A DNA stretch of 64,000 nucleotides. Source: a virus. A program made the translations under genes and the position numbers. Every line of letters starts with the position of its first letter. The first letter of the stretch is position 1. The stretch is taken from IMG/VR virus record IMGVR_UViG_3300045283_000349, positions 1 through 64,000 of that record. One strand, given 5' to 3'. Positions 1 to 64,000 of this stretch are shown in pieces. The notes under the pieces are model-generated. The model saw only the letters and a list, made by a program, of their open reading frames with translations, did no database searches and was not told the DNA's origin.

Positions 1-13
1 AAATGCCTTGTTT

Positions 14-625
14 TTATAACGGGGGACGGTCGCGCTTCGCGGCGGCTGCCTCGCCCAGAAGCTCCTGGTAGGCGGTCAGCAGCCGCTCAAATTGGTCCTT
101 CAGCTTGCGGTAGTACTCGGCCGCCCCGGATGCGGCCGCCAGCTCGCGGTCGCGCCAGGCAATCTCCGCCGTGGCCTCGGCCAGGCGCTTGTCAAGCTCG
201 GCCTGCACCAGCAGCGCGCACTCGTAGCAATCGACGCGGGTGCAGTTCCTGTCGAGGTGGGCGAGCGACTGAAGGCTCATCACCACGAAGCCCTCGGGAA
301 TGCCCCACGCAGGGCCACGCGCGAGGTATGAGACGGACCTGCGCAGCTCGCGGCCGGTGTACTTGCCCGGTGGTTCCTTGGCCCACTCGACCGTGTGCGG
401 TCCGAGATCGGGAGCGAAGCCCGGGGGGTATGGCGTTCCGCCCTCCCACTCCCGGCGCGGCACCCATTCCTTGAGCACCAGCACGTTGCCGGGGTCGAAG
501 CCCCGATCGTCGCGCCGGAACTCGAAGGTCTTGCGCCCGCAGCGGAGCGCCTCGAATGGGTCGGGCCATGTCTTCAGCTCGTGGACCACGTCCGGGCGCC
601 AGTATTGCAGCTCGTTAAGGGTCAT
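14..625 (-). CDS. DUF3850-domain protein
   Basis: A 203-residue protein. Residues 15-60 (HELKTWPDPFEAL, then a Lys-Thr-Phe-Glu-Phe-Arg-Arg-Asp stretch) match the DUF3850 family of small ASCH/PUA-like domains common in phages; members of that fold are thought to bind RNA or nucleotides, but the exact role is unknown. The C-terminal third (about 130-195) holds several cysteines and then a charged, probably coiled-coil helix that is unusual for the family. The ATG overlaps the stop of the gene upstream by 4 bases (ATGA), so the two are probably translationally coupled. It is the last gene of the long minus-strand cassette in this window. Confidence 0.8.
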   Translation of the reverse strand: MTLNELQYWRPDVVHELKTWPDPFEALRCGRKTFEFRRDDRGFDPGNVLVLKEWVPRREWEGGTPYPPGFAPDLGPHTVEWAKEPPGKYTGRELRRSVSYLARGPAWGIPEGFVVMSLQSLAHLDRNCTRVDCYECALLVQAELDKRLAEATAEIAWRDRELAAASGAAEYYRKLKDQFERLLTAYQELLGEAAAAKRDRPPL

Positions 626-1059
626 CGCGCCGGCCCCACCGTGCCGTCAGGGTGGAGGGCCACGAGCTGGCCGGCCTCGATCGGCTCGCGCGCCACCAGC
701 GGCGTCACCTCGCGCATGCCATGCATCTGCACCCAGCGCCGCAGGGCCTCCAGGTCGATGAACACCGGCAGGCCCAGGCTGTTGGCCAGGTCGACCTCGG
801 CGCGCGTGCCCTTGCTGGTCTCGACGTGCGCGACGTCGAAGACGTAGACGGCATCGCACCGGCGCAGCAGCTCGGCCGTGCCGGCGTACCAGAAGGCTTC
901 GGTCTGCGCCGAAATCATGTTGACCGTAATCGAATGCGGGACAACCGGCATTGCGCCGCACCCAGCAACGCTGATCCCGGCGAGTTCGGCGGCGAAGACG
1001 TTCTCGCGGATGCTCTTGGGGCCGGCGTTGAAGGCCCCAGCGATGTACACCAGCTTCAC
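622..1059 (-). CDS. DUF4406 / nucleoside deoxyribosyltransferase-like protein
   Basis: Starts at GTG (1059) and gives 145 residues. The N-terminus VKLVYIAGAF, the later segment ending YVFD, and the Thr-Ser-Lys-Gly-Thr-Arg-Ala-Glu turn are typical of DUF4406, a Rossmann-like family related to nucleoside 2-deoxyribosyltransferases and often found in phages. The Glu of the last motif sits where the relatives keep a catalytic acid. It may act on nucleotides or modified nucleosides, but no substrate can be read from the sequence. A longer upstream reading frame exists but is arginine-rich and overlaps the next gene, so the GTG start is preferred. Confidence 0.75.
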   Translation of the reverse strand: MKLVYIAGAFNAGPKSIRENVFAAELAGISVAGCGAMPVVPHSITVNMISAQTEAFWYAGTAELLRRCDAVYVFDVAHVETSKGTRAEVDLANSLGLPVFIDLEALRRWVQMHGMREVTPLVAREPIEAGQLVALHPDGTVGPAR

Positions 1060-1364
1060 GGCCGCGCCTCCCGGTCGATGCCCCGCGCCTTGTCGTTCGC
1101 GGCCATCGCCTCGAGCACCGCCAGCTCGATGCGCGCGTCCCGCACGATGGGCCCCATCTGCGCCCACAGCGCATAGGCCGCCTCGTGGTGCAGGTGGATC
1201 AGGTGCTGCTGGTCCACGCCCACGACCCGCAGCAGGCACAGCTGGGCGGTGCCGGCGGGCCTCTCGATCGAGACCGCGACCGGGGGCGGATGCCCCGGCG
1301 CTGCGGGCAGGGTCGTGTCGTAGGTGGTCGGCACCGTGGGCACCTTGGGCTTGCGGCGGCTCAT
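1056..1364 (-). CDS. hypothetical protein
   Basis: A 102-residue protein starting MSRRKPKVPT. The N-terminal third is proline/threonine-rich and probably disordered; residues 55-95 (HLIHLHHEAAYALW onward) look helical. No family is recognised. Its ATG overlaps the stop of the holin-like gene upstream (ATGA) and its own stop overlaps the GTG of the DUF4406 gene, so it sits inside a coupled chain. Confidence 0.6.
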   Translation of the reverse strand: MSRRKPKVPTVPTTYDTTLPAAPGHPPPVAVSIERPAGTAQLCLLRVVGVDQQHLIHLHHEAAYALWAQMGPIVRDARIELAVLEAMAANDKARGIDREARP

Positions 1365-1591
1365 GGGTTGAGCTTGGCCAGGCCGCGGCTGATGGCGTAG
1401 AAAATGCCCGACACGACCGACAGGCCGGCCTGCCACTGCGGCGGGATGTGCGACGACAGCCAGGGCAGGATCGCCGTGACCAGCGACAGGTAAAACTCCG
1501 TGGTCTGCCAGCCCGGCTTGATCGCCTTGGCGGGCAGCACTGGGGTAGGGCGGTCGGGAGGGACGGGGGCGGGCGCGGCGGTTTCGGTCAT
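1361..1591 (-). CDS. holin-like small membrane protein
   Basis: A 76-residue protein: a proline-rich N-terminus (1-25), then two hydrophobic stretches (about 33-48 and 55-72) ending in SRGLAKLNP. This layout, with Phe-Tyr-Leu-Ser-Leu-Val-Thr at the start of the first helix and a Gly-Leu-Ala-Lys end, resembles small phage holins that accompany endolysins. The endolysin of this phage lies far away at 19.2 kb, so assignment to lysis is only suggestive. Another possibility is an unrelated inner-membrane protein. Confidence 0.5.
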   Translation of the reverse strand: MTETAAPAPVPPDRPTPVLPAKAIKPGWQTTEFYLSLVTAILPWLSSHIPPQWQAGLSVVSGIFYAISRGLAKLNP

Positions 1592-1812
1592 GGCGATCCT
1601 TTCGGTTTGCGGCGGGCATTGCAGCGGGGGCAGAGCACGAGGACGGGGGCACCTTGGGTCTTGCCGTCGACGAGCCAGCCGCCAATCTGGCGGATGCTGT
1701 CGAACACGCCGTGGGCGCCACAGGCGTCGCCGTCGCAGTCGAGCACGAAGGGCGCGCGCTCGAACCGGGCGCGGGCCAGCTCGTCGGGGGCGGGCAGGCG
1801 CTTGGCTTTCAT
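1588..1812 (-). CDS. small zinc-ribbon-like protein
   Basis: A 74-residue protein with two cysteine pairs, CDGDAC near residue 27 and CPRC near residue 61, spaced as in a zinc ribbon. The C-terminus is basic (RRKPKGSP), which would suit nucleic acid contact. Function is unknown. The ATG overlaps the stop of the tiny Cys-rich gene upstream. Confidence 0.6.
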   Translation of the reverse strand: MKAKRLPAPDELARARFERAPFVLDCDGDACGAHGVFDSIRQIGGWLVDGKTQGAPVLVLCPRCNARRKPKGSP

Positions 1813-1958
1813 CGGGCCTTTCTCTTGTCCGCAAGCGGCTCGCAGGGGCAGCCGACTTTGCACAGGCCACGGCATGGGCAGTGCTGGTAGCAGCGGCAGC
1901 GCATGCGCGGGACGCGCTTGGTGACGTAGTGCAGGCCGCACTTCGCGCAGGTCACCAC
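1809..1958 (-). CDS. tiny cysteine-rich protein (49 aa)
   Basis: A gene too short for usual gene-finding cut-offs. It starts at GTG 1958 (or the adjacent GTG 1955, which forms a GTGA overlap with the stop of the Tad2-like gene) and ends in a TGA that overlaps the next ATG. The 49 residues contain nine cysteines in the pattern C4, C7, C21, C23, C27, C29, C33, C37, C39 and a basic tail. The exact fit between two neighbouring start/stop overlaps is the main evidence that it is translated. It probably binds one or two metal ions; no known family is recognised. Confidence 0.55.
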   Translation of the reverse strand: MVTCAKCGLHYVTKRVPRMRCRCYQHCPCRGLCKVGCPCEPLADKRKAR

Positions 1959-2263
1959 GGCCCCTTGATGGTGAGGGTCCGTTCCCACGCGCCGGCTGGC
2001 AGCGGCTCCGACGGCTCGGGCTCAGCCCTGGGTGGTTCCGACTCCCAGATCCAGTCATCAGCCAGGATGTCCGCGGCCATCGGCTGCCCGCGGCAAGTAC
2101 CCGGGCACGGGCTGATCAGCTTCTCGCCCCACGCGCCGGTGCGCATCCAGTGATAGATGGGCTGCTCGCCGGCCAGGGTGACGTACTCGTCAGGGCGCCA
2201 GCCCGCGCGCCGGATGCGCCCACCGTCACGCTGCAGGCTTTCGACCGCCCTGATGACGTTCAT
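1952..2263 (-). CDS. DUF2829 / Tad2-like protein (candidate anti-Thoeris)
   Basis: A 103-residue protein matching the DUF2829 layout: an N-terminal AVESLQRDGGRIRRAGW segment, a central aromatic-rich region (IYHWM), and the hallmark Ala-Asp-Asp-Trp near residue 70. In the literature, DUF2829 proteins of the Tad2 type are phage sponges that bind cyclic ADP-ribose signals made by Thoeris defence, and some bind other immune nucleotides. I infer the same role here from family likeness only. The C-terminal 30 residues, rich in Pro and Glu, extend beyond the core domain. ATGA overlap upstream. Confidence 0.65.
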   Translation of the reverse strand: MNVIRAVESLQRDGGRIRRAGWRPDEYVTLAGEQPIYHWMRTGAWGEKLISPCPGTCRGQPMAADILADDWIWESEPPRAEPEPSEPLPAGAWERTLTIKGPW

Positions 2264-2460
2264 GGCTGCCCAGCATCGGCCTGCGCGTCCTCAGCGCGGG
2301 CCATCTCGATCGCGCGCTTCTTGGCCTGGGTGCCGTTGGGCGCCTCGACCTCGAAGACCTCGCAGCCGTTCCAGTCGGGGTCGTACCAAACCGTGTAGGC
2401 GATGTATTTCACGCCCCTGGCGCCCTTGCGGCGGAAGAGGCCCACCTTGAACAGGCTCAC
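2260..2460 (-). CDS. hypothetical protein
   Basis: A 66-residue protein when started at GTG 2460, which overlaps the upstream stop as GTGA; an internal GTG at 2412 would give 50 residues. The core KYIAYTVWYDPDWNG followed by an acidic helix suggests a small beta-alpha fold. No family is recognised. Confidence 0.55.
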   Translation of the reverse strand: MSLFKVGLFRRKGARGVKYIAYTVWYDPDWNGCEVFEVEAPNGTQAKKRAIEMARAEDAQADAGQP

Positions 2461-2567
2461 CGGCAACCTCGCGCCACGCGCAGCCAGACCGCGGTCAGGC
2501 GCCGGCAGCGATAGCCCGGCGGCCGCCACCAGGCACGCCACACTTTGCGGGCCACGCGCAGCCTCAC
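2457..2567 (-). CDS. tiny basic protein (36 aa)
   Basis: A 36-residue open frame, GTG 2567 to TGA, very rich in Arg and Trp with two cysteines. Both ends form GTGA overlaps with the neighbours, the arrangement seen throughout this cassette. That is the only support, so the call is tentative; it might instead be a translational bridge whose product has no function. Confidence 0.35.
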   Translation of the reverse strand: MRLRVARKVWRAWWRPPGYRCRRLTAVWLRVARGCR

Positions 2568-2791
2568 ATCTGCCTCGGTAGTTTGGCGACCGCGGCGGCG
2601 ATCGCGTCGACCTGGCGCTCGGCCATGCCCGCGGCTTGGCGAAACATCGGTGCCGCATCTTCGGCCTGGACGTTACCTGTCACCGACGCCTCCCGAGTGT
2701 CGAGGTCGGCGGCGAAGGCTACTAACGCAATGCCGTTGTGGCGTTTCATGAAAACGTCGAGATCCCGCAGGAATTGATTGAGCCGCGTCAC
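2564..2791 (-). CDS. hypothetical protein
   Basis: A 75-residue protein from GTG 2791 (GTGA overlap with the gene upstream). Mostly amphipathic helices with no cysteines. No family is recognised. Confidence 0.6.
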   Translation of the reverse strand: MTRLNQFLRDLDVFMKRHNGIALVAFAADLDTREASVTGNVQAEDAAPMFRQAAGMAERQVDAIAAAVAKLPRQM

Positions 2792-2979
2792 CGCTGCGCC
2801 TCCTCGAGCGCCTGCAGCGCGGCCTTCTGGATCTCGAACAGCTTGGCGTCCGACATGCCCGGGCGGTCAGCCAGGAGCACACCCTTGAGGACGCCGCGCA
2901 GGACCAGCACGATCGGCGGCTCGCCGACATTGCCGCGCACGACGTCGGCGGCCCAGTCTTTGAGCGCGGCGGCGGTCAC
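2788..2979 (-). CDS. hypothetical protein
   Basis: About 63 residues from GTG 2979; a second GTG lies one codon upstream. A hydrophobic patch, PPIVLVLRGVLKGVLLA, sits mid-protein, followed by a helical C-terminus. No family is recognised. Confidence 0.55.
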   Translation of the reverse strand: MTAAALKDWAADVVRGNVGEPPIVLVLRGVLKGVLLADRPGMSDAKLFEIQKAALQALEEAQR

Positions 2980-3254
2980 CACGTGGGGTCCTCCTCTGGC
3001 ACCCAGCCCCCGAGCGGGCGCAGATTCAGGCTGGCCTGGATGAGCGCCAGCTCCTTCTTCAGAATGGCGAACCGGGCGGTCTCAAAGCCGGTCAGCGTGA
3101 TGCAGCGGCAGTGCCCGTGCGTGACGTCGCCCTTGACCCCCTCGAAGCGCAGGTCGATGCCGTCGCCGTCGTGGAGCGTGAAGCTCAGCTGCGGATCCCG
3201 AAAGCCCGCTGCCTTGGCCTGCTTGAGGAACGCGATGATGTCGTCGCTGGTCAT
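2976..3254 (-). CDS. hypothetical protein
   Basis: A 92-residue protein starting MTSDDIIAFL, chosen because this ATG forms the ATGA overlap with the gene upstream. Alternating hydrophobic strands around residues 20-60 suggest a beta-rich domain; His and Cys residues near 50-55 could bind metal. No family is recognised. Confidence 0.6.
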   Translation of the reverse strand: MTSDDIIAFLKQAKAAGFRDPQLSFTLHDGDGIDLRFEGVKGDVTHGHCRCITLTGFETARFAILKKELALIQASLNLRPLGGWVPEEDPTW

Positions 3255-3490
3255 GGGAACAGCCGGCTCCAATCTGCCTCCCAGGGCGGCCGCGCCGGCT
3301 CGGCCTGGATCTCCCGGGCCTTGGCCGCCAGCGCCGACGGCGTGACGAGCATGTCAGCCGCGGGTGTCTTCGTCTTGTCCTGCACCAGCGCCCACTGATC
3401 CGCGGGCATCAACGGGCAGACCATCAGCGAGAAGGGCGAGCCGGGGACCTGCTCCTCGGCGTGCTCGCTGCCGCACACGGGGCACCTCAT
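3251..3490 (-). CDS. small CxxC protein
   Basis: A 79-residue protein beginning MRCPVCGSEHAEEQ, a typical zinc-knuckle start, with a further Cys near residue 25. Only half of a classical zinc ribbon is present. Function is unknown. ATGA overlap upstream. Confidence 0.6.
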   Translation of the reverse strand: MRCPVCGSEHAEEQVPGSPFSLMVCPLMPADQWALVQDKTKTPAADMLVTPSALAAKAREIQAEPARPPWEADWSRLFP

Positions 3491-3846
3491 GGCCGCAGCC
3501 TCGGCGGCATCGGGAAGTCGAAGACCACGTGATATTCGCGGGTCACAACCTGCTTGCCATTCTCGGCGACCAGCAGCCCGACCGGCGTCCAGTGGATCGT
3601 CATACGCTTGCCATCGGTGCCGAGGTAGAGGTCGCGCCCCACCAGGATGTCGACGACCCGGCAGGGCGGGCGGCCCCCGAGATCGCCGAGCGCTTCAACC
3701 GCGGCCTGCGCCGCGCTCAGGCGCTTATTTACGACCTCAAGGATGACGTCGGCCGTGGCCCGAAGATCGCGCATCGACTTGGTCAGCTCGTCCACGTCCT
3801 GGCGCAGGTCGGTCTTGCGGCCGGTCCGCACGCCGCCCGACATCAT
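3487..3846 (-). CDS. hypothetical protein, coiled-coil N-terminus
   Basis: A 119-residue protein. Residues 10-55 form a charged helix suited to a coiled coil, followed by a beta-rich part ending PMPPRLRP. Two ATG codons in a row overlap the stop of the gene upstream. No family is recognised. Confidence 0.6.
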   Translation of the reverse strand: MMSGGVRTGRKTDLRQDVDELTKSMRDLRATADVILEVVNKRLSAAQAAVEALGDLGGRPPCRVVDILVGRDLYLGTDGKRMTIHWTPVGLLVAENGKQVVTREYHVVFDFPMPPRLRP

Positions 3847-4112
3847 GACCGCCCCCCGCCCGCATCACACCAGGCCTTGAGCTTCGCGGCGGCCCGCGAG
3901 CCGCAGTGGATGGTGTCCACCTTGCCCGTCTCGATCATGGCCATGAGACCAGCCAGCTTGTGGTCGCCGCCCTCGCGCTTAGCCTTGTCCTCGGCGGCGC
4001 GGATAGCCGCGTGCTCGGCCTCGGTCAGGCCGCGCGGCTGGGCGAAGAGCGCGTCGGGCTCGATGAACTTGTTGACCAGGATGCGCACCTGGCCGGGCAG
4101 CGCGGTGATCAA
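3843..4112 (-). CDS. hypothetical protein
   Basis: Predicted from TTG 4112, which overlaps the preceding stop as TTGA; a GTG at 4088 is an alternative. The 89-residue product has a helical, charged middle (LTEAEHAAIRAAEDK) and a C-terminus with two cysteines. The coding part reads cleanly only from near 4112 downwards. No family is recognised. Confidence 0.5.
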   Translation of the reverse strand: MITALPGQVRILVNKFIEPDALFAQPRGLTEAEHAAIRAAEDKAKREGGDHKLAGLMAMIETGKVDTIHCGSRAAAKLKAWCDAGGGRS

Positions 4113-4321
4113 CCCCAGCCCCCGTACCGCGCGTAGCCGTCGTGCTGGGCGAATTCGATCGCCTCGTCCGCTATGGCCTGGTGGTGCTCCCGCTCGGCCC
4201 GCACGCAATCGCGCGCCCCGCACACCAGGAAGTCCCGGGCCTCGCGCGGGCAGACGCCCAGGCTTTCCCCGCAGTTGTCGCAGAACTGCTCTTTGTCGGG
4301 TCGCTTGTCGTGGATCGCCAT
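4109..4321 (-). CDS. small zinc-finger-like protein
   Basis: A 70-residue protein starting MAIHDKRPDK; an AAAGGGA ribosome-binding site lies just upstream of this ATG, which decides it against an in-frame GTG five codons earlier. Four cysteines (CDNC, then CGARDC) and nearby histidines suggest one zinc site. Function is unknown. Confidence 0.6.
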   Translation of the reverse strand: MAIHDKRPDKEQFCDNCGESLGVCPREARDFLVCGARDCVRAEREHHQAIADEAIEFAQHDGYARYGGWG

Positions 4322-4332
4322 TGATGTCCCTT

Positions 4333-5040
4333 TCACCGCGCGGGCCGGATGACTGCGCCCATAACGAACGGGTAGAGCTTCGCGGCCTTGCCCTCCGACC
4401 GGAGGACCACGCCGGGGATCTTCCCCTTGCTGGCCCAGTGGTAGATGCTATTGCGGGCCGACGTGGGCGAGCTGTAGTGGCCGCGGCCAAGCTGGCTGAT
4501 CAGCTCCTTGATGGTCATCCCGGGGCGCTCAGCGACCAGGCGCCCCACCGTGCGGCACGTGTCCTTAAATGGCGTCCAGAAGCCGCCGCCGTTGCCGCCG
4601 GCCTCGACGCCGGTGATCTGCTCGGCCCGCAGGTGCGCGCGCAAAGACCGGGTGTGCTCACGCACGCGCATCAGCTTCGCGTCGAGCTGCTCGCGCACCG
4701 GCCGGCCGTATCCGTCGCCGCCGGTGACCTGCAGCCAGCCGATGCCGTTGTCCTTGCAATACGACTCGAGGACCCAGTGCGGCCGGCTGACAGGCGTTGC
4801 GACCGAGACCAGGTTCGCGCGCCACAGCCAGCCGGCCGCCTGGCCGATTACAGACGTCCCGAACTGCAGCTTGGTCTCGATTGCCCAGGTGAGCGGTCCC
4901 CGCGTCGCTACCACGTCGCAGGTTGAGCTGCCATCGTGCACCTCCTGATACACCGTCCAGCCCTCGGACCTGAGCCAGGCCACGAGGACGCGAGCCAGTC
5001 CTGACTCGCTGCTGAACAAAGACATGCGGCGCGTGCTCAC
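4333..5040 (-). CDS. predicted PD-(D/E)XK nuclease-like protein with C-terminal winged helix
   Basis: A 235-residue protein from GTG 5040. Residues about 10-80 carry a nuclease-like core: a Glu in an early helix region, TCDVVA (Asp near 42), then AIETKLQFG (Glu-x-x on the next strand, with Lys) and a following helix with Gln, the order expected of PD-(D/E)XK enzymes. The C-terminal half (150-230) looks like a helix-turn-helix or winged helix. It could be a phage repair or restriction-type nuclease. Assignment rests on motif spacing only. Confidence 0.55.
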   Translation of the reverse strand: MSTRRMSLFSSESGLARVLVAWLRSEGWTVYQEVHDGSSTCDVVATRGPLTWAIETKLQFGTSVIGQAAGWLWRANLVSVATPVSRPHWVLESYCKDNGIGWLQVTGGDGYGRPVREQLDAKLMRVREHTRSLRAHLRAEQITGVEAGGNGGGFWTPFKDTCRTVGRLVAERPGMTIKELISQLGRGHYSSPTSARNSIYHWASKGKIPGVVLRSEGKAAKLYPFVMGAVIRPAR

Positions 5041-5168
5041 GTTTTCCTCAGCCACTCGGCGATGGCGCCGATCAGCAGCACGATGCCGAAGATCACAAAC
5101 AGCCCCCAGGGCGGTGGGCCGGGCGGTACGTGGTGGCCTTCGGGCATGGCGAGGCGCTGGTGGTTCAT
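5037..5168 (-). CDS. tiny membrane protein (43 aa)
   Basis: A 43-residue frame with one transmembrane helix (GLFVIFGIVLLIGAIAEWL) near the C-terminus after a proline/histidine-rich start. It overlaps both neighbours by 4 bases. First of three consecutive small membrane proteins reading in the map order; role unknown. Confidence 0.5.
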   Translation of the reverse strand: MNHQRLAMPEGHHVPPGPPPWGLFVIFGIVLLIGAIAEWLRKT

Positions 5169-5356
5169 CGGCACATCCAGCGGCACGTGCGCTCGGTCAT
5201 CGCGCTGCGCCCCGTGCACTCGTCCGTGCAGGCCGACCAGCGGCGCCACTGGTAGACCGCGAGACCCAGTGTCACGACCACCAGCACGGCGGTCCACGCG
5301 CCCCAGCCCCAGCGGCTGACCAGTGCGCGGCGTGATGTCGGCTGCAAAATGGTCAT
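5165..5356 (-). CDS. small membrane protein with cysteine-rich tail
   Basis: A 63-residue protein with one transmembrane segment (about 20-36, ending AVYQWRRW) and a short C-terminal tail containing four cysteines. Chosen start ATG 5356 overlaps the stop of the next small membrane gene. The tail could form disulfides if exported. Role unknown. Confidence 0.5.
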   Translation of the reverse strand: MTILQPTSRRALVSRWGWGAWTAVLVVVTLGLAVYQWRRWSACTDECTGRSAMTERTCRWMCR

Positions 5357-5523
5357 GGGCGAAAGTCCCGCGGCTCGGCGCCCTTCTCGATCGCGCGCTG
5401 GAACCGACGCATGAGCGCAACGACGCGACTGGCGGCCACCATCACCGCCACGTTCGCCACGATGCACACGAGCACGAGGACGGGGACCAGCAGGTCGGCG
5501 ATGCCGGAACAGGTCAGCGTCAC
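5353..5523 (-). CDS. small membrane protein (56 aa)
   Basis: Starts at GTG 5523 (GTGA overlap). A single long hydrophobic stretch (LLVPVLVLVCIVANVAVMVA) is followed by a basic/acidic tail, so it is probably anchored with the C-terminus inside. Role unknown. Confidence 0.5.
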   Translation of the reverse strand: MTLTCSGIADLLVPVLVLVCIVANVAVMVAASRVVALMRRFQRAIEKGAEPRDFRP

Positions 5524-5735
5524 GATTTTCCCTCCCGCATCGACAGGCTGAGCCCGAGCTTGGCCCGTGGGTTGAGCGCGTTCACGGCCTGGCGCAGGGC
5601 CGTCTCGGCCGCCTCGAGCTCGACCATGCCCTGGTGCCGGAGCCGCTTGAACCGCTTGCGGTACTCGGGCTCGACGCCGAATTTGGCGGCGCTGCGCAGG
5701 CCGCGCGCGAAGTGCTTGAGGTCGCCGGGTTTCAT
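5520..5735 (-). CDS. hypothetical helical protein
   Basis: A 71-residue basic, helical protein starting MKPGDLKHFARGL. The start is chosen by its ATGA overlap with queD. No family is recognised. Confidence 0.6.
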   Translation of the reverse strand: MKPGDLKHFARGLRSAAKFGVEPEYRKRFKRLRHQGMVELEAAETALRQAVNALNPRAKLGLSLSMREGKS

Positions 5736-6145
5736 GGGCGCCACGACGCCCCCGATGTGGCGTCCTCCTGCAGGTCGATGCGGTCAAGCCAGAGGCGCCG
5801 GTCCGGGGCGGCCGACGCGATTAGGCTTTCGAGCCGGACCGCCAACCATGCCGCGAACCGCTCAACGGTGGGGTTCTCGGCCACCCATGCGGCGGTCGGC
5901 GTTGAACACCGCTCGGCCAACGTGTTGAGGCTGTGATGGTCGACGGCCCGGAGCACCGGTCGGATCACGCGGTCGAGGTCGTCATACTCGATCAGCATGC
6001 CGTCCGCGTTTAGCTCACCGCCCACGTGCAGGGTGAGCTCGTAGCGATGCCCATGCAGCCGTCGGCATTTGTGGCCCTCAGGCACCCCCGCCGTGAGGAG
6101 GTGCGCGACCTCGAGGTCATAGCGGCGTCGAATCAGAATTGCCAT
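5732..6145 (-). CDS. queD: 6-carboxytetrahydropterin synthase QueD
   Basis: A 137-residue enzyme of the QueD/PTPS family, which converts 7,8-dihydroneopterin triphosphate to 6-carboxy-tetrahydropterin on the path to preQ0. Zinc ligands are visible at His15, His31 and His33 (CRRLHGHRY), the catalytic Cys at 27, an Asp-His-His near residue 69 and a Glu in NPTVE further on. Length is normal. It overlaps the DpdA-like gene by 13 bases. A preQ0-path enzyme beside a base-exchange enzyme points to modified DNA rather than tRNA. QueC, QueE and FolE are not visible here and would have to come from the host or the rest of the genome. Confidence 0.88.
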   Translation of the reverse strand: MAILIRRRYDLEVAHLLTAGVPEGHKCRRLHGHRYELTLHVGGELNADGMLIEYDDLDRVIRPVLRAVDHHSLNTLAERCSTPTAAWVAENPTVERFAAWLAVRLESLIASAAPDRRLWLDRIDLQEDATSGASWRP

Positions 6146-6741
6146 GCCGACTGTCTCCTGGCGCTGTCGAGCATCGGGATCGTGGTCGCGAACCGGGTGG
6201 CGCTGGTGCCATCGAAGCTGTCAGCGCCGGCCATCACGCACATCTGGATCCGGCGGGCGCTGTTGACCCGGCCCACGTGGCAGTAGGCGCCGTGCGCGCG
6301 AGCCAACGCCGCCCAGCTGGCCATCGTGCGCAGTTTCCACTCTGTCGAACCGCCAACAAAAACGCCGACATCACCGCCCAGCAGCGACCGCACGTCCGCA
6401 GGCTGCATCCCGTCCTGGACCGGGACCAGGCGTCGGCGACCAATCCGGTCCAGGCGTGGCAGCCAGGTCTCGGACAATCGTAGCGAGCGCAGGCCGCCGG
6501 CAACGACGTCCGGCACCACGACGAAGGCAGCGCCCGCGCCGAGCTTGTCGATCACCTCTTCGAACGCGGCGGGTTCCCACGGTCGGCCCTGCTGGTGCGC
6601 GGTCCAGGCGCCGTTGTCGATGCCGTAAACATCAAACCCTTCTGTGCGGTGAACGCCCGAGGCGCTGACGAGCAGTCCCCATCCGCGCGCGCGCAAGGCA
6701 TCGAGGTTGCGTCGCGTGCCTGTGCGGCTCGCGTACGCCAT
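6133..6741 (-). CDS. DpdA-like DNA transglycosylase (phage type)
   Basis: A 202-residue protein (ATG 6741; a GTG one codon upstream is possible). It shows features of the short TGT-like proteins described in phages as DpdA variants: YGIDNGAW near 39-46, a PDVV strand near 80, LVPVQDG, GVFVGGSTEWK near 130 and CHVGRVNS near 155, then a Gly-Ala-Asp-Ser-Phe-Asp-Gly turn. These enzymes are thought to swap guanine in DNA for a 7-deazaguanine made with QueD and related proteins, which protects phage DNA from restriction. The direct link with queD supports the call. The base inserted cannot be told from sequence. Confidence 0.72.
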   Translation of the reverse strand: MAYASRTGTRRNLDALRARGWGLLVSASGVHRTEGFDVYGIDNGAWTAHQQGRPWEPAAFEEVIDKLGAGAAFVVVPDVVAGGLRSLRLSETWLPRLDRIGRRRLVPVQDGMQPADVRSLLGGDVGVFVGGSTEWKLRTMASWAALARAHGAYCHVGRVNSARRIQMCVMAGADSFDGTSATRFATTIPMLDSARRQSAWQF

Positions 6742-6842
6742 CACGGCACGCCCCAGTCGAAGACCTTGACCGCCAGGCCCAGGATCGCGACGGCCGCCAA
6801 CATGAACGTGATGCCCAGCAGGGCGAGGCCTTCGCGGGTCAT
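6741..6842 (-). CDS. tiny membrane protein (33 aa)
   Basis: A 33-residue frame, nearly all one transmembrane helix (LLGITFMLAAVAILGLAVKV). It overlaps the gene upstream as ATGA and the DpdA-like gene downstream as TGATG. Role unknown. Confidence 0.45.
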   Translation of the reverse strand: MTREGLALLGITFMLAAVAILGLAVKVFDWGVP

Positions 6843-7036
6843 GGCGTGGCTCCGAGCTTTGCGGCCAGCTTTTGGATCTGCTCTTCGACCTCGTCTTCGG
6901 GGAAGACCTGCCGCAAAGCGGCCGCGGCTTCGGCGAAGGTCTCGAAGCGCTTCATGTGCGCGCTGTGCTCGGCCAGCGTGCAGGTGCGTGACACGCCCGC
7001 GACGGAACGCAGGTAGATGGCGGCCTCCGGGCTCAC
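6839..7036 (-). CDS. hypothetical protein
   Basis: A 65-residue, helical, mostly acidic protein from GTG 7036 (GTGA overlap). No family is recognised. Confidence 0.55.
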   Translation of the reverse strand: MSPEAAIYLRSVAGVSRTCTLAEHSAHMKRFETFAEAAAALRQVFPEDEVEEQIQKLAAKLGATP

Positions 7037-7239
7037 GTCCCACCTGCCGCCTCTGACGTAGCCGCCTCATCATCGGGCGGCGGCGGCGGAAGCTCCCTCC
7101 ACGTCGTGTCCCTTGGGCGGGGATTGAATGCAACCCAGACCCGGCCTTCGTCGTCGAGGGCGTAAAGGGCGGGGTACCATGTGTTGTCGGGACCCTCGTG
7201 CGGCGACGTCACTGCGATCTGGACGAACTTGCGCTTCAT
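7033..7239 (-). CDS. hypothetical protein
   Basis: A 68-residue protein starting MKRKFVQIAV; a beta-rich first half (YALDDEGRVWVAFNP) is followed by an acidic proline-rich tail. The pattern resembles small phage proteins with a single WD-like beta hairpin, but no family is assigned. Confidence 0.6.
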   Translation of the reverse strand: MKRKFVQIAVTSPHEGPDNTWYPALYALDDEGRVWVAFNPRPRDTTWRELPPPPPDDEAATSEAAGGT

Positions 7240-8033
7240 GTGCCCCCCCCTCCGGCCTTCGTCGGCTGGCGCATGAGCATGGCCCCCAGCATCTGCTCGG
7301 TGACCCCCGGGGGCAGCTCGCCGCGCGCCAGCTGCTCGAGCTGCTCGGCCGTCAGCTCTGGTGCCTCGGGCTCGGGCGCCAACGCGCCGTTGCCCAGCAG
7401 GTAGCGCATCGCCATCGGCGCGGTCTGAAAGCACTTGCACCACAGGGCCGTGGCGTGGATGACGGCACCGCCATCGACGTAGGCCTGATCGATCTCGACC
7501 ACGTTCTTGTCTTTGTCGAAGCTCTTGACCCTGCGATACCTGATGAACGTGGCGGCCCCAACGGCGGTGCGCAACTTCCGACCGAGCTCGCCCACCAGAT
7601 CGGGGGCCATCTCGGCTACGGGCATCCACTTCTCCTGGTACTCGCGCCAGCGGGTCGCGCTGGTCTTGCCCGCGTCCTCGGCGGCCGCCCTGTCGCGTTC
7701 GAGCTCCTTTTCCCGGGCAGCCTCGGCCTGCTTGTCGAACAGCTTCCAGCGCTCCCGCATGGCGGGCCAATTGTTGCCAGGCCATCCGCGTTGAATCGCC
7801 GTGCAGGCCATCCGAACCGAAACGCCGGTCCGCCTCGCAAGGGAATGGTCGGTCCGAGCCCCCGCTCGAAAGGCCGACCACATCGCCGCGTAGACCCCCT
7901 CGGGGGGCGCCTCTTCGATCCAGCCACCCTTCGGGGCCTCTACTCGTTCCGGCCCGTCATCGAGGGTCGGGATAGGGCGGATTGGGTGGATTGGGCCAAT
8001 GGGCGGTTTGCTCTCATCGCTCTCATCGGACAT
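7236..8033 (-). CDS. DNA-binding protein, possible small terminase subunit
   Basis: A 265-residue protein starting MSDESDESKP. Residues about 45-100 contain a helix-turn-helix (DHSLARRTGVSVRMACTAI) of the kind used by small terminase subunits and Mu-type packaging proteins; a long charged helix and an alpha-beta C-terminal part follow. Promoter motif M1 lies 42 bases upstream of this ATG and no Shine-Dalgarno is seen, which supports this start over a longer frame to 8192. It is the first gene of the whole left-hand cassette. A regulatory role is equally possible. Confidence 0.5.
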   Translation of the reverse strand: MSDESDESKPPIGPIHPIRPIPTLDDGPERVEAPKGGWIEEAPPEGVYAAMWSAFRAGARTDHSLARRTGVSVRMACTAIQRGWPGNNWPAMRERWKLFDKQAEAAREKELERDRAAAEDAGKTSATRWREYQEKWMPVAEMAPDLVGELGRKLRTAVGAATFIRYRRVKSFDKDKNVVEIDQAYVDGGAVIHATALWCKCFQTAPMAMRYLLGNGALAPEPEAPELTAEQLEQLARGELPPGVTEQMLGAMLMRQPTKAGGGGT

Positions 8034-8063
8034 GCAACCAGCGTTGCCACACGCGCGCGCCCG

Positions 8064-8076
8064 CCCCAAGGTTTCG
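8064..8076 (-). promoter_or_regulatory. M1 motif copy 1
   Basis: Reads CGAAACCTTGGGG on the minus strand, 42 nt from its G to the ATG at 8033. One of seven copies. Probable promoter of the 0-8 kb minus-strand cassette. Confidence 0.6.
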
Positions 8077-8252
8077 GGTCTCGTTTTTCTCGCTGGTTGG
8101 GTTGTTGTGGGGAACCCTGTGGGCACGTGGTGGAGAGCCGGGGGTGGGATAGCGTGCAGGTTCGAAACATGGAACTGAACGCCCTTGCGCAAGTCGTTTA
8201 GTTCACGCGGATGCCCCTGGGAACAGGCACGGAGGCGCGGCTATCGTGGGCC

Positions 8253-8468
8253 ATGCTTCGTCGCACCTCGTTCCCCAAGCTGCCGCGCGCGCGGGGCCAG
8301 CGCCTCACATGGCTGGCAGACGAGCTGGGCTGCCCGCGGGCGGGCTTTTGGGAGCATGTCCCGCTGTTGGGCGACTGGCTGCTGCGGCGGCGTATACGGC
8401 ACACCAGGCTCGTCAGGCTGGCCACGGACCGGCCGGTGAGCCGGCTCTTGTCCTGGCTGGGCAAGTAG
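8253..8468 (+). CDS. hypothetical basic protein
   Basis: A 71-residue arginine-rich frame (start ATG 8253; another in-frame ATG at 8211). No ribosome-binding site and no family. It lies between the divergent promoter and the YkgJ-like gene. The GC-rich background makes such frames common, so it may not be a gene. Confidence 0.3.
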   Translation: MLRRTSFPKLPRARGQRLTWLADELGCPRAGFWEHVPLLGDWLLRRRIRHTRLVRLATDRPVSRLLSWLGK

Positions 8469-8511
8469 CCCCCTTTACTTCTGACGCGGTACTCGGCTAG
8501 ACCTGCAGCCG

Positions 8512-9234
8512 ATGGCCCTCATCCGCCGCGACGATCTCCTCCGCAAGGTGAAGATCCGCACATTCGACTACGCCACGGCGCTCCGAGAGCACGCGGCCAA
8601 GCTCATCGGGGCGCCCATCACGTGCGGCAAGGGCTGCGCTTACTGCTGCTACTCGAAGATCTGCATCGACGCCGGCACCGGCATGGTGATCGCGCTCGAG
8701 CTGGTGGCGCAGGGGCGCTGGACGCCCGCGCTGGTGGCAAAGCTGACCGCGGCCGATGCGGCCATGACCCGCACGAACCACCACGACTGGTTCAACTTGC
8801 GCCGGCCCTGCGTGTTCTTGGCCGAGGACGAGTGGGGCAGGGGCACCTGCACGATCCACGCGGTTCGGCCCTACAGCTGCGTGACCACGTTCTCGGCAAG
8901 GCCCGCCATCGAATGCAGCGTGGGCGACAACGTCGCCAGCTTCCAGGTCGCTGACGAGCAGATCGTCGAGCACCTCATGCCCTACCACGAGGCGCTGCTC
9001 AACGGCGCGGGCGAGACCCGGACATGGTTGATGACCATCCCCGGCGCCGTGCTGTACGGCTACTCGCTGGCGGCCAAGGAGCCACCACCATCGTCGGTCC
9101 TGCGACTGGACCAGGACCAGGGGCCGCGCGGCGATTCGATGACGCTAGTCGAATGGCTGGACAAGCACGGGGCCGCCCATGGGGCGCGGATGGCCGAGGC
9201 CGCGGCGCGGGCACCGCTGCTGGGCGCATCGTGA
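8512..9234 (+). CDS. YkgJ-family cysteine-cluster protein
   Basis: A 240-residue protein with the CxxCC signature (CGKGCAYCCYS near 38-48), a further Cys near residue 100 (RRPCVFL) and Cys residues around RPYSC, the arrangement of the YkgJ (CxxCxxCC) family thought to bind zinc or an iron-sulfur cluster. The biochemical role is not known. It overlaps dnaB by 4 bases, so both are likely made together as early replication genes. Confidence 0.75.
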   Translation: MALIRRDDLLRKVKIRTFDYATALREHAAKLIGAPITCGKGCAYCCYSKICIDAGTGMVIALELVAQGRWTPALVAKLTAADAAMTRTNHHDWFNLRRPCVFLAEDEWGRGTCTIHAVRPYSCVTTFSARPAIECSVGDNVASFQVADEQIVEHLMPYHEALLNGAGETRTWLMTIPGAVLYGYSLAAKEPPPSSVLRLDQDQGPRGDSMTLVEWLDKHGAAHGARMAEAAARAPLLGAS

Positions 9235-10697
9235 GCGAGAGCGGACGCAAGCCGCCCTACAGCGAGAGCGCCGAGCGCGCGGTGCTGGGCGGCATCCTGG
9301 CCAAGCCCACCAACGCGTTCGAGGTGATCCCGGTCCTCGACGGGGACGACCTCTTCCTACCCGTGCACCGCGAGGTCTTCGCCGTCATGTGCGAGCTGAT
9401 CACCACCGGGGTTGGGATCGATGCCGTCACGGTCGCGAACCGGATCAAGAGCCGCGGCGCCTACGCGCTCGAGGGCGGGGCCGAGGCATTCTGTTTGCGC
9501 CTGATGGACGACCAGAGCGTGCTGGCCTCGGACAACATCATGCATTGGGTGGGGATCGTCATCCGCAAGGCCAAGGAGCGGAAGGCCATCTCCATCTGTG
9601 CGGACATCCAGGCCCGGGCCTACCAGGGCGACGAGGACGACTCGCTCTTCGACGACTTCGAGACGTCCGTCTTCGCCCTCAACGCCCAGCGCTCGAGCAA
9701 GCAAAGCTTCAGGGCCGACGTCACCCGGGCCCTCGAGCGCTACGAGCGGCGCGGCCTCAGCAAGCGCGACCTGCTCGGCATCCCGAGCGGCATCTACCCG
9801 CTCGACCGCCTAACCCAGGGCTGGCAGGCAGAACACTTCATCGTGCTGGCGGGCCGGCCAGGCATGGGCAAGAGCGCCTTCGTCTTCGACAACTGCGCCC
9901 TCAATGCGGCCGTCCACCTCAACCATCCCGTCCTGATCTTCTCGCTCGAGATGGGCCGCAACGAGCTGACGGATCGCATGATCGGGGCGCGGGCCCGCAT
10001 CGATACGCGCCGCCTCGTGCGCGGGGAGATCACACAGAACGAATGGTCCCACCAGCTCTACCCCGCCAGCGAGCAGCTGCAGGCCGCGCCGATCGAGCTC
10101 GAGGACACCCCGGGCATGTCGATTGCCCAGATGACCGCGAAGATCAGGCGGTTCCGGGCCGACGAGCGCTACTTTCCCCGCGGCGTGGAACTCACGCCCG
10201 AGGGCGAGCCGCTGCCGGGCCTGGTCATCGTCGACTATGCCCAGTTGGCGACGGCGCCCGGGGGCAAGGGGCAGAGCCGCGAGCAGGAGGTGGCGGCCAT
10301 CACCCGAGGCCTCAAGAGCGCGGCCAAGAGCACGCGCCTGCCCATCATCGCGGTGTCGCAACTGAACCGCGGCCTCGAGAAGCGCGAGGACAAACGGCCC
10401 GGCCTGGCCGACCTGCGCGAGAGCGGCGCCATCGAGCAGGACGCGGACATCATCATCTTCATCCACCGCGAGTCGTACTACTTCAACGACGACGAGAAGG
10501 CCGCGGCCATCGCCAAGGGCGACGACATGACCACCACCGAGTTCATCGTGGGCAAGAACCGCCACGGCGACGTCGGGGTGGCCAGCGCGCGCTGGATCAA
10601 GAACCTGGTCCGTTTCGAGGGCATCGAGAATCGTCCGGGCTACACCCAGGATCCCGAGGCCAGCGCCGAGGACGGCGAGCACTGGTCGTCGCGCTGA
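9231..10697 (+). CDS. dnaB: replicative DNA helicase DnaB
   Basis: A 488-residue hexameric replicative helicase. The N-terminal DnaB domain spans about 10-110 (ERAVLGGILAKP at the start). The RecA-like ATPase domain follows, with Walker A GRPGMGKS near 207-214, a Walker B strand VIVDYAQL near 335 and the conserved FSLEMGRNE helix. It unwinds DNA at the phage fork. Start GTG 9231 is fixed by its GTGA overlap with the YkgJ-like gene. No loader (DnaC/DnaI-like) is visible nearby, so the phage may use the host loader or the initiator at 50-52 kb. Confidence 0.95.
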   Translation: MSESGRKPPYSESAERAVLGGILAKPTNAFEVIPVLDGDDLFLPVHREVFAVMCELITTGVGIDAVTVANRIKSRGAYALEGGAEAFCLRLMDDQSVLASDNIMHWVGIVIRKAKERKAISICADIQARAYQGDEDDSLFDDFETSVFALNAQRSSKQSFRADVTRALERYERRGLSKRDLLGIPSGIYPLDRLTQGWQAEHFIVLAGRPGMGKSAFVFDNCALNAAVHLNHPVLIFSLEMGRNELTDRMIGARARIDTRRLVRGEITQNEWSHQLYPASEQLQAAPIELEDTPGMSIAQMTAKIRRFRADERYFPRGVELTPEGEPLPGLVIVDYAQLATAPGGKGQSREQEVAAITRGLKSAAKSTRLPIIAVSQLNRGLEKREDKRPGLADLRESGAIEQDADIIIFIHRESYYFNDDEKAAAIAKGDDMTTTEFIVGKNRHGDVGVASARWIKNLVRFEGIENRPGYTQDPEASAEDGEHWSSR

Positions 10698-10892
10698 TCA
10701 GTCAAGCTCGTGCAGCAGCTCGTCGGCGAGGCCGATCGGGTCGGTCTCATCGGGCTTCGCGTACCGCCGCAGCCATTCATTGAGCGCGATGCGGGCGCCC
10801 CGCCTGAGGTCCTCTTCGGTCACGTCGGGCTGGTCGATGCGCGCGTCCTTGCTCGCGCTGGCGGCCCGCTTGATGAGCGTCGACATCTTCAC
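10698..10892 (-). CDS. hypothetical protein
   Basis: A 64-residue acidic helical protein from GTG 10892, preceded by GGAG at a good distance. Its stop lies directly against the dnaB stop (convergent). No family is recognised. Confidence 0.6.
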   Translation of the reverse strand: MKMSTLIKRAASASKDARIDQPDVTEEDLRRGARIALNEWLRRYAKPDETDPIGLADELLHELD

Positions 10893-11158
10893 GAATTTCC
10901 GCTCCGAAGCGGCCGCGGCGGGGAATTTAGTGCGGGTCGTGGCGTTCTACGATCGCGCGCCCGCAGCTTGGCCATCTCCCAGGCGGCCTCGCAGCGGGGC
11001 TTGCTGCAGCAGTGGCGCTCCGGTCTTTCATGCGGGCGCTGCTCGTACTCCTCCTCGCAGAAGGCGCAGATTTTCTTCCCCTCGACCAGGCGGCGGACCC
11101 GGATCGAGGGGCGACGAGACTCCATCAAACTGGCGAAGGCATAGGTTACGACCGGCAA
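10889..11158 (-). CDS. zinc-finger-like protein
   Basis: About 89 residues from TTG 11158, chosen because GAGAGGAGAT lies just upstream; an ATG at 11125 is the alternative. It contains KICAFCEEEYEQ, then HCCSKPRCEAAW, giving a four-to-five-cysteine zinc site, and a basic C-terminus. The pattern recalls proteins that recognise nucleic acid, but no family is assigned. Confidence 0.55.
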   Translation of the reverse strand: MPVVTYAFASLMESRRPSIRVRRLVEGKKICAFCEEEYEQRPHERPERHCCSKPRCEAAWEMAKLRARDRRTPRPALNSPPRPLRSGNS

Positions 11159-11345
11159 GGGGCATCTCCTCTCCGTGCGTTGCGGCCGAGCAACAGGATC
11201 GTTGCAGCGGCGGACGAACCTTTTACAAAGCCAAGCGCCTTGGGCGAAAGGCCCCAAAGCGAGGGCCCCTCAAATTTGGACGCAAGTGCCCGACAGGTCG
11301 CCGGCACGTGCGTCCAAGGTCATGTTAACAAAGTGCACGATGTCC

Positions 11346-11364
11346 GCACCTGAAGCGCAGGTGC
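11346..11364 (-). terminator. hairpin after the 11.4 kb gene
   Basis: Inverted repeat GCACCTG / CAGGTGC with a 5-base loop directly after the stop of the gene at 11366-11653. It lacks a clear T tract, so it may be a weak terminator or an mRNA-stabilising hairpin. The surrounding 11159-11365 gap holds no convincing gene. Confidence 0.35.
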
Positions 11365-11365
11365 A

Positions 11366-11653
11366 CTACTTGGGCTGTTTCAGCTTCGGATCATCAGGCA
11401 CGAGACTTAACGTTTTTGACTTCGGTCGTGTCGTCGGAGCCGGTGGTAGCGCCCACCGATCCATCGCAGCCTGGACCTGACGAAGGACCGAGCGCACCCG
11501 CGAGCGTAGGCGCACGCCCGAGGCGATGTGCGCGTCGATGTCGACCACCAACGCCTCGAGATCGGCCTGCTTGAGGACGGGCACCTCGATCAGCATCGGC
11601 TGGACCGCGATGCCGACGGGCGCCGGCGCCGGTGTTTTCTCGCCCGCAGCCAT
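11366..11653 (-). CDS. hypothetical protein of the recombination cassette
   Basis: A 95-residue protein, last of the operon with YqaJ. Valine-rich start, then a helical middle (residues 28-68) and a basic tail. Its ATG shares a base with the stop of the gene upstream (TGATG). No family is recognised; position suggests an accessory factor of recombination. Confidence 0.6.
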   Translation of the reverse strand: MAAGEKTPAPAPVGIAVQPMLIEVPVLKQADLEALVVDIDAHIASGVRLRSRVRSVLRQVQAAMDRWALPPAPTTRPKSKTLSLVPDDPKLKQPK

Positions 11654-12933
11654 CAGCCCTCGCTGCCGGGCTCGGGCGGGTCAGCTGGCGTGCCTTGCCC
11701 GATCATGCTCTCGTGCAGCTTGTCCAGCTCGGGCGGCGTCGCGCCCGCGGGCAGGGGCGGCACCTTCTCGGTCTTGCCGGCCCAGTCGAACGTGGTGCGG
11801 CCTGCCGCGCGCGCCTTCGCGATGGCGGCGGCGCGCGGATCGCCGGCGGCGGCCGCGATGGCTTCGCGCGCAGCCTTCGACTGGGCCGCGACGTCGTTGA
11901 GGCTAGCGGGCTTCGACTTGCCGGCGGCCGCGCCCGCCTCGGCTGCTGTCTGCGGCGGCGTGGCCGCGCCGGGCGTTGCGGGGTCAGCGGCCGGCGGCGT
12001 CCCAGTGAAGGCGGCAGCGTTGGCCCGCCCACGCTGCTCGAGCTTGTGGGCGATCGCCTCGTCCCAGGTGGCCTCGCCGTCCTGGATCGTCGTGAACAGG
12101 CTGCGCAGCTCCTGCATCTCGCCCACGTTGACCGTCGCGACCGGGTGGCCCAGGTACTCCACCAACTGGGCCTCGTTGACCTTCAGCTCGGACAGGTATG
12201 CCGCACGCATCCGCTTGACGCTGTCCGGGTCTGACGCCAGCGCCTTTTCGCGCGTGGCATAGCAGGCCTCCATCGCCTCCTGCAGGATGTCGCCAGGCAC
12301 CACCCGCAGCAGCAGCGTGCGCAGGGCCTTGCTGACCAGGCTATTGTTCTTGTTCAAGGTCTCGTCGTCGGTCGCGGCGACCTCGAAGACCTGATAGCCC
12401 TTGCTGTTGTAGCGACTGCTGATCGCGGTCTGCCCCTTGCCCACCTTGCTGCGCTCGACGGTCTTGGTCACCACGACGCTCATGGGATAGGTCAGGTTGG
12501 CCTCAAGATCGGTCACGCTGACCTGGAGGATCCGCCGCTCCCGGTCCTCGTAGATCGTCATCACGTTCGTGTCGATGTTGCCCATGGCCCGGGCCGCCTC
12601 CTCGGCCAGCCGGATCGACGGCCCCTCGATGCCCTCGCCGACGGGCTTGCGGTAGATCGCCACGTCCGCGAACTTGGGCCGCGCGCAGGCCTTGAGCAGG
12701 TTGGTGCGCGTGCGGTCGATGTCCCGCGGATATTGCCGGGCCATGACGAAGCGGGCCTCGATGCCGGCGCGGGCCGCCGCCGCGATCGATGCGGTCGCGG
12801 TCTCCCCGCTGATCTGCATCTCGGCCCCCATGGCCCCCGTGCGCTGGGTGCCGACAGCCATCGAGCTGCCGTTGTTGCGGGGGACGTTGACCAGGGTGCC
12901 GGTGGCGGGCTGCTCGGGAGGATTCGCGCTCAT
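11653..12933 (-). CDS. phage recombination-associated protein, probable annealing partner of YqaJ
   Basis: A 426-residue protein. A conserved-looking core covers about 50-260 (RFVMARQYPRD, a Gly-Pro-Ser-Ile-Arg-Leu-Ala-Glu helix, VSVTDLEAN, VVPGDI), followed by a long Ala/Pro-rich, probably flexible C-terminus. I recognise the core as that of phage proteins found next to exonucleases and RecT/Erf-type recombinases, but cannot show it is itself a RecT fold. Immediate linkage to YqaJ suggests it anneals single strands or loads the exonuclease product. ATGA overlap with yqaJ. Confidence 0.6.
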   Translation of the reverse strand: MSANPPEQPATGTLVNVPRNNGSSMAVGTQRTGAMGAEMQISGETATASIAAAARAGIEARFVMARQYPRDIDRTRTNLLKACARPKFADVAIYRKPVGEGIEGPSIRLAEEAARAMGNIDTNVMTIYEDRERRILQVSVTDLEANLTYPMSVVVTKTVERSKVGKGQTAISSRYNSKGYQVFEVAATDDETLNKNNSLVSKALRTLLLRVVPGDILQEAMEACYATREKALASDPDSVKRMRAAYLSELKVNEAQLVEYLGHPVATVNVGEMQELRSLFTTIQDGEATWDEAIAHKLEQRGRANAAAFTGTPPAADPATPGAATPPQTAAEAGAAAGKSKPASLNDVAAQSKAAREAIAAAAGDPRAAAIAKARAAGRTTFDWAGKTEKVPPLPAGATPPELDKLHESMIGQGTPADPPEPGSEG

Positions 12934-14012
12934 GCTGCTTTGCCTTTCTTGCTCGGTTTGCGGGCGGCCTTGCGGGCCACGGTCAGATCGTCACTGGGCA
13001 CCGGCGCCAGCTCGGGCGGGCCCCCAGGCGGCGGCTCGGGCGCGCGCTCAGCGGGCAGCGGCTCCTTGGTCTGTCGAAGCATCCGGTAGGAGTAGGGCGG
13101 GACCACGTTCGTGTAGCCCGGGTTGTCGATCGTCTTGTAGGACAGGCGGGTGCCGTCAGGCAGGACGCCGAACGTGTTCGGCCCCAGCCAGGCCTTCACC
13201 CGCGCCTCAGCCACGGCCTGCAGGCGCTCGGCCGCCTTGCCCGCCTCCTTGGCTGCGCGCAGTTGGTCCCAGGCCTCCAGGGCCCCGCCGGGCAGGTTGA
13301 CCACGCAGCCGTTGTCCTTGGGATGCAGGCGCTTGAGCGCCTCGAGCGTGCGGGGGTGGCCGTCGACCTCGGGCTCTTGGCCCGATTGCACCGACTCCCA
13401 GAACGTCTCGACCTGGATCTGCAGCTCCTCGATGAACCCGTCCATGCGGGGCACGTCCCAGGTCATCAGCTTGTTGCCCATGGCCAGCGTCGCGACCGTC
13501 GCGTAGTCGCGGCCCGTGACCGCCAGCTCGTGCTGGACCTGGATCTGGACGTGTTGGGGCACGCCCGCGGACCAGCCGTCGGGGTCGAAGACGTTCGCCG
13601 TGTTCTTGATCTGGAGCGTGCCCTCCTCGGCCAGGCCCAATGCCCGGCGGTCCGGCGCCTCGATGATGAACCCATCGGGGGTGGCGAACATGCACGGAAG
13701 CTGCGGGTGCTGGGCGATGCAGAAGCTCGAGAAGCGCCACAGCTTGCGGCCCGTGCGCAGGGCGTGCTCGTCGGCAATTGGCCCCTCCAGCAACTGGCCC
13801 CAGCGCAGGCGCTCGGCCACGTCGCCCTCGGGCTCCCACTCGGGCACGCGCCCCGACTTTATCAGCCAGAGCGAAAACCGGCTCTGGTAGGGCGACAGGC
13901 CGAAAAGGGCCGCGCTCTCGCTGGCGCCGATGCCGCTGCGCCGGGCCGCCAGCCAGTCGGCGCGGTTGCCGTAGTCCACCACGTGTTCGACCGGGAGCCG
14001 TTCAGTTGCCAT
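12930..14012 (-). CDS. YqaJ-type lambda-exonuclease-like recombinase
   Basis: A 360-residue protein of the YqaJ viral recombinase family (PD-(D/E)XK fold, 5'-3' double-strand exonuclease). GIGASESAALFGLSPY (27-42) is the family opener; the active-site region shows ATPDGF (Asp near 113) and later LQIKNT (Lys near 134). The C-terminal 100 residues, Pro- and Lys-rich, are longer than in small members and could contact the annealing protein. It prepares ends for homologous recombination of phage DNA. Confidence 0.88.
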   Translation of the reverse strand: MATERLPVEHVVDYGNRADWLAARRSGIGASESAALFGLSPYQSRFSLWLIKSGRVPEWEPEGDVAERLRWGQLLEGPIADEHALRTGRKLWRFSSFCIAQHPQLPCMFATPDGFIIEAPDRRALGLAEEGTLQIKNTANVFDPDGWSAGVPQHVQIQVQHELAVTGRDYATVATLAMGNKLMTWDVPRMDGFIEELQIQVETFWESVQSGQEPEVDGHPRTLEALKRLHPKDNGCVVNLPGGALEAWDQLRAAKEAGKAAERLQAVAEARVKAWLGPNTFGVLPDGTRLSYKTIDNPGYTNVVPPYSYRMLRQTKEPLPAERAPEPPPGGPPELAPVPSDDLTVARKAARKPSKKGKAA

Positions 14013-14258
14013 CTACGTCGCCTCCGTGCTGCTGCTTGGGTCTTCGGCCTCTGGGGGCTTGATGTGCGGGTACGCCGCGAACAGGCTCTCGAGCTCGACG
14101 AAGTGGAACATGCCGCTGCGGCGCCCGCGCAGGGTGCCGCGCTCGATCCGCTTGTAGAGCGTGGTCATGGTGTGTCCGGTCATCCGGGCCGCCTCACAGA
14201 TCGAGATGAACCCGTCCTGACGCATTAGATCCTGGGTGCGTTGCGACGTCTTTGGCAT
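14013..14258 (-). CDS. MerR/excisionase-like helix-turn-helix protein
   Basis: An 81-residue protein starting MPKTSQRTQD. Residues 15-55 (FISICEAARMTGHTMTTLYKRIERG) are a typical winged helix-turn-helix of the excisionase/MerR class. It is the first gene ahead of yqaJ and may regulate this operon. It overlaps the end of the preceding zinc-protein gene by 65 bases. Confidence 0.7.
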   Translation of the reverse strand: MPKTSQRTQDLMRQDGFISICEAARMTGHTMTTLYKRIERGTLRGRRSGMFHFVELESLFAAYPHIKPPEAEDPSSSTEAT

Positions 14259-14634
14259 GTGGGACCTGGGGACCTGGGGGACTACTTGTTGACTTGTTGA
14301 CAGGCAGGACGCCGTCAACTGCCAGGTCACTCTCAACTGGTCGAAGGGGTTCTTCAAGGTATCGACCACCCGAAGCCGCCGCGCTCGCCACCAGCGCGCA
14401 GGCTGTGTGCGCGAGGCCCTTGCCGGCGAAGGGCAGGCCGTCCTCATGCCGGTCCACGAACCGCCCGCAACACGCGCACAGGGCCGCGCAGCCCTCGCAC
14501 AGGGGCACCTCGCCGGCCAGCAGGTCGGCCGCATGGCCGCATCGGCAGAGGGCCCGAACGCGGCCCTTGCCAGCGCAGGCGTCGCATTTCGCACCAAGGC
14601 AAGCGGGGCAGGTGATTTTGACTCCTTTTGCCAT
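14194..14634 (-). CDS. DnaJ-like zinc-binding protein
   Basis: A 146-residue protein with a strong GGGAGG ribosome-binding site before ATG 14634. The N-terminal 60 residues hold ten cysteines in CxxC pairs (CPACLGAKCDACAGKG, then CRCG, CEGC, CACC), resembling the zinc part of DnaJ proteins. The last 35 residues overlap the next gene and an M2 array, so this C-terminus may have arisen by reading into a regulatory region. Function unknown. Confidence 0.6.
   Translation of the reverse strand: MAKGVKITCPACLGAKCDACAGKGRVRALCRCGHAADLLAGEVPLCEGCAALCACCGRFVDRHEDGLPFAGKGLAHTACALVASAAASGGRYLEEPLRPVESDLAVDGVLPVNKSTSSPPGPQVPHAKDVATHPGSNASGRVHLDL
14281..14302 (-). promoter_or_regulatory. M2 octamer array copy 1
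   Basis: Minus-strand octamers TGTCAACA and AGTCAACA in tandem, followed by AGTAGT, ahead of the helix-turn-helix gene at 14258. It lies inside the C-terminal codons of the zinc protein gene, unlike the other copies. Confidence 0.45.
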
Positions 14635-14656
14635 CGTGGTCCTCCCTATCGGGGTT

Positions 14657-14675
14657 GCGCATCTATGAGATGCGC
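14657..14675. promoter_or_regulatory. 19-bp operator-like palindrome
   Basis: Perfect palindrome GCGCATCT-ATG-AGATGCGC between two divergently transcribed genes, the zinc protein (minus) and the ribbon-helix-helix protein (plus). Its place and symmetry fit an operator, probably for the regulator encoded 62 bases away. Confidence 0.55.
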
Positions 14676-14736
14676 TCGCATGCTAATAGGTGCGTGTTTG
14701 ATTTTCAAGCCCGAGGTGTGCTATTGCAGCTTAGAG

Positions 14737-14937
14737 ATGGCATTAGCATCCAAGAGCACCCGGCCCAAGAAATCGCCCGCGGTCCGCCGCTGGACCATCC
14801 AGTTCGACAAAGAGCGCGGCGACGAGATCCTGGCCCTGGCCACCAAGCGGGGCACCAAGCCGGCCATCTGGATCCGCGAGGCCGCCTTCGAGCGCCTGCA
14901 GCGAGACGTTGCAGACCCGGTCCCGCCCCGCCGGTAA
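14737..14937 (+). CDS. ribbon-helix-helix DNA-binding protein
   Basis: A 66-residue protein. After a basic N-terminal arm, RRWTIQFDKERGDEILALA reads as the beta-strand and helix of an Arc/CopG-type ribbon-helix-helix repressor, followed by the second helix (PAIWIREAAFERL). First gene of the 14.7-19.7 kb operon, next to the palindrome at 14657, so it may control the divergent pair. Confidence 0.65.
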   Translation: MALASKSTRPKKSPAVRRWTIQFDKERGDEILALATKRGTKPAIWIREAAFERLQRDVADPVPPRR

Positions 14938-15052
14938 AAGGGGGCATGGTGGTGGGCGGTCCGCTCTTCAGCACCACCCCCCAGGCGCCTCAGCGCCCAC
15001 GCCGACGAAACATTCGAAACACCACCTTGCATGTTCCTGCCGGGTGCCGCGC

Positions 15053-15412
15053 ATGACTATCAAGCTGCGCAGCCGCCTGCTGGGCGCCCACGTGCATGTA
15101 GGCGTGTTCCTGGGGACCGACGCCGATCACCTCCAGAACAGCGGCGATCTCGTCATGGACGTGGGCCAGTGGTGCAAGCTGACCATCCTGCTGGCCTCGG
15201 GCCATCTCGAGAGCCGGCGCGGCCCCGATCCTGTCGACTTTCACTTCGAGGACGCCGACCCCCGCCTGACTCAATTCCTGCTCGACCACTGCGACCGCGC
15301 TCGGCAGATGCTGGCCGAACGCGCCGCCCAAGAAGAGGAAGACCAATGCCCAAGCCCAAACCCGTCAAGACCCGACGACGCTTCACCACCCAAGAAAAGC
15401 ACGGCCTCGTGA
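15053..15412 (+). CDS. hypothetical protein
   Basis: A 119-residue protein starting MTIKLRSRLLGAHVHVGVF, with a beta-rich body and a charged helix near the end. The last 20 residues overlap the next gene by 67 bases. No Shine-Dalgarno is seen; a degenerate M1-like sequence (CGAAACATT) lies about 46 bases upstream. No family is recognised. Confidence 0.6.
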   Translation: MTIKLRSRLLGAHVHVGVFLGTDADHLQNSGDLVMDVGQWCKLTILLASGHLESRRGPDPVDFHFEDADPRLTQFLLDHCDRARQMLAERAAQEEEDQCPSPNPSRPDDASPPKKSTAS

Positions 15413-15744
15413 TCCGACTCCGGACCCGGCCCAGCAACGAGACGATCAAGGCGTTCGCGGCAAAGCACGGCGTCACGCCCGGCGTGCTGCACTACTGGAA
15501 CAACGACCCGCGATTCGCCAGCAATGATCCCGTGGGCGAGGCCCGGTCCGTGCGGAAGAACACCGGCAAGCGCGGCCCCGGCCGGCCCAAGGGCTCCCAG
15601 AACGGCGTCAGCCAGGGCAACGACCGTCTCGTGCAGGCCGAGCAAGAGCTGGAGGTCTTGCGGCTGATGGTCGAGTTGGCCTTCGCGCAGGGCTTTCTCA
15701 AACTGTCGAACCGGATGCACTTTCTGCAGGGGGGGCCGCGGTGA
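15346..15744 (+). CDS. helix-turn-helix protein with AT-hook-like segment
   Basis: A 132-residue protein with a good AGAGGAAG ribosome-binding site. Residues 12-50 (RFTTQEKHGLVIRL through AAKHGVTPGVLHYW) form a transposase-type helix-turn-helix; KRGPGRPKGS near 75-84 resembles an AT-hook. It probably binds DNA. It is not accompanied by a transposase, so it is read as a stand-alone regulator. Confidence 0.65.
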   Translation: MPKPKPVKTRRRFTTQEKHGLVIRLRTRPSNETIKAFAAKHGVTPGVLHYWNNDPRFASNDPVGEARSVRKNTGKRGPGRPKGSQNGVSQGNDRLVQAEQELEVLRLMVELAFAQGFLKLSNRMHFLQGGPR

Positions 15745-16052
15745 TCAAGCTCGACGTGCCCGACGCCAAGGACGATCCAGAGCGGGGTCCCGGTTACACC
15801 GTCCAGGAGGTCTGGGCCTATGTCGCCGTGGATCCTGAGACTGGGTCCGAGGGCGTGATCGCGGTGGGGGGCACCGTGCTCGGCGAGCGCACCTTGCTAC
15901 CGTTGGTGTTCACCGACAGGAAGCGCGCCTTCTCGCCCGCGATGCGCGAGCATGCGATCCGCGCCGGGCGCATGGACCGCAAGGAGGTGCGCTTCCTGCA
16001 CTTCACCAACCGCGAGAAGGTCGAGACCGTGTACGTTCCGCCGGGGGCATGA
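15741..16052 (+). CDS. hypothetical protein
   Basis: A 103-residue protein from GTG 15741 (GTGA overlap). Beta-rich middle (VWAYVAVDPETG) and a C-terminal strand ending ETVYVPPGA. No family is recognised. Confidence 0.6.
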   Translation: MIKLDVPDAKDDPERGPGYTVQEVWAYVAVDPETGSEGVIAVGGTVLGERTLLPLVFTDRKRAFSPAMREHAIRAGRMDRKEVRFLHFTNREKVETVYVPPGA

Positions 16053-16056
16053 CCAA

Positions 16057-16761
16057 ATGAACGAGAGGGCGCTTCCCGACTCTGCCGAAGGCGCGGCTTC
16101 GCTCCTCGCCATGGCCAAGGAGCGCGCTGAGCGCGACATCGCGAAAGGCGCCGAGATGATGGCCAGCGCCGTGATCTGCGGCCTCCGCGATTCGAAGACC
16201 GGCAAGACCCTGGACAAGGCGGGTCTGACGTTCATGATGATCACCCCAGACTGCTTCGACCCTCGCCGTGGTGGGCAGCGGTCCGTCGCAGCCATGCTGA
16301 GACGGACATGCATGATGGCTGACGCCGTTGGCTTCGTGTTCGCGAGCGAGATCTGGAAGCTCCCTCGGCGCGACATCATGCCGGTGGATTTCTCCGAAGA
16401 CCCCGAACGCCAGGAGGCCGTGCGGCTGCAGTTCGAGCACCGGCCGAGCGGACAGTACTTCGTCGAGGAGGCGCTGGTAATCCGGGACGGCGACAAGGCC
16501 AGCCTCGGCCCCTGGGAGCGGGAGGTTCTCGGCGGGCCATCGTTCCTGTTCACTGAGAAGCTGCGGACAGCCGAGCAGCACGGCCTCGCCGCACTTGCGG
16601 CGTCGGCTGGGCCGTTGCTGCCCGCGGAGCGTTCGGCCCGTCTGATGGCAGCGGCAGCCAATCTGGCCCGGCTCTTCCCCGACGAGCGCCGCAACCTGAT
16701 CGCCGAGCTAATGGTGTTCCTGCGCGGGGCTTTGGAAGAGCGAGGGGTTACTTTCGAGTGA
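16057..16761 (+). CDS. hypothetical protein
   Basis: A 234-residue, mixed alpha-beta protein starting MNERALPDSAEG. No motif of a known family is visible. A second helical part (residues 165-225) is alanine-rich. It lies in the middle of the plus-strand accessory operon. Confidence 0.6.
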   Translation: MNERALPDSAEGAASLLAMAKERAERDIAKGAEMMASAVICGLRDSKTGKTLDKAGLTFMMITPDCFDPRRGGQRSVAAMLRRTCMMADAVGFVFASEIWKLPRRDIMPVDFSEDPERQEAVRLQFEHRPSGQYFVEEALVIRDGDKASLGPWEREVLGGPSFLFTEKLRTAEQHGLAALAASAGPLLPAERSARLMAAAANLARLFPDERRNLIAELMVFLRGALEERGVTFE

Positions 16762-16810
16762 GGGAAGATGCAGCGCCGAGCGAGCCGAAGAAAAAGAAGG
16801 AGAATTGACC

Positions 16811-17251
16811 ATGGGTGACCGCCGTTTCCCCGTCGCCTACAAGGTGGTCGTCAACGAGAAGCTGACCGCGAACGAGCTGAAGGCCCGCGAGCTTGGCGGC
16901 TGCGACGCGGTCATCATCCATTCGATCATCTATCCGGCCGACGGCAGCCGCAGCGAGGTGATCATCGGCCATGATGGCCGGACCGACACGGACCTCTCCG
17001 AGGACGAGCTGTTCAAGTCCTGGGCGATGCTGGGGCATCGACTGGCCCAGTCCACCACGCTCGGCATCGGCCGCAAGGCCCTCTGCGAAATGGTCCACGA
17101 GGCCCTCCGGCGGGTGGTGGCAGGCAAGTGCAACCATCCCGCCGTGTTCGTGAAGCCCACGGTCGTCGACGACGACACCGAGGTCATGTGCTGGCTCTGC
17201 CAAAAAACCGGTCGGAGCTGTGACGGAGGTTTAGCCTCCGACCTGTTGTAA
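16811..17251 (+). CDS. hypothetical protein with C-terminal CxxC
   Basis: A 146-residue protein with AAGGAG upstream of ATG 16811. Two Cys residues (CWLC) near residue 126 and one further on suggest a metal site. The stop codon lies within a pair of competing hairpins (17210-17243). No family is recognised. Confidence 0.6.
   Translation: MGDRRFPVAYKVVVNEKLTANELKARELGGCDAVIIHSIIYPADGSRSEVIIGHDGRTDTDLSEDELFKSWAMLGHRLAQSTTLGIGRKALCEMVHEALRRVVAGKCNHPAVFVKPTVVDDDTEVMCWLCQKTGRSCDGGLASDLL
17210..17243 (+). terminator. two mutually exclusive hairpins at a gene end
   Basis: GGTCGGAG (17210-17217) can pair with CTCCGACC (17236-17243), while CGGAGG (17224-17229) can pair with CCTCCG (17235-17240). Only one can form at a time. 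It sits at the end of the preceding gene and could terminate or attenuate transcription into the next genes. Confidence 0.4.
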
Positions 17252-17283
17252 CGCGAATTACCACGTGTCCGATATAAAACATT

Positions 17284-17532
17284 ATGTCAACTAGCGACCC
17301 AGATCTGATCAACGGCCTGGTCAACCGCATGAAGGATGCGGCCACCGGTCCCGATGGACGCATCGACGCCAAGGCGGTGGTCGTTGCGTGCAGCAAGCTC
17401 GCGATGCTGGTGCTCATCGAGATGTCCAAGCGTGGCCCCGAGGGGCTCCGCGAGGCGACGGCTGGCGCCAGCATCGCAGCCTTGGGTTTCCGTGGCCTCG
17501 CCTTGGACCTGGAGCAAGGGCGCCCGTCGTGA
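17284..17532 (+). CDS. hypothetical protein with GASIAALGF motif (long form)
   Basis: An 82-residue helical protein. Its C-terminus carries GASIAALGF-R-GLALDLEQG, which is repeated almost exactly in the 45-residue gene two positions downstream. The region before it (VVVACSKLAMLVLIEM) is hydrophobic. Function unknown. Confidence 0.65.
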   Translation: MSTSDPDLINGLVNRMKDAATGPDGRIDAKAVVVACSKLAMLVLIEMSKRGPEGLREATAGASIAALGFRGLALDLEQGRPS

Positions 17533-17693
17533 AGACGATCTCCCGGATCGCGATCGACGACGCCTGCGACCTGTGCGGGCCCACCGCCAAGGGCCGTCTG
17601 GGCATCCTGATCAAGGTCCGCGGGCTGTTCTTGGTGATCTGCCAGCGCTGCATCGAACGAGCCGCGGGGCTCCTGCGAGGTGATGCCACATGA
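17529..17693 (+). CDS. small zinc-ribbon protein (54 aa)
   Basis: Starts at GTG 17529 (GTGA overlap). Two CxxC pairs, CDLC near residue 15 and CQRC near 39, separated by a beta hairpin, make a complete zinc ribbon. It resembles small phage proteins that may bind RNA polymerase or nucleic acid, but no partner is known. Confidence 0.65.
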   Translation: MKTISRIAIDDACDLCGPTAKGRLGILIKVRGLFLVICQRCIERAAGLLRGDAT

Positions 17694-17827
17694 GCAACGA
17701 CTGCCCAGACGAGAAGTCCCGGAGCGGTGAAGACAACCGCCAGGAGGCTGTGCGTGGCGCAAGCATCGCAGCCCTCGGCTTTGCCGGCCTCGCCGTGGAT
17801 CTGGAGAAGGGGCCGCCGCCGCAATGA
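17690..17827 (+). CDS. tiny protein with GASIAALGF motif (short form, 45 aa)
   Basis: A 45-residue frame with exact ATGA overlaps at both ends. Its C-terminal half, GASIAALGF-A-GLAVDLEKG, is a near copy of the end of the gene at 17284-17532. The N-terminal half is charged and probably disordered. The overlap pattern and the shared motif support that it is translated. Confidence 0.6.
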   Translation: MSNDCPDEKSRSGEDNRQEAVRGASIAALGFAGLAVDLEKGPPPQ

Positions 17828-18063
17828 CAAGGGCTGCAACAGGAGAGCGCCGCTTTTCGGGCAGAGCTATACCGGCGGCCCTCGCGCTCTGCCCGAATCT
17901 TCGAGAGTTCCATCCCGAAAGCGCGACCGTGATCTACTTTCTATTGAAGGGACGCGAGGTCGTCTACGTCGGTCAGACTAGAAACCTGCCCAGACGCGAT
18001 CAAACCGATGCCCTAGATTTTTCCTGTGCGCATCGATTCGTTCGTCCCTCTCGTCTCGATTGA
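17824..18063 (+). CDS. GIY-YIG nuclease, N-terminal part (frame broken)
   Basis: A 79-residue frame. VIYFLLKGREVVYVGQTRNLPRR (about 36-58) is a clear GIY-YIG opening, with the two tyrosine-containing strands and the catalytic Arg. Past residue 65 the sequence stops resembling the family, whereas the overlapping frame continues it. Skipping one T in the run 18018-18022 would join both into one protein. Either a mutation, a sequencing slip or a frameshift site explains this. The intact protein would be a small nuclease that cuts or nicks DNA. Confidence 0.6.
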   Translation: MTRAATGERRFSGRAIPAALALCPNLREFHPESATVIYFLLKGREVVYVGQTRNLPRRDQTDALDFSCAHRFVRPSRLD

Positions 18064-18523
18064 CCGGCGTGTACAGGACGAAGTCGAACGCACCTTCATC
18101 GCGTGGCTGAATCCCCGGCTCAACAGGATGTGCAGTCCGGGCGATTACCACGCCCCTCCTCCGTACCTTGCCATGGGCTGCGGCAGCGCCGCAGAGGCTG
18201 CCCAACTGTCGCCGATCGAGGCGTCTCTGAGGGCAACATCGGCTGATCACCGCCTAGGCAAAACCACTTGCCGGGGCTGCGGCCGGAGACTTCGCTTTGT
18301 ATCCGGCGACGACCGCTGCAAGCAATGCTTCGGCAGGGTTGCCGGCGCCGAGGATCACGCAATGTGGAGGGCAGAGATCCAGCGTCTTCGATCACTCGGA
18401 TTGCCCCACGTGCACCTGCGCGACCCAGAGAAATGGCGGGAATACCAGAATCAACCTTCGATCACGCTGGGACCGAGATGGGGCTACTTTGCGAAGGAGA
18501 AAAAGCGTGGGAGCCAGCCTTGA
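18026..18523 (+). CDS. GIY-YIG nuclease, C-terminal part with zinc ribbon (frame broken)
   Basis: A 165-residue frame that opens at GTG 18026. VPLVSIDRRVQDEVERTF followed by IAWLNPRLN is the second half of a GIY-YIG domain, including the metal-binding Glu and the closing Asn. Further on, CRGCGRRLRF and CKQC form a zinc ribbon. An in-frame TAG at 18014 shows it is not simply a longer gene. It probably belongs to the same gene as 17824-18063. Confidence 0.55.
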   Translation: MRIDSFVPLVSIDRRVQDEVERTFIAWLNPRLNRMCSPGDYHAPPPYLAMGCGSAAEAAQLSPIEASLRATSADHRLGKTTCRGCGRRLRFVSGDDRCKQCFGRVAGAEDHAMWRAEIQRLRSLGLPHVHLRDPEKWREYQNQPSITLGPRWGYFAKEKKRGSQP

Positions 18524-18547
18524 GTCGCGAGTCTACAGGGTAGGACA

Positions 18548-18910
18548 ATGAAGAACGAAGGTCTGTCCCATCACTGGACCCTGCAGTCATCCGAGGGCGC
18601 GGGCGGCGTGTTCACCATCGTCGACCGCATGAACAGCGTGGTAGGCACCGTCGAGTTCTGGGGCGGACCCGAAGGTGAATCCGCACGCACCAACGCTGCG
18701 GCAATCGAGGAAGCTCCGGCGATGGTTCGCTTGTTGCGCGATTACTTGGAGACCGGCGCAATGAACGCAGAGCACGTCAGGCGAATCATCGCCCACGTCG
18801 ATGCCCAAGAGGCGCCGCACATCGACACGCTCGAGGAGATACATCAGCGGGTTGACGAAGAGTTTGCGGCGGCGCGCTGGGCCTCTGGTGAAGGCAAGGA
18901 CGATGTCTGA
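18548..18910 (+). CDS. hypothetical protein
   Basis: A 120-residue acidic protein: a beta-rich start (WTLQSSEGAGGVFTIVD) and a helical end. No family is recognised. Confidence 0.6.
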   Translation: MKNEGLSHHWTLQSSEGAGGVFTIVDRMNSVVGTVEFWGGPEGESARTNAAAIEEAPAMVRLLRDYLETGAMNAEHVRRIIAHVDAQEAPHIDTLEEIHQRVDEEFAAARWASGEGKDDV

Positions 18911-19169
18911 CCACGAATGCCCTGACGAGATGGCGATCGCCGCCGAGGCCGGGCTCGAGCTGTTCCGGGTGCGTGCCCAAATCGGCCGGGCCGTACACCA
19001 GGAAGACCCGCACGTCATCATCGCCGCCATCGGCCTGCTGATGTGCGACCTGCTCGAGCAGGTCAGCAAAGCGGACATGGACGAGGACCTGCGGCAGCTT
19101 TTCATCGCGCAGGCGCGTGACCTGGGCGAGACCATCGTCGAGTCAACGAAGCGGCGCCGAAACCTTTAG
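18903..19169 (+). CDS. hypothetical helical protein
   Basis: An 88-residue, mostly helical and acidic protein starting MSDHECPDEMA, overlapping the previous gene by 8 bases. Its last codons and stop overlap the M1 promoter motif of the endolysin gene. No family is recognised. Confidence 0.6.
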   Translation: MSDHECPDEMAIAAEAGLELFRVRAQIGRAVHQEDPHVIIAAIGLLMCDLLEQVSKADMDEDLRQLFIAQARDLGETIVESTKRRRNL

Positions 19170-19170
19170 G
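19158..19170 (+). promoter_or_regulatory. M1 motif copy 2 (endolysin)
   Basis: CGAAACCTTTAGG, with its G 42 nt before ATG 19201. No ribosome-binding site is visible between them. Probable promoter of the lysis gene. Confidence 0.6.
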
Positions 19171-19200
19171 CCGCGCCCGGGCCGGTGCAGGCTCGGGTGC

Positions 19201-19689
19201 ATGGACGAAGAGCTGATCACCCCCCACTTCCCGTGGTCCGGAACGCTCTGCCACGACGGCACGCCGATCCCCGACGAGCTGAGGCCGAACGCGGTCCGCC
19301 TGGCCGGCCAGCTCGAGATCATCCGAGCCGCCTGGGCGCTGGTGGTGGCGCCCGCGTCGCCGGCGATCATCCCGGTCTGCTGGTACAGGACCCCCGCGCA
19401 CAATGCGGCCCTGCGCGAGGCCAAGCTGGCCCAGGGGCTGGTGCCGGGGACCGCGGTCAACAGCCAGCACATGACCGGGGGGGCCATCGACGCGCGGCCG
19501 GTGCGGCTGGCCGACCTGACCCGCTTCGAGGGCTGCATCGCCGATCTTCTAGCCCAGGGGCAACTGCCGCTGATCGGCGGCTGGGGCTTCTACTCACATC
19601 AATGGATTCACCTGGATGTGCGGCCGAGGCCGACCAGCGGTCACGTCGCGTTCTGGGAGGGCAACGGCGTCGCGAGCGAGATGGCCTAG
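19201..19689 (+). CDS. M15-type peptidoglycan peptidase (endolysin)
   Basis: A 162-residue zinc peptidase of the M15A (D-Ala-D-Ala carboxypeptidase-like) fold. Predicted zinc ligands are His90 in NSQHMTGGAIDARP, Asp97 in the same segment, and His137 in QWIHLDV; Asp139 is a further active-site candidate. It would cut peptide cross-links in the host wall at lysis. It has no signal peptide, so a holin or another route is needed. Convergent with the RuvC-like gene; the stops overlap. Confidence 0.87.
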   Translation: MDEELITPHFPWSGTLCHDGTPIPDELRPNAVRLAGQLEIIRAAWALVVAPASPAIIPVCWYRTPAHNAALREAKLAQGLVPGTAVNSQHMTGGAIDARPVRLADLTRFEGCIADLLAQGQLPLIGGWGFYSHQWIHLDVRPRPTSGHVAFWEGNGVASEMA

Positions 19690-20153
19690 CTTCCGTTGAA
19701 GCGGCCGACCTTGGCCCGCCAGGAGGCTAGGCAGATCCCGTCCGCCTCGTCCTCGAGCGCGACGATCCCGAACGTGCTCTTGACCCAGATCGCCGCGGCC
19801 CTCTTGCGGGCCTCGCGCGGCGACCGGTTGGTGATCAGGCCGGCCAGCAGCTGCATCTGCCACTGCGACGCCGTGAAGGTCTCGAAGGCCAGCGCGGCAC
19901 GATCGCATTCCTGCATCCAGCGTCCGACGACCGTCCCCAGCTTGAGCGCCGTGTCGGGGTTGACCGAGACGTAGGGGAACTCGATCGCGGCCTTGGCCGC
20001 GCCGAGCTTGATTGCGGCCCCCACCACCGCCGTCAGGCTCCGGTAGTTGCCCACCTTGGCGATGCCGAAGTCCAGCAGGCGCGGCCGGCCCGCCGTGGTG
20101 TCGACGATGCCCCAGCCGCTCTTGGCGGCCGCGTCGATCCCGAGGACGATCAC
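19686..20153 (-). CDS. RuvC-like Holliday junction resolvase
   Basis: A 155-residue protein from GTG 20153. It has the RNase H-like RuvC layout: VLGIDAAAKSGWG (Asp7), AIEFPY (Glu58) and ALEDEADGICLA (Asp near 137) at the acid positions. It would cut branched DNA before packaging. It is slightly shorter than bacterial RuvC, as is common in phages. Confidence 0.82.
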   Translation of the reverse strand: MIVLGIDAAAKSGWGIVDTTAGRPRLLDFGIAKVGNYRSLTAVVGAAIKLGAAKAAIEFPYVSVNPDTALKLGTVVGRWMQECDRAALAFETFTASQWQMQLLAGLITNRSPREARKRAAAIWVKSTFGIVALEDEADGICLASWRAKVGRFNGS

Positions 20154-20419
20154 CGCCGGCGGCGCCCCGGCAGCGGCGGCTCGATACGGCGGGCCGTGTC
20201 GTGCAGCTTGCCAGCCCGCTCGATCAGGTGGTCGGCGGCCTTGCGCAGCTGCTGCGCCACGAACGATGCGGCGGGGCTGCCCTCCGTCCTGGCCTTCACC
20301 ACCGAGGCCCGCAAGTTCTTCTCGTCCTCTCGGAGCTGGCGCCAGAGGGCCAGCAGCACGTCGGCGGCCGCCTCGAGCTCAACCGAGACGTTCGGTTCGG
20401 TCACTTCATCTTTTTCCAC
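20150..20419 (-). CDS. hypothetical helical protein
   Basis: An 89-residue helical protein from GTG 20419 (or GTG 20404). Acidic start and strongly basic end (GRRRR). GTGA overlap with the RuvC-like gene. No family is recognised. Confidence 0.55.
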   Translation of the reverse strand: MEKDEVTEPNVSVELEAAADVLLALWRQLREDEKNLRASVVKARTEGSPAASFVAQQLRKAADHLIERAGKLHDTARRIEPPLPGRRRR

Positions 20420-20663
20420 TGGGCCCCTCTTTCGACGGCTTGTTCTCCACCGGGTCCCTCGCCTCGATCTCGGCCATCAGCACGTTGATGACCATGCGCA
20501 TGTTGTTGAAGTCGTGCCGGAGCTGCTTCACCTCCAGCGTCATCGATTCGATCTGAGCCTTGGTCCCGCTCTCGAGAGCCGAGGCCCTTCGCTCCAGCAC
20601 CTCCAGCAGCTCATTGGCCTCGATAACCCTGCGTCTGAGGTCCTCCGGCATCGGCAGCGTCAT
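20406..20663 (-). CDS. coiled-coil protein
   Basis: An 85-residue protein that is almost one long helix with heptad-like spacing (VIEANELLEVLERRASALE). It could be a tail fibre-associated or chaperone-like factor, since it follows the fibre gene, but nothing specific is known. Confidence 0.6.
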   Translation of the reverse strand: MTLPMPEDLRRRVIEANELLEVLERRASALESGTKAQIESMTLEVKQLRHDFNNMRMVINVLMAEIEARDPVENKPSKEGPSGKR

Positions 20664-20685
20664 TCGCTACCTGCGGCCCGCTGGC

Positions 20686-21699
20686 CTACGTGGTCACCGA
20701 GGGCATCAGGTTGCACGCCATGTTGAGCGGCCCGTGATAAAGGTCGCCCGGATTCGACCGGAGGATGGTTGCGCCCGCCGTGTTCTTGGCAGCCATCAGC
20801 GGGGCCGCACTGCCCGTGATGGGCACCGTCGTCGTGTTGGTCGCGACCAAGGCCTGGCCAATGTAGAAATACACGGCCTTGGTGCCGCCATCGTTCACGT
20901 TGGCGCCGCGGTACTCGATCCGCATCCGCATGTTGGCGCCCGCGCTAACGGCAACGCCGGTGTCGGTCATGGTCTCGCTGGTCGCGTCGCGCGTGACCGC
21001 CTGCCAATTCGCCTTCGTGATGTCGCGCAGGAAATAGCAGCCCGGGATCGTCCTCGGATCGCCGACGAAAACGTCGGTGATTCCAGCCATCACGTCCGGC
21101 CTGGTCGCGCCAGCATCGTCGCCGACATTGAGGATCGTCTCCCAGGCGATGTCCGCATCGGCGTGAAAAGCGCACATGGGCGCAGCCTGCAGGCCGTAGA
21201 ACTGATTGAGCACGTCCCCGGCGCAGATGCGGACCATGCCCATCCGATCGTTGGGCACGCCGGCGTAGGTAGCAGCGGGCGGATGCACGAACACGATGCC
21301 GCTGGCGACGGCGCTGCAGATGTTGACCCAGTTGACGCCCGGATAGTTGGGCAGCACGCGGCCGCTGGGATCGCCCGACAGCCCGGTGACGAAGGGCCAG
21401 CGCTCCTGCATCTGCAGGTATGTGCCGGCGGGCAGGCCATTGCGGTCGAGCGCCCAGCGCGTGTGACCCAAGGAGGTGCGGCCGCGGTACAGGTGGCGGA
21501 CCGCCGCGCTGGTGCTGCCCTTAGGCTTCATAGCCCGGGCCAGGTGATTAGCGAGCACCTTGAACGCCTGGGCGATCGAGGCAGCATTGGCCAGATCGCC
21601 ATCGGCCGGCAGCGTGATCGCCGGCGTTGCCTCGGGCTTTTGCCCAGCGTCGGGAGCCAGCGGCGCTGCATCCGGATCGGCTGTGTAAGTCGTCGACAT
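20686..21699 (-). CDS. tail fibre/receptor-binding candidate
   Basis: A 337-residue protein directly after the tail protein I gene, the place where contractile phages encode fibres. The start is disordered (Pro/Ala-rich), then helices (residues 38-60), then a long beta-rich body with many aromatic and Gly residues. No enzyme motif is visible. Function is inferred from position and composition. Confidence 0.55.
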   Translation of the reverse strand: MSTTYTADPDAAPLAPDAGQKPEATPAITLPADGDLANAASIAQAFKVLANHLARAMKPKGSTSAAVRHLYRGRTSLGHTRWALDRNGLPAGTYLQMQERWPFVTGLSGDPSGRVLPNYPGVNWVNICSAVASGIVFVHPPAATYAGVPNDRMGMVRICAGDVLNQFYGLQAAPMCAFHADADIAWETILNVGDDAGATRPDVMAGITDVFVGDPRTIPGCYFLRDITKANWQAVTRDATSETMTDTGVAVSAGANMRMRIEYRGANVNDGGTKAVYFYIGQALVATNTTTVPITGSAAPLMAAKNTAGATILRSNPGDLYHGPLNMACNLMPSVTT

Positions 21700-21711
21700 T
21701 CTCGTGCTCTC

Positions 21712-22401
21712 CTATCGCGGCGGGATAAACGATCCCGTGCCGCCCCAATTGAACGATCCCCAGGTGCGCGTTGTCGGCCAGCCCCACGTCGCGCCCGAGG
21801 CGATGATTGCGGTCCCGATGAAGTCGGCCTTGGCCGGGCGCCAGCGCCACACGATCCGGTTCAGCTTGGCGGCCGCCGCGCTGAATAGACCGGTCAACGC
21901 GTCCCACGTGAGCGATGGTTGCGCGGCCACGAAGAGCAGGCCGAATTCCGCGTATGCCTCGGGCGGCTTTCCGCTCCAGGTCCACACCGGCCCATCCGTG
22001 ATCGTGGTCGCGCCGAGGCTCGTCCGCGTCGAGCGGCGGCCGCTGCGCTGGATCACGTACAGATTGGCGCGGTCGTAGCCCGCGATGTCGAGCTGCCCCA
22101 ACAGCGCCCCGTGCGAGCCCATGCGCGGGAACACGTCCCAGGCCAGGCGCAGCCGCTCGCCATACTGCGCATTGGTCTCGGTCGGGCCGCGCTCGAGCTG
22201 GCGTTCGGCACCGATCTTGGCCAGCGCCTCGGTCGCCGGGGTCATCGTCGAGACGACGCCGGGCATCGACAGCTTGCGCGCCTGGATCATCTCGTCCGTG
22301 CACTCGTCGAGCTCGGCACCGAGCGCCTTGATCAGTCGCCCGCTCCAGGTGCCCTGCAGCGCGGGGGGCGCGAGCTTTGGCAGCCAGTCCTCGTAGAGCA
22401 T
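21712..22401 (-). CDS. tail protein I / gp48-like baseplate protein
   Basis: A 229-residue protein starting MLYEDWLPKLAPPALQG; an ATG sharing a base with the stop of baseplate J fixes the start. The N-terminal helical part (residues 10-90) and order after baseplate J match P2 gpI / Mu gp48 proteins that link the baseplate wedge to fibres. The C-terminal 80 residues are rich in Trp, Gly and Thr. Confidence 0.7.
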   Translation of the reverse strand: MLYEDWLPKLAPPALQGTWSGRLIKALGAELDECTDEMIQARKLSMPGVVSTMTPATEALAKIGAERQLERGPTETNAQYGERLRLAWDVFPRMGSHGALLGQLDIAGYDRANLYVIQRSGRRSTRTSLGATTITDGPVWTWSGKPPEAYAEFGLLFVAAQPSLTWDALTGLFSAAAAKLNRIVWRWRPAKADFIGTAIIASGATWGWPTTRTWGSFNWGGTGSFIPPR

Positions 22402-23861
22402 CAGAGCACGATCCAGTTGAGCAAGGTGGCCAGCGAGCTGCCGGCCAAGGCCTGCATCACCTCGGTGCTGAGCACCGTGAAATCCGGATAGATCGCACTG
22501 CCGGTGGGGCCGATGAAGATGTCGAAATAATCGACCGCACCGGCGTCCATCAGGATCTGGATCAGCTTGGCCGCGCGGACAGTTCCGCCGATCGGCAGGC
22601 CCGCGATGTAGACCTGCCAGGCCAACTGCGCCTCGGTCTGGATCCGGGTCAGGTCGGCCGCGTTGACCTCCACGTTGCCAGCGCTCTCGATGTCGACCAC
22701 CGTGGCGGCGGCGACGAACGGGTGGTCTGTCACGCCGGCCCGCTGATCGATGTAGGCCTGCACTGTGCTGACAATGCCGGTCAGATCCGAGAGGCCAGCG
22801 ATCAGAATATCCGTGCGGCCCGGGTGCGCGGCCGTGTTGTTGGGATTGACGGTCACCTTGGTGACCTGGGTCGAGGCCAGGCGCGCCCACTGCTCGTAGA
22901 TGTCCGTGGTCGGGACCTCGGCCAGCGAGGGCCAGCGGGCCATCATCCGCGCGCCCAGCGCCTCCTTGGTCTCCTCATCCAGGCCTTGGAGCGCGATGGG
23001 TGATCCGGGCGTGCTGAAGTCGTAGGTGTCGAGGTAGACGAACGAGGGGTTAGCGGTGCCCGCCACGAACGCCACCACCGTCCCCCCGGGCAGCACCACG
23101 CCCCCGCTGGCGCAGCTGCCGGCGGGAATGTAGGGCGCGCCGTCCTGGCTGTACTCGAACGTGGCGACGTCGGGCTGGCCCGATGCCGTGATCCGCAGCG
23201 TGAACCGCGCCGGGCCCGTAGGCGTCCCGCCCAGCGACAGGGTGCCGGTCCCACTGCCGGCGTGGCCAACCGCGGAGAAGGTCGGCGCGCCGTTGATCGC
23301 GCTCACGCCCGGCAGCTGCTTGGTCAGCAGGGTGGTGATCTCACCGGCCACATCGGCGTAGGCCGCCCCCGGGCTCTCGGCTTTGAACTGCAGCGCCTTG
23401 TAGTCGGTGCCGTCGACCGCGGTGGGGCCGACACCGAGCGCGGTGCCGATCGGGATCGTCCCGGCCTGAGCCAGGATGTAGCGGTTGCCCGACAGCGCCT
23501 GCACCACGAGATCGCCGGCGGCGACGGTGTAGGGTCCCACGCCCGGAGCCGCGTACAGCTTGACGGTCTGGACCGTGAAGCTGGCGCCGATCTTGTCGAT
23601 CGCGTAGTTCTGCTGGGCCAGCAGCGTCAGCCAATCATCGTCGGCCTCGTCGACGAAGCCGCCGCCGGCGATGCGCGGCACGAGGCCCGCCACGTTGTCG
23701 GCGATGCCGGCAGCGGCCATCTCAACGAAGGTCCGGCCGTTCGCCCCGGGGGCGAAATCGGTGATGGGGAAGCCGTCGCTGTTGAGCCGGCCGAACAGCC
23801 GCTCGCGGATCTGGTCCTGGGTCAGCCCCGCGAGTAGCTGGTCGAATGTCAGGAGCGCCAC
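22401..23861 (-). CDS. baseplate J-like protein (Mu gp47 type)
   Basis: A 486-residue protein from GTG 23861. The start (FDQLLAGLTQDQIRERLFGRL) and the beta-rich middle followed by VEVNAADLTRIQTEAQL and a final alpha-beta domain match the baseplate J family (P2 gpJ, T4 gp6), which forms the wedge ring of the contractile baseplate. No Shine-Dalgarno is present; an M1 motif sits 41 nt upstream. Confidence 0.85.
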   Translation of the reverse strand: MALLTFDQLLAGLTQDQIRERLFGRLNSDGFPITDFAPGANGRTFVEMAAAGIADNVAGLVPRIAGGGFVDEADDDWLTLLAQQNYAIDKIGASFTVQTVKLYAAPGVGPYTVAAGDLVVQALSGNRYILAQAGTIPIGTALGVGPTAVDGTDYKALQFKAESPGAAYADVAGEITTLLTKQLPGVSAINGAPTFSAVGHAGSGTGTLSLGGTPTGPARFTLRITASGQPDVATFEYSQDGAPYIPAGSCASGGVVLPGGTVVAFVAGTANPSFVYLDTYDFSTPGSPIALQGLDEETKEALGARMMARWPSLAEVPTTDIYEQWARLASTQVTKVTVNPNNTAAHPGRTDILIAGLSDLTGIVSTVQAYIDQRAGVTDHPFVAAATVVDIESAGNVEVNAADLTRIQTEAQLAWQVYIAGLPIGGTVRAAKLIQILMDAGAVDYFDIFIGPTGSAIYPDFTVLSTEVMQALAGSSLATLLNWIVL

Positions 23862-23890
23862 GACCCGACTCTACGGGGCCGGGACGGCAG

Positions 23891-23941
23891 CCTAAAGGTT
23901 TCGTTGACCTATTGAGCTATGGACCTGGGTACCCGTGGACC
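23891..23941 (-). promoter_or_regulatory. M2 array (5 octamers) joined to M1 motif copy 3
   Basis: On the minus strand, five 8-bp units (GGTCCACG, GGTACCCA, GGTCCATA, GCTCAATA, GGTCAACG) run straight into AAACCTTTAGG, sharing the M1 start. The G of M1 is 41 nt before the GTG start of baseplate J. This is the best preserved double element in the window. Confidence 0.65.
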
Positions 23942-23961
23942 GGGCGACACCAGGACCCGCA

Positions 23962-24600
23962 TCAGTAAGCGCACTCGTCGCAGCTCGCCACGCAGAGGAT
24001 CCGCGAGACGTCGTGATAGTCGGCCGTGTACGAGCCGGGCGGGCTGGCCTTGGTGCAACCGCTGGCCGGCTCAGGGGCAGCTTTCGAGCCAGTCGCGCAG
24101 GTGGCGCAGCGGCTGCCGTCCTTGCGCTGCCAGCGGAAGTAGCCGGGGACACCCAGGTCAGCAACGCCGCAGCTGCCCGTGAACTGGACCCCGTTTTCGC
24201 AGCCCGGGTAGACCACATGCGCGGGCGGGTCGGCGTCGACCATCACCACCGGCGGGGTGCCGCCGTCTGCGGCGCCGGCGTCCGCCGCGCCCGTTTGCCC
24301 GCCGGTGCCCGGCATCGCGTCCGGCGCGGCCGGCAGCGCGTCCGGGGCCGCTTCCCCGCCCTGGCCACCCTGCCCGCCCTCGCCCGCCTGCGCGCCGCCT
24401 GTGCCCGTTTCCGGGGGCGTGGCGACGGGATCCTTCATGACGACCGGCTTGCCCTTCTCGGGGTCCTTCTTCACGTCGGGCATCGCGCCAACGCCCGCGT
24501 CACTTTGCAGCTCGGCGACGGGCGCGGCGGCGTCCGTCGTGGACATGTCGCAGGCGGCGAAAAGCAGTGCGGCGAGGGCGATAATGCGGCTCTTGTTCAT
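23962..24600 (-). CDS. secreted lipoprotein with Gly/Pro/Ala linker
   Basis: A 212-residue protein with a classic lipoprotein signal: basic start, hydrophobic core and lipobox LFAAC (Cys17). A long low-complexity linker with Thr-Gly-Gly and Gly-Gln-Gly-Gly repeats follows (about 60-130), then a C-terminal domain with about eight cysteines, likely disulfide-bonded. Such architecture is common in myxobacterial lipoproteins. As a gene placed within the baseplate cluster it is probably a lysogenic conversion (moron) gene that alters the host surface, perhaps against superinfection. Confidence 0.75.
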   Translation of the reverse strand: MNKSRIIALAALLFAACDMSTTDAAAPVAELQSDAGVGAMPDVKKDPEKGKPVVMKDPVATPPETGTGGAQAGEGGQGGQGGEAAPDALPAAPDAMPGTGGQTGAADAGAADGGTPPVVMVDADPPAHVVYPGCENGVQFTGSCGVADLGVPGYFRWQRKDGSRCATCATGSKAAPEPASGCTKASPPGSYTADYHDVSRILCVASCDECAY

Positions 24601-24657
24601 GGGTTCGGCTCCGTACCCCTGAACAACGGCAGGACCATAACGAAGCTTGAGCCCCGG

Positions 24658-24681
24658 CTATAACCGGGGTTATAGTTAACC
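24658..24681. promoter_or_regulatory. operator of the toxin-antitoxin operon
   Basis: CTATAACC-GG-GGTTATAG is a perfect inverted repeat (24658-24675); a second one, GGTTA/TAACC, overlaps it (24668-24681). It ends just before ATG 24683. Antitoxins of this class usually repress their own operon by binding such sites. Confidence 0.6.
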
Positions 24682-24682
24682 C

Positions 24683-24913
24683 ATGTTGAACAAGCGTCTC
24701 ATCAAGGTGGGCCAGTCTCTCGCCCTCATCATCGACAAGCCGATCCTGGAACTCCTGGGCCTGAACGGCGAATCGGATCTGGAGATCACCACGGACGGCC
24801 GCGCGCTGAAGATCGTGCCCAAGGTTCGCCACGCGACCCGTGAGCAGCTGGAAGCGGCCATGCAGCAGGTCTTCACCGACCACGCCGAAACCTTCGCCAA
24901 GCTGGCCAAGTGA
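24683..24913 (+). CDS. AbrB/MazE-type antitoxin
   Basis: A 76-residue protein with an N-terminal SpoVT-AbrB swapped-hairpin domain (KRLIKVGQSLALIIDKPILELL, about 4-25) that binds DNA, and a helical C-terminus that likely wraps the toxin. It is followed by a Doc-type toxin with overlapping codons. Together they would keep the phage element in the cell population. Pairing of an AbrB antitoxin with Doc instead of Phd is a less usual combination. Confidence 0.8.
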   Translation: MLNKRLIKVGQSLALIIDKPILELLGLNGESDLEITTDGRALKIVPKVRHATREQLEAAMQQVFTDHAETFAKLAK

Positions 24914-25296
24914 TGACCGAGCCAGTCTTCCTCACGGTCGAAGACGTGGAGCTGATGCATGCGCGCGGCATCGCCCTTCATGGGGGCCAGCACGGCGTGC
25001 GCGATCGCGGGAGCCTCGAATCCGCGGTCGCCACGCCCCAGGCTGGCTTCGGCGGCGAGTACGCGCACCCCACGCTCTGGCTGATGGCCGCGGCGTACGC
25101 CTTCCACATCGCCGAAAACCAGGCCTTCCTCGACGGCAACAAGCGGGCCGGGCTGGCTGCCGCGCTCGCCTTTCTCAACGTCAACGGCCACCCGGTGCGA
25201 ACCACCACCGGCCTGTACGAGGCCATGATCGCGATCAGCGCGCGCAAGCTCGACAAGGTCGGGCTGGCCGCCCTGCTCGAATCGCTGGCCAGTTAG
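24913..25296 (+). CDS. doc: Doc-type toxin (Fic fold)
   Basis: A 127-residue Fic-fold protein. Its signature HIAENQAFLDGNKR near residues 65-79 is the Doc version of the Fic motif; Doc is known to phosphorylate and inactivate EF-Tu. The start is ATG 24913, sharing a base with the antitoxin stop (TGATG); a GTG one codon earlier is possible. Convergent with the next gene, stops overlapping by 4 bases. Confidence 0.87.
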   Translation: MTEPVFLTVEDVELMHARGIALHGGQHGVRDRGSLESAVATPQAGFGGEYAHPTLWLMAAAYAFHIAENQAFLDGNKRAGLAAALAFLNVNGHPVRTTTGLYEAMIAISARKLDKVGLAALLESLAS

Positions 25297-26816
25297 GCCG
25301 CGTCGAGCAGGCCGAGGATCTCGACGGTCACGGCCGAGATGCCCAGCACCAGCGTGAAGGGCCCGGCCGCGGTCGTGCCCCGGATCGTCACCTTCATCGT
25401 CTCGGACGACCGCACGAACAGGACGTCCGCCGTGATGGCCTGCACGCGCTCGTCCTTGGCGCACTCGGCGGCGATCTCGTCGGGCAGCACCGCCATCTGC
25501 GAGTCGGTGACGCCCGCGTTCAGGTAGTCCCGCAGGTCGAAGCCGTAGCTCGGATCGTAGAACAGCCTGCCCCGCGGCGTGATCAACCGGCGGGCCAGCG
25601 CCATGCCGAGATTCTGCAGGCCCGACGCCAGCGCGAAGGTCGGGGTGATGTCGGTCACGCCGGCGAAGTCCACGCCTAGGTCCACGCGAGCGTCCGGCGT
25701 CCGGCCCGACAGCGGCGCCACATAGGTGGGCGTCACCACCGGCGGCGCGGGGGGATAGACCGGCAAGGCCGGGCAAGCGGCGCAGCCTGGGAACACGTAG
25801 ATCGGCACGTCGGTCCCGCTCGTGGTACTGCCGTCCCAGGGCACGAGGAGCCCAAACTGATCGGCGGGCCCGTACTTGAACGACTTCTTGCCGTCGCGGG
25901 TTGCGAAGTCGCTGGAGGCCGGCGCGGTGGCGCTGCAGATGTAGACGTCGGGCATCCAGTAGCGGGCGTCGTGCGTGGTCAGCGAGCGCAGCCCGATCTT
26001 GTGCACCGGGTAGGCCGCCCGCCACGGGTCCAGCCGGTTGAGCCAGAGGCTCGCGTGATCGATGTCCATCGACCGGTGCTCTTGCAGCGTCCCGTCCTGC
26101 AGCCGGCCCACGCAGCTGCCGTTCGTACCGGTGAAGAGAAACGGCGTCGCGCCGAAGGTCTGGTTGTTGCCGATGAAGGCGAGGTAGGGGTTGAGGTCGG
26201 CGGCGTGCGGCAGCTCGAGCGGGAAATAGCCCAGCAGCAGGCCGTCGGCGGTCAGGTCGGGCGTGGTGTCTCGATAGACGCCGCTGTAAAAGCCGCGGCC
26301 ATCCTTGCGCACAGCCAGATAGAAGTACTCGTTCGACGTCGACTGCGGCGTGAAGGTGACGCCGGCCGTGTTCAGCTCCCGCGCCGCGGTCGGTGACGAG
26401 GTGACGTCCGTGGGCCGCGTGGCGGTCCCAGTGCCCCCGCCGCGCCAGGCGCCGCCGGTCTCAAACTTGTTGAGGGCGAACACGACCGTGATCACGGACA
26501 CGGGCCCGCTGCTAGTGCCGAGCAGGAAGCAGACCTGGTGCCCGGTCGCGATGTTCTCGGCCACGGCCCAAATCGGGTTACCCGCGCCGGCGACCTCGGT
26601 CTGCAGTTTGCCGGTCAGATAGTCGACGCCGTCGGGGGTCGCGCTGTAGGCCGCGCCCAGGGTGCCGTTGCGGGAGGTGCCGCGCACGCGCCACGGGCTC
26701 ACCGGGTCAGCGAGCAGCCCGCTCCACATGGCCAGGAACCAGTTCCAGCGCAGGATCGTCGCGGATGCGCCCGTGATCGATTGCTTGGGCGTGATGGTGT
26801 AGTCAGTGTTGGCCAT
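25293..26816 (-). CDS. gp25-like baseplate protein fused to a large N-terminal domain
   Basis: A 507-residue protein. Only the last about 130 residues (TFALASGLQNLGMALARRL, then YDPSYGFDLRDYL and IAAECAKDERV) match gp25/GPW/Mu gp46 baseplate wedge proteins, which are normally about 110-150 residues. The first 370 residues form a beta-rich region with a Cys-Pro pair and a proline linker, of unknown type. The fusion may put a decorating or receptor-binding domain on the wedge. It begins the baseplate group in transcription order after the 75-residue gene. Confidence 0.7.
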   Translation of the reverse strand: MANTDYTITPKQSITGASATILRWNWFLAMWSGLLADPVSPWRVRGTSRNGTLGAAYSATPDGVDYLTGKLQTEVAGAGNPIWAVAENIATGHQVCFLLGTSSGPVSVITVVFALNKFETGGAWRGGGTGTATRPTDVTSSPTAARELNTAGVTFTPQSTSNEYFYLAVRKDGRGFYSGVYRDTTPDLTADGLLLGYFPLELPHAADLNPYLAFIGNNQTFGATPFLFTGTNGSCVGRLQDGTLQEHRSMDIDHASLWLNRLDPWRAAYPVHKIGLRSLTTHDARYWMPDVYICSATAPASSDFATRDGKKSFKYGPADQFGLLVPWDGSTTSGTDVPIYVFPGCAACPALPVYPPAPPVVTPTYVAPLSGRTPDARVDLGVDFAGVTDITPTFALASGLQNLGMALARRLITPRGRLFYDPSYGFDLRDYLNAGVTDSQMAVLPDEIAAECAKDERVQAITADVLFVRSSETMKVTIRGTTAAGPFTLVLGISAVTVEILGLLDAA

Positions 26817-27043
26817 CAGCTGATGGTTCCCGTGGCCGCGCCGGTGACAGGCCCGCCCGCAGTGCCTGGTGGGGCCAGCAGCCCGGCGGGGTTCACGGTG
26901 ACGACCCCCGCGGTTGTGAGGTGCTGGATCACGGCATCGGCCAGGGCCTCGAACGTCTTGGCCCTATCGGCTTTGTCCTCATTGCTGAGGGCGTCCATTT
27001 TGGAATGCATCAAGGCGCCGAGGACGGTCTTGCTCAGAGCCAT
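26816..27043 (-). CDS. small conserved tail-region protein
   Basis: A 75-residue protein: helical first half (MALSKTVLGALMHSKMDALS) and a Gly/Thr/Pro-rich tail. I recognise the type from tail clusters of contractile phages but no role is established. It shares a base with the next stop. Confidence 0.6.
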   Translation of the reverse strand: MALSKTVLGALMHSKMDALSNEDKADRAKTFEALADAVIQHLTTAGVVTVNPAGLLAPPGTAGGPVTGAATGTIS

Positions 27044-27047
27044 GGCA

Positions 27048-27509
27048 TCACTTCGCGTAGACCTTTGCGGCCAGGTTGCCGGCCACGTAGTGGGGCGCGC
27101 CCGTGAACTGGCAGGGCGTCCGCCCGACCACCAGCTGATCGAGCAACGGCTGCAGGTCCTCGGCCCCCAGCTCGATCTTCGCCGCCGTGATGCTGATCGT
27201 GAACACCTCTGCCCCCTTCTGGAAAAGGAAAGCATAGGCGCGCTGCGGATCCCCGTTTCTCCAGCCCACCATCACCATCGCCCCGGCCGGGATCGCGACC
27301 GTCGCCCCGGGGATTCCGAGGTCGAGGGGCACCTGCGCCATGGCCGACGGCAGGCGCGAATCCTCGGGGGCCACGTCGACCGTGCTCCGGTCAGCCGACT
27401 GCACCACGACCTTGGCGCTGTAGTATGCGAAGTAGTCAACGGTCGGTCTGCTGCTGCGGACGATCGCGAACAGCGCCTTCTTCATCGCGTCGGCCGCGGC
27501 CGAGGTCAT
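27048..27509 (-). CDS. baseplate spike / gp45-like assembly protein
   Basis: A 153-residue protein starting MTSAAADAMK (this ATG makes the ATGA overlap; an ATG at 27518 is possible). The middle part (VVVQSADRSTVDVAP, a Leu-Gly-Ile-Pro-Gly turn, then MVMVGWRNGDPQRAYAF) looks like the OB fold of spike proteins such as P2 gpV and Mu gp45. The C-terminus is a beta region with no obvious metal-binding tip. It would form the central puncturing device under the hub. Confidence 0.65.
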   Translation of the reverse strand: MTSAAADAMKKALFAIVRSSRPTVDYFAYYSAKVVVQSADRSTVDVAPEDSRLPSAMAQVPLDLGIPGATVAIPAGAMVMVGWRNGDPQRAYAFLFQKGAEVFTISITAAKIELGAEDLQPLLDQLVVGRTPCQFTGAPHYVAGNLAAKVYAK

Positions 27510-28165
27510 GCCAGCCATGCCGTCGCCCTCGCGCCTTCGCGGCCGATCCGGTGCTCGACGTAGTCGATCCGGTCATCGCCCAGGACCGTCGCCGGCAGCA
27601 GCGCGGGGCTGTTCAGGCCCAGCTCGAGGCGCCCCTCCCGCGGCATCCGGTCAAGTTCCCGCCACTCGCTGAGCGTCGAGTCGGGCCAGGTCTCGGCGCC
27701 GATCCAAAGTGTCCCGTCCGGCAGGAACCGCCAGGCCGTGCCGGCTGGCATCCCCGTCCCGACCAGGGCCGCCAGGGCCTCGCCCACCGGCATGCGCAGC
27801 GTGGTCCAGCCCGCGAGCGGCCGGCTCAGCAGGGCAGGATCGATCGTGGACGACAGGGTCTCGCCTGCCGACGCGACGAGGTCAGTCAGCACGGTGCGCA
27901 CGGTCCCGCCGCCGTAGTGCTTGGGCGCCGTCTCCTTGCCGAGGCCGGCCTGGCCGGCAACGATGCGCGTGCACAGATAGCCGTAGGCCATGGTGCCGGC
28001 CACCACGGTGCCGACCAGGGTCGGACCCTCGGCGATCTCGATCGAGATGGAGCCCTTGATGTCGATGGTGGCGTCCAGCTCGAGGTCGGCCGCCCAGACA
28101 CCCACCCGCGGCAGCAGGATGTTCCCGCCCCGGACCGCGTAGCCCCCGGCCGTGAGCAGCGCCAT
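27506..28165 (-). CDS. baseplate hub protein (gpD/gp27-like)
   Basis: A 219-residue beta-rich protein ahead of the spike gene. The order hub then spike and the general length agree with the N-terminal hub half of P2 gpD-type or VgrG-type proteins. Sequence motifs are weak, so the assignment is mostly from position. Confidence 0.55.
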   Translation of the reverse strand: MALLTAGGYAVRGGNILLPRVGVWAADLELDATIDIKGSISIEIAEGPTLVGTVVAGTMAYGYLCTRIVAGQAGLGKETAPKHYGGGTVRTVLTDLVASAGETLSSTIDPALLSRPLAGWTTLRMPVGEALAALVGTGMPAGTAWRFLPDGTLWIGAETWPDSTLSEWRELDRMPREGRLELGLNSPALLPATVLGDDRIDYVEHRIGREGARATAWLA

Positions 28166-28873
28166 CTAGTCCGCCCCCTGGCGGCCCGCGGGCAGGGATC
28201 CCTGCGTCGTGCCCGACGTCGTGCTCTGCCCCGGGCTCTTGCCCGCCTGGTTGACGGTGGCCGCAGGCAAGGTGTGCGTCGGCTTCAGCAGAGGCTCGTC
28301 GCCCTTGACTACCTTGGTTTTGCCGCTCTTGGGAGACGGCACGAATTCGAGGCACTTGATGTTGACGATCCGGCTCTGCGGCGCCGGGCCCGGCTTGGGC
28401 AGCGAGCGGCCGGTGATGACGACCAGGTTGATCTTCGCCTCCTGCAAGGTCGGGTGCCCGATCGTGACCGCCCTCTGCTCGGCCAGCGCGGCGCCCTTGG
28501 CGATCTGGCTGCGCTCGGCGCCCGTCTTGTCGATCGAGCTGAAGAACTGCACGCCGCGCTCGGAGAAGCCCGACGAGATCTTGCCTGGCCTGGTCCAGAC
28601 CAGATCCATCACCTGTTGGAACACGGCCCATTGCTCCTCGGTCCACATGAGGACCTCGATATCGATGGGCCCGGGCAGGTAACCCTGCAGGATGATGGCC
28701 GCGCCGTCCCGGCCGGGGGCCTTCTCACGGCCATACTCCAGCGTCGGCAGCGCCTCGACCGAGCACTTGCCCGGCAGCTTCCTGCCGCCCAGGACAACGA
28801 GATCGTGGGGGTTGGGTGCGTACAGCGGCCCCTCGTAGCCCTGGGTTCCGCGGCCCCAGAATGTGGCGGCCAC
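28166..28873 (-). CDS. tail protein, LysM/Afp7-like linker candidate
   Basis: A 235-residue protein. The first 170 residues form a beta-rich domain with Pro-Gly turns, then VKGDEPLLKPTH resembles a short LysM-like or linker segment and the tail is Ser/Thr/Gly-rich. Its position between a tube-like and a hub-like gene is where contractile particles encode the LysM protein that joins tube initiator and hub (Afp7 type). Confidence 0.5.
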   Translation of the reverse strand: MAATFWGRGTQGYEGPLYAPNPHDLVVLGGRKLPGKCSVEALPTLEYGREKAPGRDGAAIILQGYLPGPIDIEVLMWTEEQWAVFQQVMDLVWTRPGKISSGFSERGVQFFSSIDKTGAERSQIAKGAALAEQRAVTIGHPTLQEAKINLVVITGRSLPKPGPAPQSRIVNIKCLEFVPSPKSGKTKVVKGDEPLLKPTHTLPAATVNQAGKSPGQSTTSGTTQGSLPAGRQGAD

Positions 28874-29413
28874 CTACGGCACCTCTTGTAGGTTGGAGGG
28901 CAAGATGTCGGGCCGCCAATCGATGGTCAGCTCGGAGTTTTCACCACCCTCGATCTCGGCCGTGCCGTAGATGATCGTGGTCGGATCCAAGGTGACCCGC
29001 ACCTTGTTGGCCTCGTTGCCGTCCTGGCCGCTGAAGTCGATGTCGGTGATGCGGCAGCCTCGGATCACATGGGTCGTCACACCCTCGGGCGCGGCCGTCT
29101 TGGTCGATGCCGACTCGTACATGAGCGGCTCGGCGAAGGCGACCTGGATGTCGAACGGGATGAGCCCGAAGCCGGGGCCCAACGTCTCGAGCAAGGCCTG
29201 AAACTCGTGTTGCAACATGTCGATGTCGCAGCGGTGATCGGCATCGCCCGGCGTCCGCCCCAGCTTCTCCGCGTCGGTGCCGCGGATGATCCCGGGCTTG
29301 AGGCTCGAGCCGTAGGCGATGCGGGTGATGCCGAGAAAGAGGCGGTTGTTCGCGGTCAGATCGATGCTCGCGAAGCTGTACCGGTGGCCGTTGATGAGCG
29401 CGCTGTCCGCCAT
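28874..29413 (-). CDS. tail tube-like protein, probable tube initiator
   Basis: A 179-residue protein. Its pattern (ING-YSFASIDL, GT-AEKLGRT, PFDIQVAFAEP, IRGCRITDIDF, KVRVTL) lines up along its whole length with the tail tube protein at 31857-32336, which has QGNFYSFASIE, GTRSQKLGTT, FPVVVQFAEA, LLGCRIVKADY and KVSLTL. A second tube-fold protein placed after the tape measure is expected to be the tube initiator sitting on the hub. Confidence 0.65.
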   Translation of the reverse strand: MADSALINGHRYSFASIDLTANNRLFLGITRIAYGSSLKPGIIRGTDAEKLGRTPGDADHRCDIDMLQHEFQALLETLGPGFGLIPFDIQVAFAEPLMYESASTKTAAPEGVTTHVIRGCRITDIDFSGQDGNEANKVRVTLDPTTIIYGTAEIEGGENSELTIDWRPDILPSNLQEVP

Positions 29414-29417
29414 GACG

Positions 29418-31280
29418 TCACGTCGTCCCGGTCTCGAGCGCGATCCTGGTGAAGGCGCTTTGCAGCTGCCCCGGCAGGAGATCCTTGATCATGTCGGCGA
29501 TCTCCTGGGCTGCCGCCTCGCCGCCGGCGCCGCTGTAGTTGATCGTGATCGGCGCGCTGACGCTGACCGCCCCGACCGTCCCGCCGGCACCGCGCTTGGC
29601 GTTGCGGATGTCCTGTGACGGTGCGGGGATCGCTCGGGCCGTGGCATCAGCAACACGCCCGCCCATGCCCTCGATGCCTGCCGCAAACCCCTCGCCACTC
29701 ATCCGGCCATAGCGCTCGAACACCTTCGAGGGCGAGTGCATCTCGAGGACGGCTGGGGGGATCGCCTTGAGGTCCTCCATCATGTTGAAGAGCGCCGCCG
29801 GCGCCTTTCCGCCGGCGATGCCGTCCGCGACGCCCTGGTCGATGCCGCTACCGAACCGGTTCACGTCGGGCAGCAGTGAATCCAGCGCGTTCATCATCAG
29901 CTGCACCGACGGCGGTAAAAAGCTGTTGGTCGAGACGCCCGCGGCCAGGCCGCCTGGCGGCCTGCTCTTCACCACGTGCGGCGCCATGGCGATGCTCATG
30001 GCGTTCTTGGGATTGAAGACATCCTCGACGAATCCGGTCTGGCCCGCGCGCGAGGCGGCGCCCGCCGTTGGTCCTCCCACCTCCTTCTTGCCGCCGGGCA
30101 GCTTGCCCAGGAACTCCAGGAACGCGACCCCCGCCTTCGTCGTCCCTTCGATGAGCCCGGGCAGCTTGGTGAAAAGATTGATCAGCGAATCGGACAGACC
30201 CTTGATGTCGATCGCCGCCAGCGACTTCGCCACGCTCTGGAGCATCTGATCGAGCGAGTCGACGATCCGCTTGCCGTTGGGGCTATCGGGATCGAGCATG
30301 TCGGCGATGCGGCCAAAGGCGTTGCCCAGCTCGGTCACGCCCTTCGAATCAGCTAGGCCTTTGAAAAGCTCCTCTTTGGAGCCCAAGAGTCGGTCGAGCT
30401 GGGCCATCGGCGTCTTGCCCATTGCATCGGCCGTCGCTCCAGCCTGAGCACCTTTCGTGACCTTTTTCAGTGTGCGCTGGATGGCTCCGAAGATCAGGTC
30501 TGGCTTCACCCCGCCCTCGGGACCCATCTCCACGCGCTTCTGCGCCTCCAGTGAGCTGACGCCCATGTGCTTGGCGATGTCGCCGAAAAAATCCTTGTCG
30601 CTGACGCCCACGCCTCGGAGCAGCCTGTTGTCAAAACCGCCCTTTCGCTGCGCCCTCGCCAGTTCGGCACCGACCTCCAAAGCCTTGGAGGTCTTGGCCG
30701 CCCTGTCAGGCAGACCAGGAGTGAGCGCAGTGATATCCGCGGCGATCGCGAAAGCTTTGTCGAGCTTGTCGACCGCCATCCCGGCCCGCAGCAGACCGGC
30801 CGCCATGCCTGTAAACGCCTCGTCCTCAATGCCTGTGGCGGAGCGCATGGCATCCGCGAGCGCCTGAATCCGTTTGGCGTCGGCGGGTCCGGCTATCGTC
30901 GACAGGATCCGGTTCGTCTCGCTGGCGATGCTCGACAGCTTGATCATGTCGACGCCTAGGTCGATGGCGCCGCGGCCCATAGCCTTGAGGCCTTCGAACG
31001 TTGCGAACCCCAGGAACGAGGAGCCAGCGTCGCGGAAGAAGGTCCCGACCTGCCGGCCCAAGGCGCCCAAAACCTTCCCCATCCCGGTGCCCATGGCATC
31101 GACCGCCTTGTTGGCGCCGGCCGCCGCAATGGGCAGGGCGTTGAACGCCCGCAGGGTCATCTTCATGCCCGGATCGATCTTGACCAGCTGCTTGGTGATG
31201 CTGTTGAGCACCTTGTCCAGCGCCGGCAACGAGCCGAGCTTGGCGTCGAGAGCGAGGATGAATTTTAGCGGGGCGGCCAT
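29418..31280 (-). CDS. tail tape measure protein
   Basis: A 620-residue protein with long helical and hydrophobic stretches and the typical C-terminal SPSKVFERYGRMSGEGFAAGI signature near 520. Tape measures set tail length; at about 0.15 nm per residue this length suggests a tail near 90 nm. A perfect AAAGGAGG ribosome-binding site precedes its ATG. It follows the frameshifted chaperone gene, as is usual. Confidence 0.9.
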   Translation of the reverse strand: MAAPLKFILALDAKLGSLPALDKVLNSITKQLVKIDPGMKMTLRAFNALPIAAAGANKAVDAMGTGMGKVLGALGRQVGTFFRDAGSSFLGFATFEGLKAMGRGAIDLGVDMIKLSSIASETNRILSTIAGPADAKRIQALADAMRSATGIEDEAFTGMAAGLLRAGMAVDKLDKAFAIAADITALTPGLPDRAAKTSKALEVGAELARAQRKGGFDNRLLRGVGVSDKDFFGDIAKHMGVSSLEAQKRVEMGPEGGVKPDLIFGAIQRTLKKVTKGAQAGATADAMGKTPMAQLDRLLGSKEELFKGLADSKGVTELGNAFGRIADMLDPDSPNGKRIVDSLDQMLQSVAKSLAAIDIKGLSDSLINLFTKLPGLIEGTTKAGVAFLEFLGKLPGGKKEVGGPTAGAASRAGQTGFVEDVFNPKNAMSIAMAPHVVKSRPPGGLAAGVSTNSFLPPSVQLMMNALDSLLPDVNRFGSGIDQGVADGIAGGKAPAALFNMMEDLKAIPPAVLEMHSPSKVFERYGRMSGEGFAAGIEGMGGRVADATARAIPAPSQDIRNAKRGAGGTVGAVSVSAPITINYSGAGGEAAAQEIADMIKDLLPGQLQSAFTRIALETGTT

Positions 31281-31284
31281 CTGC

Positions 31285-31853
31285 TCACGAGCCTCCTTTC
31301 AGGAACCGGCGCACGCCGCGCAGGCAATCGATGAGGTCTCCCACCACCAGCTCGCCAACCTCCGCTAGGTCGCTTTCCTCGTTGTGCAGGACCCATCGCA
31401 GCCAGGCCGTCACGGCCTCCCCGGTTTCGCGCAGGTCGGCGCGCGACCGTTGGAGACCGGCTACAATTTTTTTTCGGTGGCCTCTTGCCCCGAGCCGGAC
31501 CAGCCGGCCAGCTTGTCGCCCCAGACCTCGGCCCAGCCAGGCCGCCGCTCGAGCATGGCGCTCAGCTCGGCGGTGGGCGGATGCACGCAGCAGCCGAACA
31601 CCAGGGTCTCGAGCGCCATGGCCCGCTGGTTGGGGTCCACGACCATGGACCGGAAGCGCTTGTACTCGCCCCGGCTGGGGGCCTTGCAGATGATGGCACC
31701 GCCCTCCTCGGTCACGATCTGGCGCAGCTCGGTGGTGGGGAAGCGAGCCTTGACCGCTTCGATCACCTCCGGCGGGAACGCGGTCGGGATCAGATCGGTC
31801 ACATCGTCTTGGGCTCGGCGTGCCGCAAGTTCATCCATGGTCCTGTCCTCCAT
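31285..31853 (-). CDS. tail assembly chaperone, -1 frameshift product (gpGT-like)
   Basis: If ribosomes slip -1 on the A-AAA-AAA heptamer at 31467-31473, the chaperone gains 60 residues (IVAGLQRSRADLRE onward, ending FLKGGS) and the product is 189 residues. The added part is helical and ends just before the tape measure gene. Lambda and many phages use this device to make G and GT in fixed ratio. A short stem, GGTCG/CGACC, lies downstream of the slippery site. Confidence 0.7.
31461..31853 (-). CDS. tail assembly chaperone (gpG-like)
   Basis: A 130-residue protein starting MEDRTMDELAARR. It lies between the tail tube and tape measure genes and ends EATEKKL at a run of eight A residues, the hallmark place and form of tail chaperone gene pairs. 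Such proteins coat the tape measure while the tail is built. It has no other recognisable motif. Confidence 0.75.
   Translation of the reverse strand: MEDRTMDELAARRAQDDVTDLIPTAFPPEVIEAVKARFPTTELRQIVTEEGGAIICKAPSRGEYKRFRSMVVDPNQRAMALETLVFGCCVHPPTAELSAMLERRPGWAEVWGDKLAGWSGSGQEATEKKL
31467..31473 (-). promoter_or_regulatory. programmed -1 frameshift slippery site
   Basis: A AAA AAA read in the zero frame (GAA AAA AAA TTG TAG), with the stop two codons later. The -1 frame stays open for 60 codons. This is a canonical slippery heptamer. Confidence 0.7.
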
Positions 31854-31856
31854 TGT

Positions 31857-32336
31857 CTAGAAGCCGATCCCGATGGGAGCGGCGATCATCCCGTCGACGC
31901 CCTCGATGACGCGCATGACGTTCAGGGTGAGCGAGACCTTCGTGGGGTCGGTGCCGTCGGCGTTGTTGTAGTCCGCCTTGACGATCCGGCAGCCCAGCAG
32001 CGTGTGGGTGACCACCGGCATCTGCGCCTCCGCGAACTGGACCACGACCGGGAACCGCACCTCGCCATAGCCCTGCCCCGCCAGGAACCCCACGGCGTTC
32101 AGGCTGGCCCGGAACACCTCCCAGGCGCGCAGGTACATCTCGAGCGTGCCGTCCGCGGTCTGCTTGCCGCGGGTGGTGCCGAGCTTCTGCGAGCGCGTCC
32201 CATAGACGTCGGCGACGTCGAGGCCGGTCGAGTAGTTGATCGCGGTGAAGTCCACGATCTTGATCCCAGGCAGCCCCGCCTCGATGGAGGCGAAGCTGTA
32301 GAAGTTGCCCTGAATCAGCGGGTTTTGCAGCGGCAT
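31857..32336 (-). CDS. tail tube protein
   Basis: A 159-residue protein right after the sheath gene, as in Mu and P2. It shares its full pattern with the probable tube initiator at 28874-29413. It would polymerise into the inner tube of the contractile tail. Good length for a tube subunit. Confidence 0.75.
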   Translation of the reverse strand: MPLQNPLIQGNFYSFASIEAGLPGIKIVDFTAINYSTGLDVADVYGTRSQKLGTTRGKQTADGTLEMYLRAWEVFRASLNAVGFLAGQGYGEVRFPVVVQFAEAQMPVVTHTLLGCRIVKADYNNADGTDPTKVSLTLNVMRVIEGVDGMIAAPIGIGF

Positions 32337-32349
32337 GGTGTCCCTTTCC

Positions 32350-34008
32350 TCAACCGATCGCGGGGTTGCTGAAGCCGATGCTGGTGGTGATGTGTTTGAG
32401 GTAGGCCTTCGGGATCACGCGCACCGTGACCGGCTGGGAGGCGCCCTCCAGCAGGTTCGCAGTCCGCGACATCACCACCTGGGCCGACGAGGCCATGCCG
32501 GGCGCGATGAGGCCGGCCCTCAGCTGGCTGTTGACGTCGGCCTCGAAGCGCTGGGCCTCTTTCTCATCGATGAACCCGTTGGCGGCGATCGTCACCTCCT
32601 GGTTCAGGTACGGCAGCTCGGCCTGGCGGGTGATCCTGCAAGCCGTGTCCATGACCCGGCGGTTCATGCCGTAGGTGAAGTCGGACCCGCCGGGCGCCAT
32701 CATCCGGAAATTGGTGATGAAGTAGCCCTCTTTGCCCCGCTGCCTGGTGAGCGTGGTGAAGCGCTGCTCGTCGAGGCCCGGCGTGGCGCCCTCGTTGCGG
32801 TAGATCGAGGTGACCCCGGGCAAGGCGCCGCGGCCCACCCAGGCGGGATCCTCCTCCTGCGAGATGAGGGCGATCCGGGCCGCCACCACCCAGGCGCAGT
32901 TGCGGCGGTTGATCTTGGACGTGAGCGGCGAGACCAAGGCGGCGTCGCCCGCGCAGACCGTCACCCGCTTGGAGACGTAGGAGGCGAAGGTGCTGATCAG
33001 CACGCTGTCGGCCTCGGTCGTCGGGCACTCGGTGAGTGCATAGGTGTAACGGAATGCCGTCTCCATCCCGGTCAACTTGGTGTCCACCGCGACCGCCAAG
33101 GTGTAGGCGTTGGCCGCGCTGCTGGGCGCTCCCACGACGTGGATGTGATCCCACTCCGTGGCCTGGCCGCTGAGGACGTCCATGGCGCTGTTGACGTCGC
33201 TGACCGTGAAGGCAGCGGCCACCGAGGTGAAGCTGTAGGTGTCGCCAGCGGTGAAGGTCCCGGCGAAGGTCAGTACCAAGCCGGTGCCCGGGATCGCATA
33301 GACCCCGCCGCCCGGGATGGCGATGATCGGCGAGACGCTGTTGCCGCCGTCGGTGCTGTAGATGAAGGCGCCGACACCGAGGCCGCCCGCGGTGTTGATC
33401 TGGACGATCGCATCGAAGGCGTCGTCGGGCGACGAGGCCTGCGTGACGGTCGGGCCACCGCCCGCGTTGGTCACGACGCCGTTGGTCCCGACCGTGTAGG
33501 TGGCGTTGAGGACGTAGGTCCCCGCCGGGAACGTCAGGACGGTCAGTGTCCCGGGCACCAGGATCGTGGCGGCCGTCGGGACGGGCGCGCTGTAGGCACC
33601 GCCGTCCACGCTGAACTGCACCTGCGACGTGGCCAGGATGCCCGCGGTCGAGATCTTGGCCACGATCACCCGGTCGGGCGCGAGGCTCACCGCCACGGTG
33701 CCTGTGCCGGGGCCCACGTGGGTGGTGCCGCCGCCGGTGCCGTTGACGCCCGCCGTGCCCGGCGTGGTGGGGTTCGCGGGGCAGGCATAGACGGGCCCCC
33801 CGGCGACGTTAAGCACCTGGCCGATGGCCTCGACCAGCGGCCCAGAGCCGAGGTCGGCCGAGAGCTGGTTGATGTCGCTGTACCCCTTGACCGTGTTGGG
33901 CACGCCCTTGCTGCAGATCCCGATCTTGGCCGAGGCGCCGGCGACGTTTGGCGGGAGCGTGCCGAGCGCCCCGTCCTCGATCGTCATTGTGATCCCTGGT
34001 AGTGCCAT
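32350..34008 (-). CDS. contractile tail sheath protein
   Basis: A 552-residue protein. The opening (MALPGITMTIEDG) and the C-terminal segment with INRRNCAWVVAARIALISQ, YRNEGATPGLDE and VRVIPKAYLKHI match tail sheath proteins of the Mu/DUF2586 group. Residues about 85-275 are an inserted Gly/Thr-rich beta domain that probably decorates the outside. The sheath contracts to drive the tube into the cell. An M2 array lies between it and the gene upstream. Confidence 0.85.
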   Translation of the reverse strand: MALPGITMTIEDGALGTLPPNVAGASAKIGICSKGVPNTVKGYSDINQLSADLGSGPLVEAIGQVLNVAGGPVYACPANPTTPGTAGVNGTGGGTTHVGPGTGTVAVSLAPDRVIVAKISTAGILATSQVQFSVDGGAYSAPVPTAATILVPGTLTVLTFPAGTYVLNATYTVGTNGVVTNAGGGPTVTQASSPDDAFDAIVQINTAGGLGVGAFIYSTDGGNSVSPIIAIPGGGVYAIPGTGLVLTFAGTFTAGDTYSFTSVAAAFTVSDVNSAMDVLSGQATEWDHIHVVGAPSSAANAYTLAVAVDTKLTGMETAFRYTYALTECPTTEADSVLISTFASYVSKRVTVCAGDAALVSPLTSKINRRNCAWVVAARIALISQEEDPAWVGRGALPGVTSIYRNEGATPGLDEQRFTTLTRQRGKEGYFITNFRMMAPGGSDFTYGMNRRVMDTACRITRQAELPYLNQEVTIAANGFIDEKEAQRFEADVNSQLRAGLIAPGMASSAQVVMSRTANLLEGASQPVTVRVIPKAYLKHITTSIGFSNPAIG

Positions 34009-34024
34009 CGTCTATTCCCCCGCC

Positions 34025-34052
34025 TGTTGACCTGTTCGTTGACCTGTTGACC
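34025..34052 (-). promoter_or_regulatory. M2 octamer array copy (sheath)
   Basis: Minus strand reads GGTCAACA, GGTCAACG, a 4-base AACA spacer, then GGTCAACA, ending 17 bases before the sheath ATG, with a GGGGGA ribosome-binding site between. It may boost sheath and tube expression. Confidence 0.55.
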
Positions 34053-34065
34053 TACGGGCGCGCGT

Positions 34066-34353
34066 CTACTGGATCCCGACCTGCCCCGCCTCCATCACCG
34101 CGGCGTCGAACTCGGCCTCGGTCACCTCTTTGCCCTCGGGCCACTTCCTGTGGGCCTTGGCCTGCGTGTAGAGCACGAGGTTCGGGTTCTGCCGGGGCAT
34201 CTGCACCTGCCGGCTGCCCATGCGCGCGGGCGTTGTGATGAGCGCGGGCAACATCCCCTTGGCCGTCGCCCACTCCTCGATCGTCTTGACCGGGCCCGGG
34301 GCTTGCGCCGGGGGGCCGCTGCTGGTCTTCTCTTCTTCGTCGTCGCTGATCAT
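34066..34353 (-). CDS. hypothetical tail-region protein
   Basis: A 95-residue protein with a disordered acidic start, then KTIEEWATAKGMLP and KWPEGKEVTEAEFDAAV. I know the latter pattern from phage tail clusters but not a function. It takes the place of Mu gp38. Confidence 0.6.
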   Translation of the reverse strand: MISDDEEEKTSSGPPAQAPGPVKTIEEWATAKGMLPALITTPARMGSRQVQMPRQNPNLVLYTQAKAHRKWPEGKEVTEAEFDAAVMEAGQVGIQ

Positions 34354-34369
34354 GGCTGCGCGGCCTCCT

Positions 34370-34807
34370 TTAGCTGGGCGGATCGATGACGGGCACGAGC
34401 GGCCCGTCCGTGAAAGGCGCCGTCAATTCGCGGCGGTTGATCGGGATCAAGAACGACATCTCCTGCGTGACCAGGAAGCCGCGGCCGCTGAGCGCCTTGA
34501 GCGTCCAGGCGCCGGTCCCAGGCCGCACGGTCCAGCTGACCGCGGCGATGATCGCGTTGATCAGCTGCTCCTCGAGGTCCTCGACCGCATCCATCGAGTC
34601 GGCCCAGATGTGCATCCGGACATTTTCGACCTTGGTCAAAAGCGAGCGCGGGGCGCCGTGGGACCCCTCGTAGGTGCGGGTCGATGGCTCCATGACGATC
34701 CGGTTCGAGGGATCGTTCTTGGCCAGCTCGTCGCGGCCGCCGACCCGGTAAACCACGGTGGGCGGCAGCTGCGCCTTGATGGCGTCGAAGATGGCCGACA
34801 GGCTCAC
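34370..34807 (-). CDS. tail terminator / gp37-like protein
   Basis: A 145-residue protein from GTG 34807 (GTGA overlap). The alpha-beta pattern MSLSAIFDAIKAQL, a central MHIWADSMDAVEDLEEQL helix and a C-terminal beta strand fit the tail-completion (Mu gp37, gpU-like) proteins that cap the tail. Assignment relies on position and length. Confidence 0.6.
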   Translation of the reverse strand: MSLSAIFDAIKAQLPPTVVYRVGGRDELAKNDPSNRIVMEPSTRTYEGSHGAPRSLLTKVENVRMHIWADSMDAVEDLEEQLINAIIAAVSWTVRPGTGAWTLKALSGRGFLVTQEMSFLIPINRRELTAPFTDGPLVPVIDPPS

Positions 34808-35307
34808 GGCGTCCTCCCGGAGAACAGCGCCTTGATCCGCAAGCTTGCCTCGGCCCGGATCGCGGCGTCCCAGTAGGGGCCGATGTTGTCGATGGGCGGG
34901 ATCATCATCCGCTGTGGGATCGTCACCGACTTGGCGAAGAAGCGTTTGCCGCCGACCTTCCAGGACAGGTTGCGCGCCCGCACGGGCCGGATGTTGGCCT
35001 TGCCGTATTGGTGCACAGGCGCGTACTGCGCCCCGATCACGAGCTCGAAGCCGTCGGGCCGTGGGACCACCGTCGCCGAGGCCCGCATCCGACCGGTCCG
35101 CAGCAGGGGCTTGCCGGCGCGCAGGCGCAGCGGCTTCCAGGCATTGCCGTACGGGTCGCGGCTGTCCCGGAACTGGTCCATGAGCTGTTTGAGGGCGGCC
35201 ACGCCCATGCCCTGGCAGAGCGAGGCCTGCCACTGGGGCGTGGCCACCAGGTTGACCCGGTTGATCAGCCTGGCCAGCCCGGTGAAGTCCCCCGACACGC
35301 CGGCCAT
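34804..35307 (-). CDS. virion morphogenesis protein (Mu gpG / phage_tail_S type)
   Basis: A 167-residue protein. Residues 40-75 (LKQLMDQFRDSRDPYGNAWKPL with LLRTGRM) and YAPVHQYG then RRM/IPPID-like ends are typical of the virion morphogenesis family needed for joining heads and tails. It shares a base with the gp36-like stop (TGATG). Confidence 0.8.
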   Translation of the reverse strand: MAGVSGDFTGLARLINRVNLVATPQWQASLCQGMGVAALKQLMDQFRDSRDPYGNAWKPLRLRAGKPLLRTGRMRASATVVPRPDGFELVIGAQYAPVHQYGKANIRPVRARNLSWKVGGKRFFAKSVTIPQRMMIPPIDNIGPYWDAAIRAEASLRIKALFSGRTP

Positions 35308-35813
35308 CAGTCCCCCACAAACCCGCCGCGCGGGCCGTTGAGATCGAAGATGACCCCGTTGCCGTCGCCGCGGCTCGAGAAGCCCCGCGACGTGCCCGAG
35401 ATGACCACCGGTCGGCGCGCGGCCTCGTTGACGTCGGGCGGGGCCGGCGTGGTGCCCACGGTTCCGTGCAAGGAGATGTCGCCGTCGCGCACGCCCTCGA
35501 ACCACTTGATCGCGTCCTTGTAGCGCGACTCGTAGATGTTGTCGGCGCCGTTCTCGGGCGCATAGCCAACGCTCGAAAGCAGCAGGTAAGCGGCGATCCA
35601 GCTGACGTACATCGCGACGTCCGTCCCCACCGCCAGCAGGGGCAGCGTGAAGGGGTAGCCGTCGCGGTTGCTCAGATACCCGTCCGCCACGCGCGACGCT
35701 GCCTCGAGATCCCGGCCCACCATGTCTGTGGTGATCCCCTGGTCCTCGAGCAAATTCGGGCCGACCCCGAAATTTTCGAAGTCGGCTTCGGTGGCGTAGA
35801 CGGTGACGGGCAA
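35307..35813 (-). CDS. gp36-like head-tail connector protein (DUF1320)
   Basis: A 168-residue protein with a helical core (LEAASRVADGYLSNRDGYPF, about 35-55) and a Gly/Pro-rich tail ending GGFVGD. It corresponds in place and length to Mu gp36 (DUF1320), a connector protein between capsid and tail. Confidence 0.75.
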   Translation of the reverse strand: MPVTVYATEADFENFGVGPNLLEDQGITTDMVGRDLEAASRVADGYLSNRDGYPFTLPLLAVGTDVAMYVSWIAAYLLLSSVGYAPENGADNIYESRYKDAIKWFEGVRDGDISLHGTVGTTPAPPDVNEAARRPVVISGTSRGFSSRGDGNGVIFDLNGPRGGFVGD

Positions 35814-35826
35814 CTACGTGGTCCCT

Positions 35827-36225
35827 TCAGCGACGCTTGCGCGCGGCCTGTTCCTCGGACAGCACACCCTCGGTCGACGCGCCTTCCCTGGGTCCACCGG
35901 CGTGTGCCAGCACGGCACCCTCGCCGCCCCGGAGGCGCGCGTTCTCCTCTTTGAGGCGCGCGTTCTCGGCCACCAGGGCCGCGTGGTCCTGGGCCACGGT
36001 CAGCGGATCACCGGGCGCGCGGACCGTGAGGTGCGGGTCCTTCTTCAGGATCTCGTAGGTCGCCTTGCCGATCCGAACGCCCTTGGCGGGATCGTGCGCA
36101 GGATCCTCGTCCTGATCGAGGACCTCCACCGGCGTGGGAGCCCCGCTCGGCCACTTGCGCCCGGCCCGGTAGGAGCCGTCGTGGCCGGGCCGGGGGACGG
36201 CTTGGACGTGAAATTTCGTTGCCAT
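35827..36225 (-). CDS. gp35-like protein with coiled coil
   Basis: A 132-residue protein starting MATKFHVQAV; an early alpha-beta part is followed by VAENARLKEENARLRGG, a strong leucine-zipper-like coil. Mu gp35 sits in the same place after the capsid gene. Role unknown. The 128 bases between it and the capsid stop hold no gene. Confidence 0.65.
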   Translation of the reverse strand: MATKFHVQAVPRPGHDGSYRAGRKWPSGAPTPVEVLDQDEDPAHDPAKGVRIGKATYEILKKDPHLTVRAPGDPLTVAQDHAALVAENARLKEENARLRGGEGAVLAHAGGPREGASTEGVLSEEQAARKRR

Positions 36226-36353
36226 GAATGTCGCCCTTTCTGTTGCTGGGAAAAACCCCGCGGACACCGGCGCAACGGTCCACTTCGACCAGCAGCCCCT
36301 TGCAGGGCCGCCGGGAGAATGCCTAGGACCAGCACCGGCATCCGCGAGAAAAG

Positions 36354-37277
36354 CTAGACCGTGACCGCTCGGATCGCGGTGAAGGGCAGGCCGTAGCCGG
36401 CCGCACCGCGGGCGTCCGAGCCGAACTCGTACTCCTTGCGGTAGAACACGTTGTCGAGAGACGCGTCCGTCCGGGTGATGAAGTCCGGCTCCTTGCGGAC
36501 CTGCAGGATGATCGGCTTGAGCCGGGTCGTGCTGAGGAGGTAGTAAACCGTCGGCTCGTTTTCGAGCCGCGGAATCACCAGCACCTTCATCGGCCGGCCG
36601 CCCGCAATGCCCGCCAGCAGCGGGTTCGGGATGGCGGCGTTGTTGGACGCGACGACCGGCGCCATCGCCGTGGCAGCGTCCAGCGCGAGCGAGGGGGGCA
36701 CCACGAGCAGGTCGGGGTAGATCTCCAACGACCGTCCCGACTCGCCCTTGAACGCCAGCATCTTGTTGGACAAGAAGGCCAGGTTCGTGGGGGTGATCGG
36801 CTTGGCCGTGAACAGGTTGGCGTACGTGCCAGCGCTGTCGTCGTCCAGGTTGATCGGGTGGTCGGTGTCGAAGAAGAACTGGCCGTCGAAGGCCGTGGTG
36901 GTCGAGCCCGCCTGCAAGCAGTCGAACACGAGGTTGTCCCACAGCGCCTTGGCCGCGTCGCCCAGCAGCTCGGCGTGCCGGCTGTAGATGCCGAACTGAT
37001 CGTCTTCGATCTTGTTCCGTGAAACGGTGAAGCCGTCCTCCCAGTCCTTGTTGACGATCGAGTAGGCGCGGCTTGCCAGGTTGTGGAAGACCCGGGGGCC
37101 GATCCATTCCCGGAAGCCCGGGATCTCGGCCAGCCACGCGTACGTGTTCGACTCGGTCGTCGACGGCAACCGTTCGGCCAACTGCGGCCAGAAGATCGTC
37201 CGGTTGGCGAGGCCGAGGTCGAAGTCATTGTGGAACTGCGTGAAGAGGAAATTGAGCGATGCCGGTGTGATCTGCAT
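36354..37277 (-). CDS. major capsid protein (Mu gpT-like)
   Basis: A 307-residue HK97-fold coat protein of the Mu gpT family (length in Mu is about 305). The start (ITPASLNFLFTQFHNDF) and the segments FREWIGPRVFHNLASRAYSI and NKIEDDQFGIYSRH are family-typical. It builds the head from an assembly core made by the scaffold gene upstream. No cleaved N-terminal arm is evident. Confidence 0.9.
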   Translation of the reverse strand: MQITPASLNFLFTQFHNDFDLGLANRTIFWPQLAERLPSTTESNTYAWLAEIPGFREWIGPRVFHNLASRAYSIVNKDWEDGFTVSRNKIEDDQFGIYSRHAELLGDAAKALWDNLVFDCLQAGSTTTAFDGQFFFDTDHPINLDDDSAGTYANLFTAKPITPTNLAFLSNKMLAFKGESGRSLEIYPDLLVVPPSLALDAATAMAPVVASNNAAIPNPLLAGIAGGRPMKVLVIPRLENEPTVYYLLSTTRLKPIILQVRKEPDFITRTDASLDNVFYRKEYEFGSDARGAAGYGLPFTAIRAVTV

Positions 37278-37290
37278 GGTCGTCTCTCCC

Positions 37291-37719
37291 TCAGCTCGCG
37301 TGCTTCATCTGGACCCAGACGCCTTGGGCGTCGACCGCGATGATTTTTCCGGCTGCGGAGCGCGCGCCGCTGTTGTCCGTCTTGGCGACCGTGTGATCGT
37401 CGACGATGTAGCAGATGTTGCCGACGTCGGCCTGGGCGATGAGATCGCCCGAGGCGCTGTTGTCCCAGCGGAAGATCCCGCTGTCGACGGCGCACTTGAA
37501 CGCCTCGGCGGCGCCCCCCGTGTTGTCGTACGTGTCGCGCGAGCGCCCCACGCAGATGAGGCCCGTGGTGGTGGTGCCGGGCACCAGGCGCTTGTTGGTC
37601 CCGTCGATGCACGCGATCGAGCCCAGCCACACCTTGGCGTTGGCCGCGATCGGGAAATCGTACGGGGCAATGTCCTGCCCCAGGCGGGGCGTGCTTCGTG
37701 GCTTTGTCAGAGCGGCCAT
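37291..37719 (-). CDS. head decoration / capsid-associated protein
   Basis: A 142-residue protein with AGGAGG ahead of its ATG. The pattern (FPIAANAKVWLGSIACID, a Gly-Leu-Ile-Cys-Val-Gly stretch and a beta-rich end) fits DUF2190-type head proteins, found between scaffold and capsid genes. It would stabilise the shell. Confidence 0.7.
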   Translation of the reverse strand: MAALTKPRSTPRLGQDIAPYDFPIAANAKVWLGSIACIDGTNKRLVPGTTTTGLICVGRSRDTYDNTGGAAEAFKCAVDSGIFRWDNSASGDLIAQADVGNICYIVDDHTVAKTDNSGARSAAGKIIAVDAQGVWVQMKHAS

Positions 37720-37729
37720 GTCGTCCTCC

Positions 37730-38368
37730 TCACTTCCCCTGCGCGGCAGCGTCGCGGCCGCAGACCTTTGCGATGTGGGCCTCGAGCGGATCGGGCATGC
37801 CGCCGCCTTCGACGTTCGGCGGCTTGAGGCCGCCCGGCGGGATGGCCACCTTGAGCGACAGGCAGGTCCGCAAAAACGCGATCCCGTCGTGGGTGATGCG
37901 CCCGCCGTTGAGCTTGAGCGCGTCCGCCTTGAGCTTGGTCCGGTCCGCCGGGGAGAGGCCCTTCGCGCTGGCCTCGTTGAGGACGCCCTCGAACTCGCCG
38001 CTGAGCTTCTCGTTTTCCAGCTCGGTGACCCGCGCCGAGAGCCGCTCGACCTCGCCGTGCGAGGCTTTCCAGGAGTGGATTTTTCCGATCGCCACCGCAT
38101 CGCTGTCAGCGCCGGTGAGGCCGCGGACGTTGCTGCGGAACGTGGACAGGGCGGTGACCGCCGCGGTCCGATCGGGAGCGCCGGCCGTTGCACCCAGCGA
38201 CAGCACTGCGGTCAACGTCTTGACCTCTTCGACGGCTGTCTGGCCATCGCCCGCGGCCGTTGACAGCTTCGCCGTCAGGTCGGCGTTGGTTGCCTCCAGC
38301 GCAGTCAGTTTTGCGGTGAGCTGCTCGTGCGCGGCCTGCAGCTCCTTGTAGAGCTTCTCGTAATCCAT
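37730..38368 (-). CDS. internal-start scaffold protein (Mu gpZ-like)
   Basis: An in-frame internal ATG (residue 166 of the protease gene, MDYEKLYKELQ) is preceded by GAGGAGGGG at a good distance. It would yield a 212-residue, coiled-coil scaffold on its own, as Mu does with gpI/gpZ. Supported by the ribosome-binding site and by the domain border at this point. Confidence 0.6.
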   Translation of the reverse strand: MDYEKLYKELQAAHEQLTAKLTALEATNADLTAKLSTAAGDGQTAVEEVKTLTAVLSLGATAGAPDRTAAVTALSTFRSNVRGLTGADSDAVAIGKIHSWKASHGEVERLSARVTELENEKLSGEFEGVLNEASAKGLSPADRTKLKADALKLNGGRITHDGIAFLRTCLSLKVAIPPGGLKPPNVEGGGMPDPLEAHIAKVCGRDAAAQGK

Positions 38369-38863
38369 GCTGGTCCCCTCCTCTGTTCCGGTCGTTTGTC
38401 TCCGCGAGGCCGCGACGAGCGGCGCGATCCCGCGCATGGCGGGGATATTCGTAAGCGCGAGGTTGAGGACCTCCTTGATGCGGCCCTCGTCGGTGTGTGA
38501 AAAAGCCGGCGAGAAGTAGCGGTACTCGCCCGACGACAGGTAGCCCGCGGCGCGGTCGGTCCACTTGCACTCGGTGGCCCACAGCTCGCCGTTTCGGATC
38601 TGCGGCACCCAGCTCATGCACGACGCCGGCGCCTCGATGGGCGGCTCGGTGAGCGCCTGGTGCTCGTAGTCCATGGTCAGGTCGACCTTGCGGCGCCCGT
38701 ACGACTCCATCACCGTGCGGGCCGCTTCCTCGTCGAACGTGAAGTCGCCCTTCTCCGTCTCGTTCACGCCGGCCCGGAAGATCCGGAACTCCGACGGCGG
38801 CACACGCAGCTCGAGCCCGACGAGGGCGTCGAACATCGTGGGCGCGGCGTAGAGCGGATTCAC
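37730..38863 (-). CDS. capsid protease and scaffold precursor (Mu gpI-like)
   Basis: A 377-residue protein from GTG 38863, a start supported by an M1 motif 41 nt upstream; ATG 38836 is the alternative. The first 150 residues (FRIFRAGVNETEKGDFTF, VDLTMDYEHQALTEPP, YFSPAFSHTDEGR) match the Mu gpI head maturation protease, with likely catalytic His in DYEHQ. Residues 166-377 form a coiled-coil scaffold. The protease probably cuts the scaffold after head assembly. Confidence 0.85.
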   Translation of the reverse strand: MNPLYAAPTMFDALVGLELRVPPSEFRIFRAGVNETEKGDFTFDEEAARTVMESYGRRKVDLTMDYEHQALTEPPIEAPASCMSWVPQIRNGELWATECKWTDRAAGYLSSGEYRYFSPAFSHTDEGRIKEVLNLALTNIPAMRGIAPLVAASRRQTTGTEEGTSMDYEKLYKELQAAHEQLTAKLTALEATNADLTAKLSTAAGDGQTAVEEVKTLTAVLSLGATAGAPDRTAAVTALSTFRSNVRGLTGADSDAVAIGKIHSWKASHGEVERLSARVTELENEKLSGEFEGVLNEASAKGLSPADRTKLKADALKLNGGRITHDGIAFLRTCLSLKVAIPPGGLKPPNVEGGGMPDPLEAHIAKVCGRDAAAQGK

Positions 38864-38891
38864 CAGTCGCAGCGTGCAGGCGCGCGCAGGT

Positions 38892-38914
38892 CGCCTTCAA
38901 GGTTTCGCATGCGA
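38892..38914 (-). promoter_or_regulatory. M1 motif copy 4 with palindrome
   Basis: Minus strand CGAAACCTTGAAG (38893-38905) overlaps the 14-bp palindrome TTTCGCATGCGAAA (38901-38914). The M1 G is 41 nt before the protease GTG. The palindrome lies between divergent transcripts and may be an operator. Confidence 0.55.
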
Positions 38915-39060
38915 AAAGCTCAATATTCTCAAATGCTTACAGCTTCAAGACAACCGGGACTGGGTGGACTGTTACTAGATTCAGGAGAGGCAATATCAAA
39001 TGCGCCCTCGCCCGGCGCCGCGCCCTGTGGGCTGGCTGCTGCGCGTGCGACGCTTGGCAG

Positions 39061-39399
39061 GTGTGGATCACCCTGTGCGAGGGCCTCGGCGCGGACGATC
39101 CGATCAAGCTGCTGGCCAGCTACGGCCTGGCCGGTCTGGTCATCATCGCCCTGGTGGTCGATCGCAAGTACATGCAGGCAAAGCTCAACGCGGCCGAGGC
39201 CAAGTACGACGCGCAGACCGAGCGCCATCGCCTCGAGATGGACGCCTTCCACCAGCGCCACGAAGCGAAGGCCGAGAACTGGGCCGAGCACCTCAGCCAG
39301 ATCGCGGCCAAGAACCAGGAGAACGATGTAAAGATCATCGCCCTGCTCGAGGCGATGTTGCGCACGCGGGACAAGCGCGCGCCGGGCAGCAAGCCATGA
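39061..39399 (+). CDS. membrane-anchored coiled-coil protein
   Basis: A 112-residue protein from GTG 39061, with a transmembrane helix at about 18-33 (LLASYGLAGLVIIALVV) and a long charged coiled coil (40-95). A holin or inner spanin subunit is possible. A strong AGGAGAGG ribosome-binding site lies instead before ATG 39000, which is out of frame with this gene, so the N-terminus may be mis-read by a one-base error. It is the first of three plus-strand genes set in the late region. Confidence 0.55.
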   Translation: MWITLCEGLGADDPIKLLASYGLAGLVIIALVVDRKYMQAKLNAAEAKYDAQTERHRLEMDAFHQRHEAKAENWAEHLSQIAAKNQENDVKIIALLEAMLRTRDKRAPGSKP

Positions 39400-39674
39400 C
39401 CGATGACGATCTGCCGAGCCCGCGCCGGCCGCGCCTCACGCCCGCGCACGAGGCGCGCCTTGAGCCCGTAGACGCCCGCAGCCGCGCCAGCTACGAGGAC
39501 GCCGAGGCCGCGTTGCTGACCAAGGGCGAAGCGGGCGAGAAGCTCGACGAGCTGCTGGCCCTAATCAACGACGGCGGCGGCGTGCCGCAGGCCATGCTCG
39601 AGATGTCCGACTCGACCGTGCACACGCTGACGCTTGTGCTGCACCCGAAGCCCAAACCGGACGACGAGCGGTAA
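39396..39674 (+). CDS. hypothetical protein
   Basis: A 92-residue acidic protein (ATGA overlap). Helical, with a C-terminal strand TVHTLTLVLHPKPKP. No family is recognised. Confidence 0.6.
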   Translation: MTDDDLPSPRRPRLTPAHEARLEPVDARSRASYEDAEAALLTKGEAGEKLDELLALINDGGGVPQAMLEMSDSTVHTLTLVLHPKPKPDDER

Positions 39675-39711
39675 CTCGCAGTGGCGGGCCGCCGTGGTAA
39701 CGTCGCGGCCC

Positions 39712-39885
39712 ATGACGCCTCACCCCAGCGACTGCGACTGCTCCGCGTGCACGGTCTCGGCTGATCTGCGTCCCTCCGAACCGCCGCCGCTGCCCGTTTT
39801 CGAGCCGCCGACGGTGACTTTTCTCGGCACCGTCGACGACCTGCTGGCCATGACCTGCGGGCACGCCGCTCGCAGCGACGACTAG
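39712..39885 (+). CDS. small cysteine-containing protein (57 aa)
   Basis: A 57-residue frame starting MTPHPSDCDCSAC, three close cysteines and one later, then a proline-rich stretch. Its stop overlaps the convergent gene by 4 bases. Weak evidence. Confidence 0.4.
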   Translation: MTPHPSDCDCSACTVSADLRPSEPPPLPVFEPPTVTFLGTVDDLLAMTCGHAARSDD

Positions 39886-40169
39886 GGTTCCGGTTCGGGG
39901 TCGGGTTCCTGCAGGTCCATGGCCGCGCCGATCTCCTCGTACGTCGTCGCGCTCGGGTTGTCCTGCACCGCCTGCTCGAACCCGCTGATCAACTGGCCAC
40001 GCAGCTCTGCCAGTTCGCTCTGCACCGTCGTTCGCTCCTCGGTCAACGCCCCCCACTCTGCGTCTATCGGCACTCTGAGCGCCGCCAGCTCTTCGATACG
40101 CGCGTTGATCTCGAGCACACGCGCGGCGCGCGGGGTGATATCGCCGGTGATCTCCGTCAATGGCAGCAT
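39882..40169 (-). CDS. hypothetical coiled-coil protein after the fibre gene
   Basis: A 95-residue helical, acidic protein with an end rich in Glu-Pro repeats. Placed after the large fibre gene, it may help fibre assembly. No family is recognised. Confidence 0.6.
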   Translation of the reverse strand: MLPLTEITGDITPRAARVLEINARIEELAALRVPIDAEWGALTEERTTVQSELAELRGQLISGFEQAVQDNPSATTYEEIGAAMDLQEPDPEPEP

Positions 40170-40186
40170 GGTGGTGGGTCCCTTTC

Positions 40187-43100
40187 CTAAAGCGCCCCAT
40201 CCTGGAGCGATGACACGTTATCCGCTTTCCAGATCACCCGCGCGGTCGAACCGCTCGGGTTGAACGTCTTGCCGAGGCGGAGCTTCCGCTGGGTGCCAGT
40301 GCTGGGCGAGGTCGTCGTCGCAACCTTCGATGTGGTTGGCGACAGATACGACATCACGCCCGACGCGGGGGCTGCGGCGAAGTTGACCAGGGGCGCGCCG
40401 CCGGTCGCAATGTACCCCAGCGCACCGCTGGCAGGCGGCGTGACCATCACGCCATCGGCGTATGCGTTGCCGATCGCATCGGCCAGCGAGCCGGTGACCT
40501 GGTTGGTGGTGCCGTTGAACCGCACCACGTCTCCCACGTTGAGAGCGCCGCCCGAGCTATTGGTGACGGGGACGAAACCCGATGCGATCGCAGTACCGGT
40601 GCCCAGGATCTTGTTGGCCGCGCTGTCCTCGAACCCGACAGAGGTCAAGGCCGTATGCGACGTGATCGCTGGGCCTGCGACCCGGATGTCGCCCGCGGTG
40701 CCGCTGACCGTGTTGGCCGAGCTGCGGCCAGTGATTAGGGCACAGCCCACCGCCGCAGACATGTCGATCCCGACATCCGTGTTGCCCGAGGTGCCGGTGC
40801 AGCCATCCACGGACAACGTGCAGCCGATCGCGGTCAGTTTGATTGCGCCAGTGGTGGAGTTGGTGACGTCCACCCGACGAATGCCCATGGTCGACTGGTT
40901 GACCGCGATCTGGCCGGAGACCACGCGCGGCGCCGCGTTCGTGGCCGACGTGTCCCCGAACACGAAGCCCGATGTCTCGCCCAGGTTGGCGCCGCCCGGC
41001 GGGCCGCAGAGCGTGAACGACGGTGCAGTTTGAAAGTACGACCTGGGGCCGATGCCACCATTGGTGGATTGGCATTGCGACACCGCGAAGGTCGCGCTGG
41101 CTCGCATCGCTCCCAGGCACGTGACGTTCTGGGAGAACACGCGATTGATGTTGCCGTTGCAGGCCAGGCGTAGGCCCATGCCGAGAGTTATCGCCGTCAG
41201 CGCCTCGGTGTTGAACGTGTCGCGGACCGAGAAATTGAACATGTCCGACGCAGTGAAGACCGTCGTATTGGTGGCTCCGGATAGCTCGACAAAGGCGAGC
41301 CCCGTGCCAGGCGCGCTCACCTTGAAGGCGTTTGCCGTGGTGCTCGCGGTCCGCACGCCCGTGAGGTAGTTGAAGAACAGGCCAAAGCCGCTGGACTGTG
41401 GGATGCCGTGCGCCCAGTCGATCTTGTCGACGATGCAGCCCGGCCGTTCGATGAAGAACTGGTCTCCCGCCGAGCCCGTCGCAGGCGCGGTCGAGGTCGC
41501 GCTGCCCGGGGTGACGGACCCTGTCGCATTCAACGTTACGACCCGGCATTGATTGCGCAGCGCCACCGTGACGGTCGTGGGCGAGAAGCGAATCCGGTAC
41601 TGCACAGCCGCCGGATCGGCGCTGATCGACCCAGCGTTCAGGTTGAGCAGCGTGGTGGTACTGCCAGCGCCAACCGTGAATGACCCGTCGCCGTTGGGGC
41701 CGGTGGCCACCTGGACGCAGCCCTGGGTGATCTGGTCGCTGGCCGAGTTCGTGAGGTCTGTTGACCCCGACACGCGGAAGTACGGGTAGCCGGACAGTCC
41801 GCCGGTCAGGATGGAATCGGCCGTGACGCCGTCCTGTTTGAGGTACGTGCCTCCATCCGAGCGGTTCTTCCACAGCGCCACGATCCAGCGCCCAGCGCCG
41901 AGCTTCGGGACGATCTGAAAGAAGCGCTCCCAGGTCTTGATAGCGATGCCGGCCGGTGAGAGCGCCGCGCCGGCGGCCGCATCGATATAGCCGACGTTTG
42001 TGTCGAGACCGTTCTCGTTGTCGAGCACGTAGTAGCGGACCTGCTGCACGCCAGCGACGGTGATGGGCCACGTGGCAACGAGGGCTTGGAGCTTGGCGAA
42101 ATCGGCCGCGCTCAGATAGCCGTCCGCGGTCGGCGTGGCGAGCGGCAGCAGCGGGTGCTGGTGGTTCCAAGGCGACGCCTCGGTCCCATTGCCGGGATCG
42201 CCACCAGCCACGCTACCCAAGGGCGTGTTGGTCGAAAGAGGCGGCTGCGGGCCGGCGGGTCCCGTTGCGCCCGTAGCACCTGTCGGGCCTGTCGGGCCAG
42301 GGGCGCCGTCCGCGCCTGCTGGGCCCACAGGACCCGTCGCTCCCGTCGCTCCAGTTGCGCCTGTTGCACCAGTGGGACCTGGCGCCCCGTCGGCTCCAGG
42401 TGGGCCATCCGCTCCAGCTGGGCCGGCTGCACCCGTTGGCCCCGTCGCGCCAGCGGGACCCGTGGGACCGAGAGGGCCTTGCGGGCCGGTTGGTCCCGGC
42501 GGCCCATCGGCGCCGGCGGGCCCATCGGCCCCGTCTGCACCAGCGGGTCCGGTCGCGCCGTCCGCACCATCCACACCGTCGGCCCCCGCTGGTCCCTGTG
42601 GCCCGGTCGCGCCCGGCGCGCCGTCGGCCCCCGCCGGGCCGGTTGCACCAGGCGGTCCGATGAGCGACGTCGGATCCCCCCAGTCGCCGGCGGTCTTGTC
42701 GCCATAGATGTCGTACACCGTCCTGTCGATGCACCAGTCGCCATTGAAACCGAGCCCGGGCAGCGGCGGCCCATCGCTCGTTCGCAGCGTCCGGCCGCCG
42801 ATCAAATCGAGCAGTTCCGGCGGGACCGTGTCTGGCTCACCCAGTAGGCCCACCGATTCTCGAATCTCGAAAAAGCTGAGCGGCACCACCTGGGACCGCA
42901 CGTCCAAGGCGTCGGTCCAAAACACGTCGTAGTGGTAGCGGCCCCAGGGCAAGCCGGCCGTGTCGCCCTGAATAAGTATGAATTTCGCGGCGCCGCCCTC
43001 CAGGCTGATGGGCACAGCGGTGCGCACAATCGTTGGCACTAGGTCTGACGGCCGTCTCCGGACGCTGAGCACCAGCTCGCCGCCAGTCAGATCTACCGGC

Positions 43101-43252
43101 TCGCGATTCGAAGAGACGAGGGTAACTACGATCGTGGCGTCTTCAGCGATGACGAGTTCGAGTCGCTGAGGAGTCGCTTGCGCGGGCGCCCCGATAGCCG
43201 GCACGCTGCCATCGTTGAGAACCGCGCTGATCTGAAGATTGAGCACGGTCAC
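40187..43252 (-). CDS. large tail fibre with collagen-like region
   Basis: A 1021-residue protein. Residues 1-190 form a beta-rich N-terminal domain of the BppU-like attachment type. Residues about 199-336 are roughly 46 Gly-X-Y triplets rich in Gly-Pro-Thr and Gly-Ala-Asp, forming a collagen-like triple helix. A trimer junction ([19 protein letters not shown]) follows, then 650 residues of beta-rich, probably beta-helical, receptor-binding domain and a short end module. It would be a long trimeric fibre. A glycosyltransferase gene lies directly upstream in the operon. Confidence 0.88.
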
Positions 43253-43960
43253 TCAGCCCAATGCCATGGCATCGCACTCATCGCCGGCGTAGTTGGCCGA
43301 CTTGCGGTCTCCCGCTGGGCGCGCACGCGTGATGTGCACGGCCGTCACCTCTCCGATGTGCTGCACGATGTGCGGCAGGAGCATTCCGAATCGCAGGCCC
43401 TTGAAGTAGTAGCGCAGGGCGAACAGGCGCCCGAACTGCTTCTCGCCCGGCTCGTGCGACACGACGATCTCCGCGTGCTGCTTGTCCGGCCACATGAGCG
43501 CAAGCGAGCGCAGGGGGATCTTGATCGCCTGCACCCCACTTTGAATGACCCCCTTGTCGGGCACCGCGCGCTCCTCCAAGCCTGCCTTCGCGCCCGCCGG
43601 TGTGTAGAAATCGAAGAACGAGACGAACGCGAGGTCCGCGGGCACCTCGTACTCGACGATCTTCTTCACTGCGTTTTTGGACAACACGATGTCGTCCTCG
43701 AAGAAGGCCAGGTCTTGCTGGCGTTCGCGCGCCAGCTTCACGACGGCCTCCAGCCCCGGCAGCGTTCCGGTCGACTCGGCCGTGCTCCTCACGGTCCAGC
43801 CCTCCGGAGCGACGCCCTCGAAGGGCCCGTCGCAATAGATCAGCTTGTCTTCTTTCGGCAGACCGGCGCCCCCGGTCGCGTCGATCCGCTTGATTGTCTC
43901 GTTGAAGTACGAGAATCCATTCTCTCGCTTGGTGGTGTTGACGACGAGCAAAGTCGACAT
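43253..43960 (-). CDS. glycosyltransferase-like protein
   Basis: A 235-residue protein with a short Rossmann start (STLLVVNTTKRENGF) and an acidic EDD motif (LAFFEDDIVLSKN, Glu88-Asp90) as used by GT-A glycosyltransferases to hold metal and nucleotide-sugar. It lies between two collagen-like fibre genes in one operon, so the fibres are its most likely targets. It could instead modify host surface sugars. Confidence 0.65.
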   Translation of the reverse strand: MSTLLVVNTTKRENGFSYFNETIKRIDATGGAGLPKEDKLIYCDGPFEGVAPEGWTVRSTAESTGTLPGLEAVVKLARERQQDLAFFEDDIVLSKNAVKKIVEYEVPADLAFVSFFDFYTPAGAKAGLEERAVPDKGVIQSGVQAIKIPLRSLALMWPDKQHAEIVVSHEPGEKQFGRLFALRYYFKGLRFGMLLPHIVQHIGEVTAVHITRARPAGDRKSANYAGDECDAMALG

Positions 43961-44006
43961 TGGGCGGGATCCTTTGAAGAGGGGGTTTTGATAGGGGGTG
44001 GGTGGG

Positions 44007-44855
44007 CTACTCGGGGGCGTCGCCGGGATAAACAGACGATCCGTCGCCGTTCAACAGCTCGACCACCCAACCGTTGCCGTGTCCCGCAACTCCGACGTTC
44101 CAGCGCATCTGCACGGACGCGACGCCATTCGTGTCACGAACGATCACGTGCGCGCCGACGTTGCCGCTGCTGGTACCGCCGGAGAGGCCGTCGATGATCG
44201 TGGCGTTGATGACGAGCTGGTTCGTAGCGTGGGGGGCCATCGTGCGGAACGTATGCGGCTGATGATCGGCCGTGCCATTGGGCAGCGTCAGCGTCACGGT
44301 TCCACCCGCAATCTCAACATCGGTGTGCGTCTTGGCCAGATCGACGGTGCCGTCCGCGAAGAAGAACTGGTAGCCGCCAGCTCCGGCCGGGCCGGCCGGG
44401 CCAGTCGGGCCAGTTGGCCCTGTCGGACCTCTCGCACCCGTCAGACCGGTCGGGCCTGGCGACGATGGCAACAGACCCCAGGAGATCGTGCCCGTGGCGG
44501 GGCCGCCCAGATCACCCTTGGTCAGACGGCCGTTCGCATGCCAGACCTCCGGAATCGCATCACCATCGACCAGGAGCTGGATCACGGTGCGTGCGCCCAA
44601 AAATCCCACGCGGATCGGCGTCGGTACGCCGGGCGTAACCTCATCGCCAAAACCCTCGCCGTTCATCACGCGGAGCTGACTGTCCGGAACCCCCTGCGCA
44701 CCGGCCAGGATCCGGATCTGGACGGCGGTGTCGAACACCACGTCGCCCACGAACCCGCTGAAGTCCTTGTAGGTCCCGTCGCCCGTGTCCAACCACGTGA
44801 TGATTCCGCCCTCGGTGGGCTGCGGAGGTTGCGCGATCAGGATGTCATCTTTCAT
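44007..44855 (-). CDS. short fibre with collagen-like region
   Basis: A 282-residue protein: a beta-rich N-terminal domain (1-125), about nine Gly-X-Y triplets (PGPTGLTGARGPTGPTG onward, residues 132-160), and a beta-rich C-terminal domain. It is a second, smaller collagen-like fibre or baseplate attachment. It starts inside a 4-base overlap with a short leader reading frame. Confidence 0.75.
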   Translation of the reverse strand: MKDDILIAQPPQPTEGGIITWLDTGDGTYKDFSGFVGDVVFDTAVQIRILAGAQGVPDSQLRVMNGEGFGDEVTPGVPTPIRVGFLGARTVIQLLVDGDAIPEVWHANGRLTKGDLGGPATGTISWGLLPSSPGPTGLTGARGPTGPTGPTGPAGPAGAGGYQFFFADGTVDLAKTHTDVEIAGGTVTLTLPNGTADHQPHTFRTMAPHATNQLVINATIIDGLSGGTSSGNVGAHVIVRDTNGVASVQMRWNVGVAGHGNGWVVELLNGDGSSVYPGDAPE

Positions 44856-44899
44856 TGGGTTCCCAGCTTGTTGACCTGTTGACCTATGGACCTGCGCAT
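44852..44899 (-). CDS. 15-residue leader peptide frame
   Basis: ATG 44899 opens the frame MRRSIGQQVNKLGTQ, whose TGA overlaps the ATG of the short fibre gene. The codons for Gly-Gln-Gln-Val-Asn lie in the M2 repeat. It might couple translation to the fibre gene or regulate it. It is unproven that it is translated. Confidence 0.35.
   Translation of the reverse strand: MRRSIGQQVNKLGTQ
44869..44892 (-). promoter_or_regulatory. M2 octamer array (short fibre)
   Basis: Three octamers on the minus strand, GGTCCATA-GGTCAACA-GGTCAACA, ending 14 bases before the fibre ATG. Confidence 0.55.
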
Positions 44900-44920
44900 C
44901 GTCTCCCGGTCAGCCCCGAG

Positions 44921-44933
44921 CCTCAAGGTTTCA
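44921..44933 (-). promoter_or_regulatory. M1 motif copy 5 (divergent form)
   Basis: TGAAACCTTGAGG on the minus strand; the first base differs from the other copies. It is 33 nt before the leader ATG and 77 nt before the fibre ATG, overlapping the end of the gpF-like gene by three bases. This copy breaks the 42-nt spacing rule. Confidence 0.45.
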
Positions 44934-45644
44934 GCCCCCGTTCTTGAGCCGCTCCTCCAACGTGTCGCGTATCTCCTCGGGGTAGTCCTGCAGGTCCGGC
45001 TCCCAGTCAGGGCCATCGATGGGCGGCGGGGACCCGAAGCCTTCGTCGGGCTCGCTGTCGGGCGGCTCGTCGTCGATCCCCTCGTCCGCAGCCTCGTCCG
45101 CCGATAGCGGCGTGACCACCGAGCGGCAATTGAAGTGCAGCGGCGGCGTGCGGTTCTCCCAGGCCGGGTCATCCGCAGCCAGGACGGTGCCATCGTTGTC
45201 GTGGCAGACCTCGGTCTGCGCGTCATCGTCGATCCCATCAAAGCGCAGGTAGGGCCGGAACTGCCGGACCGACGGGGCCGAGATCACGGCATGGCGGCCG
45301 CCGTTGTAGGCAGTGAGCAGGTTGGTCCGGAAGATGGTCTCGAGCCGCCCGGGCTTGTCGGCCCCCCAGTGATCGACAAGCTTGGCCCCGGCGTCTGCCT
45401 TGAAGGTCTCGAAGGTCGTCCCCTGCTCGATCGCGGAGGCCAGGCCGTCGAACACCTCGGTGATGATGTCGGCCAGCGCGACCTCCGAGACGGTGAAGGC
45501 GAACTGCTTTTGCCCCTCGTTGAGCTTGTCCCACTCCTCGCGTTTCATTGGTACGCGGGCGCGGAATTTCTGGATCGCCTCGGTGAACTGGTTGGGGTCC
45601 GCAGGGATCCCGTCTTCGGCGCCGCCCCCTCCGCGCTTCGGCAT
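44931..45644 (-). CDS. gpF-like minor head protein
   Basis: A 237-residue protein of the Mu gpF / phage head morphogenesis family (PF04233). The helical core and the PPLHFNCRSVV motif near residue 165 are family hallmarks; the C-terminus is acidic and proline-rich. It is needed to build the head vertex with the portal, which is encoded just upstream. Confidence 0.85.
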   Translation of the reverse strand: MPKRGGGGAEDGIPADPNQFTEAIQKFRARVPMKREEWDKLNEGQKQFAFTVSEVALADIITEVFDGLASAIEQGTTFETFKADAGAKLVDHWGADKPGRLETIFRTNLLTAYNGGRHAVISAPSVRQFRPYLRFDGIDDDAQTEVCHDNDGTVLAADDPAWENRTPPLHFNCRSVVTPLSADEAADEGIDDEPPDSEPDEGFGSPPPIDGPDWEPDLQDYPEEIRDTLEERLKNGG

Positions 45645-45651
45645 CGGGCGC

Positions 45652-47697
45652 TCAGAGTTCCTCGAGCACGCCGAGGCGGCCCGCCATGTGGGCCATGATC
45701 TGCGCCCGCTCGACCACGCGCCGGAGCGCCGTTGCGTCGGCGCCCTTGTAGCGCCGGGTGAGGCGCGCCCTCAGATCGGCGGGGCTTGTGGCCTTGTCGA
45801 CGTCCTCGAGAATGCCCGCGAGGTCCTGCTTGAGCGCCTGGGCGGCCCGCCGCTTGGCCGCCTTCTTGAGGGCATCGGCATACTTGGCGGTCCGCTTGTG
45901 GCCCGCCACCCCGGGACCTGGTGCCCCGCTGAGTCGTTCGATTTGCTCGTCGGGGTCCTGTTGACCTAGCGCCGTGGCTGTTGAAATGACTAGTTTGGCA
46001 AGGCCACTCTTCACACCTGGCGGCGTCGCCGCGCCGTCGGCCGGCAACTGCGGGGGCTCCTTACCATCGGCCGGCAGCTGCGGCGGCGCTGCTGCTTGAT
46101 CCCCTGCCCCGCTGGCCCCGTCCCCTGGCCCCGTCCCCGCCTCAGCCTGCGCCGCCGTGGCAACCGTGGCGGCATGTTTGGCCTGGAACTCGGCCACGGT
46201 CAAATCCCCATCGGGATTGCGGCCGCCGCCTTCGCCCTCGAGCGGTCCCATCCCGGCGGCCGCGCGCGCCTCGTTCACGGTCACGATCGCGCCCAGCGCG
46301 GACGGGGTCAGCGCCACGCGGCCACCGGCGCCTGGTGTCGCGCCCTCGTCCAGCTCGGCTGCGGCAAGCAGCGGGATTCCCCAGATGGCAGCGATGGCGT
46401 CCGTGTCGATCTCGAGGCCAGCCAGCTGCAGCGCCGTGACGGCCACGCCCACCGCCTCGAGCGTCTGCGCCTCTTTCAGCTCGTCCTCGGGCTCCTCCAC
46501 TACGTAGCGCGCCCGCGGCGCCAGCGCCGGATCGCCATAGTTGCGCTCGGCCCAGTGGGTGAGCCCCTGCTTTTGCAGGGTGTCCGCGATCACCGCGTCC
46601 TCGAGAAGCTTGGTGAAAGCGACGCCGGCGTGGACATCGGCGGCAGCGCGTGAGCCTCCCTGCACCTCGGTGGTGAGGTTCTGGCCCAGGACTGTCACCG
46701 CGATGTTGACCTCGATCTTGCCGATCAGCCGCTCGAAGCCCTCCTCGCTGCGGCCCATGGGCTCGACGATGCTGAACTTGTATCTTGGCGCGTCCTTGTC
46801 GCCGGTCACGGGCAGGAACAACGCGGTCTCGGATCCCCGATTGGCGACGTCCTGCATGACCTTCTGCTTTTCGTCGTCGGGCGCGTTGTCCGGCACCTCG
46901 AGCACGTCGGCGGGCATGCCGTGCTTTTCGCTGTAGCGGGACCAGTCGCGGTATGCCCACTGCCGGCACAGGTACAGCATAGCCAGCGGGCGCAGCATGG
47001 CGCGCCGCCAAGGCGATCGGAACCCGTACGGCATGTAGATGATCCACTTGCCATCACTGCGGGCATTCTCCTCGGTCGAGGGCAGATCGATGAGGCCCTC
47101 CATGGTCCGCAGCTGGTAGATGCCCTTCTGGTAATTCCAGCGCAGGAACTGCGGGTGCCACACGCGCGTGGTGAAGGTCGAGAAGGTCGGATCGCTGTAG
47201 TCCCACATGATCTCGGCTACGCCGATGCCGAGAAGGCGACCCCAGTGCAGCAGCTCGGAGACCACGTCTTTGGGGAACATGGTCGACCACAGCCCGGGCT
47301 CGTCGTCGCTGCCCTGGATCAGCTCGGCGATCTTTTTGGCCTTGAGCTTGGGCTTGACCGTCGATGCCTTGATCGCCAGATCGGAGGCCACGAGCGCGCC
47401 CCAGCGCGTGGAAGTCGTGCCGCTGATCCGGTCATCCCTCAACATGGCGTCGGCCAGCTTGGCGGCGTCCTCGAAGGACGTGCCCTCCTCGAAGGTCCTC
47501 AACACCGACTTGATTTGGCCCACACGGTCCAGTTCGAGGAAGCCAGCCACCGGGGGCATCTGCTGCAGAGTCCCCGCGCGGATGGTTTCACGGGCGGGCG
47601 GCCGGGCCTTCAGGACGGTGACCGCCGCGCCATCACGGGCGGTCCCTGTGGCCACCACGGCCAACTTCCCTCGCTGCCTGTTCCTGCGCTTGGACAC
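45652..47697 (-). CDS. portal protein (DUF935, Mu gp29-like)
   Basis: A 681-residue protein. Start GTG 47697 is preferred because M1 lies 42 nt upstream, as for other operons; ATG 47709 and TTG 47733 are in frame too. The DUF935 portal core runs over about 50-470, with segments such as WHPQFLRWNYQKG, MPYGFRSPWRRAM and VLGQNLTTEVQGGS. A long Ala/Pro-rich linker and a helical C-terminal end (KKAAKRRAAQALKQDL) follow. It forms the DNA entry ring. Confidence 0.87.
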   Translation of the reverse strand: MSKRRNRQRGKLAVVATGTARDGAAVTVLKARPPARETIRAGTLQQMPPVAGFLELDRVGQIKSVLRTFEEGTSFEDAAKLADAMLRDDRISGTTSTRWGALVASDLAIKASTVKPKLKAKKIAELIQGSDDEPGLWSTMFPKDVVSELLHWGRLLGIGVAEIMWDYSDPTFSTFTTRVWHPQFLRWNYQKGIYQLRTMEGLIDLPSTEENARSDGKWIIYMPYGFRSPWRRAMLRPLAMLYLCRQWAYRDWSRYSEKHGMPADVLEVPDNAPDDEKQKVMQDVANRGSETALFLPVTGDKDAPRYKFSIVEPMGRSEEGFERLIGKIEVNIAVTVLGQNLTTEVQGGSRAAADVHAGVAFTKLLEDAVIADTLQKQGLTHWAERNYGDPALAPRARYVVEEPEDELKEAQTLEAVGVAVTALQLAGLEIDTDAIAAIWGIPLLAAAELDEGATPGAGGRVALTPSALGAIVTVNEARAAAGMGPLEGEGGGRNPDGDLTVAEFQAKHAATVATAAQAEAGTGPGDGASGAGDQAAAPPQLPADGKEPPQLPADGAATPPGVKSGLAKLVISTATALGQQDPDEQIERLSGAPGPGVAGHKRTAKYADALKKAAKRRAAQALKQDLAGILEDVDKATSPADLRARLTRRYKGADATALRRVVERAQIMAHMAGRLGVLEEL

Positions 47698-47727
47698 CGT
47701 TGCCAGCATGCCGACATGGCCACGGGC

Positions 47728-47762
47728 CCTCAACGTTTCGTGGACCTATTGATTTGTTGGCT
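47728..47762 (-). promoter_or_regulatory. M2 array (3 octamers) joined to M1 motif copy 6
   Basis: Minus strand units AGCCAACA, AATCAATA and GGTCCACG run into AAACGTTGAGG; M1 here has one mismatch (G for C). The M1 G is 42 nt before the GTG 47697 start of the portal gene. Confidence 0.6.
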
Positions 47763-47800
47763 TGGCCGTAGACCCCAACCAACCAATAGGCCAGCCGTTT

Positions 47801-49204
47801 TTAGATGCGCCGGGGGGCGTGCACCGTGGGCAGGGGCCTACCGACTCGTGGTGCCGAGCCACTCAACATGAGGTGGGTTAGGGCCCAGACGTTGGCATCG
47901 AGCCGGTCGGGACTCTTGCGGGCCAACAGCGGGTTCCACGTGGTCATCTGGTCCTCGAGCCTTGCATGCACACCGACGTGGTGCACCTCGCCCTTCTCGT
48001 AGAGCGTCGCGATCGGCTCGGCGCGGATGGCTTTGCCTCGCGATGCCGTGACGGCCTGGTAGGCCACGGGCCGGTCGCGCGCGTAGGCCCGCAGGGTCGA
48101 TCCCACCAGGGCGCCACCGTTGTTGACCTCGGCGATGATCTTGTCCATCTGCTGATCGTGGTAGGCGTCGACCGCGATTTTCGCCCACTCCTCGGGCTGG
48201 TAGTAGCCCGACAGGTCGCCCAGCACGAAGCCGTGCATGCCCTCCTTGTTCTGGCAGATGCAGCGGCCGACGCCCGCGTAGACGATGCCGGTCTCGGCGG
48301 TGAAGATCTCGGTCTCGGCGGCACGCTTGCGATCGGCCTCGTCGGCCGTGGCTGGATCGATCGCCAGCACCATGCGCAGCAGATCGAAGGGCGGCACGAC
48401 CACGCGCGACTTTTCGATCGTCGACATCTTGAACATGGCGCCCGGCGTGTCGCCGAGTAGCTCGCCGCGGATCTCCTGCTGGCCAAGGCGCGTGCCCTCG
48501 AATTCGTCGCGGATCGCCTCGAAGAACTTGCGGTCGAGGTTCTTGGCATTGTCGTAGGTGCTGCCGCCCTGGACGATGCTGCCCGGGTTGATGACGAGCT
48601 GGCGGATCAGAGCCGTGGGCCGCGGGGTCATCGTGATCACCATCTGGGGGCTGTCGCCCCGCGGGCCGGTGATGCGGAGGGCGAGCCGGATCAGCTTCCA
48701 GGTCATCTCGGCATTTCGCCAAGACCCGAGCTCGTCGGCCCAGAGGTAGTCGTGGTTGCCACCGCGGGCACGCTCGGGCTCCTCGGAGCTGTAGAGATGG
48801 GCCACGGCGCCGTTGGGCCAGTGCAGCTCGCGGTCCTTGGCGATCCAGGTTGGCCGATCAATTTCCGGCGTGATGGCCAGGATCCCGCTCGGTCCCTCGA
48901 TCATCAGCTTGCGGCCGTCGCCGAGGGTGGGGGCAACCAGCGCGATGTTGCGCCGCCGGCCCTGGGCGACCTGGGCGCGCACCGTCTGCGCACCGGTCAT
49001 CGTCTTGCCCCAGCCGCGGCCGGCCTTGATGATCCAATAATCCCAGTCCTTCCTCGCCAGCGCCGCGCCCGGCTCGCCAGGCGGGATCTGCTCGGGCCGC
49101 GCCATCGAGGTCCAGTCATAGGCGTTGACGGCGCGCCGGTGGGCGGCCTGCCGTTCGGAAAGGATGCTCGCAACGAGCCGGAGGCGGGCAGCGAAGGCGG
49201 TCAC
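47801..49204 (-). CDS. terminase large subunit
   Basis: A 467-residue packaging motor from GTG 49204. Walker A is GRGWGKT (62-68), Walker B is YLWADE with Asp157-Glu158, and a nuclease domain occupies the C-terminal half (IDPATADEADRK region, with Asp residues near 290). It is of the Mu gp28/TerL type and would cut and package DNA into the head through the portal encoded next. It overlaps the sigma-like gene by 4 bases. Confidence 0.92.
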   Translation of the reverse strand: MTAFAARLRLVASILSERQAAHRRAVNAYDWTSMARPEQIPPGEPGAALARKDWDYWIIKAGRGWGKTMTGAQTVRAQVAQGRRRNIALVAPTLGDGRKLMIEGPSGILAITPEIDRPTWIAKDRELHWPNGAVAHLYSSEEPERARGGNHDYLWADELGSWRNAEMTWKLIRLALRITGPRGDSPQMVITMTPRPTALIRQLVINPGSIVQGGSTYDNAKNLDRKFFEAIRDEFEGTRLGQQEIRGELLGDTPGAMFKMSTIEKSRVVVPPFDLLRMVLAIDPATADEADRKRAAETEIFTAETGIVYAGVGRCICQNKEGMHGFVLGDLSGYYQPEEWAKIAVDAYHDQQMDKIIAEVNNGGALVGSTLRAYARDRPVAYQAVTASRGKAIRAEPIATLYEKGEVHHVGVHARLEDQMTTWNPLLARKSPDRLDANVWALTHLMLSGSAPRVGRPLPTVHAPRRI

Positions 49205-49935
49205 CGCAGCGTGGTTTTCCTGTTCATTGTCGCGCGCGCGGCCGCGAAAGCATCCTGCGCCTGCACCTCGATCTGCCGGACCCGCTCGTGGCTGATGCCC
49301 AGGTTCTTGGCCGTCTCCGAGAGCGACGAGACGCCGGCGGCGGCGAGGTCAAGCGAGCAGGTGTGCTTCATGTCCTCGAGCGCAACGCCTGGGTGATTCA
49401 GCCGGATCGCCCCGCTGGTCGCGTGCACTTCGAGGAACAGGTGGTGCCGGCAGCTGACCCAGGGGCAGGGGCGGATCCCGCCTTCGCATTCCTCGCGGCT
49501 CTGCGGCCGCGGGTTCTCCGCGAAGAGCGCGCGCAGCTGCAGCGGCGTCAGCTCGCCATCGCTGATCCCGTCGAGTGCGGTCTGGCTCTTGGCCGAGACC
49601 CGGCCGCGCCGGCCGATCACGGGCAGCTTTACGGTCCGCATCCGCTGCAACGGCGCCGGGCCGATCGCGAACGGCAGCAGGGATCCGCGCAACACCAACA
49701 GCTGCTCGAGCCGCGCGCGGCGCGGATGGCGGAACAGGAAGGGCGCGCGCGGCCGCCGCGCCGGCAGGGACGGATCGCGGTCCTCGCGCCGGATCAACGC
49801 CACCGCTGCAGCACCACGTAACCACGGCTGACAAGGCGGCTCGGGCGGCGGCGGGGCCATAGCATGCGGCCCGACCACCGCCAGCCCCGGGCGTACAGGC
49901 ACCCACGTCTCAACTGGCTGACTCGCTGGCATCAT
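49201..49935 (-). CDS. sigma-factor region-4-like DNA-binding protein
   Basis: A 244-residue protein (ATG 49935, preceded by AAAGGGGGTG). After a disordered Pro-rich start, residues near 150-190 contain CEGGIRPCPWVSCRHHLFLEV, and the C-terminus TCSLDLAAAGVSSLSETAKNL then GISHERVRQIEVQAQDAF is a sigma-70 region 4 helix-turn-helix. I associate this combination with proteins encoded in myxobacterial chromosomes. Placed before the terminase gene, it could be a late-gene activator or a small terminase substitute. It is the prime candidate to read the M1 or M2 motifs. Confidence 0.6.
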   Translation of the reverse strand: MMPASQPVETWVPVRPGLAVVGPHAMAPPPPEPPCQPWLRGAAAVALIRREDRDPSLPARRPRAPFLFRHPRRARLEQLLVLRGSLLPFAIGPAPLQRMRTVKLPVIGRRGRVSAKSQTALDGISDGELTPLQLRALFAENPRPQSREECEGGIRPCPWVSCRHHLFLEVHATSGAIRLNHPGVALEDMKHTCSLDLAAAGVSSLSETAKNLGISHERVRQIEVQAQDAFAAARATMNRKTTLR

Positions 49936-49971
49936 GGCGTCACCCCCTTTCTCGATACCCATGTGGGTACT

Positions 49972-50003
49972 CGCTGACATGTGGACCTGTTGACTTATTG
50001 ATT
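49972..50003 (-). promoter_or_regulatory. M2 octamer array (terminase operon)
   Basis: Four octamers on the minus strand, AATCAATA-AGTCAACA-GGTCCACA-TGTCAGCG, 37 bases before ATG 49935. No M1 motif joins it. Confidence 0.55.
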
Positions 50004-50066
50004 GTGAGCTTGCATCCCAAGAAAACTCTACGGTGACGCGCAGGCGCGGCTAGCGGAAAGCGGTGA

Positions 50067-51899
50067 TCAACCCCGGCCCCCGGCTGCGGTTGGCTGGGTC
50101 TTCGCCTCAAGGCGCTCCACGCGGCCGCCCAGGCGCTGCAGGCGCTGCAGAAGCTCGAGGGCGGGGTCTGGCGCCGCGGGCGCGGGCTGGCCGACCAGGC
50201 GCAAGCCAACGACGCCGGCGCCGGGGGCGTCCGTGAAGCGCGGGGGCCATGCCCCGGCCGGGATGTGGGCGCGGCGGGGTGGGGCGGGCGGCGGCAGCGG
50301 CGCGGCGGGGGCTGGCGCGGGCGGCGCCTGGGCCGCTAGGTACTCGCGCAGGATCCGCGGCAGCGGCTGGGCGGGGTAGGCGGCACGGAATTCGGTCACC
50401 CGCTGGGCCATGACCGCGTTGACCACCGCGGCGATCGCGGGATCGGCCGGCGCGTGATACCCGAGGCCGGCGCAGTTGCGGTCCTTGCGGAAGTCGGTCC
50501 AGTCGAGTGCCCGCTGCCGGGCAGCCTCCTCGCGGCTGGGCGCGGCTGCGCGTTCGGCGCGCTCGGCCTCGATGGCGCGGGCTGTGCGCGCCGACGATGC
50601 GGCCAGAGCTTTTGCGCGCGCCTGCTTGTCGCGCTCGCGCCGCTCGGCCTCGAAATCGCGGGGCGCGCCGCGCGCCGCTGGCTTCTCGGCCTCTGGGTTT
50701 GCGGGCTTTGGGTCGGACCACTGGCGCTTGTGGAGGTAGCGCTCGAAGTAGGGGACGCCGATGCCGTCCGCCCAATGTGTGGGGACCTTCCAGGCGAGGT
50801 GTTCCATCACGCGGTCGAACAGCACCTGCTCGCCCAGCTCGGCGGCCAGCGCCAGCCAGACCCCGTGGGCTTGGATCTTGGTGCCGCGGTGGTTCGGGTA
50901 GGCCGAGAAGGCGGTCTCGAACCGGGCCGGAAAGCCGGAAGCCGGCATTGGCACGGCCGCTGGCATCCGCGGCTCCCGGGTGTGCCGCCGCCGGACGGAC
51001 GCATGGGCGGCTCGGCGGGTCTCGGCTGGGTCCCGGCCTGAAAAAAGCTCGGCCTGACCCCCCCCCGTCCCCGGGGGGTTAGGGGGGATCTGATCTTCAG
51101 ATCGTTCGTTCGTTCGATCCCCCGAACGAGAAGTGAATGGTTGCGCGGGGTTAACCGACTTCTCAGTGGGACGTCGGTGGGACGTCAGTGGGACGTCAGT
51201 GGGACGTCGGTGGGACGTCAGTGGGGAATCGGCGGCCTCGTCTGCAGGCTGCGCGGGTTGGAAACGGGCGAAGTTTTTGATCTGCAGCCAGGTCGGCCCG
51301 GCGCTGGGGTGGGGCACCAAATAGCCGTCTGCCAACAGTTCGCCGACCCAGCCGGCGAGCAGGCCGCGCTCGCGGATATGACGCTCGCCGCCCCAGGCCA
51401 AGCGCTGCATGATCTGGTCGGGATCGGCGTCGATCTCCCCGTCGTCGCCGGCGATGCGCAACAGCTGGTGCGCGAAGGCCTTGGTCATCATGGGCAGACG
51501 AGCGAACGAGGGCGACTCGTGGACGAAGCAGATGCGGAAGGCCCGGTGTGTGCGAATTCCGCCACCCCATCCCATGGCCGCTATTTCACTCCACGTGGGA
51601 ATTTCCAGGCATCCGTCCGTTAGGACGATGAGCCCCGCGGCTTCGAGGCGCGCCAGAGCGTTGCGGATGTAGCGATCGTCAACCTGGTTGACCCGACCGA
51701 GGACGCGGAACAGGTGGCGCTCGGCTTGCCGGAGCAGCGACAAGCTGGCTACGGCCGGAAAGTAGATGCGGCCCTTGTGGGCGTGCGCGGTCTTCTTCAT
51801 GAGGTCGAAGACCATTTGCGCGGTGGCGCCGATCTGCGCCTCTTTGCCGGTGGCCGCCCCCCGCTCGATGCGGATAAAGGGTAGGCGGTCATACCGCAT
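50067..51899 (-). CDS. replication initiator-like protein with internal repeat array
   Basis: A 610-residue protein starting MRYDRLPFIR with a GAGG ribosome-binding site. Residues 20-220 look like two winged helix units (FDLMKKTAHAHKG, FRVLGRVNQVDDRY, LIVLTDGCLEI; AFAHQLLRIAGDDGEID), as in phage and plasmid replication proteins. A low-complexity linker (225-300) encoded by tandem 11-bp repeats follows, then a helical part and an Arg/Ala-rich C-terminus. The repeats inside the gene recall lambda O and its origin. It probably recruits DnaB. Confidence 0.6.
   Translation of the reverse strand: MRYDRLPFIRIERGAATGKEAQIGATAQMVFDLMKKTAHAHKGRIYFPAVASLSLLRQAERHLFRVLGRVNQVDDRYIRNALARLEAAGLIVLTDGCLEIPTWSEIAAMGWGGGIRTHRAFRICFVHESPSFARLPMMTKAFAHQLLRIAGDDGEIDADPDQIMQRLAWGGERHIRERGLLAGWVGELLADGYLVPHPSAGPTWLQIKNFARFQPAQPADEAADSPLTSHRRPTDVPLTSHRRPTEKSVNPAQPFTSRSGDRTNERSEDQIPPNPPGTGGGQAELFSGRDPAETRRAAHASVRRRHTREPRMPAAVPMPASGFPARFETAFSAYPNHRGTKIQAHGVWLALAAELGEQVLFDRVMEHLAWKVPTHWADGIGVPYFERYLHKRQWSDPKPANPEAEKPAARGAPRDFEAERRERDKQARAKALAASSARTARAIEAERAERAAAPSREEAARQRALDWTDFRKDRNCAGLGYHAPADPAIAAVVNAVMAQRVTEFRAAYPAQPLPRILREYLAAQAPPAPAPAAPLPPPAPPRRAHIPAGAWPPRFTDAPGAGVVGLRLVGQPAPAAPDPALELLQRLQRLGGRVERLEAKTQPTAAGGRG
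51087..51103. repeat. inverted repeat beside the iteron array
   Basis: GATCTGA-TCT-TCAGATC, 7-bp arms, followed by three CGTT units. It lies 60 bases from the tandem repeats, within the same gene, and may be part of an origin. Confidence 0.45.
51166..51220. repeat. five tandem 11-bp repeats (iteron-like)
   Basis: Five copies of GTGGGACGTCR without gaps (the last base alternates G, A, A, G, A), then a partial copy. Each contains the palindrome GACGTC. As 11 is not a multiple of 3, the encoded protein repeats every 33 bp. The place within an initiator gene makes a replication origin likely. Confidence 0.65.
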
Positions 51900-52480
51900 G
51901 GACGGGCCTCGATGGCGCCACGCAACAAGCTAATGAAATTGCTTGCTTACGTGACAGTTCACAACCCGGAAAAATAATAATTCGGGCGAGGCTGTGGTAG
52001 CCTCTTTCGAGTTCACGGCGTCGGCGCATTGGAGTTCACGGCTCCTTGATTGGCTGGGGTGCTAGCCCCTGTTGAATGCACAGATGCCTGGGCCGCGAAC
52101 CCCTCGTCTCGTGCTTCAGGCTGGGCGGCCTGTCGCGCAAAAAAGGGACGAGGGGTTCGCGCCTGGTTCGTTGCGCTGATCCCCCCGTGCGGCCGGTCAG
52201 CACCGGCGCAGTGGTGGTAGTGTCGAGGAATCGGATCGCGATCGGCGGCGCCGCGTGGAACGTCTGAGATGCATGGCCGCCGGTCAGATGGCATCGATGC
52301 TGACTCCGAACCCCTACCGGGGCTGGTCTATTAGCACAACAGGTGAGAGTGGCTCTATTCGAGCCGTTTCCCCGATTGCGCTACGGTTGGCGCGAGAGGT
52401 TCATCCCGCCGCCGCATCGTCAAGCAAGGTCGCTGACGAGATCAACGTCAAAGCGTTCCCGCTGAAAAAAGACGACGGTG
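51900..52480. other. gene-free region of about 580 bp
   Basis: No convincing gene on either strand. It holds the AT-rich upstream region of the replication gene (51930-51990), a direct repeat GAGTTCACGGC (52009-52019 and 52032-52042), the large inverted repeat described separately, and a small one GGCTC/GAGCC near 52350. It may be an origin-linked, partition or regulatory RNA region. Confidence 0.5.
52094..52161. repeat. 15-bp perfect inverted repeat around a nested hairpin
   Basis: CGCGAACCCCTCGTC (52094-52108) and its exact reverse complement (52147-52161) flank 38 bases that contain a second hairpin CAGGC/GCCTG and a run of A. The structure could be an RNA hairpin, a terminator, or a protein-binding site such as a parS or att-like element. 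Confidence 0.55.
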
Positions 52481-52846
52481 TCAGCGCCGCGTCTGGGTCT
52501 TGTTGCGCCTGGCTACCCAGGCCCGGGCCTCCTTTTCGTGATCGAGCCAAAAGTCGAGTGCGTCGCGCAACACCGCGCTGAGATCGAACTTGTTGGTGTA
52601 GCCGAGCTGCTTGCGCTCCCAGGCGTGGTTGTCGAGCGCCTTGCGGTGTCGGTCGGCGATCGAGAAGGACGTGTAGATCTTCGCCGGCATCGGCTCGAGC
52701 TCGGCGCCGTCAGCGGGAGCGGCCTCTTTGCGGGCGCGCTTGGCCCGCGCGCCGGTCGACCCCAGGATGAAGTCGGGCTCGGTTGCTCGCTTGGCCGCAG
52801 CGGCCCCCACGGTCTCTGCCATCTGCTCTGCCGATCGCTTTGCCAC
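52481..52846 (-). CDS. partition-associated DNA-binding protein (ParB-like role)
   Basis: A 121-residue protein from GTG 52846, with AAAGGG at good spacing. The basic N-terminus and the C-terminal helix-rich region (SFSIADRHRKALDNHAW to AVLRDALDFWLDHEK) look like a small ribbon-helix-helix-type centromere-binding protein such as those paired with plasmid ParA. It follows parA directly. The fold is not certain. Confidence 0.5.
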   Translation of the reverse strand: MAKRSAEQMAETVGAAAAKRATEPDFILGSTGARAKRARKEAAPADGAELEPMPAKIYTSFSIADRHRKALDNHAWERKQLGYTNKFDLSAVLRDALDFWLDHEKEARAWVARRNKTQTRR

Positions 52847-52856
52847 GCGCACCCTT

Positions 52857-53621
52857 TCAGCGGCTCGCAAGCCGCGCCTTCGTCTCTTTCAAAATCGCCG
52901 TGTAGTCCTCGGCCCCGCGCGGGTCGGCGCCGTGGTCGAAGGCCACCGCGCCGGTCTCTGGCAGCTTCTTGCCCGCGGTCGACAGCCGGACCTCCGCATT
53001 GAACAGGCGGGCCGCGCCCAGCTGGCGGACGCTGGCCCGGGTCCCCTCGGTCACGCCTTCCCGATCATCGCCGCCGAAGATGACCGCGCCGGTGATATCC
53101 ACCTTCACGCGCGCGCGGGCGCGGATCTGGTCGACCAGCTTGCGGATGTCGACCAGGCCGTTGATGCCCATAAAACCAGGCAACACCGGCACAAGGACGC
53201 TATCCGAGGCGAAGATCGCGGACTGGGTCAGGAAGGCCACCCCGGGCGGGCAGTCGAACACCACGAGATCGAAGACCTTGCGGTGTGGCTTGAGGATCTC
53301 GCGCAGCACGGTCTCGCGACCGAAGGTCTGCGACAGCGTCGCCTCCACGGTCTGCAGGCCGTTCGAGGCTCGCGCCATGTAGAGACCGGGCCGGGCCTCG
53401 ATGTGGTCGATGTGCTCCTGCTCGAGGGCGCCTTGCACCATGGCCTCGGCGATCCCCTTGGGCGCGCGGCCCCCCAGCAGCCAGGTGCTGGCGTGGGCCC
53501 CGTGGTCGAGGTCGGCCAGCAGCACGCGCTCGCCTGCGGCGGCGGCGCCGGCGGCGATGTGCACAGCGAGCGATGTCTTGCCGACCCCGCCCTTGCCGCT
53601 GGCCACCGCGATCGAGCGCAT
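52857..53621 (-). CDS. parA: ParA-family partition ATPase
   Basis: A 254-residue Walker-type ATPase. Deviant Walker A KGGVGKTS starts near residue 10, Walker A' region VLLADLDHGAHAS near 36, Walker B FDLVVFDCPPGV near 125. Such proteins move plasmids or chromosomes by forming gradients on the nucleoid. Start ATG 53621 shares a base with the stop upstream. The presence of parA with a small basic partner in a phage genome signals low-copy plasmid maintenance, as in P1. Confidence 0.85.
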   Translation of the reverse strand: MRSIAVASGKGGVGKTSLAVHIAAGAAAAGERVLLADLDHGAHASTWLLGGRAPKGIAEAMVQGALEQEHIDHIEARPGLYMARASNGLQTVEATLSQTFGRETVLREILKPHRKVFDLVVFDCPPGVAFLTQSAIFASDSVLVPVLPGFMGINGLVDIRKLVDQIRARARVKVDITGAVIFGGDDREGVTEGTRASVRQLGAARLFNAEVRLSTAGKKLPETGAVAFDHGADPRGAEDYTAILKETKARLASR

Positions 53622-53842
53622 CACTCGTCCTTGGCTTTGGCCGCTCTGGGCCCTTTGCGTCTCTCGGCGGCGAATCGCTCGACATCGGCTCGCTTCATGA
53701 ACCGGGTGCCCCGGGTCGTCAACATGCAGGGCAAAACGCCGTTGTCGCAGAAGTCGCGGACGGTCTCGGCCGACACCATCAGGATGTGCGAGGCGTCCGT
53801 GGTTCCGACGATCTCCTCCTGGTCAGGCTTCTTCTTTGGCAT
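53621..53842 (-). CDS. helix-turn-helix regulator of the partition operon
   Basis: A 73-residue protein starting MPKKKPDQEE with a MerR/excisionase-type helix-turn-helix (LMVSAETVRDFCDNGVLP, about 21-40; FMKRADVERFAAE). It is the first gene of the parA operon and would bind the inverted repeat upstream. It is related in type to the 81-residue protein at 14013. Confidence 0.65.
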   Translation of the reverse strand: MPKKKPDQEEIVGTTDASHILMVSAETVRDFCDNGVLPCMLTTRGTRFMKRADVERFAAERRKGPRAAKAKDE

Positions 53843-53870
53843 GGCCGGCAAGGCAGCTCTCCTGTGGTGA

Positions 53871-53903
53871 GGGGTTGGTTCCAATGGTTGAGAAACCCCA
53901 ACC
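53871..53903. promoter_or_regulatory. inverted repeat ahead of the partition operon
   Basis: GGGGTTGG (53871-53878) and CCCCAACC (53896-53903), separated by 17 bases, 29 bases upstream of ATG 53842. Likely operator or partition site. Confidence 0.5.
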
Positions 53904-53955
53904 AAGGTGCTGCGAGATTTGATCCGCTGCGGCCCGGAGTCAACTTTTCTTCTGC

Positions 53956-53968
53956 CGAAACCTTGAGG
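53956..53968 (+). promoter_or_regulatory. M1 motif copy 7
   Basis: CGAAACCTTGAGG on the plus strand; its G is 43 nt before ATG 54000. No Shine-Dalgarno follows. Probable promoter of the 54.0-57.3 kb operon. Confidence 0.6.
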
Positions 53969-53999
53969 GTGGCCCAGGCCGCGCCGCACGATGGGCCGC

Positions 54000-54410
54000 A
54001 TGCGAACCCCTCAAGCAACGCTCCGCACCCTGCTGGCCCTGGTGGTTCTCTGGTTGGCGCCGCTGGCGCTGGTCCCGGCCTGCAAGACCACGGGCATCGG
54101 CGGCGTCGGCGCGAAAATCGTTGACTGCGCCGAGAAGGCCATCCGCGACAAGGCCATGACCTACCTCGGGAAGGTCAACGACATCCTGAGCAACACGGGC
54201 GTGACCGACCAGACGGCCGAGTCCCGGCTGATCGACCTCGGGGTCGAGGCGGGCGAGGACGTGATCGGCTGCCTGCTGACGGACCAGGCGCCGAAATTCG
54301 CCGAGGCCGCGGCGGGCAACCCGACCGATCAGGTGGCCAAGGCGGCGGCGAAGAGATCGCAGACCCGGCTCGAGGAGCTACAGGCCGCCGGCTGGCGCTT
54401 CACCAAATGA
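54000..54410 (+). CDS. small lipoprotein
   Basis: A 136-residue protein. ATG 54000 fits the M1 spacing better than ATG 53991. A hydrophobic signal ends in LVPAC (Cys28). The mature part is helical with two further cysteines. It could be an outer spanin-like, superinfection-exclusion or host-altering lipoprotein. Confidence 0.65.
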   Translation: MRTPQATLRTLLALVVLWLAPLALVPACKTTGIGGVGAKIVDCAEKAIRDKAMTYLGKVNDILSNTGVTDQTAESRLIDLGVEAGEDVIGCLLTDQAPKFAEAAAGNPTDQVAKAAAKRSQTRLEELQAAGWRFTK

Positions 54411-54829
54411 CCCTAAACCAGCTGCGCAAACGCGGGATCCAATTGCACTCACCGCAATACCAGGCCGCGCGGCTCGCGATCAAAGGGCTCTCGCAGGTGC
54501 TGATCGCCAACGAGCTGGGCATCAGCGCAAGCGCGGTGGGCCTGTTGATCGAGGAGGCCGAGGCGGTGCTGGGCGAGAAGTTGCCACGGACGTCTGGGCT
54601 GACGTCGCACGCCCACACGCCCGAGCTGGTCGCGCGCCACCGCCGGCGCCTGGCCAAGAAGGCAGAGATGCCCGACGTCGACGTGGCGCCCGGGACGATC
54701 GAGACCTGCGGCTTCTGCGGGCTGCGCTGGCACAGCGAGGACTGGCCGAACGGTCAACCACGCTGCGATCTCAAGATCAGGCGGCTGCACGAGGCGTACA
54801 TCGGCAGCGCGCTGGGCGCGGAGACCTAG
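54407..54829 (+). CDS. helix-turn-helix protein with zinc motif
   Basis: A 140-residue protein (ATGA overlap). QYQAARLAIKGL, then LIANELGISASAVGLLIEEAE (about 30-52), is a helix-turn-helix; CGFCGLRWH near 105 and a later Cys suggest a zinc site. Likely DNA-binding. Confidence 0.6.
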   Translation: MTLNQLRKRGIQLHSPQYQAARLAIKGLSQVLIANELGISASAVGLLIEEAEAVLGEKLPRTSGLTSHAHTPELVARHRRRLAKKAEMPDVDVAPGTIETCGFCGLRWHSEDWPNGQPRCDLKIRRLHEAYIGSALGAET

Positions 54830-55072
54830 ATGGCCAGTGTCATGGGCAAGTGCCGCAGCTGCGGCAAGGAGCTGATCTGGGCGAACACCGCGGCCGGCAA
54901 GAAGATGCCGCTCGAGGCCTGCTCGCTCGCCGAGGGCAACCTCAGGATCGATCAACACGGGATCGCCCGCGTGGGCAAGGTCGGCACCGGGCCGTACCGA
55001 TCACATTTCGCAACCTGTCCGAGCGCCGCTGACTGGCGCAAGGGCAACTCGGACGGAGGAGACGCGGCATGA
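54830..55072 (+). CDS. small zinc-ribbon protein
   Basis: An 80-residue protein: CRSCGKELIWANTAAGKKMP near the start and FATCPSAADWRK near the end form a common phage zinc-ribbon layout. Its function in phages is unknown. The next gene overlaps it by 4 bases. Confidence 0.65.
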   Translation: MASVMGKCRSCGKELIWANTAAGKKMPLEACSLAEGNLRIDQHGIARVGKVGTGPYRSHFATCPSAADWRKGNSDGGDAA

Positions 55073-55641
55073 ACATCGAGCTGAGCATCAACGCCACGAT
55101 CGCGAAGATCACCCTGCGCGTGCGGCAAAAGGATGACGTTGTCCGCCGCATCTGCAGCGTCGCCTTCGAGCGCGAGTTCGACAGCACCATCGCCTCGGCG
55201 CTGGGCGAGGACGCCCGCCAGGCGCTCGAGTCGTTGCACACGCACGGCATCACCGAGGTCAAGATCCCGCTCGACGACATCCAGGCCCGCTGCAAGCTGA
55301 CGGCGGGCGATTTGCCTGATTCGCCGAAGGTCGAGATCATGCACATGCGCGGGATCAAGGCGGTGGGCACGGTCAAGAGCGGCGATGCGGCCCCGCCCAT
55401 GATCCGCCTGCACTTCGAGTTCGACTTCGCCGAGGCCCCCTGGGTCTTCGTGGGCCGGCACTGCCTCTCCTGGGTGGACGCGCAGATCACGGCCCTGCAG
55501 GCCGAGCTGCCGCTGACCGCCTCGGCCGAGCCGCCCAAGCCCAACGGCAAGGGCAAGCGCAAGGGCAAGAAGGCCGACGAGGACGGCGAGGGCCACGACG
55601 AGGGCGACCGGTACGTGCCGGGCCCGGGCGAGGCGTTCTGA
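55069..55641 (+). CDS. hypothetical protein with basic tail
   Basis: A 190-residue protein. The alpha-beta body (residues 1-150) has a C-terminal strand-helix (APWVFVGRHCLSWVDAQI), then a Lys/Asp-rich tail. The shape suggests a replication accessory protein, but nothing specific is recognised. Confidence 0.6.
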   Translation: MNIELSINATIAKITLRVRQKDDVVRRICSVAFEREFDSTIASALGEDARQALESLHTHGITEVKIPLDDIQARCKLTAGDLPDSPKVEIMHMRGIKAVGTVKSGDAAPPMIRLHFEFDFAEAPWVFVGRHCLSWVDAQITALQAELPLTASAEPPKPNGKGKRKGKKADEDGEGHDEGDRYVPGPGEAF

Positions 55642-55892
55642 TGGACCCCGTGGCCAAGGTCGGCGCGACTGGAATCGTCGCTCTGTGGTGCTGGATCAAG
55701 TCTCTCGTCTGCAGGGTGGTCGGCCACGAGGAGCGCTCGTTCGTTGTCGGCTCTTGGGCGCTCGGCCGACTGATCCCATACCACCGCTGCAACCGCTGCT
55801 GGCGGATCGTCGAGATCCCGGTCCCCCCGCTGCCCGAGAGCGGGCCGTTCCTCGACTGCGCGGCCTACCTGAGATCGAGGCAGGGCGAGTGA
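55641..55892 (+). CDS. small protein with Cys-His residues
   Basis: An 83-residue protein with a short hydrophobic start (TGIVALWCWIKSLVCRVVGHE), then HRCNRCWR, suggesting a membrane or metal-binding role. Its stop is the start of the broken gene that follows. Confidence 0.55.
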   Translation: MDPVAKVGATGIVALWCWIKSLVCRVVGHEERSFVVGSWALGRLIPYHRCNRCWRIVEIPVPPLPESGPFLDCAAYLRSRQGE

Positions 55893-56114
55893 CCAAGCTC
55901 GAAGACTTCCACCTCAACCGGCGTCGAGGCCGGCTACGCGCAGGGCCTGCCGCGCAAGCGCCGGCGCGCGCTGCTGGCAGCGTTCCGCCGCAAGAGCTTC
56001 AAGGAGCGCGAGGCGGTGGTGGGCAGGATCAAGGCCGAGGCGGCGCGCGAGATCGCCAAGAAGGTCGAGCAGGCACGCTTTCGCCACAGCATCACAGGAA
56101 CGGGGGAACCATGA
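55889..56114 (+). pseudogene. small basic protein gene with a frame break
   Basis: GTG 55889 overlaps the previous stop and begins VTKLEDFHLN. The bases from 55920 on code a better protein in another frame: GVEAGYAQGLPRKRRRALL, followed by a long charged helix and ending HSITGTGEP, whose TGA overlaps the next ATG. Dropping one base near 55919 would join them. Either a sequencing slip or a real lesion. Confidence 0.45.
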
Positions 56115-56425
56115 CCGATTACAGTTGGCTGGCAGAGGCTCCTGGCCTTCAGGAGTGGGTCGAGCAGCACAAGGCGGATGCGCCGCCGCCCCTTCGGCTC
56201 GAGGTCGCCAAGTTCGGCGAGGATCGCTGGCACGCCAGCGTGGTCGAGATCGAGGGCGCCGAGGGCTACCGGGCGACCATCCAGGATTCCATCATCACCG
56301 CGGCCGCCCAGGCGCTGCAGGCCCTCGGACGTCAGATGATGAACGGCGCACCGGAGGCCATCGATCGGGGCTTGAGACTGTTCGACATCGTGGAGCCGAA
56401 GCCGGATCCGGAGACGAAGCCTTGA
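56111..56425 (+). CDS. hypothetical protein
   Basis: A 104-residue protein starting MTDYSWLAEAPGLQEWV; a beta-rich core (RWHASVVEIEGAEGYRAT) and a helical end. No family is recognised. Confidence 0.6.
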   Translation: MTDYSWLAEAPGLQEWVEQHKADAPPPLRLEVAKFGEDRWHASVVEIEGAEGYRATIQDSIITAAAQALQALGRQMMNGAPEAIDRGLRLFDIVEPKPDPETKP

Positions 56426-57147
56426 CTGGTGCCACGGTCCCGCACATCGCGGTCGTCCTGCACGTGCTCGACGATCCCGAGTTGACCAAGCAGGCGGCGC
56501 TCTGGACCGAGGCCTGCCGGATCCAGATGGAGAAGCACGTCGCGGTGGCCTGGCAGGGCTTCGCGCCGGCGCCGGGCGTGTTCTTCTACGGCACGGCCGC
56601 GGCCATTCCCAACGACCAGGCGGCCATCGTCGGCATCTTCGCCGACGCCGGCCAGGCCGACGCCGCTGGCTACCACTCGATCAGCTCGGACCTTGTGTTC
56701 GGCGCGGTCGACCTGTCGCGCTCGGAGAACCCATCCCGGACGCTCTCGCACGAATGCTGCGAGATCTTCGGCAACGCCTTTCTCGACTTCTGGGTGCCGG
56801 GGCCCGTGCCCGGGCGCGAGTACGCCCACGAGCTGTCAGACCCGGTCGAGGCCAACGACTATCAGATCGCGGTCGACGTCATGGGCGAGAAGGCCAGCAT
56901 CACCGTGGCCGACTTCGTCACGCCGGCCTGGTTCGATCCGAAGCTCACCGGGCTGCACAGCTGGTGCAACTCGGTCGACAAGGCCTTCATGATCGCGCCG
57001 GGCGGCTACCAGGTCGCGCGCGAGGGCGACAACATCCTGTATCTGCCGGCGCACGGTGAGGCCATCGGCCGCGCCACCATCACGCGCCCCCTGTCCCGAA
57101 CGAAGCTCATCTCGGACGGCGTCCGGGTGAAGCGGAAAGGCCCGTGA
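56422..57147 (+). CDS. metallopeptidase-like protein (HExxE type)
   Basis: A 241-residue protein from TTG 56422 (TTGA overlap). LSHECCEIFGNAFLDFW contains the zinc-binding His-Glu, and YAHELSDPVEANDYQI with AWFDP follow as further ligand and loop. The pattern belongs to a phage/prophage family of predicted zincins. It has no signal peptide and may be an internal protease. Its substrate is unknown. Confidence 0.55.
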   Translation: MTGATVPHIAVVLHVLDDPELTKQAALWTEACRIQMEKHVAVAWQGFAPAPGVFFYGTAAAIPNDQAAIVGIFADAGQADAAGYHSISSDLVFGAVDLSRSENPSRTLSHECCEIFGNAFLDFWVPGPVPGREYAHELSDPVEANDYQIAVDVMGEKASITVADFVTPAWFDPKLTGLHSWCNSVDKAFMIAPGGYQVAREGDNILYLPAHGEAIGRATITRPLSRTKLISDGVRVKRKGP

Positions 57148-57308
57148 TGCTGAACCTGTTGATCTGTGCCCTGGTTGCCGCCCTCGGCGGCGTCGCCTTC
57201 TCGGCCACCAAGGAGAACCAGCTGGTCAAGGAGTACGGCCGGGCCGCGATGGTCGCCGGTTTCGTCGTAGGGCTTGCGGTGGCGGTGTTCGGTCCGCGGC
57301 TGCACTGA
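57147..57308 (+). CDS. tiny two-helix membrane protein (53 aa)
   Basis: A 53-residue frame with two hydrophobic helices (LLICALVAALGGVAF and MVAGFVVGLAVAVFG) joined by a short polar loop. It shares a base with the preceding stop (TGATG). A small holin-like or stress protein is possible. The end overlaps a minus-strand gene. Confidence 0.5.
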   Translation: MLNLLICALVAALGGVAFSATKENQLVKEYGRAAMVAGFVVGLAVAVFGPRLH

Positions 57309-57462
57309 TCTTCGACCAGGGCGCGCCGGTCGGGATCAGCAGGGTGTGGTTGCCGTCGTGCCCCTCAGGCAGCCCGCATTGCACCCGCGGGTTGATGGGC
57401 GGCTCGTCCCACGGCGTGAACGATGGGCAGCGGCCGGGGCCATCAACGAGGCGCTTCGTCAC
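57226..57462 (-). CDS. small Cys-His protein
   Basis: A 78-residue protein from GTG 57462. CPSFTPWDEPPIN and CGLPEGHDGNHTL form a Cys/His pattern known from small phage proteins. The basic C-terminus overlaps the opposite-strand membrane gene by 83 bases, so its end is uncertain. Confidence 0.5.
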   Translation of the reverse strand: MTKRLVDGPGRCPSFTPWDEPPINPRVQCGLPEGHDGNHTLLIPTGAPWSKISAAADRTPPPQALRRNRRPSRPGRTP

Positions 57463-57947
57463 CGCAGCCCCAGCCGCGCGACCCGGTTGATCGCGGCCTG
57501 CTCGACCCGCTTGGCTTCGAGGTCAGCGTCGACGGGCGCCTGCCACTTGTAGCCCGTCGGCTCGACCACCACCTGCTCGGTGGCCTTGCACTCGCAGACG
57601 CTCAGATCCCCCGGCTTCCAGCTGCAGGGGATGAACCACTTCCGGATCCCCGCGCCGCTCTCGTGGTTGTCCTCGTCGGCGGGTTGCATGTCGAAGTCCC
57701 GCAGGGCGCGGGCCACCTCGTCGTCGGTGGCGTACTTGCCGCGCGCCGAGACAGAGATCATGTAGTGCCACTTCTCGACGCCGTGAAAAAGCGTCCAGGC
57801 CAGGGTCGAGAAGACGGTCAGGCGGCCGCGGGTCCACACGTGCACGAACGGGTCGCCGGGCAGGGGGCGCGGGCCCAGGTCCTCCCAATTGGCCCAGGCG
57901 GGCGGGCGCTTGGCGGTCAGGCCTTCGGGGACGGCGATGGTGGGCAT
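57459..57947 (-). CDS. hypothetical phage protein
   Basis: A 162-residue protein with a beta-rich middle (WHYMISVSARGKY), then ADEDNHESGAGIRKWFIPC and VCECKATEQVVVEPTGYKW. The last segment is a pattern I know from conserved phage proteins of unknown role. GTGA overlap downstream. Confidence 0.6.
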   Translation of the reverse strand: MPTIAVPEGLTAKRPPAWANWEDLGPRPLPGDPFVHVWTRGRLTVFSTLAWTLFHGVEKWHYMISVSARGKYATDDEVARALRDFDMQPADEDNHESGAGIRKWFIPCSWKPGDLSVCECKATEQVVVEPTGYKWQAPVDADLEAKRVEQAAINRVARLGLR

Positions 57948-58156
57948 GGCTGAGGATTATGCCAGGGGCATGGCTCGGGCAACGAGCAGGGCGACTCCAG
58001 CACCACGCAGAAACAGCCGTCGTGTAGCGGCGGGGCGATGAGCTTCCAGACGTCGTGATCGGGCGGCGCCCGGTGGCCGTGATATTTCCGGCAGTCGGCG
58101 CACGCGAGCGGAGCCTCGCGACTTACGAAGACCCAGACCCGGTGCGCGCAACTCAC
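57917..58156 (-). CDS. small Cys-rich protein
   Basis: A 79-residue protein from GTG 58156, with CADCRKYHGH and PPLHDGCFC recalling the terminal motif of gpF-like proteins. Proline/cysteine-rich C-terminus. It overlaps the next gene by 31 bases. Function unknown. Confidence 0.5.
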   Translation of the reverse strand: MSCAHRVWVFVSREAPLACADCRKYHGHRAPPDHDVWKLIAPPLHDGCFCVVLESPCSLPEPCPWHNPQPCPPSPSPKA

Positions 58157-58542
58157 GCTTCCCCCCTCAGTCGGCGCAGCCAGGCCATGCCCGCCTCGCG
58201 CGCGTCGGCGCGGGCAGGATAGACCGCGGTGGTGACCAGCGGCCGGCCATGAACGGTCACCGAGGCGGTCCAGCCGCCTTCTGCTTCACTGAACGAGATT
58301 CCCTCGAAAAGCCGGTAAATCGGCTCGAAAGCCCCGCACATGACGGCCTGGTCCGCGCATGCCGGGCAGGCCTCGATGTGGTCGAGGAGCGACGCTGCGC
58401 CCTCCTCGGTCATGGGCCAGTGCTCGCAGGCACCGCAGGGCTGCAGGTAGTGCGGCCGGCGGGCACCAGCGGTCACGGTCCAGCCGCGACAATGGGGCGA
58501 GCAGGGCAGCGACGGCGGGGCGATGCAGGGGGCGGGGGTCAA
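58153..58542 (-). CDS. hypothetical Cys-containing protein
   Basis: A 129-residue protein from TTG 58542 (TTGA overlap). CGACEHW and CPACAD pairs suggest a zinc site; the C-terminal half is alpha-beta (WTASVTVHGRPLVTTAVYPA). No family is recognised. Confidence 0.55.
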   Translation of the reverse strand: MTPAPCIAPPSLPCSPHCRGWTVTAGARRPHYLQPCGACEHWPMTEEGAASLLDHIEACPACADQAVMCGAFEPIYRLFEGISFSEAEGGWTASVTVHGRPLVTTAVYPARADAREAGMAWLRRLRGEA

Positions 58543-58838
58543 TACTCAACCTCCTTTTCGCGCAGGATAGCGCCCTGGCTCACGAGCCACGGGAACACCT
58601 TCGAGCGCATGCAGTCGGGGCAGATGTCCACGGTGGTCACGGTGAGATTGGTGCCCTCGGGATAGCGGTCGCCCTCTTCGAGGCTGATGGTCGTGTCCTC
58701 GACGTCGTAACCGTATTTCCACTTGTTGTCGCTGGTGCCACCCGGTCTGCCTGTGCGGTCGCAAAGCTCGCACTTGACCTCGACCTCGCGGGTTTCCTCG
58801 CGTGCGGGGATGACCTGCGTTTCGGAACGGCGGCTCAT
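58539..58838 (-). CDS. zinc-ribbon-like protein
   Basis: A 99-residue protein with CELCDRTGR near residue 24 and CPDCMRS near 74, an apparent split zinc ribbon around a beta-rich insert. Function unknown. Confidence 0.6.
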   Translation of the reverse strand: MSRRSETQVIPAREETREVEVKCELCDRTGRPGGTSDNKWKYGYDVEDTTISLEEGDRYPEGTNLTVTTVDICPDCMRSKVFPWLVSQGAILREKEVEY

Positions 58839-59056
58839 GGCAGCGGCCCCCCGTTGCGCCGCTCCTCAGGCGTGGCCGCGGCGATGCGAGCCTTGATGCA
58901 TTCCGGGCAGAACTGGACCGGCTTGTCGTGCTCGCACCAGCCGCAGAGCCAATGGCCGAATTTGCCGGCTTCGGGGCAGTTGGCCCGCTCGAGGTCATCG
59001 CGGACCGCGAGGCAGCCGGTCGCACTCTCGAAGTCGTCGGCGGTCTTCGGCGTCAC
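58835..59056 (-). CDS. small zinc-finger-like protein
   Basis: A 73-residue protein from GTG 59056. CGWCEHDKPVQFCPECI gives a four-Cys zinc site with a short loop. Function unknown. Confidence 0.6.
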   Translation of the reverse strand: MTPKTADDFESATGCLAVRDDLERANCPEAGKFGHWLCGWCEHDKPVQFCPECIKARIAAATPEERRNGGPLP

Positions 59057-59247
59057 TTCCGCTCCCGCGCGTCGTCGATCAGCACCACCAGCGCGGCGGC
59101 CAAGACCCGGTTCTCCGACAGGGACAGGGCGTCCATCACCTTTGTCCCCGCCGCGACCTCGGCCAGGATGGGCCGCGCGCGCTCGAGCACGGCCGCACGG
59201 GCGGCAGCAGCAGCGGCGGCCTCGGCCTGGTCCTCAGCCTTGGCCAT
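59053..59247 (-). CDS. hypothetical helical protein
   Basis: A 64-residue Ala-rich helical protein with a good GAGGGA ribosome-binding site. No family is recognised. Confidence 0.55.
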   Translation of the reverse strand: MAKAEDQAEAAAAAAARAAVLERARPILAEVAAGTKVMDALSLSENRVLAAALVVLIDDARERK

Positions 59248-59533
59248 GGGGTCCCTCGGGCGGCAGGCCGGCGTGGTAGCGGGCCAGCAGCGTGATCACC
59301 TGCATCGACGCGTCCTCGTTCTCGACCCGATCGCGCGGCTCGGTCAGCGCATCCCAGAACGCCGCCTTGCGGTCGTTGTGGGCCTGCTGGCGCTGGTTCC
59401 GGAAGGTCTGGTAGGCCTGCGTCACCAGGACCAGGAAGTGCGCCAGCGCTGGCCGCTCGACCGGATCGCCCGGCTTGTCGCCGTTGACGACCGCGGCGAG
59501 GTAATTCAGGAAGTGGTCAATCTCGGTGTCCAT
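59234..59533 (-). CDS. hypothetical protein
   Basis: A 99-residue helical protein starting MDTEIDHFLNYL (AAGGGG upstream); a GTG two codons earlier would overlap the previous stop. It overlaps the next gene by 14 bases. No family is recognised. Confidence 0.55.
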   Translation of the reverse strand: MDTEIDHFLNYLAAVVNGDKPGDPVERPALAHFLVLVTQAYQTFRNQRQQAHNDRKAAFWDALTEPRDRVENEDASMQVITLLARYHAGLPPEGPHGQG

Positions 59534-59535
59534 GG

Positions 59536-59830
59536 TCACCCCTTGAGCTTGTGCAGTTGGATCGCCAGCGCGGCCGCGGGCTGCTCGCAGCGTTCCAGCA
59601 GCTGGACGCATTCATCGAGGATCTCGGCGCGGACCTTCGCCAGATCCCTGGCCAGCAGCTCGGCGGTGGCGTACAGGGCAGCCACGCGATCGCCGGTATC
59701 CCGCAGCGATGACACCATCACCGGTGCCCGCTCCCACGCCCCCTCCTCGACCTCGATGATGCGCGCATGCAGTTTGTAGGTCTCCTTGACCAGGACCTCC
59801 GGCAGCGCGCTTGGCGTCGGCGAGGCTCAC
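59536..59830 (-). pseudogene. helical protein gene with a frame break
   Basis: GTG 59830 overlaps the previous stop and begins VSLADAK. From 59808 down the coding frame is the other one: ALPEVLVKETYKLHARII, then a helical body ending QLHKLKG. Skipping the base at 59809 joins them into about 97 residues. An ATG at 59718 would give only 60. A slip in sequencing or a true mutation. Confidence 0.5.
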
Positions 59831-60084
59831 GACCGGCCTCCCCGTATCGGCGGCCGGATCTCTCCCGGCTTGCGCAGCTTTTTCAGCAGCTCCTCGAGCG
59901 CCTCGATCATCGATGCGCGCTGGGCGTTCGACACGTAGGTCGCCCAGCCGTCGTTGCCGAATTCGAACAGCCACACGACGAAACCGATGCCCTGGGGCAG
60001 GTCGTCGCCGATGGCGTGCCCCAGCTTGCGAGCCTGGGCCTCGAGCTTGGCCAGGGCAGCGATGCGGGCTGGATCGTCGCTCAC
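59827..60084 (-). CDS. hypothetical protein
   Basis: An 85-residue protein from GTG 60084 (GTGA overlap). Short helices around a beta strand (GFVVWLFEFGNDGWATYV). No family is recognised. Confidence 0.6.
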   Translation of the reverse strand: MSDDPARIAALAKLEAQARKLGHAIGDDLPQGIGFVVWLFEFGNDGWATYVSNAQRASMIEALEELLKKLRKPGEIRPPIRGGRS

Positions 60085-61820
60085 TGCGCCAGCTCCGGGT
60101 GAATGCGCAGCTTGCCGCCGTCCCGCAAGAACAGCCCCGCGCCGACCAGCTCGCCCACGTAGGCCTTCCAGGTCCCGCCCGTGATCGTCATGGGCTCGTC
60201 CCCATCCTTGGAGCGCGAGCGGTTGACCGCATCGTTGAGCACCTGCGGCGTCGCCTCGTGGTTTACCGCCAGCTCCAGCAGGATGTCGACCGTCCCCTTG
60301 CGGAACTTGGACGCCCACTCGTCGAGGATCTCACTGCGGTTCAAGGTGGCGCGGGGCACCTCAAGGGCGACCCCAGCCGGGGTCAGGCCGAGCTTGCCGT
60401 CCTCGCGGTCGACGTAGCAGCCGCCGACCAGCTCGCCGATGTACGCCTTGAATGTGCCGCCCGTGACCGTCATCACGGCCAGCACCGCCAGGTCGGCCGG
60501 GGCCACGCGCGCCGGGTGGTGCTGCTGAAGGATCGAGACGAGGCGCAGGACGCCCGCGCGCAGACGCTTGCCGCTGGCGCCGTTGGGCTGCGGCGACTTG
60601 CCGCCCACGATGCCAAGGCGGGCCGCCGACCCTGGGGGCGGCCCTTTGAGGATCACGGTGGCGGTGCTGCTGACCTGCGCGGGGAATCGCCGGGCCTTGA
60701 GGTCGCTCTGCAAGAGCTCGAATTCTCCGACGACCCTGCGCATGACGTCCAGGACCTCGCCCAGCGTCTCGCTGATCGACTCGACCCGGGCAAACACCGC
60801 GGGCGGGATCGGTGGCGGCGGCGGCGGCGCCGGGGGCCTCGCCATGCCCACCGCCGCCTTGAGCTTCCGCACCTCGGCCTTGAGCGCGTCGACGTCGTTG
60901 GCGGCGATCTCGGTCTCGACCGAGGCTAGCGCCGCGCGCACCTCATCGAGATCGATCGGCGGCAGCTTGCGCGTGGTCTCGCCCGCGCGCCCACCCGTGG
61001 GTGTGGCGCTGGCGTCGTAGGTCTCCTTGCGCAGGATCTTGTGCCTGCCGAAGGACCCCAGCCACTGCGGCGACCACACCAGCGCCGTGCCGGGCTTCAG
61101 GCTGGGCAGATCGTTGGCGATCTCGCGATCGCCCGCGCCGGTCTCCTGCACCCATCCCGTGATGGCCTTGCGCTCCTGGGGCCCGGTCAGCTGGAACGCC
61201 AGCATCACCTCGGCCTGGTTGAGGACGTCCTTGTTGACGGCCTGGGGCCGCTGCGAGATGAGCGAGCAGCCCACGCCGTAGTTGCGCCCGAGCTTGATCA
61301 GGCGCTCGACCGCGCCGACCATCTTGGCCATCTCGGGCCGGACCAGCTGGGGCACGAATTCCTGCGCCTCCTCGAACACGATGTGCAGGGGCGAGCGCGA
61401 GCGCTTCTTGGCGTGGAACAGCTCGAGGCAGAACTCTCCAACGAACTTGCGCTGTTCAGCCCCGGTCATCTCCGAGACGTCGAGGACCATCGACGTCGAG
61501 CGGGTGACCACCATCTCGGCGAAGACTTTGCCCGCGGTGGGCGGCAGCGGCAGATCCCCGTGCGCCCCGCCGAACACCGGGACGTTGAGGCCCGAGGGCT
61601 TCTTGCCGTCGGCGGCGAAGCGCAGGCCCCACCACGTCCCGACCGGATCGATCACGACGACCTGGACGCCCACGCCGATCAGCAGCTCGGCCATGCGGCC
61701 CGCGCCGTAGGTCTTGCCTGAACCACGGCGGCCCATCCAGGCATAGACCTGCGTGGCCGCGGTCTCGGCGGGCAGGTCCAGGTCCTCGCCGAGGGCGAGC
61801 TTCCAGCCGGCGGCGGTCAT
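60081..61820 (-). CDS. HerA-like AAA+ ATPase with duplicated C-terminal winged helix
   Basis: A 579-residue protein. Walker A GRRGSGKT lies near 31-38 and VVVIDPVGTWWGL near 54; EEAQEFVPQL is a Walker B-like part, RNYGVGCSLISQRP carries a sensor Gln and an Arg. This is the HerA/FtsK-like DUF87 class of DNA pumps. Two similar C-terminal units (TGGTFKAYIGELVGG and TGGTWKAYVGELVGA) look like duplicated winged helices. No NurA nuclease is adjacent. It may move or unwind DNA or act in defence. Confidence 0.75.
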   Translation of the reverse strand: MTAAGWKLALGEDLDLPAETAATQVYAWMGRRGSGKTYGAGRMAELLIGVGVQVVVIDPVGTWWGLRFAADGKKPSGLNVPVFGGAHGDLPLPPTAGKVFAEMVVTRSTSMVLDVSEMTGAEQRKFVGEFCLELFHAKKRSRSPLHIVFEEAQEFVPQLVRPEMAKMVGAVERLIKLGRNYGVGCSLISQRPQAVNKDVLNQAEVMLAFQLTGPQERKAITGWVQETGAGDREIANDLPSLKPGTALVWSPQWLGSFGRHKILRKETYDASATPTGGRAGETTRKLPPIDLDEVRAALASVETEIAANDVDALKAEVRKLKAAVGMARPPAPPPPPPIPPAVFARVESISETLGEVLDVMRRVVGEFELLQSDLKARRFPAQVSSTATVILKGPPPGSAARLGIVGGKSPQPNGASGKRLRAGVLRLVSILQQHHPARVAPADLAVLAVMTVTGGTFKAYIGELVGGCYVDREDGKLGLTPAGVALEVPRATLNRSEILDEWASKFRKGTVDILLELAVNHEATPQVLNDAVNRSRSKDGDEPMTITGGTWKAYVGELVGAGLFLRDGGKLRIHPELAQ

Positions 61821-62134
61821 GGCGTGGCGGGCTCCGTGGCGTTGCACTCGGCGCACCCGCACCCAGGGATCCCAATACGGCGCCAATAGTCGTCGACGGG
61901 CAGCGCGCGGGCGGCCGCGATGGCCGATGTGAGCGCCTGGACGAAGCGCTCAGCGTGCTCTATCGACAGACTCCCCTGGAATGAGAGGCCCTGGGTTCTG
62001 GCCTCGAACACCACGCGGGCGGCGACGAGAGGCGCGGCATGCGGCGTGGTTCGAAAAGGAGAACGGGAAACGACGTTCAGATTTACACCATCGCCCTCAC
62101 CCGCATCGAACGAAGGGATCTCGGATCTGCCCAT
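61817..62134 (-). CDS. hypothetical protein
   Basis: A 105-residue protein with three close cysteines near the end (GCGCAEC). Mixed alpha-beta. ATGA overlap with the ATPase gene. No family is recognised. Confidence 0.6.
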   Translation of the reverse strand: MGRSEIPSFDAGEGDGVNLNVVSRSPFRTTPHAAPLVAARVVFEARTQGLSFQGSLSIEHAERFVQALTSAIAAARALPVDDYWRRIGIPGCGCAECNATEPATP

Positions 62135-62367
62135 CACTTCCCCTCCTTTGCGTCCCGCTCGGCCTTCTCGCGCTCCATGCGCTGCTCGCCTGCGCCGATG
62201 ATCCAGGCGTTGAAGCTGAGGCCCACGCGCTTGGCTGCGCGCTTGAAGGCCTCGTGCAGCGGCCCGGGCAGGCGGATGCCGCGGACCGGATCGTTGCGCG
62301 TGATCGTCGGCTTGGCAGTGAACCTGTTCCCGCTCACCACAGCAACGTGTATCACACCATTCCTCAT
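62134..62367 (-). CDS. ribbon-helix-helix-like protein
   Basis: A 77-residue protein with VRGIRLPGPLHEAFKRAAKR, then GLSFNAWIIGAGEQRM (about 28-63), the strand-helix-helix of CopG/Arc or HicB-type DNA binders. It may regulate the surrounding genes or act as an antitoxin; no toxin is adjacent. Confidence 0.55.
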   Translation of the reverse strand: MRNGVIHVAVVSGNRFTAKPTITRNDPVRGIRLPGPLHEAFKRAAKRVGLSFNAWIIGAGEQRMEREKAERDAKEGK

Positions 62368-62561
62368 CGCGGCAACCCACCGTCAGGAACGCCGCCATCT
62401 GGCACAGAAACCACGGACTGCGCCTCAGGGCATGGTGTCTTCCACTGACACACGGGCGCGGCCGGGTAGTTGGGCCGGCCCGGCCCGAGGTCGTCGTTCA
62501 CCCCGTCGCCGCAGGCCGCGGCCGTGAGCGCCAGCAGCAGGGGCAGCGCGAGCCGGATCAC
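62364..62561 (-). CDS. small lipoprotein
   Basis: A 65-residue protein from GTG 62561. The signal ends LTAAAC (Cys17); the mature part is Pro/Gly/Asp-rich with two cysteines. It overlaps the tiny membrane gene by 4 bases. A lipoprotein beside a tiny inner-membrane protein could be a spanin pair. Confidence 0.55.
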   Translation of the reverse strand: MIRLALPLLLALTAAACGDGVNDDLGPGRPNYPAAPVCQWKTPCPEAQSVVSVPDGGVPDGGLPR

Positions 62562-62659
62562 TTGGCCACGTCCTCGCGCCAGGCCCGAAGGATCTCGCGC
62601 CCGACGAACACCCAGATGGGCGGCATGACGACCGCGACATAGACAGCAAGCGCGTTCAT
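62558..62659 (-). CDS. tiny membrane protein (33 aa)
   Basis: A 33-residue frame with one transmembrane helix (AVYVAVVMPPIWVFVG) and a charged tail. It overlaps its neighbours by 4 bases on both sides. Confidence 0.45.
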   Translation of the reverse strand: MNALAVYVAVVMPPIWVFVGREILRAWREDVAK

Positions 62660-63003
62660 TGTTCGGTTTCCTCGCTGGCGGGGACATGGCTGATGTCGGG
62701 GCAGCGCTCCTGGTACAGGTAGCCGCACTCGCCGCCGCACACCTTGCGGATCTCACCGCCGAACATGACCGTGGTGGGCACGCGGCTGTGGGTCTGGCTG
62801 TTGCCGTCGAGCGCAACCTCGAGCCGCACCAACGCGGCGAGGACCGCATCGACCGCGGGCGCGACGGAGTCGACATCGGCGTCGCCCTTCGCCCAGGCCT
62901 CCATCGCGTTGAGGACGCCGGCCTGTATGGCATGGATGCCGCCCGATCGGTCGTAGGCCAGCGCGATCGAGACGGCCCGGATCAGGCGCTGATGGCGGTT
63001 CAC
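62656..63003 (-). CDS. hypothetical protein with C-terminal Cys motif
   Basis: A 115-residue protein from GTG 63003. Helical first part, then VCGGECGYLYQERCP, a compact three-cysteine motif. Function unknown. Confidence 0.55.
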   Translation of the reverse strand: MNRHQRLIRAVSIALAYDRSGGIHAIQAGVLNAMEAWAKGDADVDSVAPAVDAVLAALVRLEVALDGNSQTHSRVPTTVMFGGEIRKVCGGECGYLYQERCPDISHVPASEETEQ

Positions 63004-63155
63004 AGCCGCACCATCCGGGCATGTTCGCCGCGGGCGGCGAGGTCGGCGATCACCTCTTTGGCGCGCGCGGCGGTAACCCCGCGGGCCCAGGCGACGGTGG
63101 CCCAGCGGCCCCCCTTCTCGATTTGAACACTGTACTGACCCGATTTGAACAGCAT
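63000..63155 (-). CDS. small beta-alpha protein (51 aa)
   Basis: A 51-residue protein starting MLFKSGQYSV, with a beta hairpin (GRWATVAWARG) and a helix. First gene of the 57.2-63.2 kb cassette. The 133 bases before the next, opposite gene hold promoter space only. Confidence 0.55.
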   Translation of the reverse strand: MLFKSGQYSVQIEKGGRWATVAWARGVTAARAKEVIADLAARGEHARMVRL

Positions 63156-63288
63156 GGAATCAGGGCTCCTTGTCTCGTTCTTGGTGTAGCACACGAACCA
63201 GGGCTGAGCCGAAAAGTGCCGCGGAAGCCCGGGCGAATTGCCAAGGTGCCAGCATTGCCCCTTACGTGTACGTGTTGCACACCATCGC

Positions 63289-63771
63289 ATGGCACTAACA
63301 CCAGAGCAGGCAGCGCAACGTTTTCGAGACCTTTTGACCAGCAACGGCTTTACGCCGGAGGACGTGAAAGTGAGCGTCGATTCGATGTCCCTGGGCAGCA
63401 CGATCGACGTCACGATCATGCGGTTGGGCGTTCGCCTCGATGCGATAGACCGCTTGGCGAAGAAGCACCTAGAAATTGAGGTCGACGACGCCGGCGAGCT
63501 GCTGCTGGGCTGGAACCGGCACGTGGACGTCCGGTATGCCCGGGCCGCGCTGGCGCCCCTGGAGGCCGAGGCAGCGGCCCGCATCGGCCTCCTGAAGCGC
63601 GGGCAGGGCGCCGAGCTCGGGTCCTACGTCGTTACTCGAAGCGACGTGGGCTGGGAGGTCGCGGTCAAACATCTGCCCGACGAGCTGCCGCGCGCCTTCC
63701 CAAGCCGGGAGCGCGCTGCGCTCTGGGTGGCGCAATGGGTGGCGGCCAGCGGAAAGAAGTCGATACCTTGA
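63289..63771 (+). CDS. hypothetical protein
   Basis: A 160-residue protein starting MALTPEQAAQRFRDLL. Two alpha-beta halves without recognised motifs. It opens a new plus-strand operon. Confidence 0.6.
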   Translation: MALTPEQAAQRFRDLLTSNGFTPEDVKVSVDSMSLGSTIDVTIMRLGVRLDAIDRLAKKHLEIEVDDAGELLLGWNRHVDVRYARAALAPLEAEAAARIGLLKRGQGAELGSYVVTRSDVGWEVAVKHLPDELPRAFPSRERAALWVAQWVAASGKKSIP

Positions 63772-64000
63772 GGGCGCTGGGTGGCAGCGCCATCTTGGTG
63801 GGCATGCTCCCCACCTGGCAGGCCTTGGGAAAGCTCGACGTGTCCATCGGCGGGCCCGAGCGGGCCGGATCGCTGGTCCGCTGCAACGGCTGCGGCGGGC
63901 GCGGCCGGCGCCTCGTGTACGTGCAAGACGGGCCCGAGGACGCCAGCCCGGACTGGGATTACTGCGCGATCTGCCAGGGCCAGGGGCAATTCGCGCTGCC
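63768..64000 (+). CDS. DnaJ-like zinc protein, cut by window end
   Basis: A frame from TTG 63768 (TTGA overlap) that runs off the window. CNGCGGRGRR and CAICQGQGQ are the CxxCxGxG repeats of DnaJ-type zinc domains. At least 77 residues are present. Confidence 0.55.
   Translation, partial: MRALGGSAILVGMLPTWQALGKLDVSIGGPERAGSLVRCNGCGGRGRRLVYVQDGPEDASPDWDYCAICQGQGQFAL

What the first reader, a model, noticed from the sequence alone, without database searches (positions are those of the whole stretch)
5732..6741. QueD-DpdA pair: likely 7-deazaguanine DNA in this phage
A complete QueD overlaps a short DpdA-like gene by 13 bases. Known phages with such pairs replace part of their G with 7-deazaguanine derivatives and become resistant to many restriction enzymes. 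The rest of the path (QueE, QueC, FolE) is absent here, which raises the question of what base is inserted and whether host enzymes supply it.
Basis: partly seen in the sequence, partly recalled or inferred. Interest (0 to 1): 0.75.

Follow-up and report, generated by a model that had tools for sequence, protein, structure and literature searches.

The report
Compact DNA-base swapper with QueD helper
A phage known only from metagenome DNA carries a very small enzyme that probably swaps guanines in DNA for a modified base, next to a single gene (QueD) for making that base, so the bacterium presumably supplies the rest; the enzyme belongs to a large, mostly unlabelled family also found in other phages, prophages and Pseudomonas plasmids.

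Summary
On the minus strand, queD (5732-6145, 137 aa, PTPS family, all catalytic residues present) overlaps by 13 bp a 203-aa DpdA-like gene (6133-6744). By sequence the short protein matches no Pfam, NCBIfam or PDB entry, only the unnamed family PHROG 15826. However, its predicted structure (pLDDT 93) is a TIM barrel whose best Foldseek PDB matches are tRNA-guanine transglycosylases, and profile comparison aligns it with known DpdAs, including both catalytic aspartates and the histidine typical of 9g-type DpdA. The 66,967-bp record has a 127-bp terminal repeat, so it is probably complete; QueC, QueE and FolE were not found anywhere in it. In 28 of 79 related viral loci a preQ0 gene sits beside the short dpdA, usually just one (QueC 22, QueD 3, FolE 1), and the partner differs between close relatives. 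Best reading: a compact DpdA that inserts preQ0 or a derivative into DNA, with QueD topping up the host's pathway. This is a new variant of a known kind. Activity, inserted base and host are untested.

The parts
6133..6744 (-). Compact DpdA-like transglycosylase, 203 aa (GTG 6744; alternative ATG 6741). Putative catalytic residues D43, D79, H156 and D178 (nucleophile position).
   Evidence: PHROG 15826 E 1e-44; AlphaFold2 pLDDT 93, pTM 0.91; Foldseek PDB top 20 all tRNA-guanine transglycosylase, best E 3.8e-5; hhalign to DpdA/TGT profile E 1.8e-5, to MED16 DpdA E 2.2e-6, unrelated TIM barrels E 0.06-0.21
5732..6145 (-). QueD-type 6-carboxytetrahydropterin synthase, 137 aa, C-x3-HGH motif (H15, C27, H31, H33, D69, E127)
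   Evidence: PF01242 E 8e-22; PHROG 2389 QueD-like E 7e-14; TIGR03367 QueD E 7e-19 but 68.1 bits, below the 89.25 cut-off; E. coli QueD structures 4ntm/3qn0 E about 2e-13; catalytic residues invariant in alignment A6
6133..6145 (-). 13-bp overlap of dpdA end and queD start, implying co-transcription; the same 13-bp overlap occurs in L011
5520..5744 (-). Downstream 74-aa ORF (GTG) overlapping queD by 13 bp, unknown function, probably same transcript
   Evidence: no confident family match

Best explanation
The short gene encodes a minimal DpdA: a TIM-barrel guanine transglycosylase without the zinc site of tRNA TGT. After replication it cuts the glycosidic bond of selected guanines in the phage DNA through a covalent Asp178 intermediate and puts in a free 7-deazaguanine base, most likely preQ0. 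The phage does not make preQ0 alone. The host supplies GTP cyclohydrolase (FolE), QueE and QueC from its queuosine pathway, and the phage's QueD raises or fills the second step (dihydroneopterin triphosphate to carboxytetrahydropterin). The two genes overlap and are probably made together. The result would be partial modification of phage DNA that blunts some host restriction. Shown here: genes, overlap, absence of the rest of the pathway, fold prediction, catalytic-residue match, family-wide link to preQ0 genes. Inferred: DNA as substrate, preQ0 as the base, supply by the host, protection.
For: Fold: confident AlphaFold2 model, TGT as top Foldseek PDB hits; VIA Z 15.3 over 200 residues to TGT. 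Active site: D43NG, P78-D79, H156 and D178-G align with 9g DpdA D72, D114, H196, D215 and E. coli TGT D89, D143, D264, and are invariant in 47 relatives. Profile match specific to DpdA/TGT: E 1.8e-5 and 3e-7, 2.2e-6 to MED16 DpdA, whose phage has measured dADG (PMC8306585), against 0.06-0.21 for two unrelated TIM barrels. Genomic link: preQ0 genes beside the short dpdA in 28 of 79 viral loci, including QueC-DpdA-QueD-QueE in L006 and QueC-QueD-DpdA in G005. The same QueD+DpdA-only set occurs in three other long records, G001, G002, G004, which also lack QueC, QueE and FolE matches. Both genes under purifying selection.
Against: No Pfam, NCBIfam or PDB sequence hit for the short protein, and PF01702 finds nothing in the record even at E 10. 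TIM barrels resemble one another: pyruvate kinase scores Z 15.2, tied with TGT. 51 of 79 viral loci show no adjacent preQ0 gene, so QueD is dispensable for the family. In Sonali and L077 the short protein coexists with a longer TGT-like protein and the full pathway, so it may have a different role there. No member of the short family has a reported activity that I could find. The host is unknown, so host supply of QueE and QueC is untested.
Confidence: 0.66

Rival explanations
1. Same enzyme, different base: the compact DpdA inserts preQ1, 7-carboxy-7-deazaguanine or an amide (ADG) rather than preQ0, because only QueD is phage-borne and the host decides which intermediate is plentiful.
For: Known DpdA-only phages 7-11 and MED16 carry dADG, not mainly dPreQ0 (PMC6884629, PMC8306585). 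Partner genes in this family feed the preQ0 line at different points (FolE, QueD, QueC), so they do not fix the end product.
Against: QueC, the step that makes preQ0, is by far the commonest partner (22 of 28 as sole partner), which points to preQ0 as the common currency; QueF was not searched for.
Confidence: 0.17
2. The compact barrel acts on RNA (a mini-TGT for host or phage tRNA or mRNA), with QueD raising queuosine precursors during infection.
For: TGT homologues act on tRNA by default, and the best-matching solved structures are tRNA TGTs.
Against: No zinc site and no room for the extra TGT segments in 203 aa; the closest profiles among those compared are phage DpdAs; the family travels on phages, prophages and plasmids, as expected for protection of mobile DNA; hosts with a queuosine pathway already have TGT.
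Confidence: 0.09
3. No modification: the pair is a remnant of a once larger pathway, or QueD serves folate or pterin metabolism, and the barrel is inactive or does something else.
For: Pathway incomplete; Orion has a DpdA yet unmodified DNA (PMC6884629); 51 of 79 relatives lack a partner.
Against: Catalytic residues of both proteins fully kept, purifying selection on both, overlapping arrangement conserved in L011, a C-x3-HGH QueD motif rather than that of folate-type PTPS (motif assignment from general knowledge), and QueD-only partners in several distinct phages.
Confidence: 0.08

Closest known systems
Phage DpdA of the 9g/CAjan type (Hutinet et al. 2019, PMC6884629)
   Same: TGT-type barrel, catalytic aspartates, the conserved histidine at 9g position 196, gene neighbourhood with preQ0 enzymes
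   Different: 9g DpdA is 317 aa with the full pathway beside it; here 203 aa, undetected by Pfam TGT, and one pathway gene only
Pantoea phage MED16 DpdA (261 aa; dADG measured, PMC8306585)
   Same: DNGAxxAW-like motif and best single-sequence profile match to the short family (E 2.2e-6); relies on the host for preQ0
   Different: Longer, no pathway gene at all, about 13-25% identity in alignment A5; trace modification
Short 'DpdA-like tRNA-guanine transglycosylase' of actinophages (Sonali gp81, Aoka gp40, Majeke gp54)
   Same: About 200 aa, same invariant motifs; 31% (Aoka, Sonali) to 38% (Majeke, partial) identity
   Different: Different hosts; Sonali has the full pathway and a second longer TGT-like gene; function unproven
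Erythrobacter phages R6L gp10 and ZS04 (annotated hypothetical / DarB-like antirestriction)
   Same: 50% identical compact DpdA in cultured phages
   Different: No QueD match in those records; little else of those genomes resembles the window phage

Membership tests
Phage DpdA (DNA guanine transglycosylase, 9g type) | TGT-type TIM barrel | tested here: met
   AlphaFold2 pLDDT 93; Foldseek PDB top 20 are TGTs, best E 3.8e-5; other TIM barrels tie in VIA Z, so the sequence-profile result carries the distinction
Phage DpdA (DNA guanine transglycosylase, 9g type) | Catalytic aspartates and conserved histidine (9g D72, D215, H196) | tested here: met
   D43, D178, H156 aligned by hhalign and invariant in 47 sequences
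Phage DpdA (DNA guanine transglycosylase, 9g type) | Genetic link to preQ0 genes | tested here: met
   28 of 79 viral loci have an adjacent FolE/QueD/QueE/QueC gene
Phage DpdA (DNA guanine transglycosylase, 9g type) | 7-deazaguanine in the DNA, lost when the gene is lost | not testable with these tools
   needs nucleoside mass spectrometry
DpdA2 (Vibrio phage nt-1 type) | Lack of the 9g His196 (PMC6884629) | tested here: not met
   Histidine present and invariant (H156); nt-1 protein is 464 aa and only a weak fold match
DpdA3 / DpdA4 subfamilies (Cui et al. 2023) | Sequence features of those subfamilies | not tested
   The defining paper is not held in the library
Bacterial tRNA TGT | Match to the Pfam TGT model and zinc-binding Cys/His set | tested here: not met
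   No PF01702 match in the record even at E 10; no conserved cysteines in the family alignment
QueD (6-carboxytetrahydropterin synthase) | PTPS family domain | tested here: met
   PF01242 77.9 bits against cut-off 22.4
QueD (6-carboxytetrahydropterin synthase) | C-x3-HGH motif, zinc histidines, catalytic Asp and Glu | tested here: met
   H15, C27, H31, H33, D69, E127 invariant with other phage QueDs
QueD (6-carboxytetrahydropterin synthase) | NCBIfam TIGR03367 equivalog cut-off | tested here: inconclusive
   Best NCBIfam model, but 68.1 bits against 89.25; the QueD inside the QueC-DpdA-QueD-QueE cluster of L006 also falls below it (76.0), so the cut-off does not discriminate for phage QueDs

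The most novel reading that the evidence does not exclude
A very large compact DpdA family (203-aa scale, hidden under 'hypothetical protein'), carried by phages, prophages and Pseudomonas megaplasmids, modifies mobile DNA with host-made 7-deazaguanine; carriers pick up whichever single pathway gene (QueD, QueC or FolE) limits supply in their host, so the partner gene tells where the host's pathway is short.
Probability: 0.3. Interest if true: 0.75.

Novelty: new variant of a known kind. Interest (0 to 1): 0.5.

Why it matters
If active, a 203-residue enzyme would be a very small base-exchange enzyme for DNA and a possible tool for labelling DNA. It would extend 7-deazaguanine DNA modification to hundreds of phage loci and over a hundred catalogued plasmids where standard annotation does not flag it, and to phages that borrow most of the pathway from the host. 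The 'one helper gene' pattern makes an open question testable: how phages with incomplete pathways obtain the base, and how much of it they insert.

Tried and rejected
Looked for hidden QueC, QueE, FolE and a second TGT in the whole record: none. The Cys-rich ORF at 8512-9234 is not a radical SAM enzyme but a CxxCxxCC domain protein. Sequence search for a solved relative of the short protein, single or as a profile, gave nothing meaningful. Tried to find the host: no tRNA genes; tail genes resemble Meiothermus, Thermus and Myxococcus phages and the head protein Mu-like phages of mixed hosts, so the host stays unknown. Tetranucleotide palindromes show no general avoidance (only CTAG clearly low), compatible with protected DNA but not specific. 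The idea that the phage belongs to the R6L group because of the shared DpdA was rejected: almost nothing else matches. The key later paper on DpdA subfamilies (Cui et al. 2023) could not be read.

Full report
Observation. QueD matches PF01242 at E 8e-22 and E. coli QueD structures at about 2e-13. The short gene has no Pfam, NCBIfam, PADLOC or PDB match but matches PHROG 15826, unknown function, at 1e-44. Both genes have close relatives in the same overlapping arrangement in another phage (L011: 67-68% identity, same 13-bp overlap) with dN/dS near 0.26 for each, so they are real, selected genes.

Completeness. The window is part of a 66,967-bp virus record. The record begins and ends with the same 127 bases, which I read as the assembler overlap of a circular or circularly permuted genome; I therefore take the genome as probably complete (inference). 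QueC, radical SAM (QueE), FolE and Pfam TGT models find nothing in the whole record, while they do ring in control genomes. Apart from the short gene, QueD stands alone in this phage.

What the short protein is. An AlphaFold2 model built on 47 relatives is confident (pLDDT 93, pTM 0.91). Foldseek against the PDB returns tRNA-guanine transglycosylases for the first 20 places (best E 3.8e-5). A second aligner gives Z 15.3 over 200 residues to TGT, but a pyruvate kinase barrel scores 15.2, so the barrel fold alone does not decide. Profile comparison does better: E 1.8e-5 and 3e-7 against an alignment of phage DpdAs plus E. coli TGT and 2.2e-6 against the DpdA of Pantoea phage MED16, versus 0.21 and 0.06 for two unrelated E. 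coli barrels. Comparisons with the single sequences of E. coli TGT and 9g DpdA were weak (0.014 and 0.027). In the profile alignment D43 falls on 9g D72 and E. coli D89, D79 on D114 and D143, H156 on the 9g His196, and D178 on D215 and D264, the nucleophile. D43, D79, H156 and D178 are invariant in the 47-sequence alignment. His196 is the residue that the DpdA2 family lacks (PMC6884629), so this is not DpdA2. Zinc ligands of tRNA TGT are absent.

QueD. H15, C27, H31, H33, D69 and E127 are invariant with other phage QueDs, in the C-x3-HGH arrangement of QueD (motif assignment from general knowledge of the PTPS family). The protein falls below the NCBIfam equivalog cut-off (68.1 of 89.25 bits), but so does the QueD of L006, which lies between DpdA and QueE in a QueC-DpdA-QueD-QueE cluster (76.0).

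Family and partners. Among 79 viral loci, 28 have a preQ0 gene within 1.5 kb of the short dpdA: QueC alone 22, QueD alone 3, FolE alone 1, QueC+QueD 1, QueC+QueD+QueE 1. Apart from one locus (L077), no such gene was found farther away in the fetched stretches. The sample is the best-scoring loci and only flanks were read, so the fractions are not estimates for the whole family. Searches of whole records agree: G001, G002 and G004 have QueD only; G006, G007 and G022 QueC only among the four pathway genes; G024 has QueC and no QueD; G005 has QueC+QueD; G003 QueC+QueD+QueE; G020 all four. On the tree the window groups with L011 (QueD), L014 (QueC) and L016 (none), and presence of a partner changes at least 9 times. 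G002 pairs a QueD 66% identical to the window's with a much more divergent short DpdA. The partner gene is thus exchanged readily, as expected for a helper. Among phages with a related head protein, G005 carries QueC-QueD-DpdA while G027 and G028 carry none of them.

Mechanism and what it implies. The simplest account is a post-replication base exchange by a minimal DpdA, using preQ0 made mainly by host enzymes, with QueD supplied by the phage. Published data set limits: full-pathway phages Rosebush and CAjan have about 28-32% of G as dPreQ0 and resist several enzymes; DpdA-only phage 7-11 has 0.02% of G as dADG; Orion, in a host without the pathway, has none (PMC6884629). MED16 has 0.13% dADG, and most enzymes tested with G in their sites cut it; the resistance seen was put down to Dam-type methylation (PMC8306585). 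Broad restriction resistance is therefore a possibility here, not a conclusion.

Novelty. DpdA, QueD and borrowing host preQ0 are all known. New, to my reading of the papers held, are the compact family itself as a DpdA-type group outside actinophage annotations, its one-helper pattern, and its presence on plasmids. I could not read Cui et al. 2023, which defined DpdA3 and DpdA4 (known to me from memory and its citation in PMC13329287), so overlap with those subfamilies is not excluded. I call it a new variant of a known kind.

Noticed in passing
PLSDB plasmids, e.g. NZ_CP009975.1 (P. putida S12, 271209-271790), NC_005244.2 (pND6-1, 30636-31220): Compact DpdA homologues, mostly at 55-63% identity, lie on 164 plasmid records, 146 of them Pseudomonas, many 370-585 kb megaplasmids, annotated 'hypothetical protein'. 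No preQ0 gene is annotated within 5 kb in the two I read. No paper held links megaplasmids to 7-deazaguanine DNA.
   Followed up: partly
L004 (Arthrobacter phage Sonali) 5935-6552 and 8922-9812; L077 8001-8606 and 11515-12306: Two phages carry both the short DpdA-like protein and a longer TGT/DpdA with the full preQ0 pathway, suggesting two different exchange enzymes in one phage.
   Followed up: no
window 1-127 and record positions 66841-66967: 127-bp exact direct repeat at the record ends, outside the window at the far end.
   Followed up: yes
record 65499-66695 (L158:3500-4693), outside the window: DNA methyltransferase, PHROG 498 E 3.7e-92; the phage may also methylate its DNA.
   Followed up: no
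window 32350-34008, 22401-23861, 36354-37277: Contractile-tailed phage: tail sheath 43% identical to Meiothermus phage MMP7, baseplate wedge, Mu-like major head protein.
   Followed up: partly
window 8512-9234: CxxCxxCC metal-binding domain protein near the pair, E 1.3e-7.
   Followed up: no
KY006853.1 and PV416405.1 (L002 6001-6642, L003 5001-5642): The compact DpdA of Erythrobacter phages R6L and ZS04 is annotated hypothetical or DarB-like antirestriction; these are cultured and could be tested.
   Followed up: no

What the first reader, a model, noticed from the sequence alone, without database searches (positions are those of the whole stretch)
50067..53903. Mu-like virion genes in a probable phage-plasmid
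The head and tail genes are Mu-like, yet the window shows no MuA/MuB transposase or integrase. Instead there is a ParA operon with own regulator and palindrome, an initiator gene with iterons, and a Doc addiction module, as in P1-type prophages. This combination suggests a phage that lives as a circular low-copy plasmid.
Basis: partly seen in the sequence, partly recalled or inferred. Interest (0 to 1): 0.72.

Follow-up and report, generated by a model that had tools for sequence, protein, structure and literature searches.

The report
Likely phage-plasmid with Mu-like head
This is a complete, circularly assembled virus of bacteria that builds a Mu-type head but has no recognisable integration or transposition enzyme, carrying instead plasmid-style copying, sharing-out and addiction genes, so it most likely sits in its host as a small independent circle of DNA.

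Summary
The core observation holds. The record (66,967 b) has a 127-b exact end overlap, i.e. a circular assembly of 66,840 bp. Its head genes are Mu-like (portal, gpF, protease I, capsid gpT). rve, PF00589, PF00239, MuA/MuB and divergent integrases are not found anywhere in it, including the 2,967 b outside the window. The 50-54 kb block holds a Soj-type ParA, an upstream HTH_17 gene, a small downstream probable RHH partner, a 581-bp origin-like gap, and a probable initiator with an 11-bp tandem array inside its gene. A Doc pair lies among the tail genes.

Corrections: tail and packaging are not Mu's (DUF2586 sheath, non-gp28 terminase). The closest isolate is Myxococcus phage Mx4. The par locus looks like type Ib, not P1's. 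Within one well-supported capsid clade (17 members, 0.99) I find a MuA-like transposase, tyrosine integrases, and this phage's ParA/initiator: one capsid lineage, different lifestyles.

Best reading: a phage-plasmid, probably of a Myxococcota host (0.68). Episomal lysogeny is inferred, not shown: circular assembly does not prove a plasmid, no repressor was recognised, and the initiator rests on one weak profile match. New variant of a known kind.

The parts
50067..51899 (-). probable replication initiator, 610 aa (rep)
   Evidence: PHROG 270 'replication initiation protein' 9.6e-5 over residues 282-460; no Pfam/NCBIfam match; structure model of residues 1-216 useless, pLDDT 37
51163..51225 (.). 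11-bp tandem array TCAGTGGGACG x5.7 inside the initiator gene (candidate iterons)
   Evidence: TRF score 112-126, 92-100% matches; codons about 224-245, between the N-terminal part and the PHROG-matched part
51900..52480 (.). largest intergenic gap; candidate plasmid origin / centromere region
   Evidence: 581 bp, GC 0.61, lowest GC of the 13 gaps over 170 bp
51924..51983 (.). most AT-rich 60-mer of the record (39 of 60); holds its longest A/T run AAAAATAATAATT at 51970; candidate melting region
51955..52042 (-). two exact copies of GCCGTGAACTC 23 bp apart (52009, 52032) and one degenerate copy (51955); candidate iterons
52094..52161 (.). 15-bp perfect inverted repeat, 38-bp spacer, the longest of the record (spacer up to 150); candidate centromere or regulatory hairpin
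   Evidence: 20 Markov controls: longest arm 14; RNA fold z -5.1
52481..52870 (-). small probable ribbon-helix-helix ParB/ParG-like partner, 129 aa, overlaps the parA end
   Evidence: 33% identity over 73 aa to the ParA-adjacent protein of L244; ranked 1st of 72 window proteins by a hand-picked profile (E 2.5e-4), 2nd of 72 by an unselected one (E 0.12); no Pfam match; single-sequence model shows no strand
52857..53624 (-). ParA/Soj-type partition ATPase, 255 aa
   Evidence: AAA_31 1.8e-31; PHROG 164 6.5e-44; best solved relative, segregation protein 1wcv, 3.3e-24
53621..54001 (-). HTH_17 gene overlapping parA by 4 bp, probable operon regulator (true start may be further inside)
   Evidence: PF12728 1.4e-6; PHROG 66 'excisionase and transcriptional regulator' 4.1e-5
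24683..24913 (+). putative antidote of the Doc pair, 76 aa
   Evidence: TIGR02609 3.9e-4; MazE PF04014 0.0014
24910..25296 (+). Doc/Fic toxin, 128 aa
   Evidence: PF02661 5.1e-13; PHROG 577 Doc-like 1.4e-22
47801..49204 (-). large terminase, not of the Mu gp28 type
   Evidence: Terminase_6N/6C; 45% to Microcystis phage Mae-JY09; no similarity to Mu gp28
45652..47733 (-). Mu-type portal (gp29 family)
   Evidence: PF06074 1.3e-50
44931..45644 (-). Mu gpF-like minor head protein
   Evidence: PF04233 2.7e-13
37730..38863 (-). Mu I-like head protease/scaffold
   Evidence: PF10123 3.9e-37
36354..37277 (-). Mu gpT-like major capsid protein
   Evidence: PF10124 4.2e-68
32350..34008 (-). contractile tail sheath, DUF2586 family
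   Evidence: PF10758 1e-38; 37% to Myxococcus phage Mx4
31857..32336 (-). tail tube-like protein
   Evidence: PHROG 4579 1.4e-14
28874..29413 (-). second tube-like protein
   Evidence: matches Mx4 and MMP17 at the same place as the first tube-like protein
29418..31280 (-). tape measure protein
   Evidence: PHROG 4372 5.5e-6
22401..23861 (-). baseplate J-like protein
   Evidence: PHROG 6 1e-24
9024..10697 (+). DnaB-like replicative helicase
   Evidence: PHROG 19 1.5e-95
12930..14012 (-). YqaJ/RecE-like exonuclease
   Evidence: PF09588 8.6e-26; PHROG 434 1.1e-59
60081..61886 (-). HerA-like ATPase
   Evidence: PF05872 5.9e-5; 13 related viral loci

Best explanation
A tailed phage with a Mu-type capsid and a contractile, Mx4-like tail that is kept between infections as a circular low-copy plasmid. 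Shown from sequence: virion genes, a circular assembly, no recognised integrase or transposase, a ParA gene in an operon with a DNA-binding gene, a Doc pair. Inferred: the 610-aa protein binds the repeats at 51955-52042 (and/or the array inside its own gene), opens the AT-rich stretch next to its start and loads the phage's DnaB; ParA and the small RHH-like partner share the copies out through a site in the 581-bp gap; Doc kills cells that lose the circle; on induction the same circle is copied and cut into heads by a non-Mu terminase.
For: Circular assembly. No rve, PF00589 or PF00239 and no MuA/MuB/integrase similarity, with working controls. ParA, nearest to chromosome/plasmid segregation proteins. 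In 80 other viral contigs with a related ParA, 56 have a small ORF (55-200 aa) directly after it, 17 a larger one, 7 none; the closest ParA (42%, L244) has a partner 33% identical to this one over 73 aa. The longest gap, the most AT-rich 60-mer, the longest A/T run and the longest perfect inverted repeat of the record all fall in one 581-bp stretch directly before the initiator gene; that stretch is 9% of all intergenic bases. Doc pair. DnaB.
Against: A 127-b overlap equals a common assembler word length (recalled), so it shows a circular assembly graph, which headful-packaged linear virion DNA gives as well. The initiator rests on one weak profile match. No CI-like repressor or other lysogeny switch was recognised among the proteins scanned. 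The RHH assignment is suggestive only (rank 2 of 72, E 0.12, with the unselected profile; model without a strand). 0 of 50 ParA-bearing viral records tested carry a gpT capsid (many are fragments), so the combination has no second example here. No copy was found in phage or plasmid records with the 24 kb searched.
Confidence: 0.68

Rival explanations
1. A virulent or carrier-state phage: the circle exists only during replication or pseudolysogeny, and ParA/Doc are used to position, share or protect replicating phage DNA rather than for true lysogeny.
For: No lysogeny repressor recognised. Virion relative Mx4 is described as virulent, with latent infections and no lysogens recovered (PMC6070905, passages). 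The in-gene array resembles lytic origins of the lambda O kind (recalled).
Against: ParA with a partner and an addiction pair serve stable inheritance, which a lytic cycle does not need; a separate origin-like gap exists in addition to the in-gene array.
Confidence: 0.16
2. A temperate phage that integrates by a recombinase not recognised here, or by host enzymes.
For: Capsid-clade relatives carry tyrosine integrases (G009, G011, Mx4) or a MuA-like transposase (G004). Two related virion modules sit in a Deltaproteobacteria assembly, one of them on a contig with chromosomal genes. The HTH_17 gene matches an excisionase profile.
Against: Integrases from these very relatives find nothing in the record (best E 0.018), though the G011 and G009 ones find each other. 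The HTH_17 gene overlaps parA, not an integrase.
Confidence: 0.11
3. Chimeric assembly, or a plasmid that captured phage genes.
For: Single record; only one near-identical fragment elsewhere (L012, 8.5 kb, covering virion genes only).
Against: Even GC across the window (0.65-0.70 per 2 kb); the terminase gene lies one gene away from the initiator on the same strand; virion genes in relatives' order; exact circular overlap.
Confidence: 0.05

Closest known systems
Myxococcus phage Mx4 (OK085710, 57.0 kb; PMC8530038, text read except the end of the reference list)
   Same: Virion genes in the same order: portal 35%, gpF 40%, protease 32%, gpT 36%, neck, sheath 37%, tube, hub, baseplate; circular map; high GC; typed as Mu-like myovirus by its author.
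   Different: Has a tyrosine-integrase-family ORF (PF00589 6.4e-9), no AAA_31 ParA, no match to this phage's terminase, initiator, ParA or DnaB.
Phage-plasmids as a class (PMC12977533, passages; PMC4490671, abstract and plasmid-gene section)
   Same: Phage genes plus partition and addiction genes, typically no integrase; the glacial circular genomes with ParA/ParB and toxin-antitoxin were inferred the same way.
   Different: Here a Mu-type head with a DUF2586 tail; 'Mu-like' does not occur in the main text of the typing paper PMC12977533.
Mu and Mu-like transposable phages (Mu, Mushuvirus, D3112)
   Same: Portal, gpF, protease I, gpT families.
   Different: No MuA/MuB, no similarity to Mu gp28 or gpL; 67 kb instead of about 37 kb.
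pBH6::Phage BH9 (PMC6435834, passages) and Citrobacter plasmid p26019-1
   Same: Mu-like virion genes on a circular plasmid.
   Different: There a Mu-like prophage with its transposase has jumped into an ordinary plasmid.
Salinibacter phage M8CC-19
   Same: Mu-like gp29 and gpT without Mu transposition genes annotated in the 33 kb shown.
   Different: Tyrosine integrase annotated.
Meiothermus phage MMP17
   Same: gpF 47%, sheath 47%, portal 34%, baseplate; circular record; PF00589 and AAA_31 absent.
   Different: 33 kb; no ParA; gpT not matched; not searched for rve.

Membership tests
Phage-plasmid | virion and packaging genes | tested here: met
Phage-plasmid | no integrase or transposase | tested here: met
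   within profile sensitivity
Phage-plasmid | partition ATPase | tested here: met
Phage-plasmid | centromere-binding partner | tested here: inconclusive
Phage-plasmid | plasmid replication initiator and origin | tested here: inconclusive
   one weak PHROG match; origin-like gap; no functional test
Phage-plasmid | circular extrachromosomal form in the host | tested here: inconclusive
   circular assembly only
Phage-plasmid | lysogeny control (repressor) | tested here: inconclusive
   none recognised in the proteins scanned; Arc-like (62134-62367) and HTH_17 proteins present
Phage-plasmid | stable inheritance and infectious release shown | not testable with these tools
   needs a host
Transposable Mu-like phage | MuA/MuB | tested here: not met
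Transposable Mu-like phage | gp28-type terminase | tested here: not met
Transposable Mu-like phage | Mu-type portal, F, I, T head genes | tested here: met
Mx4-like virion lineage | same capsid clade and virion gene order | tested here: met
   (17 members, support 0.99)

The most novel reading that the evidence does not exclude
One capsid/tail lineage, seen with Mx4 and in a groundwater Deltaproteobacteria assembly, has been paired with three different ways of persisting - transposition, site-specific integration, and an autonomous plasmid with ParA and its own initiator - with a change of terminase alongside. This record would then be the first phage-plasmid with a Mu-type head, and the first of Myxococcota.
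Probability: 0.42. Interest if true: 0.62.

Novelty: new variant of a known kind. Interest (0 to 1): 0.45.

Why it matters
If true, it shows that the Mu-type head is not tied to replicative transposition and that a whole persistence module can be exchanged under a conserved virion, together with the packaging enzyme that must match the replication product. It would also offer a natural replicon and partition locus for Myxococcota, where autonomous plasmids are scarce (recalled). My library searches for phage-plasmid with Mu-like (11 papers), phage-plasmids with Myxococc (5) and ParA/phage-plasmid/Mu-like head (259 with at least 2 of 3 terms, 12 listed) showed no such case in titles and abstract starts; I opened only some of these papers.

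Tried and rejected
Near-DNA searches of 40-64 kb: no phage match, one 35-b plasmid match. Single-protein scans of viral contigs with portal, ParA and initiator found no relatives; the initiator finds none among phages at E 0.01. The HerA protein finds 13 loci, but they share almost nothing else: no AAA_31 in any of the 12 of their records tested, PF00589 in 6 of those 12. Structure models: partner pLDDT 66 without a strand; initiator N-part pLDDT 37, discarded; so no fold search was run. Rfam at gathering scores: none. Considered and rejected: Mu prophage inserted in a plasmid (no A/B genes; the Citrobacter case, shows how that looks). The ParB-like stretch outside the window next to the DNA methylase is not taken as the partition partner: it precedes a methyltransferase, as on contig C164. 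One tree only, of gpT, by FastTree; L012 left out as a copy of the same phage; 165 of the 166 sequences offered were used (MMP17 has no gpT hit).

Rows dropped: the partner profile used 13 proteins picked by eye from the 27 loci listed; the unselected repeat used 56 of 80 loci and gave a weaker result, reported above. One search printed only the 60 best of the loci.
Full report
WHAT THE RECORD IS. The window is bases 1-64000 of a virus record of 66,967 b. I fetched the remainder. The first and last 127 b are identical, so the assembly closes on itself at 66,840 bp. An overlap of exactly 127 b is the largest word length of a common assembler (recalled), so I read it as a circular assembly graph and not as a true terminal repeat. 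This fits a circular plasmid or circularly permuted virion DNA; it does not decide between them. No tRNA and no Rfam match in the window.

VIRION. Head genes are of the Mu families: portal, gpF, protease I and capsid gpT. The order is terminase, portal, F, [a block with collagen-like proteins], I, T, neck, sheath, tube, tape measure, second tube-like protein, hub, baseplate, on the minus strand (gene). The tail sheath is DUF2586, without similarity to Mu gpL in BLASTP. The large terminase has none to Mu gp28 and is closest (43-45%) to terminases of Mae-JY09, Desulfofustis phage LS06-2018-MD02 and ctuI7215. So 'Mu-like head and tail' should read 'Mu-like head, contractile tail of another family, non-Mu packaging'.

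NO INTEGRATION GENES. rve, PF00589 and PF00239 are absent from the whole record. MuA, MuB, Mushuvirus A and B, Mu Gin, and integrase or transposase ORFs from Salinibacter M8CC-19, Mx4, G011, G009 and G004 give nothing better than E 0.018 (G011 integrase against the collagen-like gene); in the same call the Salinibacter integrase finds those of G011, G009 and Mx4, and Mu A and B find Mushuvirus A and B. Most predicted proteins of 150 aa or more were also scanned against Pfam without a recombinase appearing.

REPLICATION AND PARTITION BLOCK. On the minus strand from 54.0 to 50.1 kb: an HTH_17 gene (53621-54001; PF12728 1.4e-6); parA (52857-53624; AAA_31 1.8e-31; best solved relative 1wcv, a segregation protein); a 129-aa gene overlapping parA by 14 bp (52481-52870); a 581-bp gap; the 610-aa gene (50067-51899; PHROG 270 'replication initiation protein', 9.6e-5). 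ParA has 255 residues and no added N-terminal domain, and the partner is small: the layout called type Ib (recalled), not that of P1.

THE SMALL PARTNER. Pfam, NCBIfam and PDB searches give nothing useful. Directly after parA, 56 of 80 have an ORF of 55-200 aa, 17 a larger one, 7 none. Ten of the small ones were scanned with Pfam: one matches ParG above its cut-off (L264), one RHH_1 above its cut-off (L263), the other eight nothing above a cut-off. A profile from 13 hand-picked small partners ranks the window's protein first of 72 proteins of 60-220 aa (E 2.5e-4; set size); an unselected profile from all 56 ranks it second (E 0.12), behind another RHH-like protein, 62134-62367. Profiles from random ORFs put it first in 2 of 20 trials and second in one, with E 0.14 to 1.8, so the unselected result alone is weak. 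The partner of the closest ParA (L244) is 33% identical over 73 aa (single-pair E-value 2e-6, composition correction off). The structure model, from a single sequence, shows helices only. I call it a probable RHH partner.

ORIGIN-LIKE GAP. The 581-bp gap is the longest of the record by my gene calls. It contains the most AT-rich 60-mer (39 of 60 at 51924) and the longest A/T run, 13 b at 51970, in a genome of about 68% GC; two exact copies of GCCGTGAACTC 23 bp apart and a degenerate third; and the longest perfect inverted repeat (15-bp arms, 38-bp spacer; 20 first-order Markov genomes reached at most 14), which folds at z -5.1 as RNA. The gap holds 9% of intergenic bases, so three extremes falling in it is unlikely by chance, though AT-rich stretches favour intergenic DNA and the measures are not independent. 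Inside the initiator gene lies a second array, 11 bp x 5.7. Because 11 is not a multiple of 3, successive copies are read in different frames, which points to a DNA-level repeat, as in phage initiator genes with internal origins (lambda O, recalled).

ADDICTION. A Doc/Fic toxin with a short putative antidote lies between tail genes at 24.7-25.3 kb.

RELATIVES AND LIFESTYLES. One, L012 (8.5 kb), is 97-99% identical over five virion genes: the same phage in another record. In a gpT tree of 165 sequences the window falls in a 17-member clade (support 0.99) with Mx4, L013-L017, L021, L030-L032, L039, L040, L042, L059, L092 and contig C164. Within it: rve in G004/L015; PF00589 in G009/L040 and G011/L059 and in Mx4; AAA_31 in none of the 11 virus records tested nor in Mx4, though most are fragments. 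The genome behind L092 has 15 PF00589 places, 13 over the cut-off; one lies on each contig with a virion module, about 19-20 kb (C164) and about 29 kb (C4, a partial match) from the module's nearest edge, so these two modules may or may not belong to integrase-bearing prophages. The window's position next to the gp28-terminase group L013-L016 has weak support (0.68). Only the window and L059 among the 165 carry the window's terminase type in the DNA held; for many loci the held DNA does not reach the terminase.

HOST. Not known. Pointers to Myxococcota: Mx4 as the closest isolate, two related virion modules in a Deltaproteobacteria assembly of about 9.6 Mb, GC about 68%.

LITERATURE. Phage-plasmids inferred from metagenomes with par and toxin-antitoxin genes are known (PMC4490671, abstract and one section); 4,395 phage-plasmid-like genomes were called from IMG/VR by a classifier (PMC13221032, abstract and two sections), so this record may be among them. 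Rhizobium siphophages with parA, parB and repC are called possible prophage-plasmids on the same kind of evidence (PMC12509600, passages). The two Mu-on-plasmid cases I looked at (PMC6435834, passages; Citrobacter plasmid p26019-1) are ordinary Mu-like insertions. Mx4 is described as virulent with latent infections and no lysogens recovered (PMC6070905, passages).

CONCLUSION. Phage-plasmid, confidence 0.68; carrier-state or virulent phage 0.16; integrating phage 0.11; artefact 0.05.

Noticed in passing
window 40187-44855 (-): Between the gpF-like and protease genes lie a 1021-aa protein with collagen-like triple-helix repeats, a second protein with a weak collagen match and an unassigned 235-aa protein; an unusual place for a fibre-like gene.
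   Followed up: no
L003 7500-8839 (record about 65.5-66.8 kb, outside the window): A ParB-like N-terminal stretch and a DNA methyltransferase lie in two overlapping frames where the relative on contig C164 has them in one ORF; a frame break, real or from assembly.
   Followed up: partly
Mx4, L229 2232-3608: Myxococcus phage Mx4, described as virulent, has a tyrosine-integrase-family ORF (PF00589 6.4e-9) annotated only as hypothetical protein.
   Followed up: partly
contig C164 of the genome behind L092 (L201-L203, L213), about 31.8-56.9 kb: A roughly 25-kb virion module of the same lineage sits among chromosomal genes, with no PF00589 match inside it (nearest at 12.7-13.2 kb); could be a decayed prophage or a domesticated particle.
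   Followed up: partly
window 60081-61886 (-): HerA-like ATPase with 13 relatives on otherwise mostly unrelated viral contigs; PF00589 was found in 6 of the 12 of their records tested.
   Followed up: partly
window 62134-62367 (-): Second RHH-like protein (HicB/Arc-like); candidate phage repressor.
   Followed up: no
window 23962-24600 (-): Putative lipoprotein with a DAG/GG-rich linker beside the Doc pair, a style recalled from Myxococcota.
   Followed up: no
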